A stretch of 64,000 nucleotides of DNA, taken from NCBI GenBank assembly GCA_026770025.1, contig JAMXDE010000059.1:186001-250000 (forward strand), read 5' to 3'. The notes below the pieces were generated by a model that did not search any database, was not told the origin of the DNA, and saw nothing but the letters and a program-made list of their open reading frames with translations. Both the position numbers and the translations under genes were made by a program. This document shows, piece after piece, positions 1-64,000 of the stretch. The stretch is from Craspedostauros australis (taxonomy: Eukaryota; Bacillariophyta; Bacillariophyceae; Mastogloiales; Achnanthaceae). Every line of letters starts with the position of its first letter. Position 1 is the stretch's first letter.

Positions 1-1160
1 CTGCCATGAGGGTCCAAAGCCAGCTGAGTACAACGTTTGTGGGACAACACGTGCGTGGGCATCAGGACGAGCACAAGAAGCCTGACAAACTTGATGTGTG
101 GGAGCATATGAATGTCACTACAGACCGGATCGCAGTACAGCAATGACGAATGCTCGAAGAGGGCGATGCGTGGAGCTCTCACCAGAACACAGGGACGTGA
201 TTGTGGCACATTGCAAGACAAGGCGTTCGCAGGTCGAGCATCATGTATGCCAGTGTCGTTGGAGATGTGGTGGAGGTAGACATGGCGAGGGTCAGGGTGG
301 AGCAAGGCATGAAGGTGATCAGTGGTGATGCCAACAAAAGCGCGCAACGACGGGTGGTGGGCGAGCTCACTAATACACAGAGGGTGCTCACCATGGAGCT
401 CACAATACAGGAGGTGGCTGTGGGAATGCAGATGGTTTGGTAGAAGGCAAGGACGAGTGACAGCTGCCCCAGGTGCGGCAAGATGGAAACTCATGGCCAC
501 CTCTGGGTCTGCTGCTCACTGGAATCGATGGCATTTTGGAAAGTGCAGCGGAAACGGCTGAGGATCACAATGTGGAAGATGCCGACTCATCCTGCCATTG
601 CGAAAATATGGTTGAGCAATGTCAAGCAAGTGTTGAGAGGGCTGGGACCTGTTGGACGCATATGCGCAAACTGGGCTGAGGCAAAGCTGATGGACAATCA
701 ACAGGAGGCAGGATGGGATTGACTGGTCACGGGCGTGATCGTGGGGTCATGGACTGAGTTACAGGAGCAGTACTACGCGCAAATCGGTTGCAGGCTGTCC
801 ACAGCAAGGTGGGCGGCACGGATTGTGCGCAAGCTCTGGAAGGTGGCATGGGAGCATTGGCACCAACGCAATCAGGTGATGCATCGCACTGATGAGGGGC
901 CAGAGGCTCACATGAGGCAGGTGGTGCGAGACTACAGCTCAACCCTGCAAGACGCAGCACAACTATGAGGGGCAAGCATGGCTATGTGGGCCCAACTACA
1001 GCTGTCAGGCAAAGGAGCCACAGCTATGGGAACGGCCGAAATATGGTTTGGACAAGTGCACCGAGTGCTGCAGATACCAGGCAATCAAGTTCCTGTTGAA
1101 GTCCGAACTTGGCTCCGCCGATGGCGGTAGCTGGCCATCGTGAACGAGGCTGTCCCTGGA
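1..1160 (+). pseudogene. Relic of a multicopy diatom-type protein (GHQD / CPRCG / WxxRN family)
   Basis: Three-frame reading of the plus strand gives short protein-like pieces in a consistent order. They are a V-x-GHQDEH...LDVWEHMNVTTDRIA segment near 30-150, a CPRCGKMETHGHLWVC zinc-type motif near 460-515, an AQIGCRLSTARWA...LWKVAWEHWHQRNQVMH segment near 775-890, and a trailing helical piece up to about 1150. I recognise this order from a repetitive protein family in diatom genomes that resembles the C-terminal part of reverse-transcriptase-linked proteins; that is family knowledge, not a search result. Frameshifts and stops separate the pieces, so it is not a working gene. The upstream part lies outside the window. 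Confidence 0.45.
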
Positions 1161-4100
1161 TTTCCCTGCATGAGTACACAAATACATACACCATACTATT
1201 ACCAGAGAGCCACGAATAGTGGAGAGCAGGATAGGTAGAGGCTGTCGTGATCCCCTGAGCGTGCATACATATTGACTCGATAGCCGTTCTGCCTCGTGCC
1301 CTACACGAGATAAAAGCGGGCAGTGTAAAAAGCCTACGGCGCAGGCTGGGCACACACTAATCAACTTAATCCATGGGTTATATATATAGTGCAATGAAGC
1401 ACAGTGACTTATCCTTTGGTATGAAAAATATATTTTGTTGAACACTTAGGTTTGTTTGTAAATACAAAGTCCTGCTGAACCTGCTTTGCTCCCATGGACA
1501 TGGGACGCCATGGCCATCTACTGAGCCGTTGGCATGGTGTGAAAAGAGACTGGTGGTGGCAGTGGTTTTACTTGTTGTTTCTGGTGTTGTGATGTGAGTG
1601 CTTGCAGGTTCACTGACACTGAAACAAGAAGTTGAGAGGAGAGCAGATGAACAACAGCCAGAAGCCAACAATGACTGTTCGCGACGACCAGCAGAGAGGA
1701 GGTCCAAGCACGCAGGCAGGGAATAGACCTGAAGCAAGGACGAGGCTGTACAATTGAGTGGGTACATGGAGGGAAGGCAATGTGTGCTGAATGGGACGTG
1801 GACGAAGCTCAACCTGTTGGGCCATGAACGGTGGCAGAACCGAGAACAAGGCAGTGTGACAGCCTTGGTGGGGGTCAGGCTTTGGATTACACACCAACCC
1901 ACAACTCTGGATCTCGACAACTGATCCACAGCCCAGATAAAGCAGCAACTTCAGCATGCCTACTGCCACTGCCCAATCCTCGGCATTGTTTCGCAACAAC
2001 CCGCCTCACCCACGCGAAATGTGAGTGTGTCGATGAAGGACACGACTGGATATTGGTCGAAACACGACTGAGAATTTCGAATCCAAGTTGCCCGTCTACG
2101 TTCGCATGCCTCACGTGTTTAGTCATAGACTAATGCGAAAAATATAAACTTTTTAACTACAAGGCCCAGAAGCTTGTAACTTAACCCATATAATATCTAC
2201 AACATTATAGGATGATTTAGGCAAAAATATTAAAAATCCGCATTTGTATACTATCGTATCCTGAATGGGGTCCTATGTTCGGGAAGATGCCGTTTTCGAC
2301 GTGGCCGTGTTCAGAACGAAGCTTGCGTGTTTGTGTGCGACCAAGGCTCAAAAGAAGGTGGATTCTATCTATCTATGACCCGTGTGAGCGAAAAGCGGTG
2401 CGGTCCATCCAGAATGCAATTTGGCCCAAGCTTGTACGGCCCCTCATAAAAGCCAAAACCTACATTTGTATACTTTATCATGTTGGCAACATGATGCAGG
2501 TGATAGATGGTGAGTACAGGCCTTAGTTATAAAGTTATGAGGGTGGCAATCTACTGTTTTAGAGTCAAAATACGGTGCAACCGGACAGACGTTGATTCAT
2601 GGGGGGCTCGTGTCACGACACGTGGAACCCATTTCTATCTGATTTTCGCTTTCTTTGTGTTTTGCTTGGTGGGAAGCTTGGTAGAGAACAACAATGTGTG
2701 CTCATTTGAACGTTACGGACGTTAATGGGAGTCGAACCTGCGATGACGTCGTTCTTGTTTTCGTTAAGTACGGTGTGATGTCACATGTTCCGTGGTGTTT
2801 GACATCGCCAAAGTTGCGTGTGGTTGGACAGACGTTCGAATTGACATCTTCATTCCACCTGGTTCAGATCAGAGCTGATTTTCGCGTGTGTTTTGGTTTC
2901 AGAAGCGTAGCGTTTGCCAATCCATTTCGAAGTGTGTGTTTGTGACACTGGTTGTGGGTGCAAACCCAATCGACTGTATTTGAAGTTTGTATGCTCAACT
3001 GCAACAATGCATTGTGGGCACTGTGAAAACGCAATGGCGGGATTCTTTTGCTCTGGTTCGATTCTCGCTTTCTCTTCCTTTTTGCACCGCACGTGTTTGT
3101 TGAGTGATCTCGTATCATACTCTTCTACATTCGTCACAACATCGCGTGTGCTGCATGCTCGACTCGCGCCCTACTATTCTACTCTGTGTGATTTTGATTT
3201 TCTGTGTATAATAGACCTGGATTGTTTGCCAACTGTTATGTTTTCGAACTAATGTAGCACACACATTCACCTGCGCTGCTGAATGGGAACGAGTATGATT
3301 TTTTCGTGGATTCTTGTTCCTGTGTAGTTTGTGCATGTCCAAGCGATTGTCGACCCCTCCGACTATGTCATGTTGTGATCATTCATGCCAACAAACAACG
3401 CAGACCGTACACATCACCACATCCAACATCACACACTCGCAAGCACAAACATCAACACATTCACCCACACGCCCAAACATGCTCAGGAGGGCACTCCGAA
3501 CTCCCAAGTGTGAGTAAACCTGAGAAAGAACCAACTGAAGGAAATGCTGATGTCCTAAACTACTCTGCTCTCCCACCACTATCTGAATGGCCTCTGCATG
3601 TATCCAACTAGCAGCACTTACACTCGGGGGTTACCAGTGGTCACCCGGGCGTCCAGGGGCTGGACAAAACGCCATTCCCTTCCCTCTCAGCAGAGACAAA
3701 TTCATCGCAGCTCCATCGTGACTCCAACAGCAATCCCATCAGGACAATACCCACCATACCCACAAACCTACCCATCAAGCATAGAGACAGCCTACCCATC
3801 AACACCAAAAACCAAATTCAGGAGCCAACCATAAGCAACCAACAAAGAGTGAATGTCCAGAATACAGAAGCCAGCAAGACAATGATCCAAACCAGGATGG
3901 TAACAGAGGCAGCCAGAACTGTATCCATGGCTGTCTTTCCCCACCTTGAACAGGACAACTCATGTGCCCAACTCACACACATTCTCTACCATAGCCAACA
4001 AGCTTCTCCCTCCCATGACCATGGTGATGCAAGGCCCCATGCTGGGACCCACCCCCTCACCTCCATGTTTGTTTTCCTTGCAGCGACCATACACTGCCTC

Positions 4101-4256
4101 CAGATTCATCTCATTGATGCCTGTCGCGCTAGCACCACCCTCACCCTTGCCCATTGGTGTCAGCTTTGCCAACTGCAGTGATGGTGGTCTGGTTCTGGTG
4201 TCCGTTCACAGTCCCATGGCAGCAACACACCAACCCAAAACATGGAATCCAATGAC
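1161..4256. other. Eroded intergenic DNA, no gene recognised
   Basis: No open frame here is supported by a motif. 2130-3300 is richer in A+T. 3400-3900 is rich in short CA-containing words (CACA, CCCA, ACAA), which produces His/Pro/Thr-rich frames that read like composition artefacts. No LTR or terminal inverted repeat was seen before the solo LTR at 4257. Fragments of the relic at the window start may continue into the first few hundred bases. Confidence 0.4.
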
Positions 4257-5050
4257 TGTTGGCAAGTTCCGTGATTGGAAGCCTACGATCGTGGAAGATG
4301 GTGTTGGTTGATAGTCAGTTGTTTGCTATTTCATTACTTGGCTACTCCGATCCTCTCGGTGTCCGTTCGTTCTCTTGCCCGATGCTCTCGGCGCTTCAAT
4401 CTGTTTCGTAGATTCAGTCTCCGACTATGAATCGGTACGCGAGATGCTCTCTCGCCACTCTTCGTATTCTCTCTCTCTCAATATCGTGAGCTCGTGCTAC
4501 ACGATACTCCGTGTTCAATGCATACTCTGCATTCGACACTCCGTTCATTCAGTACTGGCTCCTACTCCATGAGTACTCGCCATTTGAACTTCTCCTTCTG
4601 TATCCATGATGCTGATGCCCTTCGGTCATCAGATCTTCGCCTCCTGCTCTGACTTGGAGACAGCTGTCAACGTGGTGACATGTTGACATCCTGTCGACGT
4701 CAGTAGGTGTCCTTCTGCTCTCCAGATGTCACGTTCCATTGGTGATGCAGTGGTCTGTCAGATGATATCGTCATCTGAGGTTTAGTTGGGAAGTACCTCG
4801 AGATTCTCTTGGTACCATTGATGGATGGACGGACGATGTTTCCAATTCTCTCAGAAATCGTCGATTGCAAATTTCCTCCAGAAATTCTGCTCATTTTCGT
4901 GTGTTCCATTTCCACTGTAATTCTGACGAATCACAGTATACTATTGACACGAATGTAGTTTTACCGTCCAAGTGCGTATGAGAGAATAGCAGGTGAACGA
5001 TGCACATATACACGTACATTTCGACATATAATCACATGTACATCTCGATA
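4257..5050 (-). mobile_element. Solo LTR, A/B/C copia family, reverse orientation
   Basis: The sequence runs from TGTTGGCAAG to CATCTCGATA. This is the reverse complement of the roughly 795-bp LTR at 5806-6603, with scattered substitutions and small differences in the GA-rich tract. The expected terminal CA/TG is changed to TA at the right end. No polyprotein adjoins it, so it is a solo LTR left by LTR-LTR recombination or by truncation. The flanks (AATGAC and CATTTG) do not form a duplication, so it is old or rearranged. It forms an inverted pair with LTR1 about 750 bp away. Confidence 0.85.
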
Positions 5051-5799
5051 CATTTGATCCCATCAGGATGATGTGGAGTCGATGAATAGTATGGATGAAG
5101 AGAAAAGGAGAAGGAGAGAATGGGTGTGATTGTGTTGGTGTGCAAGTGTTTGAAGTGCAGCACACAAACGCACGATGGGCAATTGCTACAGTGATGTTGA
5201 TGGGTTGCTGCAACTGCGGTTGTGCGTCAACACGTACCTCCAAGCCAGCGCATGTACTGGAAGCGCACGACCTCCACGATTGGATGGATGAGAAGACAAG
5301 AACTGCATCCAGGTTGGCGCAATTCAACCTTATGACGCAGACGAGGATGCCTGGATCCTTGGCGACATTCTTCATGAACTGCTTGTCGGCACGGCCATTG
5401 CAGAGCTCCTTGAGGAGGTACCCTGCGCACTCCACACATCCCACGATCATTTTCTCAGATACTCCTTTCATGTGTGCGACAGTGGCAGTGGCGTGAAAGG
5501 GATGGTACGGACTCTCGAGGACAACGCAGGCACAGATGATCTTTGTGATTTAGCCACGGTGGGCATCCTTTGGTATGACATGATGGCTTCGGCGCATTGA
5601 TGGTACCATGCATCCCACCATTTCTCGCTGGACATGCAGGAGGATTTGGTTGGTTGTTGATGGCATTGATGGCATTGATGGCATTGACGGCATTGACGGC
5701 TGTGGGGAACTGGCTGATGAGCACAGTAGTTGACCATTGCTGCAAAAGATCTTTGGATGCAAAGAGCGGTATCGTATGTATGGTTGGCATCTATTGGTG
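5051..5799. other. Unique spacer with a TTGATGGCA microsatellite and a possible minus-strand coding relic
   Basis: This DNA separates the inverted solo LTR from LTR1. Around 5660-5700 it holds a short tandem of ATTGATGGC / ATTGACGGC units. On the minus strand, frames at about 5470-5640 and 5150-5470 give ordinary-looking protein text (for example SEKMIVGCVECAGYLLKEL), broken between the two by a frame change. It could be a host exon fragment. I do not recognise a family and make no functional call. Confidence 0.3.
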
Positions 5800-5805
5800 C
5801 AGCAG
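5800..5805. repeat. Target-site duplication CAGCAG, left copy (A-B array)
   Basis: CAGCAG directly precedes LTR1. The same six bases directly follow LTR3 at 28019-28024. The matching outer copies show that the whole LTR-A-LTR-B-LTR block occupies one insertion site. The first C also equals the first base of the internal domain, so five bases is the minimum estimate. Confidence 0.75.
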
Positions 5806-6603
5806 TGTCGAGATGTACATGTGAGTATATGTCAAGATGTACGTGTATATGTGCATCGTTCACCCGTTATTCTCTCATACGCACTTGGACGGTATAACTA
5901 TACTCGTGTCGATAGTATACTGTGATTCGTCAGAATTACAGGGGAAATGGAACACACGAAAAGGGGCAAGATTTCTGGAGGAAATTTGCAATCGACGATT
6001 TCTGAGAGAATTGGAAACATCGTCCGTCCATCCATCAATGGTACCAAGAGAATCTCGAGGTACTTCCCAACTAAACCTCAGATGACGATATCATCTGACA
6101 GACTACTGCATCACCAATGGAACGTGACATCTGGAGAGCAGAAGGACGCCTACTGACGTCAACAGGATGTCAACATGTCACCACGTCGACAGCTGTCTCC
6201 AAGTCAGAGCAGGAGGCGAAGATACGATGACCCATGAAGATCATGGATACTGAAGGTGAACTTCAAATGGTAAGTACTCATGGAGTAGAAGTCAGTACTG
6301 AATAAACAAAGTGTCGAATGCGGAGCACGCATCGAACACGGAGTATCGTGTAGCACGAGCACACGATGGTGAGAAAGAGAGAGAGAGAGAGAATACAGAG
6401 AGGAGCGAGAGAGGATCTCGCGTACCGACTCATAGTCGGAGACCGAATCTACGAAACAGATTGAAGCGCCGAGAGCATCGGGCAAGAGAACGAACGGACA
6501 CCGAGAGTATCGGAGTACCAACGTAATGAAATAGCAAACAGACGACTATCAACCAATACCGTCTTCCACGATCGTAGGTTACCGTGAGCGGAACTTGCCA
6601 ACA
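5806..6603 (+). repeat. LTR1 (5' LTR of element A), 798 bp
   Basis: It starts TGTCGAGATG and ends CTTGCCAACA (TG...CA). It contains a perfect cAMP-response-type palindrome TGACGTCA at 6154-6161 and a GA-dinucleotide tract near 6371-6394 whose length varies between copies. A tract near 5985-6045 matches the solo LTR at 4257-5050 rather than LTR2, LTR3 or the LTRs of C, which suggests local gene conversion. Confidence 0.9.
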
Positions 6604-6615
6604 CGTTTATAAACG
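6604..6615. promoter_or_regulatory. 12-bp perfect palindrome at the LTR/internal junction, in place of a primer-binding site
   Basis: CGTTTATAAACG begins at the first base after the LTR. A tRNA 3'-end primer-binding site would begin with TGG, and none is seen here. The same palindrome follows the LTR in B and C, and a variant (CGTTTCGAAACG) follows it in D and E. It may belong to the priming signal; that is inference. Confidence 0.6.
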
Positions 6616-6685
6616 ATAGATCAGGGCGAGCCCGCGAATCGTATCGTGCGAGGAAGACGAACATCATTCAAGAGCAGCAGGCTGA

Positions 6686-9600
6686 ATGAGCGAGGAAGAG
6701 GAATTGAAAGAGATCCCTCTGTCCAATCCGGCTATCAAGAGAGAAGAAGGTGCGAGTGAGACTCCACCACGACAAGAGAAGGAAGCAGCCGCGGCTACTG
6801 TCCTATCAGGCGCAGACGCAAGCGCAATCGACGAGACCGAAGAAGAACGGTCTGCAAGACTACATCGTAAGGAGAAGAGGATTCTCAAGGCGATCAAGGA
6901 AGAGGAGACTGGTGTGACGAAGAGCATTCGCACAGCCAAACAGGGTGGGAAAAGTGAGACACCACCAGGAGGAGAATTTGTGACGAAAACAATCTCCGCG
7001 CAACAACAGGCGAAAATCGAAGAATCGGCAACACAGAAACAGACGGAAATCAAGGGCGCGAGCGCACCAACGACGAAACAACGAACCAACATGGCGACAT
7101 CAGCCAACATGAACAAGCAATGCATCAAGGCGCCGATGTTCAGCGGTGAACAGGAAGACTACAGCGCATGGGAGTCCCAAGCGAAGGCATACGCTCGTGC
7201 ACAGAAGACGAGAGACGTGATGTTGGGCAAGACCAAGGTGCCAACAGTGAGTGAGATCGCGGCAGCCGCCGATGAAGACAAGGAAGCGATGGAGGAGATC
7301 TACGAGCTGGGATGCGATTGCTTCAGCGATCTGATCCTCATGATGGATGCAAAGAAAGGAAAGGGTAAGCAGGCCATCCAGTACATCAACCAATGCATCT
7401 CCGTCGACTACCCCAAAGGAGACGCACACGGAGCGTGGAACGTTCTCGCGGAGAAGTTCCGACCATCCGACGCAGTGACGAAGATCAAACTCAAGCGCCA
7501 ATTCAACAACGAAAAGATGAAGAGAGACACGGACCCCGACATCTACATCACGCAACTCGAGAGTCTACGATCGCGTCTCCACGATGTCAAGTATGAGATC
7601 ACGGACGAGGAAATGATCATGCAGATTCTCAGCACGGTGAGCGTGGAATACAAAACCCACATCGTGAACTTCCAACACCAACTCACGTTCAATCCGGAAC
7701 TGGTCACCATCAACACGATCAGAGGAGTACTCCGTACTGCATACGCCACCCACAGAGGAGGCAAGGCATACGTCGACGACTTCCAAGACAGCAACACGAA
7801 GAGCAACGACACCGGCTTCACAAGCACCGGTAACTTCAAGGGTACTTGTCACAACTGTGGCGTGTATGGCCATAGATCCGCCGATTGCCCAGAACGCAAG
7901 AAATCGAACAACAAGAAAAACAACAACAACAACAACAACAAGATGAACGGAAAGCGCAACAAAGGAAGCGGCTTCAAGGGCAAGTGCAACTACTGCGGCA
8001 TCTTCGGACATCGCGAGGCGGAGTGCCGAAAGAAGAAGTTCAACGAGATCAAGAAGAACAACGAACAAGCCAACGCGGCTACGGAAGGACACGACAAGAG
8101 CGGACACGAGATGGTACTCTCTGCGAAGGACATGCCGCTCTGCATGTTGGTGTCCGACGACTACATCGAAGACTCCTTCTTCGATAACTTCGAGTATGTC
8201 GGAAGTGACGACGAAGTGCAGGACGATGAGATCGTTCCGGAGTGGCTCAACGAGGAGCCCATCATCCACGAGGTGGATCCAAGACGCGAAGTAAGTTACG
8301 AATGCTGCTTCAACGCGCACGACCTGATCGGTTCATACGGCGACGAAGCTGAGATGGACGAGGTCAACGATAGCGACATCGAAGAGGCCATGAGCGATGA
8401 CGACGACGGCGACGACGCCGACGAGGACGGCGCAGATGAAGACGACGAGGCGAACCGCAACGAGTTGTCTCCTCCTCAAGCTGGGAGATACGAGAGAACG
8501 GGAACCTTCATCAATCAAGGCGAAACGCGCCACGCCGCGGCGCCGCCTCCTCCAGCGGCGGGGAACAACAGATCGGGCATCTTCGACGAGGATGACAGCG
8601 ACGAATCCGAGGACGGCAATCATCCAGACGACAGCTTCAATCCAAACGAGCGCGTCGTCTACCCAGGGAACATCGACTTCCCACCAATCGAGGATCCCAA
8701 CAGGTCCAACTACCTCCATCGTCATGACACCGTCCCATATGCAACAGAAACAGCATTGGTGATCCAGAAGCAACTCATCTTCGATGCAGTGATGGAAGCA
8801 GGAGTGAGTCTGTTCCCAGGAGTCGCACAAGGAGTGCTGAGACCAATATGGGTGAACATGATGGGATCGATCCTATCCGAGAACTTCAGATCGATCGAAG
8901 AGATTCTGACCAATTCGGTTGTGATCAATCGCATACTGGAAGCAGCCGAGACAGAGACGATCCCAGAGACGGATCTGCATTACATCCTTGGAGGATGCAT
9001 GCGCGTGCTCTTGCGAGAGCGATCACGCGTCCACCCATACGATCCAGCCACAGGATCTCATCGGAACAGTACAGTTCCATCGGACTACGCGCAACTACCC
9101 AATGACATGGATGACGAAGATCATCATCCTCCATACAACGAAGATGGAGTTCACGAAGACGACGACGACGGCAGCTTCGACGACGAGATAGCTGCGGCAG
9201 CTGTGGAGCAACTCCACGAGCTGAGCACCAAGTACAAGGACAAGGTCAACAAGGACACCTGGCTCGCTGATAGCGGAGCTTCGTGTCACATCGTCAACTC
9301 GGACGCCGCTCTCTTCAACGTGCGGCATATCAAGTCCTTCGTCCAAGTGGGAGACAGCACGAAGCTGGACTCTCCCAAGATGGGATCCATTCGCTTGAAA
9401 GTCAAACAGCGAGACAACACTGGCCACATCATCCGGCTCGATGATGTGAAGTACACACCCAAGATGGCGGTGAACCTTTTCTCCACGAACAAGGCTCTGT
9501 ACAACAGTTACCAGCTTGGTAACAATGGCATTCTGATGGACATCATCAACGGATCCGGAACGAAGATCGTGTTCGATCGAGTCTTCCCCATATCCAACGG

Positions 9601-12600
9601 ATTCATCACGGGAGTGCAGATGCATCCCATCATGCCAACAGACGACGACAAGGCTTGCACAGCCATCGTCAAGAATCCATCCAAAGAGATCAGCGCAGTG
9701 AACCTGCACCGAATGCTCGGACACGCGCCACTCGAAACCATGAAGCGGACGGCCGCTCAGTATGGATGGAAGATTATCGGCGAGATGCCGGTATGTCGCG
9801 ACTGCGCGGTCGCGAACGCAAGAGTGAAGAACATTCCGAAGGCAACCATTCTGAGAGCGACTCGCCGCGGCGAACGGCTCTTCATTGACATTAGTTACAC
9901 TAAACACATAAGCTTCGGAGATAAACGCTACTGGACCCTGATCGTGGACGACTGCACTGATCACTGCTGGAGTTTCTTTCTCAAGAACAAAAGTGATCAA
10001 CCAGGATACATCAAACGATTCATCCAGACGATCAAGTCACAGACTGGTGACCAACAGATCATCTTCCAAGGTGACAACAGCGGAGAGAACAAATCCACGC
10101 AGGATATTCTCATCGATGCAGGCCTCAACGTGAAATTCGAATACACGGCATCGAACACGCCGCAACAGAACAAAAGAGTAGAACGCAAGTTCGCGTACCT
10201 CTACACCAAGATCCGTTCTATGCGCAACGGAGCACAGCTCGACGAAGAGTTTAGGCATGGCCTGTGGGCAGCAGCTGCTAGCACTGCCACCGCCATCGCC
10301 AATATCACTGTAGCAAAGAACCAGAAGGAGTCACCGCATCGACAGTTCTTCGGTAACGATCCACCATATGCGGATACACTCCGCACTTTCGGAGAGGTAG
10401 GTGTTGTGAAGACTACCTACGGCAGGATCACCGCCAAGCTCAAGAACAGAGGAGAAGAGATGGTGTTCATTGGATATGCACACCAACACGCATCAGGGGT
10501 CTACAACATGTACAGACCATCGACCAAGTCACTCATCTGCTCACGCGACATCAAGTGGCTCAACCAATCATACGGACAGTTCCGTGGCTGGGCACCAGCA
10601 CCGAACATATCCAATGAAACAGGAACAACGGACGCAGACGGCTTCACAACCATCGGACGGAAGGGAGCAACGCCAAGAACGGCAACGAGTCAAACATCAA
10701 AAGCGAAGAGAGTATCTTTCGCTGACAGCAACAGATACTACATCCTATCAGACAGCGATGATGAGGATGATGAGGACGACGAAGTAGTGACCCAACTAAT
10801 CCAGAATGACGAGGAAGATCGGAGCGAATCCAATCATGAGGATGACGAAATCCTACCCTCCGGCGACGAAGCCGATGACGAGACAGGTGTCACCCCTCCG
10901 AATACACCAGCGAGATCTACACATGACACACCATCCAGATCTCCACCAAGCAAACCAAATAAGCGTGACATAGCTAGAAAGGAGAGAATCCGACGTCACG
11001 AAGCACGAGGCAGGAAGGGAGAAGCTAATCCCAAGTCAACTGCAGGGAAGAGTATTCCCAGAGCTCTGCGCGAGCTCGCAGACTTCAACGAACGAGGTCG
11101 AAAGGAAGAAGGCTATGAGAGCGATCCATCATCCAACGAGGAGAGTGACGAACTCAGCGACGAGATGATCGACGACTCCAACAACGAAACTACAGATGAT
11201 GAAGAAATCGAAGACGAAGATGAAGAGATCGAGATCACTCATCATAGCACAACAGGACTATACGGAATGAATGCAATCATTACCGAATCACCAGCGATCG
11301 ACATCGGACTGTCGATGCAGGACGAGAACAAGGATCCAGAGAAGCACATCGAACCTACAACGTTCGACGGAGCCTTCAATCACCCAGATCCTATCCATCG
11401 AAAGGGATATCGAGCAGCCATCAAGAAGGAGTTTGACTCCATGGATACACGGAAGGTGTATAGCAAGATCAAACGAGACGCCATCCCACGCGGCCGCAGA
11501 TGCTGCAAATGCAAATGGGTCTTCAAGTTGAAGCGTGATGGGACATATCGAGCGCGGCTCGTTGCATGTGGCTATTCACAAGTCGCAGGAGTAGACTTCC
11601 AAGAGCATTACTCACCCGTCATCCATGACGTGACCTATCGGGTCATGATGGTGATCATGCTAATCAAGAAGATGGACTGCGCACTCGTCGATGTCGTAAC
11701 GGCATTCCTACATGGAGACCTCGACGAGGAGATCTACATGAACTGTCCCAACGGGATGGATCATCAACCAGACGAAGCCCTGACCCTACACAAGCCAATC
11801 TACGGACTTGTGCAGAGCGCCAGGCAATGGTTCAAGATGTTGGTATCGACCCTCAAGAATATCAACTTCGAACAGAGCGCAGCAGACCCGTGCCTGTTCT
11901 ACAGGAAGACGAACGAAGGAAGCATGATCGTAGCCATCTACGTGGACGATTGCTTCTGTTGCGGAGACTCCAAGGCACTGGAGACATTCCTGAAGGACAT
12001 CCAAGGCAGCAAATTCAAGGTGACAATCGAGCGCGGACTCGGAGACTACCTCAGCTGCAACATCGAACTGAACCATGACAAGACTAGAGCAACATTGCGT
12101 CAACCACACCTCATCCGACATCTCATCGAAGAGTTCGGAACCAAAGTTGAGAAGATGCAGCGCTATGGGACACCGGGAACCCCGGGTCAAATCATCGTAC
12201 GACCATCTGAAGACAACGGACTGCAGAAGGTCGGACCGGAAGAACATGCCGAATATCGCCGAGGCGTCGGTATGCTACTCTTCCTCATCAAACACTCGCG
12301 ACCAGATATCGCGAACCCTGTGAGGGAACTCTCCAAGGTATTGATCGGGCCCACCAAGGCCGCAATGAAGGAGATGTATCGGATCATCAAGTATGTGATC
12401 GATACAAAGGACTATGGATTGAAAATCCATCCAGCGCGTCCAGACGACGACGGCTGGGACATGGAGCTCTTCTGCGATAGCGAATATGCAGGAGACAAGA
12501 ACACGAGAATCAGCGTAGGAGGGTTCATCCTATACCTGTGCAAGGTACCAATCCTTTGGCGATCCAAGGCACAGAAGGCCGTCACACTCAGCTCATCCGA

Positions 12601-12937
12601 AGCAGAATACGTTGCCCTTTCCGAAGCGGCAAAGGAAATCTTCTTCGTCGTGCAGCTACTCGAAAGTGTGGGCGTCCCAGTGAAGACGCCGATCAAGGTC
12701 CGTGTGGACAACATCGGAGCGATCTTCATCGCCAAGAACCCATCAACATCCCAACGATCGCGGCACATCGACGTGCGCCATCACTACGTAAGGAACATGG
12801 TAATCAACAAAACCATCGAAATCATTTTTGTCAAATCCGAGCAGAACACAAGCGACGGATTCACTAAGAACATCAAGGCCGACTTGCAACGTGAACACGA
12901 GAAGTCGTACCTTGACACATCGAGAACATTCGAATGA
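6686..12937 (+). CDS. Copia gag-pol polyprotein, element A (2083 aa, intact)
   Basis: One uninterrupted frame encodes all copia functions. A gag domain ends in two CCHC zinc knuckles, at C388 (CHNCGVYGHRSADC) and C434 (CNYCGIFGHREAEC), with an Asn run between them. An unusually long acidic and helical segment follows (about residues 500-850). The aspartic protease DSGA has D862. The gag-pre-integrase zinc region starts at H1008. Integrase D1068, D1130 and E1166 give the D,D35E pattern. After an acidic linker come reverse transcriptase with YVDD at 1752-1755 and RNase H (D1931, E1972, D2008). The order integrase before reverse transcriptase defines copia. The total is well above the roughly 1300-1500 residues common for copia. 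K1163 replaces the usual Gly in QQNGRVERK. It acts in cytoplasmic particles and then in the nucleus to copy and insert the element. The start is the first Met after the leader and is shared with B and C. Confidence 0.93.
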   Translation: MSEEEELKEIPLSNPAIKREEGASETPPRQEKEAAAATVLSGADASAIDETEEERSARLHRKEKRILKAIKEEETGVTKSIRTAKQGGKSETPPGGEFVTKTISAQQQAKIEESATQKQTEIKGASAPTTKQRTNMATSANMNKQCIKAPMFSGEQEDYSAWESQAKAYARAQKTRDVMLGKTKVPTVSEIAAAADEDKEAMEEIYELGCDCFSDLILMMDAKKGKGKQAIQYINQCISVDYPKGDAHGAWNVLAEKFRPSDAVTKIKLKRQFNNEKMKRDTDPDIYITQLESLRSRLHDVKYEITDEEMIMQILSTVSVEYKTHIVNFQHQLTFNPELVTINTIRGVLRTAYATHRGGKAYVDDFQDSNTKSNDTGFTSTGNFKGTCHNCGVYGHRSADCPERKKSNNKKNNNNNNNKMNGKRNKGSGFKGKCNYCGIFGHREAECRKKKFNEIKKNNEQANAATEGHDKSGHEMVLSAKDMPLCMLVSDDYIEDSFFDNFEYVGSDDEVQDDEIVPEWLNEEPIIHEVDPRREVSYECCFNAHDLIGSYGDEAEMDEVNDSDIEEAMSDDDDGDDADEDGADEDDEANRNELSPPQAGRYERTGTFINQGETRHAAAPPPPAAGNNRSGIFDEDDSDESEDGNHPDDSFNPNERVVYPGNIDFPPIEDPNRSNYLHRHDTVPYATETALVIQKQLIFDAVMEAGVSLFPGVAQGVLRPIWVNMMGSILSENFRSIEEILTNSVVINRILEAAETETIPETDLHYILGGCMRVLLRERSRVHPYDPATGSHRNSTVPSDYAQLPNDMDDEDHHPPYNEDGVHEDDDDGSFDDEIAAAAVEQLHELSTKYKDKVNKDTWLADSGASCHIVNSDAALFNVRHIKSFVQVGDSTKLDSPKMGSIRLKVKQRDNTGHIIRLDDVKYTPKMAVNLFSTNKALYNSYQLGNNGILMDIINGSGTKIVFDRVFPISNGFITGVQMHPIMPTDDDKACTAIVKNPSKEISAVNLHRMLGHAPLETMKRTAAQYGWKIIGEMPVCRDCAVANARVKNIPKATILRATRRGERLFIDISYTKHISFGDKRYWTLIVDDCTDHCWSFFLKNKSDQPGYIKRFIQTIKSQTGDQQIIFQGDNSGENKSTQDILIDAGLNVKFEYTASNTPQQNKRVERKFAYLYTKIRSMRNGAQLDEEFRHGLWAAAASTATAIANITVAKNQKESPHRQFFGNDPPYADTLRTFGEVGVVKTTYGRITAKLKNRGEEMVFIGYAHQHASGVYNMYRPSTKSLICSRDIKWLNQSYGQFRGWAPAPNISNETGTTDADGFTTIGRKGATPRTATSQTSKAKRVSFADSNRYYILSDSDDEDDEDDEVVTQLIQNDEEDRSESNHEDDEILPSGDEADDETGVTPPNTPARSTHDTPSRSPPSKPNKRDIARKERIRRHEARGRKGEANPKSTAGKSIPRALRELADFNERGRKEEGYESDPSSNEESDELSDEMIDDSNNETTDDEEIEDEDEEIEITHHSTTGLYGMNAIITESPAIDIGLSMQDENKDPEKHIEPTTFDGAFNHPDPIHRKGYRAAIKKEFDSMDTRKVYSKIKRDAIPRGRRCCKCKWVFKLKRDGTYRARLVACGYSQVAGVDFQEHYSPVIHDVTYRVMMVIMLIKKMDCALVDVVTAFLHGDLDEEIYMNCPNGMDHQPDEALTLHKPIYGLVQSARQWFKMLVSTLKNINFEQSAADPCLFYRKTNEGSMIVAIYVDDCFCCGDSKALETFLKDIQGSKFKVTIERGLGDYLSCNIELNHDKTRATLRQPHLIRHLIEEFGTKVEKMQRYGTPGTPGQIIVRPSEDNGLQKVGPEEHAEYRRGVGMLLFLIKHSRPDIANPVRELSKVLIGPTKAAMKEMYRIIKYVIDTKDYGLKIHPARPDDDGWDMELFCDSEYAGDKNTRISVGGFILYLCKVPILWRSKAQKAVTLSSSEAEYVALSEAAKEIFFVVQLLESVGVPVKTPIKVRVDNIGAIFIAKNPSTSQRSRHIDVRHHYVRNMVINKTIEIIFVKSEQNTSDGFTKNIKADLQREHEKSYLDTSRTFE

Positions 12938-12949
12938 CCGAATGCACAC

Positions 12950-12957
12950 AGGAAGGG
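12950..12957 (+). other. Polypurine tract of element A
   Basis: AGGAAGGG abuts the TG of LTR2, the expected position of the plus-strand primer. Equivalent tracts lie at 27220-27227 (B), 29650-29657 on the minus strand (C), 25812-25818 (D), 44566-44572 (E) and 63196-63202 on the minus strand (G). Confidence 0.75.
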
Positions 12958-13754
12958 TGTCGAGATGTACATGTGAGTATATGTCAAGATGTACGTGTAT
13001 ATGTGCATCGTTCACCCGCTATTCTCTCATACGCACTTGGACGGTATAACTATACTCGTGTCGATAGTATACTGTGATTCGTCAGAATTACAGGGGAAAT
13101 GGAACACACGAAAAGGGGCAAGATTTCTGGAGGAAATTTGCAAATAACGATTTCTGAGAGAATCAGAAGATCGTCCGTCCATGCATCAATGGTACCAAGA
13201 GAATCTCGAGGTACTTCCCAACTAAACCTCAGATGACGATATCATCTGACAGACTACTGCATCACCAATGGAACATGACATCTGGAGAGCAGAAGGACGC
13301 CTACTGACGTCGACAGGATGTCAACATGTCACCACGTCGACAGCTGTCTCCAAGTCAGAGCAGGAGGCGAAGATACGATGACCCATGAAGATCATGGATA
13401 CTGAAGGTGAACTTCAAATGGTAAGTACTCATGGAGTAGAAGCCAGTACTGAATGAACGGAGTGTCGAATGCGGAGCACGCATCGAACACTGAGTATCGT
13501 GTAGCACAAGTACACGATAGTGAGAGAGAAAGAGAGAGAGAGAATACAGAGAGGAGCGAGAGAGGATCTCGCGTACCGACTCATAGTCGGAGACTGAATC
13601 TACGAAACAGATTGAAGCGCCGAGAGCATCGGGCAAGAGAACGAACGGACACCGAGAGTATCGGAGTGCCAACGTAATGAAATAGTAAACAGACGACTAT
13701 CAACCAACACCATCTTCCACGATCGTAGGTTACCGTGAGCGGAACTTGCCAACA
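12958..13754 (+). repeat. LTR2, shared by elements A and B, 797 bp
   Basis: It starts TGTCGAGATG and ends TTGCCAACA, and serves as 3' LTR of A and 5' LTR of B. It carries TGACGTCG where LTR1 and LTR3 have the perfect TGACGTCA. It differs from LTR1 at many positions in the last third, so A does not have a matched LTR pair. Confidence 0.9.
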
Positions 13755-13766
13755 CGTTTATAAACG
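13755..13766. promoter_or_regulatory. 12-bp junction palindrome of element B
   Basis: CGTTTATAAACG directly follows LTR2, identical to the copy in A. Confidence 0.6.
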
Positions 13767-13836
13767 ATAGATCAGGGCGAGCCCGCGAATCGTATCGTGC
13801 GAGGAAGACGAACATCATTCAAGAGCAGCAGGCTGA

Positions 13837-16800
13837 ATGAGCGAGGAAGAGGAATTGAAAGACATCCCTCTGTCCAATCCGACTATCAAGAGAGAAGAAG
13901 GTGCGAGTGAGACTCCATCACGACAAGAGAAGGAAGCAGCCGCGGCTACTGTCCTATCAAGCGCAGACGCAAGCGCAATCGACGAGACCGAAGAAGAACG
14001 GTCTGCAAGACTACACCGCGAGGAGAAGAGCATTCTCAAGGCGGGTAAGCAAGAGGAGACTGGTGTGACGGAGAGCATTCGCACAACCAAACAGAGTGGG
14101 AAAAGTGAGACACCACCAAGAGGAGAATTTGTGACGAAAACAATCTCCGCGCAACAACAGGCGAAAATCGAAGAATCGGCAACACAGAAACAGACCGAAA
14201 TCAAGGGCGCGAGCGCACCAACGACGAAACAACGAATCAACATGGCGACATCAGCCAAAATGAACAAGCAATGCATCAAGGCGCCGATGTTCAGCGGTGA
14301 ACAGGAAGACTACAGCGCATGGGAGTCCCAAGCGAAGGCATACGCTCGTGCACAGAAGACGAGAGACGTGATGTTGGGCAAGACCAAGGTGCCAACAGTG
14401 AGCGAGATCGCGGCAGCCACCGGTGAAGCCAAGGAAGCGATGGAGGAGATCTACGAGCTGGGATGCGATTGCTTCAGCGATCTGATCCTCATGATGGATG
14501 CAGAGAAAGGAAAGGGCAAGCAGGCCATCCAGTACATCAATCAATGCATCTCCGACGACTACCCCAAAGGAGACGCACACGGAGCGTGGAACGTTCTCGC
14601 GGAGAAGTTCCGACCATCCGACGCAGTGACGAAGATCAAACTCAAGCGCCAATTCAATAACGAAAAGATGAAGAGAGACACGGACCCCGACATCTACATC
14701 ACGCAACTCGAGAGTCTACGATCGCGTCTCCACGATGTCAAATACGAGATCACGGACGAGGAAATGATCATGCAAATCCTCAGCACGGTGAGCAACGAGT
14801 ACAGAACTCACATCGTGAACTTCCAACACCAACTCACGTTCAATCCGGAACTGGTTACCATCAACACGATCAGAGGAGTACTTCGTACTGCATACGCCAC
14901 GCACAGAGGGGGCAAGGCATACGTCGACGACTTCCAAGACAGCAACACGAAGAGCAACGACACCGGCTTCACAAGCACCGGTAACTTCAAGGGTACTTGT
15001 CACAACTGTGGCGTGTATGGCCATAGATCCGCCGATTGCCCAGAACGCAAGAAATCAAACAACAAGAAAAACAACAACAACAACAACAACAAGATGAACG
15101 GAAAGCGTAACAAGGGAAGCGGCTTCAAGGGCAAGTGCAACTACTGCGGCATCTTCGGACACCGCGAGGCGGAGTGCCGAAAGAAGAAGTTCAACGAGAA
15201 GAAGAAGGCCGACGAGCAGGCCAACACAGCAACGCAAGGACACGACAAGAGTGGGCACGAGATGGTACTCTCAGCAAAGGACATGCCGCTCTGCATGTTG
15301 GTGTCCGACGACTACATCGAAGACTCCTTCTTCGATAACTTCGGATGCGTCGGAAGTGACGACGAAGTGCAGGACGATGAGATCGTTCCGGAGTGGCTCA
15401 GCGAGGAGCCCATCATCCACGAGGTGGATCCAAGACGCGAAGTGAGCTACGAATGCTGCTTCAACGCGCACGACCTGATCGGTTCATACAGCGACGAAGC
15501 TGAGATGGACGAGGCCAACGATAGCGACATCGAAGAGGCCATGAGCGATGACGACGACGACGACGCCGACGAGGACGGCGCAGATGAAGACGACGAGGCG
15601 AACCGCGATGAGTTGCCTCCTTCCCAAGCTGGGAGATACGAGAGAACGGGAACCTTCATCAATCAAGGCGAAACGCGCCGCGCCGCGGCGCCTCCTCCTC
15701 CAGCGGCGGGGAACAACAGATCGGGCATCTTCGACGAGGATGACAGCGACGAATCCGAGGACGGCAATCATCCAGACGACAGCTTCAATCCAAACGAGCA
15801 TGTCGTCTATCCATCGAATATCGACTTCCCGGATATTGAGAATCCCAATAGCGTCGACTACCTCCTCCGTCACAGCACCATCCCGAATGCAACAGCAACA
15901 GCATTGATAATCCAAAAGCAGCTCATCTTTGACGCCGTGATGGAAGCGGGGATGCGAGTGTTCCCAGGAACCACACGAGGAGCACTCATGCCAATATGGG
16001 TGAACATGATGGGATCTATCCTATCCGAACACTTCGACTCAATCGAAGAGATCCTCGCCAATGCAATCGTCGTCAACCGCATACTGGAAGGAAACGATTC
16101 GGAAACGATCCCAGAGACGGATCTGCATTACATCCTTGGAGGATGCATGCGCGTGCTCTTGCGAGAGCGATCACGCGTCCACCCATACGATCCAGCCACA
16201 GGATCTCATCGGAACAGTACAGTTCCATCGGACTACGCGCAACTACCCAATGACATGGATGACGGAGATCATCACCATCCATACAACGAAGATGGAGTTC
16301 ACGAAGACGACGACGACGGCAGCTTCGACGACGAGATAGCTGCGGCAGCTGTGGAGCAGCTCCACGAGCTGAGCACCAAGTACAAGGACAAGGTCAACAA
16401 GGACACCTGGCTCGCTGATAGCGGAGCTTCGTGTCACATCGTCAACTCGGACGCCGCTCTCTTCAACGTGCGGCATATCAAGTCCTTCGTCCAAGTGGGA
16501 GACAGCACGAAGCTGGATTCTCCCAAGATGGGATCCATTCGCTTGAAAGTCAAACAGCGAGACAACACTGGCCACGTCATCCGTCTCGATGATGTGAAGT
16601 ACACACCCAAGATGGCGGTGAACCTTTTCTCCACGAACAAGGCTCTGTACAACGGTTACCAGCTTGATAGCAACGGCATTCTGATGGACATCATCAACGG
16701 ATCCGGAACGAAGATCGTATTCGATCGAGTCTTCCCCACATCCAACGGATTCATCACGGGAGTGCAGATGCATCCCATCATGCCAACAGACGACGACAAG

Positions 16801-19359
16801 GCTTGCACAGCCATCGTCAAGAATCCATCCAAGGAGATCAGCGCAGTGAACCTGCACCGAATGCTCGGCCACGCGCCACTCGAGACCATGAAGCGGACGG
16901 CCGCTCAGTACGGATGGAAGATTATCGGCGAGATGCCGGTATGTCGCGACTGCGCGGTCGCGAACGCAAGAGTGAAGAATATTCCGAAGGCAACCATTCC
17001 GAGAGCAACTCGCCGTGGCGAACGGCTCTTCATTGACATTAGTTACACTAAACACATAAGCTTCGGAGATAAACGCTACTGGACCCTGATCGTGGACGAC
17101 TGCACTGATCACTGCTGGAGTTTCTTTCTCAAGAACAAAAGTGATCAACCAGGATACATCAAACGATTCATCCAGACGATCAAGTCACAGACTGGTGACC
17201 AACAGATCATCTTCCGAGGTGACAACAGCGGAGAGAACAAATCCACGCAGGATACTCTCATCGATGCAGGCCTCAACGTGAAATTCGAATACACGGCATC
17301 GAACACGCCGCAACAGAACGGCAGAGTGGAACGCAAGTTCGCGTACCTCTACACCAAGATCCGCTCCATGCTCAACGGAGCACAGCTCGACGAAGAGTAT
17401 AGGCATGGCCTGTGGGCAACAGCTGCTAGCACTGCCACCGCCATCGCCAACATCACCGTAGCGAAGAACCAGAAGGAGTCACCACATCGACAATTCTTCG
17501 GCAATGATCCACCATACGCGGATGCACTCCGCACATTTGGAGAGGTAGGTGTTGTGAAGACCACCTACGGCGGGATCACCGCCAAACTCAAGAACAGAGG
17601 AGAAGAGATGGTGTTCATCGGATATGCACACCAACATGCATCAGGGGTCTACAACATGTACAGACCATCGACCAAGTCACTCATCTGTTCACGAGACATC
17701 AAGTGGCTCAACCAATCATACGGACAGTTCCGTGGCTGGGCACCAGCACCGAACATATCCAATGAAACAGAAACAACGGACGCAGACGGCTTCACAACCA
17801 TCGGACGGAAGGGAGCAACGCCAAGGACGGCAACGCGTCAAATATCAGAAGCGAAGAGAGTATCTTTCGCTGACAGCAATAGATACTACATCCTATCAGA
17901 CAGCGATGATGAGGATGATGAGGACGACGGAGTAATGACTCAACTAATCCAGAATGACGAGGAAGATCGGAGCGAATCCAATCATGAGGATGACGAAATC
18001 CTACCCTCCGGCGACGAAGCCGATGACGAGACAGGTGTCACCCCTCCGAATACACCAGCGAGATCTACACATGACACACCATCCAGATCTCCACCAAGCA
18101 AACCAAACAAGCGTGACGTAGCTAGAAAGGAGAGGATCCGACGTCACGAAGCACGAGGCAGGAAGGGAGAAGCTAATCCCAAGTCAACTGCAGGGAAGAG
18201 CATTCCCAGAGCTCTGCGCGAGCTCGCAGACTTCAACGAACGAGGTCGAAAGGAAGAAGGCTACGTGAGTGATCCATCATCCAACGAGGAGAGTGACGAA
18301 CTCAGCGACGAGATGATCGACGACTCCAACAACGAAACTACAGATGATGAAGAAATTGAAGACAAAGATGAAGAGATCGAGATCACTCATCATAGCACAA
18401 CAGGACTATACGGAATGAATGCAATCATTACCGAGTCACCAGCGATCGACATCGGACTGTCGATGCAGGACGAGAACAAGGATCCAGAGAAGCACATCGA
18501 ACCTACAACGTTCGACGGAGCCTTCAATCACCCAGATCCTATCCATCGAAAGGGATATCGAGCAGCCATCAAGAAGGAGTTCGACTCCATGGATACACGA
18601 AAGGTGTATAGCAAGATCAAACGAGACGCCATCCCACGCGGCCGCAGATGCTGCAAATGCAAATGGGTCTTCAAGTTGAAGCGTGATGGGACACATCGAG
18701 CGCGGCTCGTTGCATGTGGCTATTCACAAGTCGCAGGAGTAGACTTCCAAGAGCATTACTCACCCGTCATCCATGACGTGACCTATCGGGTCATGATGGT
18801 GATCATGCTAATCAAGAAGATGGACTGCGCACTCGTCGATGTCGTAACGGCATTCCTACATGGAGACCTCGACGAGGAGATCTACATGAACTGTCCCAAC
18901 GGGATGGATCATCAACCAGACGAAGCCCTGACCCTACACAAGCCAATCTACGGACTTGTGCAGAGCGCCAGGCAATGGTTCAAGATGTTGGTATCGACCC
19001 TCAAGAATATCAACTTCGAACAGAGCGCAGCAGACCCGTGCCTGTTCTACAGGAAGACGAACGAAGGAAGCATGATCGTGGCCATCTACGTGGACGATTG
19101 CTTCTGTTGCGGAGACTCCAAGGCACTGGAGACATTCCTAAAGGACATCCAAGGCAGCAAATTCAAGGTGACAATCGAGCACGGACTCGGAGACTACCTC
19201 AGCTGCAACATCGAACTGAACCATGACAAGACTAGAGCGACATTGCGTCAACCACATCTCATCCGACATCTCATCGAAGAGTTCGGAACCAAGGTTGAGA
19301 AGATGCAGCGCTATGGGACACCGGGAACCCCGGGTCAAATCATCGTACGACCATCCGAA
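13837..19359 (+). pseudogene. Copia gag-pol, element B, 5' part (split by element D)
   Basis: It is collinear with the polyprotein of A from the shared N-terminus to about residue 1841, just after the reverse transcriptase core. It carries both zinc knuckles, protease DSGA, integrase (here with the usual QQNGRVERK glycine) and YVDD. The frame then runs into the LTR of D and ends at a stop at 19387-19389 after a few foreign residues, so the connection/RNase H part is cut off. It continues at 26482-27207. Compared with A and C it is close over most of its length but strongly different in one patch (15802-16103). The interruption inactivates this copy; the frame itself shows no other break. Confidence 0.88.
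19354..19359. repeat. Target-site duplication TCCGAA, left copy (element D)
   Basis: TCCGAA lies directly before the TG of D's left LTR and again directly after its right LTR at 26476-26481. The uninterrupted sequence in A (ATCTGAAGACAACGG) shows that only one copy existed before insertion, so the duplication is exactly six bases. Confidence 0.9.
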
Positions 19360-20016
19360 TGTCAGGAATCGAGGGTACGCTTTTACTAAGATACCCATGA
19401 TTGCCGCACCTCCCAATAACACCATCCGTGACTCACATACGTGACTCAAACCCGAGACTCATCACATACGTGACTCGACCTGTGACTCAAGACAAACGTG
19501 ACTGATCTCAGTCGTAACAAGACAACAAGCCTGTCCTCCTCTAACAAGAAAAACCATGACAACGCAAGACAGATCAGACGACGACGTCATGGGAGAAACA
19601 TCGATGACCAGCAGGTCTGTGATCACCCCATCAGGAGAAACGAAGCATGTGCCCTCTTGCGGACAAGAAAAGCCGCAGGTTTGGACCATCAGAAAGATTC
19701 AGAAGTGTCGCGGGTTTCAAGACGAAACCTGTGACAAGATGGATGCACGACTGTGGACTCCTGCCGCGAGAATGTAGAGCGAAATGAAATGCACGGTGGA
19801 GTGCATGATGAGATGCATGATGAGATGTACATGAAGTACATGCTGCATGACATGATGATTACAGCAGTATCTCATGATACTACCATGGATTATGCATGCT
19901 ATGGCAAATGGAATTGAAAGAGATGGAGATGTTATGCTCACAGTTCCGAGAATGCAACAACAGGAATAGGTAATCAGATACAACTAATAAGGCTGGGTTA
20001 CCCGGATTTCTCAACA
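19360..20016 (+). repeat. Left LTR of element D, 657 bp, with a TGACTC cluster
   Basis: It runs TGTCAGGAAT...TTCTCAACA. TGACTC occurs at 19429, 19442, 19471 and 19483, with near-matches around them, within 60 bp of the presumed U3 region. TGACTC is the classical GCN4/AP-1-type bZIP core. Parts (GAATyGAGGGTACG, ATTGCCGCACCTCCCAA) are shared with the LTR of E, placing D and E in related subfamilies. Confidence 0.9.
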
Positions 20017-20028
20017 CGTTTCGAAACG
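20017..20028. promoter_or_regulatory. 12-bp junction palindrome of element D
   Basis: CGTTTCGAAACG follows the LTR; with the LTR's last A and the next T the palindrome extends to 14 bp. It is the same as in E and has a different centre from the A/B/C version. Confidence 0.6.
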
Positions 20029-23000
20029 TTATGATCGAAATCCAACGTTTCCATCACCACCAACACTAGCCAACATCACCATCGTCGACATGACCATCAA
20101 CTACACCGAAGACTATCGCAAGTAATGGTCCCCTGTGTCAAGAGAGAGGAGAGCAAGACGCTCTGGAGCACGATGCTCCTTGCCAACAGACCGCCATGGC
20201 AACCCACACACGAACGACGACGTCGAGATGATGATGATCGAGTCGAGCACCACCGCGAGTCCACCAGCAGAGTGGAGACCGCAGCTGAGGTAAGCACAAG
20301 CACTGCATGTACTGCTAGAAGCAAGGAGGCGCTCGACACATGCATTGAAAGAACTGTCCATGGTCATGGGACCATGAAGTCAAGGGAGGCACATGGAGAC
20401 CTTCACGGCTATGTTGGAGCACGAGAGCAAGCTGCTCGCAAGAGAAGAGATTCAGACGAAGGAGGCGACGCTCTCGGACGCATCAGACTCAGCAGACTGC
20501 GCCATGAAGGCGAGATAGCTGATGGAGCTCAATGAAATGCAATCGAGGAAGCGGTGAGAGCTTCCTACCTACCCCTGCAAGGCACGGAGCTGCCTCGGAA
20601 CCACTCGGTCGACATCGAAGCCGAGATGGATGAGGAGCAACGCAGATCGCTGATGCTGGTTGTCTGTGCACATGGCATGTGCGACGGATCGAGCTTAAGC
20701 ATGCAGGAAGGAAGGATATGATAAAGAACAAATAAGATATATGCAGGCATGGGCATGGCCCATTGTTGTCATCACATCAAGTGTGATGCGAGGAGCAGCA
20801 ATGGAAGCATCGAGATGATCACGTGGCACTGTTGGCCATCGTGAGATACAGAGCTCGAGTGCTGGCTGCGAATCCTACTGCAATATGATCGCGGAGGTAA
20901 GGATGTAACCTACCAGCCATGAATTGGCGACAACAATGAAAAACAGCAACACAGGAAGTGTGTGCTTCGGTGAGAAGGGACATCGCTGCAACAAGCTGGA
21001 CGGGAGGTCCCGCTGCGCTTCGATCCCAAGCTCAAGACAAAAGACGAGGAACAGGAGATGTCCTCGCCATCAATGAAGATGATGATCCAAGAACATCCAC
21101 GCAGCTATGAGCCTCATCTACGATCGCCACCGTATCCAAAACAGTTATAAGTGCGCACGAGACAACAGTAGTAAGGGCGAGATGATGCTGACTAAGGATC
21201 GATCGGTTCGGGAGTAACAGTCCTAACCGCGATGTCCACGACAGTGAGATGACGGATCAACGCTTGCCAACAACGAAAGGCAAAAGCAAGAATAGCGGTG
21301 ATGCCAAGAGGCAGAGCAACCGCGATGACAAACAAAGACCGAGTCGACCAATGTCGCGATTGACGGGATGGATGGGACGGATGACACGAGTCTCATCGCA
21401 AGAGACGAGCCGATGTGCGTGATCATCAACGAAGACGTGGTCGGCACCAAAATGTGACCGAGGCGAAATTTGTGACCATCACCGACATCGCGAACAGCAA
21501 ATCAAAAATGTGACCATTGGAAACCACGCGATGATGCGCGATGACCAACGTGAAATTAGTGGCCATCACCGAAATCGCGAACAACAAACAACAATGTGAC
21601 CACAGGAAACCACGCGATGATGTGCGACGACCACGCGATCTTGATCAACGTTGCTCTCGCAACAATCGACAACGACGGCGTCTCCTAGTTCAACAGCAGA
21701 ACACCAGTCAACGACTACGAGTGGACCAGGGAGGAGACAGCCGAGTGCACTTCGGGAGTGCATGGCTACTACGGATCTACGATCGACCACGAAGAGTTGA
21801 TCAACCGAGAACTCTCTCCATCCAAGAATAAAGAGAAAGGCGGCCGCACTCACGACAACGAGGAGGATGCCAAGTACTATGAAGGCGTATCAAGTGAAGT
21901 GGGCGCAGACGAGATTGAAACGGAAATGAATGGAATGGACGTGGACGAGGAGACTGACCGGGCCACCCAAGAGCCGGTATGTTATCTCACTCTAATTCGG
22001 AGCTTCCTCGACAGGAAGATCGAAGACGCGTCGCCTTGCAACATGAATAATGCATATGGCGTCCGTCGCTCTAAGCGTGGACCATCGAATGCATGGTGCA
22101 TGGACTACCCAGAGACCCCATTCTCTATTCAGATTCCGGACGGCCCAAGAGGAGCGATCCCACGGACCGAAGCGGAAAGGGAGGAGTGCAGAGGACTGCT
22201 CATGAACGCAGATCCGATCTGCCTCTCGGTTCGATATCCGTTGAGCAACATGATGTTTGCCAACGATGTGCAGTTCGAGTCTTCGACGATCTACTATGAT
22301 GCGATCGATGACTTCGAAAGTTGACCGTGCAGGTGCGTGTACACACGCGCATTGCACTAGATGATGCATGAGATTGGCGCGCGGAGCACACTCGATGTGG
22401 CTCGCAACGCGTACGCAATCAACGATATGCTGGAAAACACTAGCGCCACCCTGATCCAACAGATGTTGCTTGGATACATGGGTCGCACGCAAGCGGTATG
22501 CACCGCATGATGAATCTGGCAACGACCAGAATCCTAATCATGAGAGACATGACATGGATGGATCAGTCAATGGGCGATTCGAGAGTATTAAGAACGCCAA
22601 CAGGTCAGTACTGATAGACCTGGGAAATGACAACTCTACATTGGGGACGGTTTCCCCAAATAGATGAGTGACTTGGGAGCGACGAACGGATACCATCCAA
22701 AGCATGGAGACCGACGACGCTGATCAGAGCAGAAGAGCCGGAGACGATATAGATACAGAAGACGCTGCTCGCGGGCAAGATGGCTTGCTCCCTACCCAAG
22801 GGGACAATGAATTGTACGATGACGACGACGATGAATCCGGAAGGGACGATGAGATGGGACGAGACGATATGGTCGAAGGTGAACCAAACACGGTCCCAAT
22901 CGCAGAACCTGTTGCGCGCATGCCGAGGATGCTGAGTGCTCTCGCAGGGTACAATAATACGCCCATCCAAAGGAGGAGCGAGACCTTGGATCAAGTGGAG

Positions 23001-25811
23001 AATGAGAATCAGAGGATGATGAAGGGTATGAGACCACTCAAGAGATGACTACCACACTACCGGCGACAGGAGGACCCAACTTTCACACAGAAGGGTCAAC
23101 ATTCAACAGAGATATCGCAGGTATGATGAATGACACCACTCATGAGAGAATGAGCCTGGGGAACTTCATCACTGCGAACCAAGCATTGAACTACATACAG
23201 AACAAAGAAGGATCCGAGCAAGCAAATGACGCAATGATGCTGGATCCAACCACGATTGATGAATGACGGGGTTATATGGATCCCAAGAAGAGCAATGAAT
23301 GGCGGGAGGCCATGATGGAACGGTTCAGTGATAAGGCCACACTATGAGCATGGCAGAAGATCAAGAGGAACCGGACGCCGAATGATCGGCGAGATACCAC
23401 AAGCACAGATTTGAGATCGATGTGCGATGAGAATGAAATCGACGAGAGAGAAAGCTTCAAATCTGGATATGACACAGCTATGAGAGCAAGAGCCATGAAG
23501 GGCAGATTCCAGATACAGTGAGCCAAGATACATCAATACAAGAGGAATAAGAAACGCGGGCATGTTGGATGAAGAATCGAATGACAAAGCCGGAAGGGAG
23601 GAACCTCAAATGAATAGAGGAGGAGTAGCAGGATGCCGCCAATAACTCCCAGGACGAAGAAGCTGCAGCATACAGAATCGATGCTATCCAGAAGAGGATG
23701 AAGGCGATCGACAACATGGTTGCAAGGCAACACGACAACAGAGCTGGCAGCTTATCACAATATGCCAACACCCAACGAGGGTGACGAACAAAGCATCAGA
23801 ATCAGGAGATGACGATGGCTACGCAATTGCACAGGAGGCGATGACCGCTCCAGTGGCAACAGACAGACCCAACTTCGACCAAGACGGGTCAATCATCAAC
23901 AACCACGTCGCAGGCATGAAGATCAGTGCTATCCAATGAAGGATGAGAGTGATCGACTTCATCGCTGCGAGTCAGGATGTTGAGAGCGAACGCGACAGCG
24001 AGAGAGATTCGTGCACATCAACACTGGAATGATGCCGAGTGTATATGCGCCTAAGGAATGATAGGATCATGTGGATCCTGACGAGCGGAAGTGATGAAGC
24101 ACAAGTGACTTGGAGGCAAGCCGCTGAAGGCAAGGGCCTTGAGTACTCTCCCATGAGACCAGTGGCAAGGATGCCACAGATGCTATGTGGCTTGGCACCA
24201 CACCACAACGTGCCAGAACACCACTCCGACTCAGATTCAAACAGCGGAGGTGGTGAATCAGCTGAGGAAACAGAGCAGACCTCAGCAACCATGAAAGAGA
24301 GGATAAGACGTCCGAGCATGCATATACTACTATGATGCTGGACCCAATACATTCGAAGAATGTTGGGATCATGCGGATCCAGCAAAGCGAAAGGAATGGC
24401 GAGATGCCATCAAACACGAATTCTACGACATGGTCAGACGAGGAGTCTGGCAGAAGATCAAGAAGGACCAGATGCCAAAGGATCAGCAATGCGTGAAGAC
24501 CAAGAGGGCCTTCAAGGAGAAGAGGAATGGCATGTTCCGCACCAGACTTGTGGCATGCGGATACTTGCAGATCGCAGGAGTGGACTAACCCGTGATGCAT
24601 GATGCAACCGACCGCGGAATGCTCACAATGAAGATGCTACTGAACATTGGACAGCATCACTATCAACCTTGAGACAGCATTTCTACATGGAGATCTCAAA
24701 GAGGAGGTCTACATGCTTTGCCAGAAGGGCATGGAGCATGGTGAGAGCGAATGACTGTTGCTCAAAAAGATGATCAACGGGCTCACGCAAAGGGCACGAC
24801 AATGGAAGAAGCTGGTCGACATCCTACTCAAATTGGGATTCGGACCAAGCCAAGTTGATCCATGCCTTCTGATTCGGAATCAAGAAGGGAGACTGCTATT
24901 GATTGGAACCTACGTCGGCGACTGCCTATGCATCAAGAATGAACAGGAATTGAAGAAACTCAAGGAAGATATCAAAGCAGAGCGGTTCGGTACCAAGGTG
25001 GAGGATGATCTGGAAGACTACATCAGCTGCAAGATCGTATCCAACCGCGACAAGACGAACTACCAGGTGAACCAACCATGCATCATCAAGAACGTCGCCA
25101 ACACATTCAAGGATGACGCGATGAAGCTGCAACAGTATGGTACACCAGGAACACCAGGGCAAGGCACCCAAAAGGGATAACAATTCGCCCAAGGTGGACA
25201 GAGACCGACACAGCACATACCGAAGTGGAGTAGGTATGCTGCTTTATCAAATGAATCACTCGCGACCCGACATCGCCAACGCAACACGCGAACTGACCAA
25301 GGTGTTGGATGAACCAACGGCCGCAGCATACAAGGAAATGCTGGGGATCATGAAGTGCATGTCGGACATGAGAGAATATGGACCACGGATGAAGTCAAGT
25401 CCATTGGAGAACGATGCATGGAAGATTGTGATCTACACCGACAACGAGTTCGGTGGTGACAAGGACAATCGCATCAGTATGGGAGGACACATCGTCCTAC
25501 TACAAGGAGTGCCGATAATCTGGAGATGGAAGGGCACAGCACAGTGTGACACTGAGCTCAATGGAGGCTGAGCACACCACACTATTGGAGGCCGGAAATG
25601 AGATCCGCTTCCAGACTCAACTGATGAACACCATCGGGTTGAGGACACAAGGGCCACATCATCCAATTGCGATTCGCAATGGATTAATGATGAGAATGAG
25701 AATGGTGATGGTGATGAGAGTCAAAGAAAGGTGAAGAAAGAGAGAGAGAAGGAATGGTGATGAGAGTCAAGGGAGTATGAAGTCAGAATGATATATTGTC
25801 GATGCGACAAT
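20029..25811 (+). pseudogene. Decayed gag-pol interior of element D
   Basis: Pieces align in order with the polyprotein of E but are broken by stops and frameshifts. They include a remnant second zinc knuckle near 20960 (CFGEKGHRCNK), the E-type post-gag domain at about 21758-22324 (RINREL-like, then SVRYPLSNMMFANDV), the end of integrase joined directly at about 22500-22640 (DMTWMDQSM...NANRSVLIDL), acidic linker text to about 23048, reverse transcriptase pieces from about 24340 to 25180, and RNase H text to about 25571. Protease, gag-pre-integrase and the integrase core are missing; the matching part of E is about 1.4 kb. The reverse transcriptase motif reads YVGD instead of YVDD. No functional protein is expected. 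Confidence 0.8.
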
Positions 25812-25818
25812 GGAAGGG

Positions 25819-26475
25819 TGTCAGGAATCGAGGGTACGCTTTTACTAAGATACCCATGATTGCCGCACCTCCCAATAACACCATCCGTGACTCACATACG
25901 TGACTCAAACCCGAGACTCATCACATACGTGACTCGACCTGTGACTCAAGACAAACGTGACTGATCTCAGTCGTAACAAGACAACAAGCCTGTCCTCCTC
26001 TAACAAGAAAAACCATGACAACGCAAGACAGATCAGACGACGACGTCATGGGAGAAACATCGATGACCAGCAGGTCTGTGATCACCCCATCAGGAGAAAC
26101 GAAGCATGTGCCCTCTTGCGGACAAGAAAAGCCGCAGGTTTGGACCATCAGAAAGATTCAGAAGTGTCGCGGGTTTCAAGACGAAACCTGTGACAAGATG
26201 GATGCACGACTGTGGACTCCTGCCGCGAGAATGTAGAGCGAAATGAAATGCACGGTGGAGTGCATGATGAGATGCATGATGAGATGTACATGAAGTACAT
26301 GCTGCATGACATGATGATTACAGCAGTATCTCATGATACTACCATGGATTATGCATGCTATGGCAAATGGAATTGAAAGAGATGGAGATGTTATGCTCAC
26401 AGTTCCGAGAATGCAACAACAGGAATAGGTAATCAGATACAACTAATAAGGCTGGGTTACCCGGATTTCTCAACA
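25819..26475 (+). repeat. Right LTR of element D, 657 bp
   Basis: It is the same length as the left LTR, and no difference was found on reading both in parallel. It is preceded by the polypurine tract GGAAGGG at 25812-25818, which sits in the same context (GATGCGACAATGGAAGGG) as in element E. Confidence 0.9.
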
Positions 26476-26481
26476 TCCGAA

Positions 26482-27207
26482 GATAACGGACTGCAGAAGG
26501 TCGGACCGGAAGAACATGCCGAATATCGTCGAGGCGTCGGTATGCTACTCTTCCTCATCAAGCACTCGCGACCAGATATCGCGAACCCTGTGAGGGAACT
26601 CTCCAAGGTATTGATCGGGCCCACCAAGGCCGCAATGAAGGAGATGTATCGGACCATAAAGTATGTGATCGATACAAAGGACTATGGATTGAAGATCCAT
26701 CCAGCACGTCCAGACGACGACGGCTGGGACATGGAGCTCTTCTGTGATAGCGAATATGCAGGAGACAAGAACACGAGAATCAGCGTAGGAGGGTTCATTC
26801 TATACCTGTGCAAGGTACCAACCCTTTGGCGATCCAAGGCACAGAAGGCCGTCACACTCAGCTCATCCGAAGCAGAATACGTTGCCCTTTCCGAAGCGGC
26901 AAAGGAAATCTTCTTCGTCGTGCAGCTACTCGAAAGTGTGGGCGTCCCAGTGAAGACACCGATCAAGGTCCGTGTGGACAACATCGGAGCGATCTTCATC
27001 GCCAAGAACCCATCAACATCCCAACGATCGCGGCACATCGACGTGCGCCATCACTACGTAAGGAACATGGTAATCAACAAAACCATCGAAATCATTTTCG
27101 TCAAATCCGAGCAGAACACAAGCGACGGATTCACTAAGAACATCAAGGCCGACTTGCAACGTGAACACGAGAAGTCGTACCTTGACACATCGAGAACATT
27201 CGAATGA
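26482..27207 (+). pseudogene. Copia gag-pol, element B, 3' part (RNase H)
   Basis: It resumes B directly after the second copy of TCCGAA. It encodes the reverse transcriptase connection (RPDIANPVRELSKVL) and the RNase H domain with FCDSEYAGD, SSSEAEYVALSE, RVDNIGA and SRHIDVRHH, closely matching the end of A. It lacks its own start. The 5' part is at 13837-19359. Confidence 0.88.
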
Positions 27208-27227
27208 CCGAATGCACACAGGAAGGG

Positions 27228-28018
27228 TGTCGAGATGTACATGTGAGTATATGTCAAGATGTACGTGTATATGTGCATCGTTCACCCGCTATTCTCTCAT
27301 ACGCACTTGGACGGTATAACTATACTCGTGTCGATAGTATACTGTGATTCGTCAGAATTACAGGGGAAATGGAACACACGAAAAGGGGCAAGATTTCTGG
27401 AGGAAATTTGCAAATAACGATTTCTGAGAGAATCAGAAGATCGTCCGTCCATGCATCAATGGTACCAAGAGAATCTCGAGGTACTTCCCAACTAAACCTC
27501 AGATGACGATATCATCTGACAGACTACTGCATCACCAATGGAACATGACATCTGGAGAGCAGAAGGACGCCTACTGACGTCAACAGGATGTCAACATGTC
27601 ACCACGTCGACAGCTGTCTCCAAGTCAGAGCAGGAGGCGAAGATACGATGACCCATGAAGATCATGGATACTGAAGGTGAACTTCAAATGGTAAGTACTC
27701 ATGGAGTAGAAGCCAGTACTGAATGAACAGAGTGTCGAATGCGGAATACGCATCGAACACAGAGTATCGTGTAGCACGAACACACGATGTTGAGAGAGAG
27801 AGAGAGAATACAGAGAGGAGCGAGAGAGGATCTCGCGTACCGACTCATAGTCGGAGACTGAATCTACGAAACAGATTGAAGCGCCGAGAGCATCGGGCAA
27901 GAGAACGAACGGACACCGAGAGTATCAGAGTGCCAATGTAATGAAATAGTAAACAGAAGACTATCAACCAACACCATCTTCCACGATCGTAGGTTACCGT
28001 GAGCGGAACTTGCCAACA
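27228..28018 (+). repeat. LTR3 (3' LTR of element B), 791 bp
   Basis: It runs TGTCGAGATG...TTGCCAACA and has TGACGTCA at 27575-27582. The GA tract is shorter than in LTR1 and LTR2. It is followed by CAGCAG (28019-28024), the right copy of the array's target duplication. Confidence 0.9.
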
Positions 28019-28236
28019 CAGCAGTTTGTCCATTCTGTGTGTTCTGCCATTCGTGGATTCGGTCGTTTGTCTGTTGGTTGATTTGCGCTGCTGAATTGTG
28101 GATTTTGTTTGTTGTGCGGAGTGATCACTTGTCTGCCCATTCATTTGCGTTCGTTTGTGTTGGTATGTTCGTGCGTTTGGGAGCGGCGACAGTTTGGAAT
28201 GGATTTTGTGGATGGAATTGTTGATCGTACGATGCT
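28019..28236. other. Spacer between the A-B array and element C
   Basis: It starts with the CAGCAG duplication copy, then holds T- and G-rich unique sequence (TTTGT/GTTTG words). No coding or repeat signal was recognised. Confidence 0.5.
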
Positions 28237-28439
28237 TGTTGGCAAGTTCCGCTCACGGTAACCTACGATCGTGGAAGATGGTGTTGGTTGATAGTTGTTC
28301 GTTTGCTATTTCAGTACTTGGCTACTCCGATCCTCTTGGTGTACACCAGTTCTCTTGCCCGATGCTCTCGGTGCTTCAATCTGTTTTGTAGATTCAGTCT
28401 CTGACTATGAGTCGGTACGTGAGATGCTCTCTCGCTCCT
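28237..28439 (-). repeat. Outer fragment of C's left LTR, diverged
   Basis: It is the reverse complement of an LTR end starting TGTTGGCAAG. Variants such as TTGGCTACTCCGATCCT and GAGATGCTCTC agree with the old solo LTR at 4257-5050 rather than with C's right LTR, which supports a mosaic origin. Confidence 0.75.
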
Positions 28440-29064
28440 TGTTAGAACGAAATCGAAGATGGGATTCCGCACCGAAACGTAGAGTGATCAGATCGTTGTT
28501 GGGGTGAGGATGAGTGTTTGTATTAGAGTGATATTCGTATGGTAGTATGGATGCTGTTGAGCTCACAAGATTGAATTCTTGGGAACTGTGAGCATGAGAG
28601 AGACATGACAGGTCTCATGCAAATTGCAAGTAAAATTAACACGGAGACAACACGGCAAATGTGCGTGTTACTGCGTGAAGATGAGGTGCAAAAAATCAAT
28701 GAACAAAACACCGCGATACCACGTGTTGTGAATTACATCTTCTCACGATGTTGCTAGTAGTACGATCACACGATTGATCGTATTCACTTGAGAAGGTCTT
28801 GGTAAGATTCGCACGTGTCACACCCAAGATCCAAGTCTGTCCTGATTGGGCAGATTGGTTCATCTTGGCAAGAAATCAATTTCCGCGACATTTTCGGATC
28901 TGTGATTGAGGGAAAACGATTCTTGCGACGCGAAATGCGACACAAATCTGACACAACGGATTTTCGACCAAAATTTCCGTTCGGAACGGAAAAGGTAAGA
29001 AAAGTGAAGATTTCTGATTGGTCGACGGGTGTCGCTATTGTTAGAGATTTAGCGTGCGCTAATA
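28440..29064. mobile_element. Probable solo LTR of another family, inserted in C's left LTR
   Basis: A 625-bp segment begins TGTTAG and ends CTAATA (imperfect inverted ends). It is flanked by CTCCT on both sides (28435-28439 and 29065-29069), a 5-bp duplication that restores the LTR sequence when one copy is removed. No coding capacity was found. Size, TG start and duplication suggest a solo LTR; a short non-autonomous element is an alternative. Confidence 0.6.
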
Positions 29065-29649
29065 CTCCTCTCTGTATTCTCTCTCTACATCGTGTGTTCG
29101 TGCTACACGATACTCCGTGTTCGATGCGTGCTCTGCATTCGACACTTTGTTTATTCAGTACTGACTTCTACTCCATGAGTACTTACCATTTGAAGTTCAC
29201 CTTCAGTATCCATGATCTTCATGGGTCATCGTATCTTCGCCTCCTGCTCTGACTTGGAGACAGCTGTCGACGTGGTGACATGTTGACATCCTGTCGACGT
29301 CAGTAGGTGTCCTTCTGCTCTCCAGATGTCACGTTCCATTGGTGATGCAGTAGTCTGTCAGATGATATCGTCATCTGAGGTTTAGTTGGGAAGTACCTCG
29401 AGATTCTCTTGGTACCATTGATGCATGGACGGACGATCTTCTGATTCTCTCAGAAATCGTTATTTGCAAATTTCCTCCAGAAATCTTGCCCCTTTTCGTG
29501 TGTTCCATTTCCCCTGTAATTCTGACGAATCACAGTATACTATCGACACGAGTATAGTTATACCGTCCAAGTGCGTATGAGAGAATAGCGGGTGAACGAT
29601 GCACATATACACGTACATCTTGACATATACTCACATGTACATCTCGACA
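29065..29649 (-). repeat. Inner part of C's left LTR (3' LTR)
   Basis: It is nearly identical to the matching part of the right LTR at 36004-36800. It ends CATCTCGACA and is followed on the plus strand by CCCTTCCT, the reverse complement of the polypurine tract. Confidence 0.88.
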
Positions 29650-29669
29650 CCCTTCCTGTGTGCATTCGG

Positions 29670-32600
29670 TCATTCGAATGTTCTCGATGTGTCAAGGTAC
29701 GACTTCTCGTGTTCACGTTGCAAGTCGGCCTTGATGTTCTTAGTGAATCCGTCGCTTGTGTTCTGCTCGGATTTGACAAAAATGATTTCGATGGTTTTGT
29801 TGATTACCATGTTCCTTACGTAGTGATGGCGCACGTCGATGTGCCGCGATCGTTGGGATGTTGATGGGTTCTTGGCGATGAAGATCGCTCCGATGTTGTC
29901 CACACGGACCTTGATCGGTGTCTTCACTGGGACGCCCACACTTTCGAGTAGCTGCACGACGAAGAAGATTTCCTTTGCCGCTTCGGAAAGGGCAACGTAT
30001 TCTGCTTCGGATGAGCTGAGTGTGACGGCCTTCTGTGCCTTGGATCGCCAAAGGATTGGTACCTTGCACAGGTATAGAATGAACCCTCCTACGCTGATTC
30101 TCGTGTTCTTGTCTCCTGCATATTCGCTATCGCAGAAGAGCTCCATGTCCCAGCCGTCGTCGTCTGGACGCGCTGGATGGATTTTCAATCCATAGTCCTT
30201 TGTATCGATCACATACTTGATGATCCGATACATCTCCTTCATTGCAGCCTTGGTGGGCCCGATCAATACCTTGGAGAGTTCCCTCACAGGGTTCGCGATA
30301 TCTGGTCGCGAGTGTTTGATGAGGAAGAGTAGCATACCGACGCCTCGACGATATTCGGCATGTTCTTCCGGTCCGACCTTCTGCAGTCCGTTGTCTTCAG
30401 ATGGTCGTACGATGATTTGACCCGGGGTTCCCGGTGTCCCATAGCGCTGCATCTTCTCAACTTTGGTTCCGAACTCTTCGATGAGATGTCGGATGAGGTG
30501 TGGTTGACGCAATGTTGCTCTAGTCTTGTCATGGTTCAGTTCGATGTTGCAGCTGAGGTAGTCTCCGAGTCCGCGCTCGATTGTCACCTTGAATTTGCTG
30601 CCTTGGATGTCCTTCAGGAATGTCTCCAGTGCCTTGGAGTCTCCGCAACAGAAGCAATCGTCCACGTAGATGGCCACGATCATGCTTCCTTCGTTCGTCT
30701 TCCTGTAGAACAGGCACGGGTCTGCTGCGCTCTGTTCGAAGTTGATATTCTTGAGGGTCGATACCAACATCTTGAACCATTGCCTGGCGCTCTGCACAAG
30801 TCCGTAGATTGGCTTGTGTAGGGTCAGGGCTTCGTCTGGTTGATGATCCATCCCGTTGGGACAGTTCATGTAGATCTCCTCGTCGAGGTCTCCATGTAGG
30901 AATGCCGTTACGACATCGACGAGTGCGCAGTCCATCTTCTTGATTAGCATGATCACCATCATGACCCGATAGGTCACGTCATGGATGACGGGTGAGTAAT
31001 GCTCTTGGAAGTCTACTCCTGCGACTTGTGAATAGCCACATGCAACGAGCCGCGCTCGATATGTCCCATCACGCTTCAACTTGAAGACCCATTTGCATTT
31101 GCAGCATCTGCGGCCGCGTGGGATGGCGTCTCGTTTGATCTTGCTATACACCTTCCGTGTATCCATGGAGTCAAACTCCTTCTTGATGGCTGCTCGATAT
31201 CCCTTTCGATGGATAGGATCTGGGTGATTGAAGGCTCCGTCGAACGTTGTAGGTTCGATGTGCTTCTCTGGATCCTTGTTCTCGTCCTGCATCGACAGTC
31301 CGATGTCGATCGCTGGTGATTCGGTAATGATTGCATTCATTCCGTATAGTCCTGTTGTGCTATGATGAGTGATCTCGATCTCTTCATCTTCGTCTTCGAT
31401 TTCTTCATCATCTGTAGTTTCGTTGTTGGAGTCGTCGATCATCTCGTCGCTGAGTTCGTCACTCACCTCGTTGGATGATGGATCGCTCTCATAGCCTTCT
31501 TCCTTTCGACCTCGTTCGTTGAAGTCTGCGAGCTCGCGCAGAGCTCTGGGAATACTCTTCCCTGCAGTTGACTTGGGATTAGCTTCTCCCTTCCTGCCTC
31601 GTGCTTCGTGACGTCGGATTCTCTCCTTTCTAGCTATGTCACGCTTATTTGGTTTGCTTGGTGGAGATCTGGATGGTGTGTCATGTGTAGATCTCGCTGG
31701 TGTATTCGGAGGGGTGACACCTGTCTCGTCATCGGCTTCGTCGCCGGAGGGTAGGATTTCGTCATCCTCATGATTGGATTCGCTCCGATCTTCCTCGTCA
31801 TTCTGGATTAGTTGGGTCACTACTCCGTCGTCCTCATCATCCTCATCATCGCTGTCTGATAGGATGTAGTATCTGTTGCTGTCAGCGAAAGATACTCTCT
31901 TCGCTTTTGATGTTTGACTCGTTGCCGTTCTTGGCGTTGCTCCCTTCCGTCCGATGGTTGTGAAGCCGTCTGCGTCCGTTGTTCCTGTTTCATTGGATAT
32001 GTTCGGTGCTGGTGCCCAGCCACGGAACTGTCCGTATGATTGGCTGAGCCACTTGATGTCGCGTGAGCAGATGAGTGACTTGGTCGATGGTCTGTACATG
32101 TTGTAGACCCCTGATGCGTGTTGGTGTGCATATCCAATGAACACCATCTCTTCTCCTCTGTTCTTGAGCTTGGCGGTGATCCCGCCGTAGGTAGTCTTCA
32201 CAACACCTACCTCTCCGAAAGTGCGGAGTGTATCCGCATATGGTGGATCGTTACCGAAGAACTGTCGATGCGGTGACTCCTTCTGGTTCTTTGCTACAGT
32301 GATATTGGCGATGGCGGTGGCAGTGCTAGCAGCTGCTGCCCACAGGCCATGCCTAAACTCTTCGTCGAGCTGTGCTCCGTTGCGCATAGAACGGATCTTG
32401 GTGTAGAGGTACGCGAACTTGCGTTCTACTCTTTTGTTCTGTTGCGGCGTGTTCGATGCCGTGTATTCGAATTTCACGTTGAGGCCTGCATCGATGAGAA
32501 TATCCTGCGTGGATTTGTTCTCTCCGCTGTTGTCACCTTGGAAGATGATCTGTTGGTCACCAGTCTGTGACTTGATCGTCTGGATGAATCGTTTGATGTA

Positions 32601-35600
32601 TCCTGGTTGATCACTTTTGTTCTTGAGAAAGAAACTCCAGCAGTGATCAGTGCAGTCGTCCACGATCAGGGTCCAGTAGCGTTTATCTCCGAAGCTTATG
32701 TGTTTAGTGTAACTAATGTCAATGAAGAGCCGTTCGCCGCGGCGAGTCGCTCTCAGAATGGTTGCCTTCGGAATGTTCTTCACTCTTGCGTTCGCGACCG
32801 CGCAGTCGCGACATACCGGCATCTCGCCGATAATCTTCCATCCATACTGAGCGGCCGTCCGCTTCATGGTTTCGAGTGGCGCGTGTCCGAGCATTCGGTG
32901 CAGGTTCACTGCGCTGATCTCTTTGGATGGATTCTTGACGATGGCTGTGCAAGCCTTGTCGTCGTCTGTTGGCATGATGGGATGCATCTGCACTCCCGTG
33001 ATGAATCCGTTGGATGTGGGGAAGACTCGATCGAACACGATCTTCGTTCCGGATCCGTTGATGATGTCCATCAGAATGCCATTGTTACCAAGCTGGTAAC
33101 TGTTGTACAGAGCCTTGTTCGTGGAGAAAAGGTTCACCGCCATCTTGGGTGTGTACTTCACATCATCGAGCCGGATGATGTGGCCAGTGTTGTCTCGCTG
33201 TTTGACTTTCAAGCGAATGGATCCCATCTTGGGAGAGTCCAGCTTCGTGCTGTCTCCCACTTGGACGAAGGACTTGATATGCCGCACGTTGAAGAGAGCG
33301 GCGTCCGAGTTGACGATGTGACACGAAGCTCCGCTATCAGCGAGCCAGGTGTCCTTGTTGACCTTGTCCTTGTACTTGGTGCTCAGCTCGTGGAGTTGCT
33401 CCACAGCTGCCGCAGCTATCTCGTCGTCGAAGCTGCCGTCGTCGTCGTCTTCGTGAACTCCATCTTCGTTGTATGGAGGATGATGATCTTCGTCATCCAT
33501 GTCATTGGGTAGTTGCGCGTAGTCCGATGGAATTGTACTGTTCCGATGAGATCCTGTGGCTGGATCGTATGGGTGGACGCGTGATCGCTCTCGCAAGAGC
33601 ACGCGCATGCATCCTCCAAGGATGTAATGCAGATCCGTCTCTGGGATCGTCTCTGTCTCGGCTGCTTCCAGTATGCGATTGATCACAACCGAATTGGTCA
33701 GAATCTCTTCGATCGATCTGAAGTTCTCGGATAGGATCGATCCCATCATGTTCACCCATATTGGTCTCAGCACTCCTTGTGCGACTCCTGGGAACAGACT
33801 CACTCCTGCTTCCATCACTGCATCGAAGATGAGTTGCTTCTGGATCACCAATGCTGTTTCTGTTGCATATGGGACGGTGTCATGACGATGGAGGTAGTTG
33901 GACCTGTTGGGATCCTCGATTGGTGGGAAGTCGATGTTCCCTGGGTAGACGACGCGCTCGTTTGGATTGAAGCTGTCGTCTGGATGATTGCCGTCCTCGG
34001 ATTCGTCGCTGTCATCCTCGTCGAAGATGCCCGATCTGTTGTTCCCCGCCGCTGGAGGAGGCGGCGCCGCGGCGTGGCGCGTTTCGCCTTGATTGATGAA
34101 GGTTCCCGTTCTCTCGTATCTCCCAGCTTGAGGAGGAGACAACTCGTTGCGGTTCGCCTCGTCGTCTTCATCTGCGCCGTCCTCGTCGGCGTCGTCGCCG
34201 TCGTCGTCATCGCTCATGGCCTCTTCGATGTCGCTATCGTTGACCTCGTCCATCTCAGCTTCGTCGCCGTATGAACCGATCAGGTCGTGCGCGTTGAAGC
34301 AGCATTCGTAACTTACTTCGCGTCTTGGATCCACCTCGTGGATGATGGGCTCCTCGTTGAGCCACTCCGGAACGATCTCATCGTCCTGCACTTCGTCGTC
34401 ACTTCCGACATACTCGAAGTTATCGAAGAAGGAGTCTTCGATGTAGTCGTCGGACACCAACATGCAGAGCGGCATGTCCTTCGCAGAGAGTACCATCTCG
34501 TGTCCGCTCTTGTCGTGTCCTTCCGTAGCCGCGTTGGCTTGTTCGTTGTTCTTCTTGATCTCGTTGAACTTCTTCTTTCGGCACTCCGCCTCGCGATGTC
34601 CGAAGATGCCGCAGTAGTTGCACTTGCCCTTGAAGCCGCTTCCTTTGTTGCGCTTTCCGTTCATCTTGTTGTTGTTGTTGTTGTTGTTTTTCTTGTTGTT
34701 CGATTTCTTGCGTTCTGGGCAATCGGCGGATCTATGGCCATACACGCCACAGTTGTGACAAGTACCCTTGAAGTTACCGGTGCTTGTGAAGCCGGTGTCG
34801 TTGCTCTTCGTGTTGCTGTCTTGGAAGTCGTCGACGTATGCCTTGCCTCCTCTGTGGGTGGCGTATGCAGTACGGAGTACTCCTCTGATCGTGTTGATGG
34901 TGACCAGTTCCGGATTGAACGTGAGTTGGTGTTGGAAGTTCACGATGTGGGTTTTGTATTCCACGCTCACCGTGCTGAGAATCTGCATGATCATTTCCTC
35001 GTCCGTGATCTCATACTTGACATCGTGGAGACGCGATCGTAGACTCTCGAGTTGCGTGATGTAGATGTCGGGGTCCGTGTCTCTCTTCATCTTTTCGTTG
35101 TTGAATTGGCGCTTGAGTTTGATCTTCGTCACTGCGTCGGATGGTCGGAACTTCTCCGCGAGAACGTTCCACGCTCCGTGTGCGTCTCCTTTGGGGTAGT
35201 CGACGGAGATGCATTGGTTGATGTACTGGATGGCCTGCTTACCCTTTCCTTTCTTTGCATCCATCATGAGGATCAGATCGCTGAAGCAATCGCATCCCAG
35301 CTCGTAGATCTCCTCCATCGCTTCCTTGTCTTCATCGGCGGCTGCCGCGATCTCACTCACTGTTGGCACCTTGGTCTTGCCCAACATCACGTCTCTCGTC
35401 TTCTGTGCACGAGCGTATGCCTTCGCTTGGGACTCCCATGCGCTGTAGTCTTCCTGTTCACCGCTGAACATCGGCGCCTTGATGCATTGCTTGTTCATGT
35501 TGGCTGATGTCGCCATGTTGGTTCGTTGTTTCGTCGTTGGTGCGCTCGCGCCCTTGATTTCCGTCTGTTTCTGTGTTGCCGATTCTTCGGTTTTCGCCTG

Positions 35601-35921
35601 TTGTTGCGCGGAGATTGTTTTCGTCACAAATTCTCCTCCTGGTGGTGTCTCACTTTTCCCACCCTGTTTGGCTGTGCGAATGCTCTTCGTCACACCAGTC
35701 TCCTCTTCCTTGATCGCCTTGAGAATCCTCTTCTCCTTACGATGTAGTCTTGCAGACCGTTCTTCTTCGGTCTCGTCGATTGCGCTTGCGTCTGCGCCTG
35801 ATAGGACAGTAGCCGCGGCTGCTTCCTTCTCTTGTCGTGGTGGAGTCTCACTCGCACCTTCTTCTCTCTTGATAGCCGGATTGGACAGAGGGATCTCTTT
35901 CAATTCCTCTTCCTCGCTCAT
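29670..35921 (-). CDS. Copia gag-pol polyprotein, element C (2083 aa, intact)
   Basis: It has the same length and domain order as element A: gag, two CCHC knuckles, long acidic/helical segment, protease DSGA, gag-pre-integrase, D,D35E integrase, YVDD reverse transcriptase and RNase H. By eye only about seven residues differ from A (for example KTEES for KIEES in gag, GGITAKL for GRITAKL after integrase, WLSQSY for WLNQSY). It shares with A the unusual Lys for Gly in the QQNGRVERK integrase motif, while B keeps Gly. The frame is unbroken, so this copy could be active if its promoter works. A and C are long inverted copies about 17 kb apart. Confidence 0.93.
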   Translation of the reverse strand: MSEEEELKEIPLSNPAIKREEGASETPPRQEKEAAAATVLSGADASAIDETEEERSARLHRKEKRILKAIKEEETGVTKSIRTAKQGGKSETPPGGEFVTKTISAQQQAKTEESATQKQTEIKGASAPTTKQRTNMATSANMNKQCIKAPMFSGEQEDYSAWESQAKAYARAQKTRDVMLGKTKVPTVSEIAAAADEDKEAMEEIYELGCDCFSDLILMMDAKKGKGKQAIQYINQCISVDYPKGDAHGAWNVLAEKFRPSDAVTKIKLKRQFNNEKMKRDTDPDIYITQLESLRSRLHDVKYEITDEEMIMQILSTVSVEYKTHIVNFQHQLTFNPELVTINTIRGVLRTAYATHRGGKAYVDDFQDSNTKSNDTGFTSTGNFKGTCHNCGVYGHRSADCPERKKSNNKKNNNNNNNKMNGKRNKGSGFKGKCNYCGIFGHREAECRKKKFNEIKKNNEQANAATEGHDKSGHEMVLSAKDMPLCMLVSDDYIEDSFFDNFEYVGSDDEVQDDEIVPEWLNEEPIIHEVDPRREVSYECCFNAHDLIGSYGDEAEMDEVNDSDIEEAMSDDDDGDDADEDGADEDDEANRNELSPPQAGRYERTGTFINQGETRHAAAPPPPAAGNNRSGIFDEDDSDESEDGNHPDDSFNPNERVVYPGNIDFPPIEDPNRSNYLHRHDTVPYATETALVIQKQLIFDAVMEAGVSLFPGVAQGVLRPIWVNMMGSILSENFRSIEEILTNSVVINRILEAAETETIPETDLHYILGGCMRVLLRERSRVHPYDPATGSHRNSTIPSDYAQLPNDMDDEDHHPPYNEDGVHEDDDDGSFDDEIAAAAVEQLHELSTKYKDKVNKDTWLADSGASCHIVNSDAALFNVRHIKSFVQVGDSTKLDSPKMGSIRLKVKQRDNTGHIIRLDDVKYTPKMAVNLFSTNKALYNSYQLGNNGILMDIINGSGTKIVFDRVFPTSNGFITGVQMHPIMPTDDDKACTAIVKNPSKEISAVNLHRMLGHAPLETMKRTAAQYGWKIIGEMPVCRDCAVANARVKNIPKATILRATRRGERLFIDISYTKHISFGDKRYWTLIVDDCTDHCWSFFLKNKSDQPGYIKRFIQTIKSQTGDQQIIFQGDNSGENKSTQDILIDAGLNVKFEYTASNTPQQNKRVERKFAYLYTKIRSMRNGAQLDEEFRHGLWAAAASTATAIANITVAKNQKESPHRQFFGNDPPYADTLRTFGEVGVVKTTYGGITAKLKNRGEEMVFIGYAHQHASGVYNMYRPSTKSLICSRDIKWLSQSYGQFRGWAPAPNISNETGTTDADGFTTIGRKGATPRTATSQTSKAKRVSFADSNRYYILSDSDDEDDEDDGVVTQLIQNDEEDRSESNHEDDEILPSGDEADDETGVTPPNTPARSTHDTPSRSPPSKPNKRDIARKERIRRHEARGRKGEANPKSTAGKSIPRALRELADFNERGRKEEGYESDPSSNEVSDELSDEMIDDSNNETTDDEEIEDEDEEIEITHHSTTGLYGMNAIITESPAIDIGLSMQDENKDPEKHIEPTTFDGAFNHPDPIHRKGYRAAIKKEFDSMDTRKVYSKIKRDAIPRGRRCCKCKWVFKLKRDGTYRARLVACGYSQVAGVDFQEHYSPVIHDVTYRVMMVIMLIKKMDCALVDVVTAFLHGDLDEEIYMNCPNGMDHQPDEALTLHKPIYGLVQSARQWFKMLVSTLKNINFEQSAADPCLFYRKTNEGSMIVAIYVDDCFCCGDSKALETFLKDIQGSKFKVTIERGLGDYLSCNIELNHDKTRATLRQPHLIRHLIEEFGTKVEKMQRYGTPGTPGQIIVRPSEDNGLQKVGPEEHAEYRRGVGMLLFLIKHSRPDIANPVRELSKVLIGPTKAAMKEMYRIIKYVIDTKDYGLKIHPARPDDDGWDMELFCDSEYAGDKNTRISVGGFILYLCKVPILWRSKAQKAVTLSSSEAEYVALSEAAKEIFFVVQLLESVGVPVKTPIKVRVDNIGAIFIAKNPSTSQRSRHIDVRHHYVRNMVINKTIEIIFVKSEQNTSDGFTKNIKADLQREHEKSYLDTSRTFE

Positions 35922-35991
35922 TCAGCCTGCTGCTCTTGAATGATGTTCGTCTTCCTCGCACGATACGATTCGCGGGCTCGCCCTGATCTAT

Positions 35992-36003
35992 CGTTTATAA
36001 ACG
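35992..36003. promoter_or_regulatory. 12-bp junction palindrome of element C
   Basis: CGTTTATAAACG lies directly inside the 5' (right) LTR, as in A and B. Confidence 0.6.
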
Positions 36004-36800
36004 TGTTGGCAAGTTCCGCTCACGGTAACCTACGATCGTGGAAGACGGTATTGGTTGATAGTCGTCTGTTTGCTATTTCATTACGTTGGTACTCCGATAC
36101 TCTCGGTGTCCGTTCGTTCTCTTGCCCGATGCTCTCGGCGCTTCAATCTGTTTCGTAGATTCGGTCTCCGACTATGAGTCGGTACGCGAGATCCTCTCTC
36201 GCTCCTCTCTGTATTCTCTCTCTCTCTCTCTTTCTCACCATCGTGTGCTCGTGCTACACGATACTCCGTGTTCGATGCGTGCTCTGCATTCGACACTTTG
36301 TTTATTCAGTACTGACTTCTACTCCATGAGTACTTACCATTTGAAGTTCACCTTCAGTATCCATGATCTTCATGGGTCATCGTATCTTCGCCTCCTGCTC
36401 TGACTTGGAGACAGCTGTCGACGTGGTGACATGTTGACATCCTGTTGACGTCAGTAGGCGTCCTTCTGCTCTCCAGATGTCACGTTCCATTGGTGATGCA
36501 GTAGTCTGTCAGATGATATCGTCATCTGAGGTTTAGTTGGGAAGTACCTCGAGATTCTCTTGGTACCATTGATGCATGGACGGACGATCTTCTGATTCTC
36601 TCAGAAATCGTTATTTGCAAATTTCCTCCAGAAATCTTGCCCCTTTTCGTGTGTTCCATTTCCCCTGTAATTCTGACGAATCACAGTATACTATCGACAC
36701 GAGTATAGTTATACCGTCCAAGTGCGTATGAGAGAATAGCGGGTGAACGATGCACATATACACGTACATCTTGACATATACTCACATGTATATCTCGACA
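36004..36800 (-). repeat. Right (5') LTR of element C, 797 bp
   Basis: On the plus strand it reads TGTTGGCAAG...TATCTCGACA. It contains TGACGTCA at 36446-36453 and a CT tract near 36208-36232. It carries the 5' LTR promoter for the minus-strand polyprotein. Confidence 0.9.
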
Positions 36801-37714
36801 TCCAACAACCGCACACCAAAATCAGGACCAGCACGAATGCAACTCCTCTGACGCGTTATCTCGTCGCATCAATCTTCATGTCTCTGCCCAAGACGCACCG
36901 AAGAAGATGCCATCGAACCCTGCCGCATTTCACCACCTACCATACAACGTTATTATGAGGGCATTGCCCACAGCAACCGCAGCAGCATCGCAGCCCACCG
37001 CGTTGGATCGGATGCAGTCGCCACTATCAACACATCATTTCATGATAGCAGAGCAGACTACGTCGCATCCGATCCATTTGGTCATCCATTCTCAGATACG
37101 ATCACGCTTGTGTGCGCCACAATGGAATCACCTTGCGGTTAATCCCTTTGCGGTAGAATCACATCGCAGTCGAATCGCCTTGCCATCCAACCACCCGCCT
37201 ATCTGCAGATCGCCACACTAACACGCCACTACCCCATTCATTCTTTGAGCCTATTGCATCCGCATCCAGTCAATGGTCACCAGCAGTACCAACACCATCG
37301 CGGCCTGTATGATCTAATCAAACTGACAACCGCACCTGTGTCCATGCCTACCAGCGGCCTCCCACGCATCGTGGATAGCGCACACCGCCTCCATGCCTGT
37401 GCGCATACCCCTATTCATCTTCTTCTTTTCGAATACGAACCGCAACGGCAGCAAGCAAATGAAAAGAAACACGGCCGGTTGCGATGCACAGCACCAAAGC
37501 GATCGCATATCCAACTGCCACCGCAACATACCTACTAATGCACTGTGATTTCTGTTTCTCCCTCGGCATCGCATCCCTTCTGTCGCTACGTGCGGAGGCG
37601 TGTACGTTTGCAACAGCATTGGCAGTGGCAGTGAGACACCCACATCGACGACAACCGATCCACTCCGCGCCAAAGTTTGGGACCGTATCCGTTCGCGGTA
37701 TCGACGCGGCCCAT
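36801..37714. other. Unique region between C and E, no gene recognised
   Basis: The region has open frames on both strands rich in His, Pro, Thr and Ser but no recognisable domain. CATC/CACC-type words dominate. It reads more like low-complexity spacer than a gene. Its last bases, TGCATT, are the left duplication copy for element E. Confidence 0.4.
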
Positions 37715-37720
37715 TGCATT
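37715..37720. repeat. Target-site duplication TGCATT, left copy (element E)
   Basis: TGCATT directly precedes the left LTR and recurs directly after the right LTR at 45319-45324. Confidence 0.85.
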
Positions 37721-38451
37721 TGTGAGGAATTGAGGGTACGACTTTGTCGGAATACCCGTAATTGCCGCACCTCCCAACATTGTTCGTCACAGCTTTGTAT
37801 ATTATTCATCACATGTTCAGAGACTATTCGTCACACCTTTGTATACCATGTCATTATGACTATGACTAAGCATACGGACGCGATTGATACCTGTATAACC
37901 GCGAAGAGGATAGCCTGTCCTCTGGTAACGTAAGGAAGACACCCACGGCGGATCAGGAGGTCCCGATACCACGCCAACCAAGGCAACCATCCAGACGACG
38001 ACGTCGATCAGAAGAGCATGTCCATGGGCAAGTGACGCACCTTCTTCAGAGGACAGCACATGCCTCTCCTGCGGACAAGAACATCCGCAGGTTTGGAACA
38101 TCAGAAAGGATCAGAACATCCGCAGGTTTGGAACATCACCAAAGGTGACATCGATCATGAGAATCAACGACGGAAACATGAGATAGACAAGTGCTCAAGA
38201 CTGCAGATCCCTACCATGCAAGCGTAGACAGCTACGACGATGCAGAGACAAGGAAGCAAGAACAGAGCATGATGAATGAAGAGGGAAGCACCTAAGAGAC
38301 AACAGGATGCCCCGTGTCGTTACCGCGACAGATGCCTGTCAAGAAAACGAAATCGGAAGAGAAAGTGAGATTGTGCTCACAGTTCTAAAACGGTACAGTT
38401 TCTAACAGCAGATTAGATCTTAGTACTAACTATAACCCCGGATTTCCAACA
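37721..38451 (+). repeat. Left LTR of element E, 731 bp
   Basis: It starts TGTGAGGAAT and ends TTTCCAACA. The U3 part repeats CGTCACA-type words (about 37785-37840: TTCGTCACAGC, TTCATCACAT, TTCGTCACACC). It also contains two copies of ATCCGCAGGTTTGGAACATCA near 38085 and 38110. Confidence 0.92.
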
Positions 38452-38463
38452 CGTTTCGAAACG
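38452..38463. promoter_or_regulatory. Junction palindrome of element E
   Basis: CGTTTCGAAACG directly follows the LTR; a 14-bp palindrome results when the flanking A and T are counted. No TGG-type tRNA primer site is present. Confidence 0.6.
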
Positions 38464-38531
38464 TTACGATTGAAATCCTACGTTTCTACCACCATCAACA
38501 CAGCAACAAACATCCTCTCATCATCATCACC

Positions 38532-41500
38532 ATGACATCCTTCCTAGGTAAGACTGATCGTTACATGATCATGTTCGACGGCAAGCGGTCCAGCTGGAAA
38601 GCTTGGAGTGCGAAGTTCCTAGCCCGCGCTAACCGCAAGGGCTATGGAGACTTGTATCTCAAGGACATGGGTGATGTGGTTGTGAAAGAAGAACCGTTCG
38701 TCCCCTCCGTTGCTTCCCTCCCTGTGAAAGGCAAGAAGAAGGACGACGACGAAGCCAAGAAGCCAAGTGCCATGACTCCTAAAGAGGAGGCTGAGTACAA
38801 GAAGGCATTGGCGAAGTACGCGTTTGAAGAACTGACCATGGCTATTAGCCATGAAACCACCAAAGGCAATGTTGCCTTCATGGCTGTGTTGGGATGCAAG
38901 AGCAGCGCTTACGAGGGAGGAGACCCTCGTAAGGCATGGAAGGCTCTTGAGCGTATCTACGAGCAGCGCACTGCGCCCATGAAGGCGAAGTTGTTGGCGC
39001 AACTCAACGGGATGCGCATGAAGAAGGGAGAACACCCGGGCACGTTCCTCACCGAGATGGAAGTGCTCTGCGGACGCCTCTCCCACGCCGGCGTCGACTT
39101 GGACATGACCCAGTACCACATGCTCGTGCTCAACGCCCTCGCAAGGGACTACGAGATGGATGTGAAGCTCATCGAGCTCAAGTTCACCGGCATCGAAAGC
39201 ACGATGTCAATCGAGGACATCCGTGAAGCAGTGAGTGCCACCTACGACGCACGTCACATCAAGCAAGGCAGCAACCGCCGCGAGAGCGACACCAAAGAGG
39301 AAATGGCTCTCGCTGCCACGGGCGGCTTCAAAGGGTACTGCCGCAACTGCGGTGCCTACGGGCACAAGAAGGCGGACTGCCGCTCTCCCCCAAAGAACAA
39401 AAACAACAAGGCCTTGAAGAAGAACAACAAGAGAGGTGACACTCCCGCCAAGAACAAGTTCAACGGAAACTGCAAGTACTGCGGTAAGAAGGGGCACAAG
39501 ATCCTCGACTGCTTCAAGTTGAAAGCAGCGATGCGAGAAGCCGAGGCCGCAAACGTGGCGACCGACGGCATGGAGGAAGAGACAGACGTCGCCCTCGTGA
39601 TGGTCGAAGAACACATGTGGCGGACTACCGAAGACGATGTGGCTGGCTACGACTCCTTCGTTGAAGTTGACGAGGAGATGTGGTTACCTACCGACGAGAA
39701 GACCAACGACGTTGCCCTAGCCATGATCGAGGAGCCCTTCTGGTTGCCCGAAGACGACAAGTCCATGGATAGCACGGAGATGATGTGTTTCCTCACCAAC
39801 GAGTTCGAAATCGATTCGACAGAGGTCAAAAATGTGACCAACCCAAGACTCGTAACAACCCAAGAAATTGCGAACATCAAGAAAAACATGAGCAACGACC
39901 ACGCCATGATGCCTCCCAAAGAGGAGACCACCGAAGATCTCGCCCTCACGTCCACCGACGAAGAGATGGGCGACCAAGGCAACGAAGAGCCAAACCAAAG
40001 CTCCGAGTGGACGGCGGAAGAGCGGGCGGCCCACCACCCAGGGGTGTATGGTCACTACGGACCACCAGCGGTCGCCGCCGAACGCATCAACCGCGAACTC
40101 TTCCCGTCCGACGACGAGTCCACCGAAGACGACGAGTTCTTCGACGAGGTCATCTACGATGAAGACCTCGTCAGCACCGAAGAAGAGTCTACCAACGAAG
40201 TGGCCATGGTGATTGGAGCGGAAGACATCTGCAGAGAACCTGTCTTCTTGCTCTCCACCAACAAGTCTCCCATCGAGAAGACGATCGAAGCAGCAGGGCG
40301 CGCAATGTACCAAGGATGGGCATCGTGCCCACTGTGCTTCAAACAAGGGTACATCTACTCGTACTGCGTCGATTGTCTAGCCCAGCCCTTCCTCATCGAT
40401 CTACCGGAAGGAACAGACGTGGTGAAACCGACAACCCACGAAGAACGCGATGAACGCCGCGCAATGCTCGCAAAGGAGGAGTCCCTCGCACTCGCAGTGC
40501 GATACTCATTGAGCAACGCCATGCCGGCTGACAGTGTGCGCTCTGAGCTTGCCTTGCTGTGCCTCGACACAGTGGAGGAGTACAACTCGAGAGACAGACG
40601 CAATTGCGCGGATGCTCGCACCCTCTACTTCCTCCTACGCGAAATCGGGATGATGACTCCGTTCAACGTCATGAAGAACATGCCGTTTATCAACGAAAGG
40701 CTGGAGAAGGAGCAGTTTCCAGCCATCCACCATGGACTCATCGGGAGCCTGGCCTCGCGTGGAGCACTCCAAGTCATGTGGAAATACCACCCAGGCCACT
40801 ATGGAGTCCGCAGCCCAAATGCGTTCCCTGAACTCCCCATCTACAGCGAGAGAAACCCGCAACCAGACATGGCGATGGTGGTCGGTGACATCGACGGCGT
40901 CGAAGAACGCCGCATCACGCTCGCCCCAGACCGCCATGAGGCAAACACTTGGTTGGGCGACTCAGGTGCCTCGTGCCACCTGACCAACAACGACGAGGGG
41001 ATGACCAACGTGCGCGTGGCCGACCACTCCATCAAGATCGGCAGCGGTCGCTACATCAAGGCAACAAAGGTGGGCGACAAGCGCATGGTGGTAATGCAGA
41101 AAAACGGTACCACCGCGACCATCCTCCTCAAGCACGTGAAGTTCGTGCCCAAATTGTGGGTGAACCTCCTCAGCATCAACAAAGCGCTTGAGAGCGGCTT
41201 CAACATCAGCAACCACGGTGTTGTGATGAGCCTGGAGAAGCGCGGACAACGCATTACGTTTGACCGGCTTATGGCTACCCACAGCGGGTTCGTGAGCGGC
41301 GTTAACATGATCACCGCCCCTCACCCTCACGATCAAGCCAATGTTGGCGTGTCCACCCAGACCGCGGTGGACGTCAACCAAATCCATAAAATGTTAGGCC
41401 ATGTTGACACTTACACCATCTCTCGCACAGCGGGACGATACGGTTGGAATGTCACAGGCAAATTGCATGCATGTGTGGACTGTGCCATTGGCAAACAAAG

Positions 41501-44498
41501 GCAGAAGGCCATGACGAAGAAACTCCAATCACGAGCGAAGGGGGTTGGTGATCGACTGTTCATTGACACATCAAGTGTCCAGACGCACAGCTACGGACAA
41601 GGAAAGTATTGGCTCCTAGTCCTCGATGATTACAGTGACTACTGTTGGAGCTATTTCCTGAAGGAGAAGAGTGAGGTTGGAACAAAAATGATTCTGTTGC
41701 TTAAATGGCTCCATGTCAATCAGCAAACACGAGTGAAAATTATCAGATGTGACAACGCAGGAGAAAATTATTCCGCGGAGAAGCAACTGCTCGTCGCAGG
41801 GTTCGGTCCAACATTCGAGTACACTGCAGCATCTACGCCGCAACAGAACGGGCGCGTGGAAAGAAAGTTCGCCACGTTGTACGGGAAAGTCCGAGCCATG
41901 CTCAATCACACACACCTGCCGAAAAATGTCCGAGGAAAATTATGGGCCGAGGCGGCCAGAACCGCTACCCAACTGGAGAATATCATTGGGACGAAAACGA
42001 GAGAACCAGCATGCGTGCTGTTCAATAACCGGATCCCAACTTACGTGGATGGGTTGCGCGTTTTCGGGGAAATAGGCATGGTGTACATCGGAGGCCGCAC
42101 GATAAAGGCGAAGCTGGATGACAGATCCAGACCAGCTATGTTCGTTGGATACGGCCAGTCACACGCGAAGGGAGTGTATCGAATGCTGAACCTCGCAACA
42201 ACTAAGATCCTAATCACGAGAGACGTGACATGGATGAATCAGTCATATGGGCAATTCAGAGGTATCGAGAATGCCAACAGATCAATATTGATAGATCTGG
42301 AAGATGACGACTCTACATCGGGTATGAAGACTCGACACACGAGAGCAGCTTGGGAGCGACGATCGGAGACCATCAAAGGTATGGAGACCGACGACGCAGA
42401 TCGCAGCAGCAGAGCCGGAGAGAAAGAAGATACAGAAGACGCTGCGCGAGGGCAAGATGACTTGCTCCCCACCCATGGGAAAAATGAGTCGAACGATAAT
42501 GACGGCGACGAATTCGGAAGGGACGATGAGGGGAGAGCAAATGAAGAGGCCAAATATGAGCCGGAGCAGACCCCTATCGCAGAACCTGTGCAACGCGTAC
42601 CAAGGATGGTGAGTGCTCTCGCAGGGTACAACAAAGAACCCATTCCAGAGGAGGAGCGAGACCTCGAATCGAGTGATGAGTCAGAACCAAATACAGACGA
42701 AGGGTACGAGACACCCCAAGAGACTATCGCATCCCCATCGGACACAGGAGGACCCAACTTCCACGCGGACGGGTCAACATTCAACAGAGATATCGCAGGT
42801 ATGATGATAGATACACCTCACGGAATGATGAGACTCGACGATATCATCACTGCGGACCAAGCATTGAACAACGAACGAAATGAGGATGGGATGGAACTAG
42901 CGAGCATCGCTATGCTGCTAGACCCAACCACATTTGAGGACTGCTGGGACCACGCGGACCCCAGTAAGAGAAAGAAATGGCGAGAAGCCATCAACAAGGA
43001 ATTCTACGATATGGCCAGAAGGAAAGTATGGGAAAAGATCAAGAAGGACCGGATGCCGAGGAATCGGCGGTGCGTGAAGACCAAATGGGTCTTCAAGGAA
43101 AAGAGAAACGGGGTATTCCGCGCCAGACTCGTGGCATGCGGATACTCGCAAATCGCAGGAGTCGACTTCTCAGCGCACCACGCACCGGTGATACATGACG
43201 CAACCTACCGCATCATGCTCACCATGAAGATGATATTGAAGCTAGACAGCATCATCATCGACTTCGAGACAGCATTCCTACACGGTGACCTCGACGAGGA
43301 GATCTATATGCAATGCCCGAAAGGCATGAAGCACGAAACCGACGAATGTCTGCTGCTCAAGAAAACCATCTACGGACTCGTGCAGAGTGCCAGACAATGG
43401 AATAAGAAGCTCGTCGACATCCTATTCAAGCTAGGGTTCAGGCAGAGTGAGGTAGACCCATGCCTACTGATTCGGAATCAGGAAGGGCAATTGCTTTTAA
43501 TCGGCACCTATGTGGACGATTGTCTCTGCATCGGAGAAAAGCAGGAACTGGAGAAGCTCGTGAAGAATATACGAGCGGAACGGTTCGGAGTCAAAGTGGA
43601 GGAAGATCTTGAAGACTACCTAAGCTGCAAGATCATATTCAACCATGACAAGACGAACTGTTGGGTGAACCAACCACACATCCTCAAGAACATCATCGAT
43701 ACGTTCGGGAGCGATGTGCTGAAACTACAACGATACGGAACACCAGGAACACCAGGGCAGGGCATCCAAAGGAACAGCGACGCACCCAAGGTGGACGAAC
43801 AGCGACACAGCCGATACCGAAGCGGAGTAGGCATGCTGCTATACCTGGTGAAACACTCTCGACCCGACATCGCCAATGCAGTGCGAGAGCTGACCAAAGT
43901 GTTGGACGGACCAACGGCCTTAGCATACAAGGAGATGCTACGAGTCATGAAGTTCGTATGGGACACGAGAGAATATGGACTGAAGATGAAACCGAGTCCA
44001 CTGACTAACGATGCATGGAAGATTGCAATATTCACCGACAGCGAATTCGCGGGTGATAAGGACAACCGCATCAGCGTAGGAGGGCACATCGTCCTACTAC
44101 AAGGAGTGCCGATCATATGGAGATCAAAGGCACAACGCAGCGTAACACTCAGCTCGACAGAAGCAGAATACGTCGCACTGTCAGAAGCAGGGAAAGAAAT
44201 CCGCTTCGTGACGCAACTGATGAGAGACATCGGATTAAAGATGCACAAACCCACGGACGTTATGGTCGACAACGTCGGAGCGATCTTCATCGCCTCAAAC
44301 CCATCGACATCCGCAAGAACAAGACACATCGACATCCGACATCACTTCATACGTGAACTCGTCAAAAATGGAGAAGCCATAACCAGATTCGTGCGATCGG
44401 AAGACAACATCGCAGACGGCTTCACAAAGAACACCAAAAAGGAGATCTACGACAACCACAAGAATCACTTCATCCAACTGCGGTCTGCAATGGATTAA
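38532..44498 (+). CDS. Copia gag-pol polyprotein, element E (1988 aa, intact)
   Basis: One open frame. Gag carries CCHC knuckles at C270 (CRNCGAYGHKKADC) and C314 (CKYCGKKGHKILDC). A long acidic region follows, then a small CPLC-x9-CVDC cluster starting at C599 inside an extra helical domain not expected in copia. Protease DSGA has D810. The gag-pre-integrase zinc region is near residue 955. Integrase has D1012, D1074 and E1110 (D,D35E) with the usual QQNGRVERK. Reverse transcriptase has YVDD at 1660-1663 after an acidic linker, and RNase H shows FTDSEFAGD, SSTEAEYVALSE and MVDNVGA. Copia order is clear. Protein and LTRs are clearly distinct from the A/B/C family. It is the likely type of enzyme donor for element D. 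The start is the first Met of the frame, 68 bp after the junction palindrome. Confidence 0.93.
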   Translation: MTSFLGKTDRYMIMFDGKRSSWKAWSAKFLARANRKGYGDLYLKDMGDVVVKEEPFVPSVASLPVKGKKKDDDEAKKPSAMTPKEEAEYKKALAKYAFEELTMAISHETTKGNVAFMAVLGCKSSAYEGGDPRKAWKALERIYEQRTAPMKAKLLAQLNGMRMKKGEHPGTFLTEMEVLCGRLSHAGVDLDMTQYHMLVLNALARDYEMDVKLIELKFTGIESTMSIEDIREAVSATYDARHIKQGSNRRESDTKEEMALAATGGFKGYCRNCGAYGHKKADCRSPPKNKNNKALKKNNKRGDTPAKNKFNGNCKYCGKKGHKILDCFKLKAAMREAEAANVATDGMEEETDVALVMVEEHMWRTTEDDVAGYDSFVEVDEEMWLPTDEKTNDVALAMIEEPFWLPEDDKSMDSTEMMCFLTNEFEIDSTEVKNVTNPRLVTTQEIANIKKNMSNDHAMMPPKEETTEDLALTSTDEEMGDQGNEEPNQSSEWTAEERAAHHPGVYGHYGPPAVAAERINRELFPSDDESTEDDEFFDEVIYDEDLVSTEEESTNEVAMVIGAEDICREPVFLLSTNKSPIEKTIEAAGRAMYQGWASCPLCFKQGYIYSYCVDCLAQPFLIDLPEGTDVVKPTTHEERDERRAMLAKEESLALAVRYSLSNAMPADSVRSELALLCLDTVEEYNSRDRRNCADARTLYFLLREIGMMTPFNVMKNMPFINERLEKEQFPAIHHGLIGSLASRGALQVMWKYHPGHYGVRSPNAFPELPIYSERNPQPDMAMVVGDIDGVEERRITLAPDRHEANTWLGDSGASCHLTNNDEGMTNVRVADHSIKIGSGRYIKATKVGDKRMVVMQKNGTTATILLKHVKFVPKLWVNLLSINKALESGFNISNHGVVMSLEKRGQRITFDRLMATHSGFVSGVNMITAPHPHDQANVGVSTQTAVDVNQIHKMLGHVDTYTISRTAGRYGWNVTGKLHACVDCAIGKQRQKAMTKKLQSRAKGVGDRLFIDTSSVQTHSYGQGKYWLLVLDDYSDYCWSYFLKEKSEVGTKMILLLKWLHVNQQTRVKIIRCDNAGENYSAEKQLLVAGFGPTFEYTAASTPQQNGRVERKFATLYGKVRAMLNHTHLPKNVRGKLWAEAARTATQLENIIGTKTREPACVLFNNRIPTYVDGLRVFGEIGMVYIGGRTIKAKLDDRSRPAMFVGYGQSHAKGVYRMLNLATTKILITRDVTWMNQSYGQFRGIENANRSILIDLEDDDSTSGMKTRHTRAAWERRSETIKGMETDDADRSSRAGEKEDTEDAARGQDDLLPTHGKNESNDNDGDEFGRDDEGRANEEAKYEPEQTPIAEPVQRVPRMVSALAGYNKEPIPEEERDLESSDESEPNTDEGYETPQETIASPSDTGGPNFHADGSTFNRDIAGMMIDTPHGMMRLDDIITADQALNNERNEDGMELASIAMLLDPTTFEDCWDHADPSKRKKWREAINKEFYDMARRKVWEKIKKDRMPRNRRCVKTKWVFKEKRNGVFRARLVACGYSQIAGVDFSAHHAPVIHDATYRIMLTMKMILKLDSIIIDFETAFLHGDLDEEIYMQCPKGMKHETDECLLLKKTIYGLVQSARQWNKKLVDILFKLGFRQSEVDPCLLIRNQEGQLLLIGTYVDDCLCIGEKQELEKLVKNIRAERFGVKVEEDLEDYLSCKIIFNHDKTNCWVNQPHILKNIIDTFGSDVLKLQRYGTPGTPGQGIQRNSDAPKVDEQRHSRYRSGVGMLLYLVKHSRPDIANAVRELTKVLDGPTALAYKEMLRVMKFVWDTREYGLKMKPSPLTNDAWKIAIFTDSEFAGDKDNRISVGGHIVLLQGVPIIWRSKAQRSVTLSSTEAEYVALSEAGKEIRFVTQLMRDIGLKMHKPTDVMVDNVGAIFIASNPSTSARTRHIDIRHHFIRELVKNGEAITRFVRSEDNIADGFTKNTKKEIYDNHKNHFIQLRSAMD

Positions 44499-44565
44499 AG
44501 GGAGTAAGGCGAAAGGTGAGAGAGAAGGACGGTGATGATGGATATTATGTTGTCGATGCGACAAT

Positions 44566-44572
44566 GGAAGGG
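44566..44572 (+). other. Polypurine tract of element E
   Basis: GGAAGGG directly before the right LTR, in the context GATGCGACAATGGAAGGG shared with D. Confidence 0.75.
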
Positions 44573-45318
44573 TGTTAGGAATTGAGGGTACGACTTTGTC
44601 GGAATACCCGTAATTGCCGCACCTCCCAACATTGTTCGTCACAGCTTTGTATATTATTCATCACATGTTCAGAGACTATTCGTCACACCTTTGTATACCA
44701 TGTCATTATGACTATGACTAAGCATACGGACGCGATTGATACCTGTATAACCGCGAGGAGGATAGCCTGTCCTCTGGTAATGTAAGGAAGACACCCACGG
44801 CGGATCAGGAGGTCCCGATACCACGCCAACCATGGCAACCATCCAGACGACGACGTCGATCAGAACAACATGTCCATGGGCAGGTGACGCACCTTCTTCA
44901 GAGGACAGCACATGCCTCCCCTGCGGACAAGAACATCCGCAGGTTTGGAACATCAGAAAGGATCAGAATATCCGCAGGTTTGGAACATCACCAAAGATGA
45001 CATCGATCATGAGACGACGGTGTCATGAGAATCAACGACGGAAACATGAGATAGGCAAATGCTCAAGACTGCAGATCCTACCATGCAAGCGTAGACAGCT
45101 ACGACGATGCAGAGACAAGGAAGCAAGAACAGAGCATGATGAACGAAGAGGGAAGCACCTAAGAAACAACAGGATGCCCCGTGTCGTTACCGCGACAGAT
45201 GCCTGTCAAGAAAACGAAATCGGAAGAGAAAGTGAGATTGTGCTCACAGTTCTAAAACGGTACAGTTTCTAACAGCAGATTAGATCTTAGTACTAACTAT
45301 AACCCCGGATTTCCAACA
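44573..45318 (+). repeat. Right LTR of element E, 746 bp
   Basis: It runs TGTTAGGAAT...TTTCCAACA and is followed by TGCATT, the right duplication copy. Confidence 0.92.
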
Positions 45319-47407
45319 TGCATTGTGAGACGTCGACGGTTGAGTTGATGGTGACAGCACTACCTGCATCGACAGGATCATTCACAGGTAAGTATAGAAA
45401 TAAAACTCATCTTTGATGCACGGACTTGTTCTCTGAACAACGCTGGTAAATGATGGAAACACTTCATTGCAACAGCTAATTCAACCACACGTACGTACGT
45501 ATAATACTGTAGTATACCCTAGTATATTCAATTATCTTCTATTATACTCTATTCTATCGTATCAGTAGTTCCATCTGATTCCTGTTGAACTGCAACAACA
45601 GCCACGAGAGTTTTTCATCCAACTGCGTGATCCTGTTGTGCTTTGCGGACGGCAATCACGAGAACAACTCCAAACCAGCAACAGCAAACCCCTGGTGATG
45701 CCATGCAAAACGCACTAATACATACCGATACGATACACCATCTCATTTGAACCATAAACTGAGCGTATCATGTGAATGCTGGACTTTTGACGAGAGTGAA
45801 CGTCGCACTTTAATCAACATTATTTGTATTGCCATTTCGGTCCGTACGACTACGTGTTGTGATGTCCAAAAACTCTAGGGGACACCCCTGCTTCATGGTC
45901 CATGATCATGCCCATCCCCGTCACATCCATCGTATCCGAGCATCCTATCGCTCTGAACGCTTTCGTATCCATTGGCTGGGCATGTATTGTGCCAGGTTTG
46001 CTCATTGTTCTCTCTCCAGCTTGCGATATGTGGAAATCTGGAGTTTCGACACCAGGCGAAAAACTCCGGTCCTCTGTCATGCAATCAAGACATTTCATGC
46101 ATCCGACCTTCGTTGCTACCGCCATGCAGCATCCCAGATCCAGTAGGATCCAGGCAACATAGTGGCGCAGCCGAAAGGGCTGGCGAGTGGATACCCATGA
46201 CGGGCGGCTTGGTTTTGCGAATGCCACTCTCGAATTGTTCGATGCTCCAAAACCAACCTCCCGTCGTTGGCGTCGAGAATGATCCTGGTAAACATTGGAA
46301 GTTCTCACTGGAATATTACTCAACCGATCTCCCAAGTGACTCTGAGTGCTTCTTGTATGGGCGGTGTGTCCATGTCGTAGATGTGTGGTGTAGCGCCCGG
46401 TCCCAAGCGACGGGCATCGGGTGCCGCCCCTACCCCCAAAAACTCTTGGAAACCACTTTTGCTTGTTGACGACGACGTATCCACCGCCGGATGGACGCCA
46501 AACTTCGTGGGTACCTCCATCATGATCCATTCCATACATCTTGCGCATCAATGGTGGTCGGAATGGTCTGTCTCGATCATACAGGCTCTTTTCCTTGGAG
46601 CAGATGTTGCGTCAAAACGATGGTTCTGATTCCGTTCGATATATCTCCGTCCACCGCTGGGTTATACATGCGATACCACACGTATCCATAATCTGTAAGA
46701 TTTCAGATCCGTCGACGTGCTTGGAAGTCCATATGGAGGTGTGGTACTTGCGGCATATTTGATGGCTGCTCTTGGTTGTGGTTTTGGGACGCCATTGTCG
46801 TGTGTTTGTGTGGGTTTCGTTGTTTGGACCTTTGGGGTTTAGTGAAGTTGAACATTTAATGAACAAATCCGCATACAGTTTCATGTTACCTGGTTTGTTC
46901 CTTGTGCTTCTACGTCTCGTTGAGAATTTGAGCACGACAAAGCACGTCAATCCGTGCGAGGTTTCATGGAATACGCGAGCTCTGTTTCCGTGACTGCAGT
47001 ACAACACGGGAACAAATGGAAAGTCATATGTAATAAAATTTATACCACGATTACCGCTACCAAAAAAATTGTTTTCAGGAGGAGGAAATCACGAACAAAA
47101 ACAAGAGAAGGCTCCGCAAATCAAGCTAGAGAGAGGGCGTTGCTCTCCGTTCAAAATCTGGCGACGAAAGCGGAGAATGCAGCATCGTCCCCACCTCCGG
47201 CCATGTTGATCAAACAACAATAAAAAGCGCACTATACGTTGTATTGGTATGTAGACTACCACACAAGACAAAACAGAACACAATACAACACAAATCATCA
47301 TCTGTGTTGTTCGCTGCTGATGTGATCGTTATCCATTGGCTTGTTTACGTGAATTGGACAGATCTGGAAATGGGACCATTATTGTACTCCTCGCCATCGG
47401 CTTTTGT
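45319..47407. other. Unique region downstream of E, no gene called
   Basis: 45480-45570 is A+T-rich with repeated TAGTATA / TATTATACT words. Frames exist on both strands at about 45830-46550 (for example a 233-codon minus frame), but overlapping frames look equally plausible and none shows a known motif. No terminal repeat matching the right side of the transposase-like gene at 47589-51302 was found. Confidence 0.35.
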
Positions 47408-47628
47408 TCAACCGGAAGCAGGCGATTCTTCCTCGCTTTCAAGCACCATACCACCATGCAGAACAAGGATGCCGCTCTCATCATAATCCGGATCATTTGG
47501 GTCTCCTCCTGCCCAGGTGTCCGGGTCGGTCAACTCCATCAGATTTTGATCGGCTTCCACAATGTCCAACGGTATCATGTCCTCCTCTTCAACCTCGTAT
47601 TCCTTGTTGTTCTCTTTGTTCGCATTTG
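47408..47628 (-). pseudogene. Out-of-frame acidic C-terminal tail of the transposase-like gene
   Basis: Shifting one base near 47625 relative to the 47589-51302 frame opens about 72 codons of clearly protein-like, acidic sequence (EEEDMIPLDIVEADQNLMEL, then DPDTWAGGDPNDPDYDESG) ending at 47408-47410. The shorter frame ends abruptly after QGIRG. A one-base indel in an older gene, a small unrecognised intron or programmed frameshifting would all explain it. Confidence 0.5.
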
Positions 47629-50600
47629 TCCAATTTCTCTAGCTCTTTCAAGTACGTTATCGCACGCTTCACTGGACCTGCCAGGAATGATTTGATGAAT
47701 GCTATGGTTGTCTTCATGCGTCCTTCCCAATCAGCAATCAGAGGTCCTTTCAGCAAGGCATCGTACACGACGTACGCCGTCTCTCGTTTGTCTTTATCTT
47801 TCTCACCATCGATCTTCGCCCGACAAATGATCTCTGCGACCGCCCTCGACATGAGGGGTGCCTTCTCGGACGATGCCGCGGCTTTCTGAGCTGTGGTGAG
47901 TTTCGGCTTGTCTTGGAAGGTCTTCGCCCAACCAGCTCGACAATTGGCTGGGGCATCTTTTGTTGCGCCGTCCTTGTATGATGAACGAGGCGGGACCACT
48001 TCTTCCATTGCACGCTTCCTCACACCCTTACGCCAGTCTATTGTTTTGGTGCGGTCCTCGCCTCTCTTTCGTTTCGAGCTAGTTGGCTTCTTGGTGGATT
48101 GCGCTGCTTGCTCTGTGGATTGTGTGGCTGTTGCCTGGGTGGATTGAGCAGCATCTTCCGAAGAATCGTTGGGTGCTGCCGAGGTGGATTGCGCGACCTG
48201 CTCTGTGGATTGTGCGGCTGCTATCTGGGTGGTTTGAGCAGCAACTTCCGTACATTCGTTGGCTGTCGCCTGGATGGAATGGGCGGCCGCAACCTCCGTG
48301 GGTTGAGCAGCATGTTCCGTAGATGCGTTGGATGCCGTCGAGGTGGATTGAACGGCTGCTGCCTGGGTGGAGGGCGCCGCTTGCTCCGTGGATTGTGTTG
48401 CTGCTGCCTGGGTGGATCGAGCAGCATCTTCCGTAGATTCGTTGGCTGCTGCCTGGGTGGATTGCGCTGCTTGCTCCGTGGATTGTGTGGCTGCTGCCGG
48501 GGTGGAATGTGCAGCCTGATTCGTGGAGTCGTCGGCTGCTGCAGGGGTGGAATGCGCTGCCTGATTTGTGGAGTTGTCGGCTGCTGCTGCAGTGACTTTC
48601 GCCGCCTGCTTCGTTGATTTCTTGGCTCCTCCTGGCTTGATGACGAACGCAGCCTCCACTGGCTCCACCGTGCCCTTCAAAATGCTCATCTCGAGGTTCT
48701 GCATGTAGTACTTGTCGAGGTGCTTGTCCACCAACACTGGATCTGATACATCCGACAACGCCGTGACTTTGACACTGCCGTTACGAAAATCCAACTCATG
48801 CGTGGCGCGAGTTTTGGGTGGGATGGTGGTGGAGAATGTTGTTTTGCGCGTTGGATCGACTGGGAACAGAAGCGGCGCTTGCAGGTCTTTTCCCTCCAAC
48901 AGCAACGTCACGCTGCCTTTGATCTGCTTCCCCACAAGAATATTGAACACATGCTCTTCCGTTTGTGATTTACCGTTTTCGGATCCGTCAATGTACCAAG
49001 TGAGACCTTTATTGATGTAGCTGAAGTGCGCATCCAGCAGGCCCTTGCCTGTCTGGGCCTCCGTAAACAGCCATCGGATGATTTGATGAGATGGTCTGGG
49101 CAGTGCGTTGGCGCTGTTGATGGTCTCCACCTCCGCTTTGGCCGCAGCATAGACTTCTTCTGTCTTGGGATCCTCGGCTTCGGGATTGAATGCGACGCCC
49201 TCCTCCCCGCGATTCCGCCCATGAATGTATCGCATCAGCGACGGACTCGAGAAGCAGCTAGCATTGTCACTTTGTATCACGATTTCTGTCCGATCAGGGT
49301 GCATCTTGGGCAGGATCTTCGTCATGAGCAACTTGAGCGCTCCAGCAACCTGCACCTGGTCCTGTGAATGGTAGGTTTTGATGAGCAGATCCACGAAACG
49401 ATAGTGATAGGCACCATCTTCAAATGTAATTGTCATCATACCCAGCAACGACATACCTCTCTTCCCAAAGTATTCAGATTGGGCCTCTTTGCTGCAGATA
49501 GGCAATATTTTCTGCTTGTGATCGAGCACCACCATCATCTTGCGCGGATTGTGCTTCAGAGATTCCTTCTCCTCCCGAATTGCCTTGAATTGGACCATTG
49601 CCCTCACTTTGTGACTCATGTATACTCGAAGCTGCTCCTGGCAGATAAGGACAGCCCCAAACATCGTCTCGACTTCTTTCCTGTTCTCTTCGCCTCGAAC
49701 ATGCTTGATGGCACGGCGCAGAAACTCTTGGACACGGACTGGAAAGAAATCGTGGATGTCTGCGCAACGTTCGCACACTTTCTCGGTGTGGATGTCATAG
49801 TCGGAGCGGAGCGCATATTCACACGGATGCAGCATGTCGAATACGGAACGAAGCTTCATGTGCGAATGGGTGTAGTCCCACTTGACAAATGCGAAGATTT
49901 CGTTCCAATCTTCGACAATCCTTCCTATCTCGTCGCGAAGCTCCTTCCTGCTGTCATCCTCGCCAAGCTCCTTCCTCCTGTCATCCTCGTCAAGTTCCTT
50001 CATGCTGTCATCCTCGCCAAGCTCCTTCTTCCTGTCAACGCCGCCCAGCAACACGCCGAGTCTCGTAAACATATCCGAAAGCTTCACTGATACTTCCATC
50101 ATGTCAACGTAGTAGGAAGACAGGCCCGTTTGGCACTTGCCACGCCTGGTCAGGAGCGCGAATATCTCTCGGAATGTGTTGTACCCCACCGGCTTGTTCT
50201 CAACGCTCATCTTGTACTTGCGGAACAACCCTCTCACGGAGTTTTTGCCGCGCAGAAACACAGGCAATCCTTCGTAGACGATGCCATGCATTTTCACCGA
50301 GCGCGATGTGCCGGGTTTGTAGTGTGTGACTGAGGTGAGAAAGGAAATCAATTCCTGCAGCTTTTCCTTGCAAAGACGGGTTCGCTTTCCCTTGAGCGGG
50401 AACTCGGCTCCACCAAGAAGCTTGATTGCATCCTCCATTGCGTTGTTGTAGCAGACATGCCACAGGTTCGTGCGCATGGAATCGACCTGTGCTCGCTGTT
50501 CTTCTGAAAGCTTGTCTGCGTGCCCGCGGAGAATTTTTGCGCAGTCTTCGCGGCTGGAGGTGTGGGCGAGGATTGCGCGTCCCATTTGTGCCACGTCGTG

Positions 50601-51302
50601 GCTTCCAAAGAATATCATCAGACAGACAGTCTCCTCCAATGTCGTTGATGGCAACTGTTGGTCCTCTCGCACAAACTTCATGACTTCCTTCAGCTGACGA
50701 AGAGGCGTCGTGTTCGAAAAAAGTATTCTGGATCCGACAGCGCTCAATTCGTTCCAGGCCCGGGTGATCACTGACCACATTTGTGATTGTAATTCGGTGT
50801 TGTCTGGGACCTTCACGAAGCCGTTGTTTGGGAAGTCTCTCAAATAAGCTGCGTGCCTTTGTCCTTCGGCGAGAATAGAGATCAGCTTGCTTTTCATCGT
50901 TTCATCGGCGTCCGATTCGTTGCCGTTATCTTCGGCTTGGTCATAGTCGCTGTCGTTGTCGTCGCTGTCGCCGCTGCCCTCCTGTTCGTCGGACCTGAGT
51001 TCGAGGACACTCATCATCTCCGCGTCTGCGCTTGGGTCTGTCGACTCTGCGTCATCGAGGATCTCGACATCGCCCTGGACATCAGCATCATCATGTGGCT
51101 CATCGTGCGGCTCCTCCTGAGCACGTTGCTCAGCCACATCAACGTCACGAACTGCGCCAGTGCTTGCGTTGTTGGTGATGGTTTGGTCATGACTGTTGCC
51201 GATGTCATTGTTGGTGTGATGGCTGTCCTTGACAGGCGTGTCGGTCCCTGCCGGGGTGTCTGTTGCATCGAGCGTCTGGTTGTCAATGACCTCCATTTCC
51301 AT
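47589..51302 (-). CDS. DDE-transposase-like protein, diverged homologue of element F's protein (1237 aa)
   Basis: It has an acidic N-terminus (about 1-150) and a middle region shared with the F protein (LLTRRGK-x2-TGLSSYY). A Cys/His segment (HPCEYAL...CERC) is also shared, followed by YMSHKVRAMVQF. The candidate catalytic residues are D594 (VLDHKQKILP), D679 (QSDNASCF) and E748 (TEAQTGKGLLDAHF). About 30 extra residues lie between the last two compared with F. Residues about 900-1090 are a degenerate repeat of Ser-Thr-x-x-Ala-Ala units, followed by a lysine-rich stretch and a C-terminal helical domain also shared with F. A KELGEDDS-type decapeptide is repeated near 49940-50040. The function as a transposase is inferred from the acidic triad and homology to a TIR-bounded element. 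No terminal inverted repeats were found for this copy, so it may be an eroded element or an exapted gene. Confidence 0.75.
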   Translation of the reverse strand: MEMEVIDNQTLDATDTPAGTDTPVKDSHHTNNDIGNSHDQTITNNASTGAVRDVDVAEQRAQEEPHDEPHDDADVQGDVEILDDAESTDPSADAEMMSVLELRSDEQEGSGDSDDNDSDYDQAEDNGNESDADETMKSKLISILAEGQRHAAYLRDFPNNGFVKVPDNTELQSQMWSVITRAWNELSAVGSRILFSNTTPLRQLKEVMKFVREDQQLPSTTLEETVCLMIFFGSHDVAQMGRAILAHTSSREDCAKILRGHADKLSEEQRAQVDSMRTNLWHVCYNNAMEDAIKLLGGAEFPLKGKRTRLCKEKLQELISFLTSVTHYKPGTSRSVKMHGIVYEGLPVFLRGKNSVRGLFRKYKMSVENKPVGYNTFREIFALLTRRGKCQTGLSSYYVDMMEVSVKLSDMFTRLGVLLGGVDRKKELGEDDSMKELDEDDRRKELGEDDSRKELRDEIGRIVEDWNEIFAFVKWDYTHSHMKLRSVFDMLHPCEYALRSDYDIHTEKVCERCADIHDFFPVRVQEFLRRAIKHVRGEENRKEVETMFGAVLICQEQLRVYMSHKVRAMVQFKAIREEKESLKHNPRKMMVVLDHKQKILPICSKEAQSEYFGKRGMSLLGMMTITFEDGAYHYRFVDLLIKTYHSQDQVQVAGALKLLMTKILPKMHPDRTEIVIQSDNASCFSSPSLMRYIHGRNRGEEGVAFNPEAEDPKTEEVYAAAKAEVETINSANALPRPSHQIIRWLFTEAQTGKGLLDAHFSYINKGLTWYIDGSENGKSQTEEHVFNILVGKQIKGSVTLLLEGKDLQAPLLFPVDPTRKTTFSTTIPPKTRATHELDFRNGSVKVTALSDVSDPVLVDKHLDKYYMQNLEMSILKGTVEPVEAAFVIKPGGAKKSTKQAAKVTAAAADNSTNQAAHSTPAAADDSTNQAAHSTPAAATQSTEQAAQSTQAAANESTEDAARSTQAAATQSTEQAAPSTQAAAVQSTSTASNASTEHAAQPTEVAAAHSIQATANECTEVAAQTTQIAAAQSTEQVAQSTSAAPNDSSEDAAQSTQATATQSTEQAAQSTKKPTSSKRKRGEDRTKTIDWRKGVRKRAMEEVVPPRSSYKDGATKDAPANCRAGWAKTFQDKPKLTTAQKAAASSEKAPLMSRAVAEIICRAKIDGEKDKDKRETAYVVYDALLKGPLIADWEGRMKTTIAFIKSFLAGPVKRAITYLKELEKLDKCEQREQQGIRG

Positions 51303-51326
51303 TGTTGGCGGATCGGGGTTTTGGAC

Positions 51327-52469
51327 TTAAAGACTTGCATGGTCGGTTGGTTCGTTCGTCGCAGCGTGTGTTGGTGTTGTTGTTGTTGTTGCTGCTGCTG
51401 TGGACGTGAAGTCATTGGTTCTGATGGCTGATGCAACAAAGCAGTCCATGCAAAGTCCCAAATCAATGCCGTCTTGGAAGCAACAAGCTAGAGTACAGAA
51501 GTGCTCGTTGCATCCGACACACCTCATGATGCCAAAACGGTTGCGCTGTCCTGGCTTTGTGGTGGTGGTGGTCGTGGTGGTCGTGGTGCCGGCAGCAACC
51601 GCGGGTGGGGTGGCGAATTGATGGCTGTTGTGTGCGACTGCGCCATGTTCTTGCGACGGATCGCGCTGCCCTGGTTCAGTGGCAACTCCACTCATGGTGG
51701 AATGCGCATTGCCGTCAGAGGAACTTGGAGGATTATCAGATCCGAACTGGGGGTGAGTAGCAGGTGGCGTGAGATGCATCTGCAGTTGCATGTGCGAATG
51801 CTGCTGCAGTTGCGTGTCCACATATGGTTGAGCAAGTGAAGTATGTGGCTCTGCTCGGAGTGGGGATGGCGATAGTGGAGACCCACTGTATGCCGATTGC
51901 TGCCAATACGTTTGTCCAGCCGCATATTGTGGTGCAGGTGGTGAAGAGTATGCGGTGTGATAATGTTGATCATGTGCTCTGCCACTGTACGCATACGTGC
52001 TCTGGGGTGGTGATGTCACAGGGTGCGAAGATCGTGGTGGCATTCCATACAGGTACGGCGGCGCCTGCGTGTGTGGCACCCCGTGCCATGGTGGAGGCAA
52101 GTACTGTGGTGGCATCCGATGCTCTGGTGACGGCAGAGGAGGTATTGCAGGAGGGGAGAAGTACGGTTGAGAATCACGCAAGACAGATGCCCCAAAACTG
52201 GAGGCCTGTCTGTGGGGGGATGGTGTGTTGATCTGGTACCCCGAGTGATGCTCAAAGGTACCATCGTGAGCACGATGTCGTTTGTGTGGCGGAGACCTTC
52301 TGCCATAGTACGGTGCTCCTCCAAGTGCACGATTCATGGTGCGAAGGGGACGATTCCAGGTAGTTCGGTCTGTATGTGTGAAAGTAGATGGCTGTGCTGG
52401 TGGTGGTGGTGTGTGCTTGTGATTGTCTGTTGTTGCTGCTGGTGTTGCTGTTGGTGATGAATCATGCAT
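51327..52469 (-). CDS. Proline/glutamine-rich protein with a C-terminal cysteine cluster (380 aa)
   Basis: Residues 1-300 are low complexity and rich in Pro, Ser, His, Gln and Tyr, as in disordered regulatory proteins. A run of about ten Thr precedes a compact cluster at C317-C343 (CVGCNEHFCTLACC-x9-CMDC), which could bind one or two zinc ions. A Thr/Ala-rich tail follows. It ends only 24 bp before the start of the transposase-like gene on the same strand, so the two may be expressed together or be exons of one gene. I do not recognise the family. The F element has no equivalent ORF. Confidence 0.55.
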   Translation of the reverse strand: MHDSSPTATPAATTDNHKHTPPPPAQPSTFTHTDRTTWNRPLRTMNRALGGAPYYGRRSPPHKRHRAHDGTFEHHSGYQINTPSPHRQASSFGASVLRDSQPYFSPPAIPPLPSPEHRMPPQYLPPPWHGVPHTQAPPYLYGMPPRSSHPVTSPPQSTYAYSGRAHDQHYHTAYSSPPAPQYAAGQTYWQQSAYSGSPLSPSPLRAEPHTSLAQPYVDTQLQQHSHMQLQMHLTPPATHPQFGSDNPPSSSDGNAHSTMSGVATEPGQRDPSQEHGAVAHNSHQFATPPAVAAGTTTTTTTTTTKPGQRNRFGIMRCVGCNEHFCTLACCFQDGIDLGLCMDCFVASAIRTNDFTSTAAATTTTTPTHAATNEPTDHASL

Positions 52470-55159
52470 CGATCATCTCTAGCATTGTCCCAAACGAAAG
52501 CACTCCAGATCACCAAGTATCCCACGCTTCCCGTGGAAGCTAGTGTTGTACTTGACCTCTCACCAACATCGTGACTGGGTATCTGTCAACGTGGAAGCTC
52601 ATGACCAGAGAATCTGCCATGTTCGATGTGCCTGTTTGTCAGGGGGGGAAAATCGATTGGTTGGGATAGCCAGCCCTGATCCGAGATTGGATGGATGCGA
52701 GCAGTTACTCGTAACGGCAGACAAGGCCCTTAGCCAATCATATCGCTTGAAATACGTCAAGGTGAGGGGGAATTCCTAAATTCGAAGACAAAGTATCCAG
52801 TTGAACCGAAGACATATGCACCCAAATTTTGTCTCCAGAATGTCTCAGTGATATCAATTGGGGGCCACTGCAACCCGCCAATTCGCTGCTCCGTGGGCGA
52901 AAGCCTCGTGGAACAACACCACACAAACAGTCCAGCCGATGTCGCTCGCGTGCATGTCGGAAGGAGACGAAGGTGCAGCTCTCCAATGGTGTCGCACACG
53001 AGGGTGACAACGAGAGAGCCAGAGACAACGAACAGCTTCTACACTCATCCTTGAGTGAGGTATCAGTCTGGTACATCAGCACTTGTCATCTCTCGACACC
53101 AGTGGGAAGCAAAGTCGACATCTACAACACGAACAACACAACCAACTCCGTGTCAGCACGCCCTCAACTGTAGGTTCGTGCGGCGGCTACAGCGACCGTT
53201 TCCATCAGAGATGGAAAGAATGTCATCATCTCTGCGATTCAACGGGACCTCCCCTCACAGACCCAGACTTTCCACGCAGATCAGCACAAAGATGCATCCT
53301 GCAACCCACCCTGGAGAGGTTTCCTGATGACACACCATATGACGAAACAGAGAGAGGCGAACGGAGGCAAGGTACATCGCCATTGCGAGCTGCGAAAACC
53401 AGTCCCTCGATTTCCCCCTAACACGCGAGTGAAGCAAAGCCCGAAGTTGACGAGAACGCGCTAAGAGGATGATAGGAACCATGTGGCAACCGTCATCCTC
53501 ATCTCCACTTTCTCTCTCTCTCTCTCTCTCTCTCACGCAATTCGCACTTCAGGAGCCGCTTTCCATCCTTCCAGCTCCCTTTTCGTGCTGGCGTCAAAAC
53601 TTCCCCTTGGCTTGGTATCTATCAGAAATCCGCATGTATCACCTCTTTGCAACATGCACACAGGGACGTGTGTGTACGACATGGTCGAATTCGGAATGCT
53701 ACTCTGCGTGCCTGGACAAGCAAGTCGTGGCCCATGCCAGTTTGATCGGCGTCCTACAAGCGCGTCTACATAGACAAGTACTCTACGACCCGGACAGTTC
53801 TACCAACTCGCGTGATGGACATGGTGCCACATGGTACCATATGTCGGGAACAACGCCGACGAACCTCCATCGGGCGCCTCAGAGGAGAAAGGAGAGGGCA
53901 ACATTGACAACCTGTTGGGAAAATGACTTCAAGCAAGAAAATAAGCGTCAAGCGGATCGGAACAGCAAAAGCATTTCCTACGATACGTACCTATTACAAT
54001 TATTTAGTGTACCACAATACCAGGTAGATGCAACCAAGCCATTGTTACAGTAACAACATACAGATCTGGAATAATGTGCTGCAGTCTTCCACCAATCCTT
54101 CATGGACACATTCTGGGCGCATTGGTGTGCAGTGTCGTTGGTTGAATCAAAGGTGTGTTGTCCCCGTTTGCGGCAACCACACTGCGAACTGAAATGCTGC
54201 ACCACGGAAACGAACGGAAATGGAAACGATGCCGTCGTCTCGTTTGGCACTCCTATGCATCAGATATAACGTCTGGCCGCGGACCATACGAATATAGGCT
54301 GATAACCCATGAAACATGATTGGTGCAAAGGGTTCCACGTCAGTGTCGCGATGATATTTCTGTCGTCACAAGGCATGGGTACAGCGAATTGAAATGAAGG
54401 AAAATAACGTTAACGTTAAATATTGCAAGAAACGATAGATATTTTTGTCAATGCAGTGTCAAATATGGTTGTAAGGCGTTAAATTCAAATCACCCAAAAC
54501 ACACAAGCTTCCAACAGCGGCAAGCAGCGAGTGCGTAGCAGCTTGGACGACCCAGAAGTCATCGTTAATTCTAATGATGCATGCTTTAATCTCCCCAATG
54601 ATATAACTAGAACGAATACGGGTACAATAGATATGAGAAACCCATTGTGAATAGCTAAGAACATGCTAGAATCATATAAACTAACGAGGTTAGACCCTCA
54701 TAGACTGTTGGGGTTAGGGTTAGGGGGCTTGGGGTTCGGGATGCCACCACCAGGCAACATCAAATGAGCAGCGCACCGCTGTTCCGGAAGCCGAGCAAGT
54801 CGTGGAAACCATGGGCGCCAATTCTGCAACGGACAATGACATGTCGTGTTGGACTAGCTTCCCACTTTTTCAAACACTGATTGTCGAACGGGAACCCCAA
54901 TCTTTCCCGAAATCCACGCTCAAAAGTATCAAAACAGTGACGTCTGTACGTCGCCGCCAAATTAGTTGTAGCCTTACCTCAAAACTAAAATTAAAATAAC
55001 TTCTGAACTAAAGGAGATAGGGGGGGGGGGTCTTGAGGGTTGTGTAGGGTCCTCACATATAGGGCTATCGATGTGTGAAGTTTAAGAGGCAGCAATTTGG
55101 AATCATCGGGGAATATCCATCGATCCTGTTGAACCCGGGTCGTATGACTGCATGAGCTT
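52470..55159. other. Intergenic region with CT microsatellite and weak open frames
   Basis: A (CT)n tract lies at about 53510-53534. Frames such as 53469-54053 on the plus strand run through that repeat and have no recognisable motif. 54400-54700 is A+T-rich and contains the palindromic AACGTTAACGTT. A run of G occurs at about 55021-55030. No gene is called. Confidence 0.4.
54709..54731. repeat. Short telomere-like TTAGGG stretch
   Basis: TTGGGGTTAGGGTTAGGGGG holds about three imperfect units of the TTAGGG repeat used at telomeres of many stramenopiles. It is too short to say whether it is a former chromosome end, a repair scar or chance. Confidence 0.4.
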
Positions 55160-55471
55160 ATGGCTGTTTACGCACCTCGACCGTACCTGTTGCCCATGAA
55201 AGCGTACCACGGAAGGGACATGGAGTCGAGTGACACGCTCGTCAAGCAGATCGACAGAAGTCCGTTCGACCCAGATCGCGCCATTGCATACATGCAAGAG
55301 TCTCTGCATCTACGAGCTACATGGACCCATAGCCAAGTCCTCGTGATCAGAATGCAGCTGAAGTATGGTGAACCCTGCATTGAGGCGATTGCATTTTGCG
55401 ACCTTGACACTTCCACTTCAGAATGGCATCACAAGGAGGCTACTACTTTTGATGTTCATAGTGCTAAATAG
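55160..55471 (+). CDS. Hypothetical protein, 103 aa
   Basis: The frame has balanced composition and reads like a globular protein (YAPRPYLLPMKAYHGRDMES, then DPDRAIAYMQESLHL), unlike the low-complexity frames around it. No known motif and no signal peptide were seen. The frame after its stop continues with protein-like text in another phase at about 55530-55780, so it may be an exon or a decayed gene. Confidence 0.25.
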   Translation: MAVYAPRPYLLPMKAYHGRDMESSDTLVKQIDRSPFDPDRAIAYMQESLHLRATWTHSQVLVIRMQLKYGEPCIEAIAFCDLDTSTSEWHHKEATTFDVHSAK

Positions 55472-55814
55472 AGTGTTATCCACGTGGGATCTACCTCATG
55501 CTTGTGTTGATGCATGATGCAATGGTCCAATGGGTATGTGTATGTATCTCGTTCATGTTCACTGGGAAATCCTCTCTGATGATCTTCCTCTCGAAATAGT
55601 TGGAAGTGATGTCGTACTCACATGGTACCATGGGAGTATATTGATAGAGTGTGCCGAGTCTCTGTTTGGTTTCACCCAGGCGATCGGCATGGATCTGTCC
55701 CAACAAACTATGGGGCTGTCGGCTTCGATGTGCGCGACGTCTTCGCAGTTGTCGATGCACGCGAGGTATGGCGTGGTAGGTTGGGGAGGGTCGATTGGGG
55801 TCTCTGCCGACTGG

Positions 55815-56318
55815 TTACCTGCGAGTCAGGAACTTCTTGAACCCCCGTTTTTTCTTGGACTTCTTGTCTTTCAGGATGACCATCATATCCGCCAAGTCGC
55901 GTCTTATTTCGGCCACCTCTGCTTTCAAATCCTCGTTTTGCTTGATGAGCGTCGCGTTTTGATCTCGAAGGGCTTTGTTGTCCTTTTCAACGGCTTCCAA
56001 GCGCTTTCGCAGTGCGTCCGCCTCCTTTTTTTGCTTTCGGGTCTGTTTGTCCTGCTCTTCCATGGCTTTCAAGCGCTTTCGCAGTGCATCCGCCTCCTGT
56101 TCTTTCTCTCGAAGCTTTCTGTTCTGCTCTTCTTCGGACCCATGATTGCTGTTCTTTTTTCGTGCCGTGCTGCCTGCTACGGCACCAAGCGTGCCACCAC
56201 CCAAGCCACCCCACAAGGCACCGGCGAGGGCACCTACCGGGCCACCCATCACGGCACCCATCATGGCACCTTGGGCGGCACCACCCACCGCTCCAATCGC
56301 AGCGTTTGAATCTGTCAT
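55815..56318 (-). CDS. Glycine-zipper plus coiled-coil protein (167 aa)
   Basis: Residues about 6-50 are small and hydrophobic with repeated GxxxG/GxxxA spacing (GAVGGAAQGAMMGAVMGG, then ALAGALWGGLGGGTLGA), typical of glycine-zipper membrane segments. Residues about 58-150 form a charged heptad-like coiled coil with two copies of an EADALRKRL module. The C-terminus is strongly basic (KKSKKKRGFKKF). The layout suggests a protein that inserts in or packs against membranes and oligomerises. The family is unknown. Its Met start is followed at once by the conserved-looking glycine segment. The opposite strand also carries a long frame, but it lacks such structure. Confidence 0.5.
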   Translation of the reverse strand: MTDSNAAIGAVGGAAQGAMMGAVMGGPVGALAGALWGGLGGGTLGAVAGSTARKKNSNHGSEEEQNRKLREKEQEADALRKRLKAMEEQDKQTRKQKKEADALRKRLEAVEKDNKALRDQNATLIKQNEDLKAEVAEIRRDLADMMVILKDKKSKKKRGFKKFLTRR

Positions 56319-57371
56319 GTTAGCGGGGGTTGCTATATACGCTTGCTTCGCTGTCTCTCGTGTGTGAGGCTGAGTGCTGTCTTCTACTTGTTGTCGAGTT
56401 CAATCGTCTGTGCAACTGATTAGAGGGAAGAGAAGAGGGGACGATAGTTTAGATTCTGAAATTATGAGTGCTAGCAATGGCATGAACAACATGTGGCACC
56501 TCGCGAGGTAGTTTGAAAGAGCAACGCGAAACATATAGCAGTAGGTACAATACATACGGTGAAGACAGTTCCGAAAGGATGCTCGCACCCTCGGGCCCAG
56601 TCGACGTCATCAGAACTCACGTGTTCTGACGGATGCAGGTTCCTTGATTCCTTCCTTCTCCCCCTTGGTCGCACGCCCCAGATGCCTGTCCACGCCACAA
56701 CTGCACTTGCACTTATGTTGAGATTTGGATCCTGGGTTTGCATTTGCGCTGGAACAAGGCCACGCGCGTCGAGAACTGAGACACAGAGATCTCCATTTGG
56801 TTGTTGCCTGCTCTTGCCGACTATCCTGTGTCCTGATGAGTTGGAGCCTCTGTTTCCTATCTCTGTGGCTGATCCGCAACGGACGAAACGAGAGGCTGAG
56901 CAAGAAAAGTATGGATTACAACCACTGCCAGAGCCAAGAGCATACGAGTGCCTTCCACGCATCTTGGAAGCGTCATGTGTGAGAATCACACTGTTTCGAG
57001 GTCGGCCGCGCATACCGTCGCGCAGTATGGAACCAAGCAAGGAGGTCGCATGCGCAGCAAGCCCTTCAGATACGGACGATCCAACCGATTCCGACATCAT
57101 GTTCGCACCCTCAATTCCAGACGTCACGAGAACACTGACGTGTTCGGATGGATTCTTGTTCTCGATTCATTGCTCCTTCCTTGGTCGCATGGTCTTCCGA
57201 AGGAGGGGTTTGGCGTAGAACCAACTTGTGCATTCCATTGCTGCTCGTGCAATGCAGAGAAACACTTTTGCCACGAGATGAGCGGATACGCTCATGTCCA
57301 AGGGCGGCCAACACCAGCAACCAGAGAGGAATCCCCACGAAGGAGTAGATTGCCGTCTCTTTTCCTGCTCT
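56319..57371. repeat. Region with a degenerate direct repeat and a possible C2-domain relic
   Basis: About 100 bp near 56577-56690 and 57095-57195 resemble each other (TCGCACCCTC..., ACGTGTTC(T/G)GA(C/T)GGAT, CCTTGGTCGCA). On the minus strand the segment near 56700-56800 reads GDLCVSVLDARGLVPAQ, like the first strand of a C2 domain, but the rest of the fold is not convincing. This may be a duplicated, decayed exon. Confidence 0.25.
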
Positions 57372-57833
57372 CTAGTTTATCTGGTGCTGTCTGCCTTGCT
57401 CATCCAGTTCTGCCAGGAGGCTTTCCAGTTCCGAGATCTCCGTCGGGTGCGTCGGCAGATCCACCCGTGCCGCCTTGATGCTGTTTACAACGCCACGCAC
57501 CAGGAATTTGGATTTCGCAATGTCCTTCGGTGTTTGTCTTTGGAACGCGACGATCTGCTTCACCACCCTGCTGACCTTAATGACTTCGTAATCATCCTTC
57601 TCCCAGCCACGGACAGTTTGCAAAGAGCGGTACTCCTTCATCAGATTCTCGAGCACGGCGTCGTCATCTCCGATTTGCTCATTGAAATAGGCGAGCGTTT
57701 CGTACACCCATGGGTCCTTGAGGCTGGTGGATAATGTCTGCAACAGATCGTGCAATCTCATGAGGCTGCGTCGGGCGGACTGCATCGCTCCGCTGTTGCT
57801 GCCCTCTGTGATATTGGTTCCAGATGTCAGCAC
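57372..57833 (-). CDS. Hypothetical helical protein, 153 aa
   Basis: The protein is mostly alpha-helical in pattern, without low complexity (LMRLHDLLQTLSTSLKDPWV, then DAVLENLMKEYRSLQ and ISELESLLAELDEQG). No catalytic motif, signal peptide or membrane segment was seen. It lies upstream of the glycine-zipper ORF on the same strand, about 1 kb away. The start is the first Met of the frame; a spliced upstream exon is possible. Confidence 0.4.
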   Translation of the reverse strand: MLTSGTNITEGSNSGAMQSARRSLMRLHDLLQTLSTSLKDPWVYETLAYFNEQIGDDDAVLENLMKEYRSLQTVRGWEKDDYEVIKVSRVVKQIVAFQRQTPKDIAKSKFLVRGVVNSIKAARVDLPTHPTEISELESLLAELDEQGRQHQIN

Positions 57834-58067
57834 TGTGAGACCGGCGTGTGCAGTGGTGAGATCGTGGGCTCTGGTTTGGAGGTAAATTGGTAATCGTTAG
57901 TTGTCGATTTAGTTGGTTTGCGTTGTTGAGTTGATTGAACTCTCCGTTTATGAGATGATGACGAGATGCTGTTCTGTCAGAATGCAAGCTGCAGGGTCAG
58001 CAGCATCTCCCGTGTAATTCGTCATGATCATCATCCTCATTCAATTTGGGTCCTCGCAATACACCGT

Positions 58068-58130
58068 GTTGTACTTCATTTGGTCTTGGGTTGCGATGGC
58101 ACTCCGAGGTCGTGCTCGGTTGGTCGATAG
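58068..58130 (-). repeat. Possible distal piece of element G's 3' LTR
   Basis: If F is removed, the LTR that starts at 63195 would continue here. TGTTGTAC at 58068 on the plus strand would be its terminus, giving the same ...CAACA end seen in the other copia families. The boundary is inferred, since the second LTR of G is outside the window. Confidence 0.25.
58127..58130. repeat. Target-site duplication ATAG, left copy (element F)
   Basis: ATAG lies directly before the left inverted repeat and again directly after the right one at 62996-62999. Confidence 0.75.
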
Positions 58131-58270
58131 GACCCACTTGAGTGACGGGACCTGCAGTCGGTCCTGAGGGGGTGGGAAGATACGGGGCTTTCGACCAAGC
58201 CACCCACATATTAATAAACTAGAAACAAATATAAGAATCATAGTGGACGCCGATTTTGGTTTAATGTCTT
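58131..58270 (+). repeat. Left terminal inverted repeat of F
   Basis: 140 bp from GACCCACTTG to TTAATGTCTT. The strand labels here mark the two opposed copies. Weak similarity continues about 13 bp further inward. Confidence 0.93.
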
Positions 58271-59127
58271 GGTTTAATTTTTATCCATATTTGTAGATTT
58301 ACGGTCCACTTGGTCGAATATGCACGCTGCTCCGTCATGATTGCAAGGCATTGATTAGCTTTTCCGACGCAAACAACGCAATGTGCGCAGACACGTTCGG
58401 GAAAGAACTTTTTTTGACGGGTTGCGTACGGAATTTGACATTTCAGCGACGTCATTGTTCGGCCTGTCCGAACACGTTTTTTAAATAACTAGACGTTACG
58501 AGGCGTTACCATTCAAATTCAAAATCTGACTCTCGTCACAGGTCGCGAATCTCCTCACATTTTGCCACCAAATCGAGTTTTGCTTTTTGTGGTGGTGTGC
58601 GGTGCTTGTTGCATGTTCATGTAGTGTTTGTATCGTCACCTTCTTGCACCCCTCCTGCTCAGTCCACTTCCATCACTAGTAGTCTTCTCCATCTACCCAT
58701 CAGTACCAATCAGCATCATGCCTGACCTAGACTGAAAACTAGCTGGAATATCCTAGTCTCCCAATTCAGTCCAGTCATGTATCTACTGTTGTCAGTACTG
58801 GATCGAGTCCGGTAACGTCCGTAACTGAGACAAGTCAGTCGAGTCCAACCATGCCAGACTGGACTCAGTCGTATCTGCGATGTCAACATATGGAAACATG
58901 CGACCACCAAAACTTGACGCCAAAACATGGAAGCAAATAAATGGGCGACCAGGTGGCGCAGGTTTGGAATTCAGGCGTGGTTCTTGGAACAGGCACGGAT
59001 TAAGCAGAGGCGGCATGGCAGAGTGCGCTACTTGTGGAGTAACGCAAAGTAGAGCAGGTGGAGGCAAGAAGGAAGGAAGGTAATCATAATCTACAATTAT
59101 CCCTCAATCGTCTTCTGGTATAAGGCA
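58271..59127. promoter_or_regulatory. Leader/promoter region of F with AGTCC / GGACT motifs
   Basis: The 857 bp between left TIR and ORF contain no gene. At about 58735-58870, words AGTC, AGTCC and GGACT recur in both orientations, including TCAGTCCAGTC and GACTGGACTCAG, which can pair. Such subterminal clusters often bind transposases; here that is inference. A core promoter was not identified. Confidence 0.4.
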
Positions 59128-62100
59128 ATGCCCGTCTCTACTATGAAAGCTGCGTCCAAGAATGCCAATCCTTCTCCTTCCAAGAAGCAGCGTTTGCCAT
59201 CCACTCCATCCGTGCACCCCTTCCCATCCAATCCGATTGATCACAAAGAACTGTTTGTGCCATCTGCTGCTGAGAAGCTGTTGCCTCCGCTGGATGTAGA
59301 TGGTAAGCAGCACACTGCGACATCTACAACAGACAAGTTCTTGCCTCCTGTGCTGAAAGGCGCGACCTTCGACTACGAGTGTGACGTTCAGATCCAAACC
59401 AACAATGACGAGAATCGCACACTCCACGCAACGAACAAGAAACTCTTTGTTCGCGTGCACATCACCACCGACAACGGCATGATTCTTGACACCTCCAAGG
59501 TCACAGTGCAGGCCTTTGGACAGGGCTCCAACGCCGGGACAAAAGTGCAGGTCAAAGTCTGTGTCCCAACTCCTCCAACTTTCCCTGCACTCCTTCCCGC
59601 ACCCCTTCCCGCACCGACTATCCAACCAGCAACGAAAGGCAAGCGCATGCAACACCGCAAGGCTAGCGACGACAAAGCCTTCCGCCCCAACGGACGCAAG
59701 AGAGTCAAGAGCGGGAAATCTCACTCTGGAAGATTCCAACCCAAGCACAACATGAACAAGACAGATGCGTTTCAAATCATGCACAAGGTCTTGCAGAAGC
59801 TCGGAGTGAAACAACTTGCGACTGTGCTGGCCGACTTTCCTCGTTGCGGATTTGTATTGGGGCGCAAATCTGACAAGCAAGTGTGGAGCAAAGCAAAGAA
59901 GATCTTTGCGGTGGCCTCCAATGCGCTGTGGAAAGCACTGATTCCGGCAATGAACTTGCCAGTTCCTCAGATGGAACAGGTGGTGGCATTCGTGCGTGCA
60001 GGGGTAGACTTGCCGCCTATCAAGCTGGCTCCCAATCTCTACACAATTTGCCTTGTCGGCGAGAAGAACATTGCACGCACAGCAAGGTGCATTCTCTCCA
60101 TGTCTGCCTCGCCACGCCAATGTACTAACCTCCTCTCGCGACACAAGAGCGAACTTCCTGACGATCAGCGTCTTCGCCTCTTGCCAGAGCAATACACCAT
60201 CACGCGGGGCCAGCTCCTCACTCTGCGCAACTACTATGAGCTCTTGCGCGAGGGCAACGTGTTTGGTGCTGCTGTTCACGACTATCGTGTCAGCGCATAC
60301 AGCTTGGCCGGTGTGGTGTCCTTCATCAGCAACACAACCACATACAAGGCAGGCCTTTGTCACAACATCAAGTGGGGAGGGGTGATATTTGAAAACGTGC
60401 CAGTATTCGAACGTGGCGGAACGAGCGTAGACGAGCTGTTCCACATGTACAAGACTACGACGAACAATCCAGTTGGCGAGCCAGCATTCCGAGCAATGAC
60501 GGGCCTGCTCACACGCAGAGGCAAAGTTATTACTGGTCTCTCCTCTTTTGAAAACTACTTCTGGATGGCAACAAAGACGCTGAAGGAGATGCTCGTGCGC
60601 TTGAATACCCTACTCGAGGATTCGTTCAACGGTGATGACGGACATGACGACCTAACTGTGGAGTATATTCAAACCTGTGAGACATTGTTGCGCGATCTGG
60701 ACCTTATGATCACATTCCTCAAGTGGGAGTATACCGCGTCGCACATGCAGATCAAGTGCGAAGAAGACCCGATGCACTGCGCTCATTTCGCCCTTCGCAA
60801 GGATTCAACAATGAAGCAGGCTAAGTCTACACTTGGCACCAAAAACACAACAGTGCTTGCCAGCACCAACACGACATGCACTGTCATTGATCCTCCTACA
60901 GCAACCACAGAGCGTGATGCCAACGTCCTTCCTCTCATTGCTCACGATCAACAAGGCAAAGTATGCGACAGATGTGGACAAGTGATGCGCTTCATGGATG
61001 ATCGCGTCGCACCATTCATCGAGACGCTCAAGGCCAATCATCTAAGCGACCACGCAGATGAACTACACACGATGCTGGAAGCGGTACCGGGCTTCAACAA
61101 CGAGATCACTGCATACATGGCACACCGAGTTCGAGCAAAGGTTCAATTCAATCAGATGAACAAGTACAAGGCCAAGATCAACAACAACGATAAGTGCGCC
61201 TATGTCGTCATCGACCATAAGCAGAAGATTCTGCCAACAGCACAAGGAGAATCGCAGACAGAGTACTGGGGCAAGAAGGGCATGTCGCTGCTTGGTGTCA
61301 TGATTGTCACTTGCAAAAATGACGAATTCACCTATCGCTTTGTGGACATAATTGTTCATGGCCGTCCCACCCAAGACACGCTTCAAGTTGGAGGACTACT
61401 CAAAATCATCCAGAAGAAGGTACGCGATCTCCTGCCATCAGTGACAGAAATTATCCTGCAGTCGGACAACGCGGGATGCTTCGCCAGCCATGAGCACATC
61501 GCGCTTGTCTCATCACGGATTAACAAGGACGCAGCAGCCAAAGGGCTTCCCCAATTCATCATTTGGATCTACACAGAAGCCCAAACCGGCAAAGGGCGAA
61601 TCGACACTCACTTCGCCTACATCACTATCGTACTACGATCCTACGTGCAAAGCGGTGGCAAAATTCAAACCGAACATGAGATCTTCGACGCATTGCAAAT
61701 GGGAAATATCAGAGGCACTACAACTGTCTTGGTTGACGCGTCGGGTTTGGAAGGTCGCTGTGTGATGCACAAGACGAATTCACGCATGAGGTTCCGCGCA
61801 AAAGGCATGAATGTGCGATCAACCCACGAGGTCCGGCACGGAAATGGCTACGCAGACTTGCTTGCAGCTTCAAATGTCACTGCTCCAGTACGTGTGGAGG
61901 AAACCGAATGGGATGACTACAACATCATGAATTCTGACGTTCCTATCATGATAGAACACCAGTCCACACAAGAGCCACTCGCAGCAACATCACCGAGGAA
62001 GGAGAAAAAGACTCTCAGGTTTGCGAAGAGTGCCACCGAAAGCAAGGCACTGACGTACCTCGAAGCAATCAACATGGCAGCCTTGGAGACCCCTGATGTA

Positions 62101-62721
62101 AGTACTGTGCTACAGGACACCACAGCAACAACAGAACACCCGCGATTGGCTGAACCTGGCTGGGCTGCAAAAGCTGTACGACGAAACGAGCCCATTCGCC
62201 CCTACCTTGTGAACGTGCTGGAAGAGGTTTGCAGAGTGGCACGTGCGGATCCGAAGAACAGGCCAACGGAGTACGAGGGATACCGGCGGTGCATGGAGAC
62301 CACGGAAATGAAGACTGACTGGTGTGCACGGGTACACGTGAACCCAATGCGAGTGAAGCAGTACATGTCCGCTTCATATCAGCGCACGAAACCGAAGCCC
62401 GCGAACATCCGTACCCCGGAAAGTACGATCAAACGAAACGCAACGAACGCAACGAACACATCGAACACATCGAACACAAAAATTCCCCCACTCCCAACGA
62501 ACGCAAATAATGCTGATGCAGGAATCGTGCCTGCACAACAAACAAGATCAGAAGAGGAAGAAATCGCGCTGCGACAAGAAGAAAACGAAGCCTCGGAGCG
62601 AATTGCGTGCGAGACACACACGATGAAGGAAAATACGGAATCTCCTGACTTGGTGGAACAAAATGTGAGGACACAATTGTTGGAACGTGTCAGAGCCGCA
62701 ATGGAGGGACTAAAAAAATAA
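59128..62721 (+). CDS. DDE-transposase-like protein of element F (1197 aa)
   Basis: It is the presumed transposase. The N-terminus has Lys/Arg-rich stretches (about 8-22 and 172-212) suitable for nuclear import or DNA binding. Residues about 215-520 share blocks with the gene at 47589-51302 (TRRGKVITGLSSF). A Cys/His segment includes H550-C551 (MHCAHFAL) and C613-x2-C616, followed by YMAHRVRAKVQF. The core reads D696 (VIDHKQKILP), D780 (QSDNAGCF) and E817 (TEAQTGKGRIDTHF), spacing D-x83-D-x36-E, with further conserved D826 and H828. A C-terminal helical domain (about 1010-1090) is also shared. Residues 1110-1130 contain a short Asn-Thr repeat. Gene and TIRs together support autonomous cut-and-paste movement. 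The superfamily is not assigned. The first Met is used; another Met six codons in is an alternative start. Confidence 0.85.
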   Translation: MPVSTMKAASKNANPSPSKKQRLPSTPSVHPFPSNPIDHKELFVPSAAEKLLPPLDVDGKQHTATSTTDKFLPPVLKGATFDYECDVQIQTNNDENRTLHATNKKLFVRVHITTDNGMILDTSKVTVQAFGQGSNAGTKVQVKVCVPTPPTFPALLPAPLPAPTIQPATKGKRMQHRKASDDKAFRPNGRKRVKSGKSHSGRFQPKHNMNKTDAFQIMHKVLQKLGVKQLATVLADFPRCGFVLGRKSDKQVWSKAKKIFAVASNALWKALIPAMNLPVPQMEQVVAFVRAGVDLPPIKLAPNLYTICLVGEKNIARTARCILSMSASPRQCTNLLSRHKSELPDDQRLRLLPEQYTITRGQLLTLRNYYELLREGNVFGAAVHDYRVSAYSLAGVVSFISNTTTYKAGLCHNIKWGGVIFENVPVFERGGTSVDELFHMYKTTTNNPVGEPAFRAMTGLLTRRGKVITGLSSFENYFWMATKTLKEMLVRLNTLLEDSFNGDDGHDDLTVEYIQTCETLLRDLDLMITFLKWEYTASHMQIKCEEDPMHCAHFALRKDSTMKQAKSTLGTKNTTVLASTNTTCTVIDPPTATTERDANVLPLIAHDQQGKVCDRCGQVMRFMDDRVAPFIETLKANHLSDHADELHTMLEAVPGFNNEITAYMAHRVRAKVQFNQMNKYKAKINNNDKCAYVVIDHKQKILPTAQGESQTEYWGKKGMSLLGVMIVTCKNDEFTYRFVDIIVHGRPTQDTLQVGGLLKIIQKKVRDLLPSVTEIILQSDNAGCFASHEHIALVSSRINKDAAAKGLPQFIIWIYTEAQTGKGRIDTHFAYITIVLRSYVQSGGKIQTEHEIFDALQMGNIRGTTTVLVDASGLEGRCVMHKTNSRMRFRAKGMNVRSTHEVRHGNGYADLLAASNVTAPVRVEETEWDDYNIMNSDVPIMIEHQSTQEPLAATSPRKEKKTLRFAKSATESKALTYLEAINMAALETPDVSTVLQDTTATTEHPRLAEPGWAAKAVRRNEPIRPYLVNVLEEVCRVARADPKNRPTEYEGYRRCMETTEMKTDWCARVHVNPMRVKQYMSASYQRTKPKPANIRTPESTIKRNATNATNTSNTSNTKIPPLPTNANNADAGIVPAQQTRSEEEEIALRQEENEASERIACETHTMKENTESPDLVEQNVRTQLLERVRAAMEGLKK

Positions 62722-62855
62722 ATTAGCCCTGCAATTGACATCGATAATTTGTCTTTTGGCGACACGAATCAAGGCACCAAGACACCAAATCTGGCCGTAG
62801 TGCGCTAGTCGTGTCTAGATGAGCGCAAAATCGAGGTGTCCATAAAAATCAAAAT
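62722..62855. other. 3' untranslated and subterminal region of F
   Basis: 134 bp between the stop codon and the right TIR. It contains GTCGTGTCTAG-type words. No polyadenylation signal can be proved. Confidence 0.4.
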
Positions 62856-62995
62856 AAGACATTAAACCAAAATCGGCGTCCACTATGATTCTTATATTTG
62901 TTTCTAGTTTATTAATATGTGGGTGGCTTGGTCGAAAACCCCGTATCTTCCCACCCCCTCAGGACCGACTGCAGGTCCCGTCACTCAAGTGGGTC
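62856..62995 (-). repeat. Right terminal inverted repeat of F
   Basis: 140 bp, ending CTCAAGTGGGTC; it is the inverted copy of 58131-58270 with one mismatch. Confidence 0.93.
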
Positions 62996-63195
62996 ATAGT
63001 TATCCAGATCCACGATCGATCCCGAATCTTCGCCGTGTTTTGATTAGACATAACACACAAGGAACATTGTTGAAAAAATGGCGCGCATGGTTCCTGGAGT
63101 CGTGATTGATTTGATTGAGGAACAAAATTCATTCACGACACAATTTGATCACTCTCAAGGTCACAAAGTATGCGTGTCATTGGAATATTCCCACA
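62996..63195 (-). repeat. Proximal part of element G's 3' LTR
   Basis: On the minus strand, TGTGGGAATATTCC starts at 63195, directly after a purine tract AAGGGAG (63196-63202) that follows the end of the G polyprotein. This is the expected place for a 3' LTR. F has inserted about 200 bp into it. The other LTR is not in the window, so the call rests on position and the TG start. Confidence 0.5.
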
Positions 63196-63203
63196 CTCCC
63201 TTG

Positions 63204-64000
63204 TCAACCTTGATCCCTTTGTGTGAACTTCCATCCCATAGAGAGCTCCGTGAACTTGTGGAACTTATCGTCTGCGAGTGGCTTCGTCCAGAGGTCTGCA
63301 AGCTGATCGTCGGTGTCGATGGCGTAGATTTCGATGAGTTTGCGATCCACGTACGATCGGAAATGGTGGTATTTGATGTTGATGTGCTTTGTTCGTGGTC
63401 GCATCTTCGGAAACTTGGCGATCTCGTAGGCGCCGGAGTTGTCCTCGAATGCATTGCAGTACACCCTGGGCTTGTACTTCTCTGGTACGATCTCCCTGGC
63501 GCACATTTCGTTGAGCAGGTTCATCATTGGAATCACGTCGCGCAACGCTGTTGATAGTGCGATCACTTCGGCTTCGGTTGTGCTCAATGCGATCTCCGTC
63601 TGCAAGCGCGATGCCCATGCGATGGGGCATCCTGCGAATCGGATCAGGTATCCGGTCCTTGATCTGGCTGTGGCTGAGTCGTCGGCTGCTGTGTCTCTGT
63701 TCCACAATCCCGCAAAGTCTGCATCTGCAAAGCATTCGAATGCCTTGTCGTTGGGATTCAGGATGATGCCTTCGTCTCTGCTTGCCATCAGGTACCGCCC
63801 GATGAGGTTCACCGCTTGTGAGTGCGATTTCTTCGGATTGGCGCTGAATCTGGCTGCTTGATGCACAGCGTACCCGATCTCCCCACGAGTGGATTTCTTC
63901 AGGTAGTTGAGCTTTCCGATGACTGATCGGTAGCTCCAGGTCGCTTTGTGCTCCTCGCCATTCTCGTCTGCATCCAGGATCTTTGTCATCAGTGCCGACG
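63204..64000 (-). CDS. Copia pol C-terminus, element G (partial, runs off the window)
   Basis: The frame is open to the window edge. It encodes the end of reverse transcriptase and RNase H: SVIGKLNYLKKSTRGEIGYA, FADADFAG, ALSTTEAEVIALS, EDNSGAYEIAK, RTKHINIKYHH and LADLWTKPL. These are typical late copia motifs. It is clearly different from the A/B/C and E families, in which the matching text is SSSEAEYVALSE and DGFTKN. The N-terminal domains lie outside the window, so completeness cannot be judged. Confidence 0.85.
   Translation of the reverse strand, partial: SALMTKILDADENGEEHKATWSYRSVIGKLNYLKKSTRGEIGYAVHQAARFSANPKKSHSQAVNLIGRYLMASRDEGIILNPNDKAFECFADADFAGLWNRDTAADDSATARSRTGYLIRFAGCPIAWASRLQTEIALSTTEAEVIALSTALRDVIPMMNLLNEMCAREIVPEKYKPRVYCNAFEDNSGAYEIAKFPKMRPRTKHINIKYHHFRSYVDRKLIEIYAIDTDDQLADLWTKPLADDKFHKFTELSMGWKFTQRDQG

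What the first reader, a model, noticed from the sequence alone, without database searches (positions are those of the whole stretch)
58131..62995. Intact DNA transposon F with an unassigned DDE-like protein, 140-bp TIRs and a 4-bp duplication
Seen directly: 139/140-base terminal inverted repeats, ATAG on both sides, and one unbroken 1197-codon frame. The protein has D696, D780 and E817 in blocks DHKQKILP, QSDNAGCF and TEAQTGKGxxDxHF. I know related E-x3-GKG-x2-D patterns from poorly characterised eukaryotic proteins, and 4-bp duplications from Sola elements, but I cannot place F in a named superfamily. This is the best candidate for an undescribed mobile system in the window.
Basis: partly seen in the sequence, partly recalled or inferred. 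Interest (0 to 1): 0.85.

Follow-up and report, generated by a model that had tools for sequence, protein, structure and literature searches.

The report
Unassigned family of DNA transposons
The finding is a real, recently jumped cut-and-paste-type DNA transposon from an algal genome, one of a large and diverse set whose transposase matches no protein family we could search, so it may be an undescribed superfamily or an unrecognised branch of a named one.

Summary
Window 58131-62995 is a 4865-bp element with inverted repeats matching at 139/140 bases, flanked by ATAG, with one open 1197-codon frame. Seven of seven other copies of the host LTR that I read show the uninterrupted site with a single ATAG. 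Of 27 insertions of F and its relatives, 21 have a perfect 4-bp duplication, all N-TA-N; 45 of 54 ends read GACCC. Inverted repeats are 140-162 bp. The protein belongs to a large set in this genome, with a second member in the window (47592-51302, minus). Open copies are under purifying selection (dN/dS 0.18-0.28). D696, D780, E817 and also D826 are invariant in 13 of 13 proteins, with an H-H-C-C cluster upstream. No Pfam, NCBIfam, PHROG or PDB sequence match is credible. The only structure model is unusable as a fold (mean pLDDT 33), although its secondary structure has RNase-H order. Each named superfamily with a testable defining feature fails at least one; homology to Sola could not be tested. 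Verdict: a real transposon group of a known mechanistic kind, superfamily unassigned; 'undescribed' is plausible but unproven.

The parts
58127..58130 (.). left target-site duplication ATAG
   Evidence: single ATAG in 7 of 7 empty LTR copies L010-L016
58131..58270 (+). left terminal inverted repeat (140 bp, starts GACCCACTTGAGTG)
   Evidence: 139/140 identical to the right end
58718..58722 (+). ATGCC, left duplication of the nested solo LTR
58723..59127 (+). nested 405-bp solo LTR (TG...CA) directly before the start codon; absent at that place in 20 of 20 loci L017-L036, present there in L062, L046/L049 (one locus) and L074, and truncated in L063
59128..62721 (+). transposase-like open frame, 1197 codons plus stop; ATG regenerated by the ATGCC duplication
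   Evidence: dN/dS 0.20 against L046
60742..60975 (+). stretch holding H539, H550, C613, C616: invariant H-H-C-C cluster, possible zinc site
   Evidence: 13 of 13 proteins
61213..61215 (+). codon of D696 (block IDHKQKILP)
   Evidence: 13 of 13 proteins
61465..61467 (+). codon of D780 (block QSDNAGCF)
   Evidence: 13 of 13 proteins
61576..61605 (+). codons of E817 to D826 (EAQTGKGRID): both acids invariant, either may be the third catalytic residue
62856..62995 (-). right terminal inverted repeat (ends GGGTC)
62996..62999 (.). right target-site duplication ATAG
47592..51302 (-). second member of the same protein group in the window (1237 codons from its first ATG), 258 of 864 alignment positions identical (30%), same blocks

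Best explanation
F is an autonomous DNA transposon. Its single protein is an RNase-H-type transposase that binds the ~140-bp inverted repeats, cuts at the GACCC ends and joins them to target DNA with a 4-bp stagger at N-TA-N sites, leaving a 4-bp duplication. Shown: element boundaries, empty site, 4-bp N-TA-N duplication over many insertions, one coding frame, purifying selection, invariant acidic residues. Inferred: the RNase-H fold, metal-dependent strand transfer, binding of the inverted repeats, zinc binding by the H-H-C-C cluster, and cut-and-paste rather than copying. The group is not assignable to a named superfamily with the libraries at hand.
For: Empty sites in 7 of 7 LTR copies read. 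21 of 27 insertions with a perfect 4-bp duplication, 21 of 21 with central TA. Two other families, 46% and 48% identical to F in protein, share the ends GACCC...GGGTC and have 161- and 162-bp inverted repeats. One search lists three F-family full-length frames without stops and 12 matches without stops (of 13) at 46-49% identity. dN/dS 0.18-0.28 in the six of eight pairs for which it could be computed. D696, D780, E817 and D826 invariant in 13 of 13 proteins, across two clades only 27-33% identical. Secondary structure in the order strand (D696), strand, strand, helix, strand (D780 next), helix, strand, helix (D826), as in RNase-H folds, though in a low-confidence model. A profile comparison with window Copia frames puts D780 on the integrase 'DN' block, score 33.9 against at most 25.8 in 200 shuffles.
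Against: The structure model has mean pLDDT 33 and pTM 0.27, so clustering of the acids in space is untested. The profile match to Copia integrase was not better than chance when only F-clade sequences over a wider stretch were used (score 23.8, 6 of 100 shuffles as good). No credible Pfam, NCBIfam, PHROG or PDB sequence match. 6 of 27 insertions lack a perfect duplication. Most F-family copies listed are broken by stops or incomplete. No excision or expression data.
Confidence: 0.86

Rival explanations
1. F belongs to a named superfamily for which no profile was searchable here (Sola1 or Sola3 are the likeliest), or to a group filed in Repbase but not in Pfam. It works as described but is not new.
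For: Sola2 elements make 4-bp AT-rich duplications (PMC3627910, passages read); a Pfam non-match says nothing about Sola if Pfam has no Sola model (recalled). I recall uncharacterised proteins of oomycetes and animals with similar SDNA and E-x-Q-x-G-K...D-x-H-F blocks; this comes from no call.
Against: Only 1 of 21 duplications (ATAT) fits the AWWT pattern given for Sola2.
Confidence: 0.45
2. F is a highly diverged branch of the integrase-like transposons (Ginger, IS3EU, IS481EU): zinc H-H-C-C domain, then the catalytic core, with D826 in the place of the integrase glutamate.
For: Invariant H-H-C-C before the core; D780 aligned to the Copia integrase DN block; likeness by eye of GKGRIDTHFAYI to NKRVERKFAYL of the window Copia integrase (printed); 4-bp duplication as in Ginger1 and most Ginger2, and the Ginger2 target RTATAY is also centred on TA (PMC2836005, passages).
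Against: 45 of 54 ends read GACCC and none TGTNR. No match to any Pfam integrase model at E up to 10. The profile match is not significant for F-clade sequences over the wider stretch. E817 is as invariant as D826.
Confidence: 0.25
3. The open frame is a passenger and the mobility is supplied in trans by another transposase.
For: No enzymatic test; the fold is unconfirmed.
Against: Purifying selection, invariant acidic blocks, and the same ends and target kind in families about 50% diverged in protein.
Confidence: 0.03

Closest known systems
Ginger2 (and Ginger1) DNA transposons
   Same: 4-bp duplication, long inverted repeats (about 50-180 bp in Ginger2, 40-270 bp in Ginger1), AT-rich target centred on TA in Ginger2, zinc H2C2 before a DDE core (PMC2836005, passages)
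   Different: Ends GACCC instead of TGTNR; target NTAN; protein not detected by Pfam integrase models; longer protein (1197 residues against about 500-800 in Ginger1)
Sola2
   Same: 4-bp duplications, AT-rich (PMC3627910, passages)
   Different: AWWT target fits 1 of 21 duplications; inverted repeats quoted there are 12-21 bp, here 140-162; transposase homology not testable
AcademX
   Same: 3-4-bp duplications (PMC10045372, discussion)
   Different: No nuclease domain match in Pfam
piggyBac
   Same: 4-bp duplications (PMC10045372, introduction)
   Different: TTAA is 0 of 21 perfect duplications; ends are GACCC, not CC...GG

Membership tests
DDE/RNase-H DNA transposon (broad kind) | terminal inverted repeats with target-site duplication | tested here: met
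DDE/RNase-H DNA transposon (broad kind) | three conserved acidic residues | tested here: met
   13 of 13 proteins, with a fourth invariant acid
DDE/RNase-H DNA transposon (broad kind) | RNase-H fold with clustered acids | tested here: inconclusive
   secondary-structure order fits, but mean pLDDT 33
Ginger1 / Ginger2 | ends TGTNR | tested here: not met
   45 of 54 ends GACCC, none TGTNR (feature)
Ginger1 | CCGG or CCGT target | tested here: not met
   0 of 21
Ginger1 / Ginger2 | H2C2 zinc finger and integrase-like core | tested here: inconclusive
   H-H-C-C invariant; no Pfam integrase match; profile comparison mixed
hAT, MuDR, P, Kolobok, Dada | C/DxxH motif after the second D | tested here: not met
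   no H of such a motif among the residues invariant in 13 proteins between D780 and E817 (feature)
CMCT (EnSpm, Transib and kin) | C(2)C and H(3-4)H between second D and last E; 5'-CA ends in most cases | tested here: not met
   one invariant C and no invariant H in that interval; ends GACCC (feature)
piggyBac | TTAA target and CC...GG ends | tested here: not met
   0 of 21 TTAA; TTAA from an abstract start in the listing, CC..GG
Tc1/mariner | 2-bp TA duplication | tested here: not met
   outer bases vary between insertions yet match on both sides; the empty site holds one ATAG (feature)
AcademX / AcademH | nuclease (AcademX), or helicase with 9-10-bp duplication (AcademH) | tested here: not met
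   no such domain in Pfam scans; 4-bp duplications; features
Zisupton (KDZ), Zator, Merlin, Dada | 8-, 3-, 8- and 6-7-bp duplications | tested here: not met
   4 bp (lengths)
Sola1 / Sola2 / Sola3 | transposase homology | not testable with these tools
   no Sola sequence or model known to me in the libraries; defining paper not held
Sola2 | 4-bp AWWT duplication | tested here: not met
   length met, pattern 1 of 21

The most novel reading that the evidence does not exclude
F and its relatives are an undescribed superfamily of eukaryotic DNA transposons, defined by a 1200-1300-residue transposase with an H-H-C-C domain and a D-D-E/D core whose D2-to-E distance ranges from 37 to 182, and in the F clade by GACCC ends and N-TA-N 4-bp targets. 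It is strongly amplified and probably still active in this genome, and one F lineage has taken a retrotransposon LTR as the leader, possibly the promoter, of its transposase gene.
Probability: 0.35. Interest if true: 0.68.

Novelty: new variant of a known kind. Interest (0 to 1): 0.52.

Why it matters
A transposase group with many open, very similar copies and no searchable family means that a sizeable part of this genome's mobile DNA would be annotated as 'unknown'. If unnamed, it adds a superfamily to the 23 counted in Repbase in 2022 (PMC10045372), and its N-TA-N target, long inverted repeats and open copies make it a practical candidate for an algal transposition tool. The 37-to-182-residue variation between the second and third catalytic blocks also makes it a natural test of how insertions in the RNase-H core are tolerated.

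Tried and rejected
Viral contigs: single-protein, core-only and alignment searches confirmed no relative (1, 24 and 82 pattern hits); a motif scan gave 4 hits, none a relative on translation. Prokaryote genomes: a motif scan gave 11 hits, none a relative on translation. PDB by sequence: weak matches (E 0.02 or more), mostly in the last third of the protein, to a bacterial toxin and to UBR4, judged chance and not followed. Pfam, NCBIfam and PHROG: chance-level only, best E 0.01 and below its cut-off. Literature: the capped listings show no title or abstract start on this group; the motif letters occur in 2 papers on unrelated subjects. The roughly 494-codon antisense frame inside the gene was considered as a second gene and rejected: in the same frame six related genes have longest open runs of 138-299 codons (L042 and L045 have 389-391 in another frame). 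A 2-bp TA duplication was considered and rejected. A fixed D-D-36-E spacing was considered and rejected. A first look for inverted repeats in L041-L043 and L041-L046 found true ones only at the edge of L045. For L041 and L042 the fetched stretch stops short of one end; L043 and L044 were not followed.

Full report
Observation. The element at 58131-62995 is exactly as described: 4865 bp, 139 of 140 terminal bases inverted, ATAG on both sides, and one ATG frame of 1197 codons. It has 61 matches to the chlorophyll a/b-binding family, and one translated member looks to me like a diatom fucoxanthin protein (recall, not a test; the PDB search did not settle it). The left flank is part of a repeat whose copies often lie in pairs 6383 bp apart, as the two LTRs of an LTR retrotransposon would. 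Of 39 other places listed I read seven (L010-L016); in 7 of 7 the site is uninterrupted with a single ATAG. This is an empty-site proof of insertion.

Copies and target. I fetched 20 further F-family loci, wider stretches of two other families with both ends (L047, L048), and the ends of 10 more elements found with the L047 repeat. For 27 insertions with both ends placed (15 F-family, L047, L048 and the 10), 21 have a perfect 4-bp duplication and all 21 have TA in the middle; TA makes up 3% of window dinucleotides. None has G or C on both outer positions. The six imperfect cases: L020 and L021 (near-identical loci, TTAT/ATAA) and L032 (TTAC/GTAA), whose flanks are reverse complements, which I cannot explain; L025 (TTAA/CTAA), L031 and L097/098, which match at 3 of 4. 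Loci L022, L023, L024, L028, L029 and L035 were left out because one end was missing or degraded. Of the 54 ends 45 read GACCC outside-in; the others are GAGCC (4) and single variants. Inverted repeats are 140 bp in F, 161 bp in L047 (96% alike) and 162 bp in L048 (82%).

Protein. A search of the genome with the F protein gave 49 matches (39 of 620 first-look candidates scored, so a lower bound). They include three F-family full-length frames without stops (window, C7, C58) and 12 of 13 matches at 46-49% identity without stops; most other F-family copies listed are broken by stops or partial. dN/dS could be computed for six of eight pairs of open frames and lies between 0.18 and 0.28: 0.20, 0.28, 0.25, 0.18 for closer pairs, 0.24 and 0.19 for two with dS above 1.4; the other two pairs are saturated. 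The protein is therefore under purifying selection. A motif match led to a second member in the window at 47592-51302, minus strand, 30% identical (258 of 864 alignment positions). A search with it gave 97 matches, many in frames of about 1260-1310 codons (37 of 5217 first-look candidates scored). The tree separates an F clade and a B clade at 27-33% identity.

Residues. In 13 proteins (14 aligned; L099, a 730-codon fragment, left out of the count; L100, L101 and L103 are 89-97% alike) D696, D780, E817 and D826 are all invariant, as are H539, H550, C613 and C616. D696-to-D780 distance is 84-85. D780-to-E817 is 37 in the F clade and 69, 81, 99-101 and 182 in the B clade (the script's figure of 742 for F is a false match to an earlier DHK and was discarded).

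Fold. One AlphaFold2 job with the two window proteins gave mean pLDDT 33.3 and pTM 0.27. It cannot be used as a fold. Its secondary structure is nevertheless in RNase-H order: strands 691-698 (with D696), 718-730 and 733-745, helix 752-764, strand 773-779 (D780 next), helix 788-805, strand 811-813, helix 826-841. D826 opens the last helix, where integrases carry their glutamate (established knowledge), and E817 lies in the loop before it. I lean slightly to D826 but do not claim it. A second job and a fold search were not accepted.

Relationship to integrases. A profile of the core (residues 640-880, 14 sequences) compared with four whole window Copia frames placed the SDNA block on the integrase DN block, score 33.9. 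The best of 200 column shuffles scored 25.8 (5 of the 200 covered that block at all), and the reversed profile 21.4. Over a wider stretch (520-905) the best match again covered the same block with F-clade, B-clade and all sequences (scores 23.8, 26.8, 29.4), but for the F clade 6 of 100 shuffles did as well; the other two had no shuffle control. This is suggestive only.

Classification. Features of named superfamilies were taken from papers: IS481EU paper (PMC10045372: abstract, introduction and discussion), Fanzor paper (PMC3627910, passages), Dada paper (PMC3706591, passages), TET/JBP transposon paper (PMC12730594, passages), Ginger paper (PMC2836005, passages), Repbase Update (PMC4455052, passages) and the Ectocarpus paper (PMC12477816, passages). 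The paper I know as the definition of Sola and the survey of catalytic domains were not held. Ginger fails on ends; hAT, MuDR, P, Kolobok and Dada on the C/DxxH motif; CMCT on its Cys/His motifs; piggyBac on target and ends; Tc1/mariner, Zator, Merlin and Zisupton on duplication length; Academ on its companion domains; Sola2 on its AWWT pattern. Sola homology could not be tested. I recall similar blocks in uncharacterised oomycete and animal proteins, which would make the group widespread; no call tested this.

The nested LTR. A 405-bp solo LTR with duplication ATGCC sits at the start codon so that the ATG is regenerated. It is absent from that place in 20 of 20 loci L017-L036, but present at the same place in C58, C7 and C12 copies, and a copy lacking its first bases lies there in a C24 element. 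All three full-length uninterrupted F-family frames listed carry it. The LTR tree groups the four complete ones (support 0.85). Yet over the gene the window copy is closer to seven copies without the LTR (L017-L025; 85-99% by stretch, mostly above 91%) than to C7 (81-92%), while other copies without the LTR are as distant as C7. Either recombination moved it or it inserted twice at one spot. A promoter role is a guess.

Verdict. The mobile element is real, recent, autonomous-looking and part of a large selected group. The mechanism is of a known kind. Whether the superfamily is undescribed remains open.

Noticed in passing
window 58723-59127: A 405-bp solo LTR sits exactly at the transposase start codon; all three full-length uninterrupted F-family frames listed carry it, and none of the 20 loci L017-L036 does. 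It may have been taken over as leader or promoter.
   Followed up: partly
window 47592-51302 (-): A second, 30% identical member of the same protein group; no long inverted repeats found within 43000-57000.
   Followed up: partly
L099, L101, L105, L106: Two carriers of B-clade genes are 99.5% alike over about 7 kb and stay alike to the end of the stretch fetched downstream, with repeats upstream of the gene; larger elements or duplicated segments with unknown ends.
   Followed up: partly
L020/L021 and L032: Imperfect flanks that are reverse complements of each other (TTAT/ATAA, TTAC/GTAA).
   Followed up: no
L020, L021 (C24): Two near-identical copies 9.4 kb apart with the same nested insertions and flanks: looks like a local duplication of the locus.
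   Followed up: no
L028: An F copy whose gene is interrupted by an element carrying the same 405-bp LTR, with a second LTR about 4.85 kb away.
   Followed up: no
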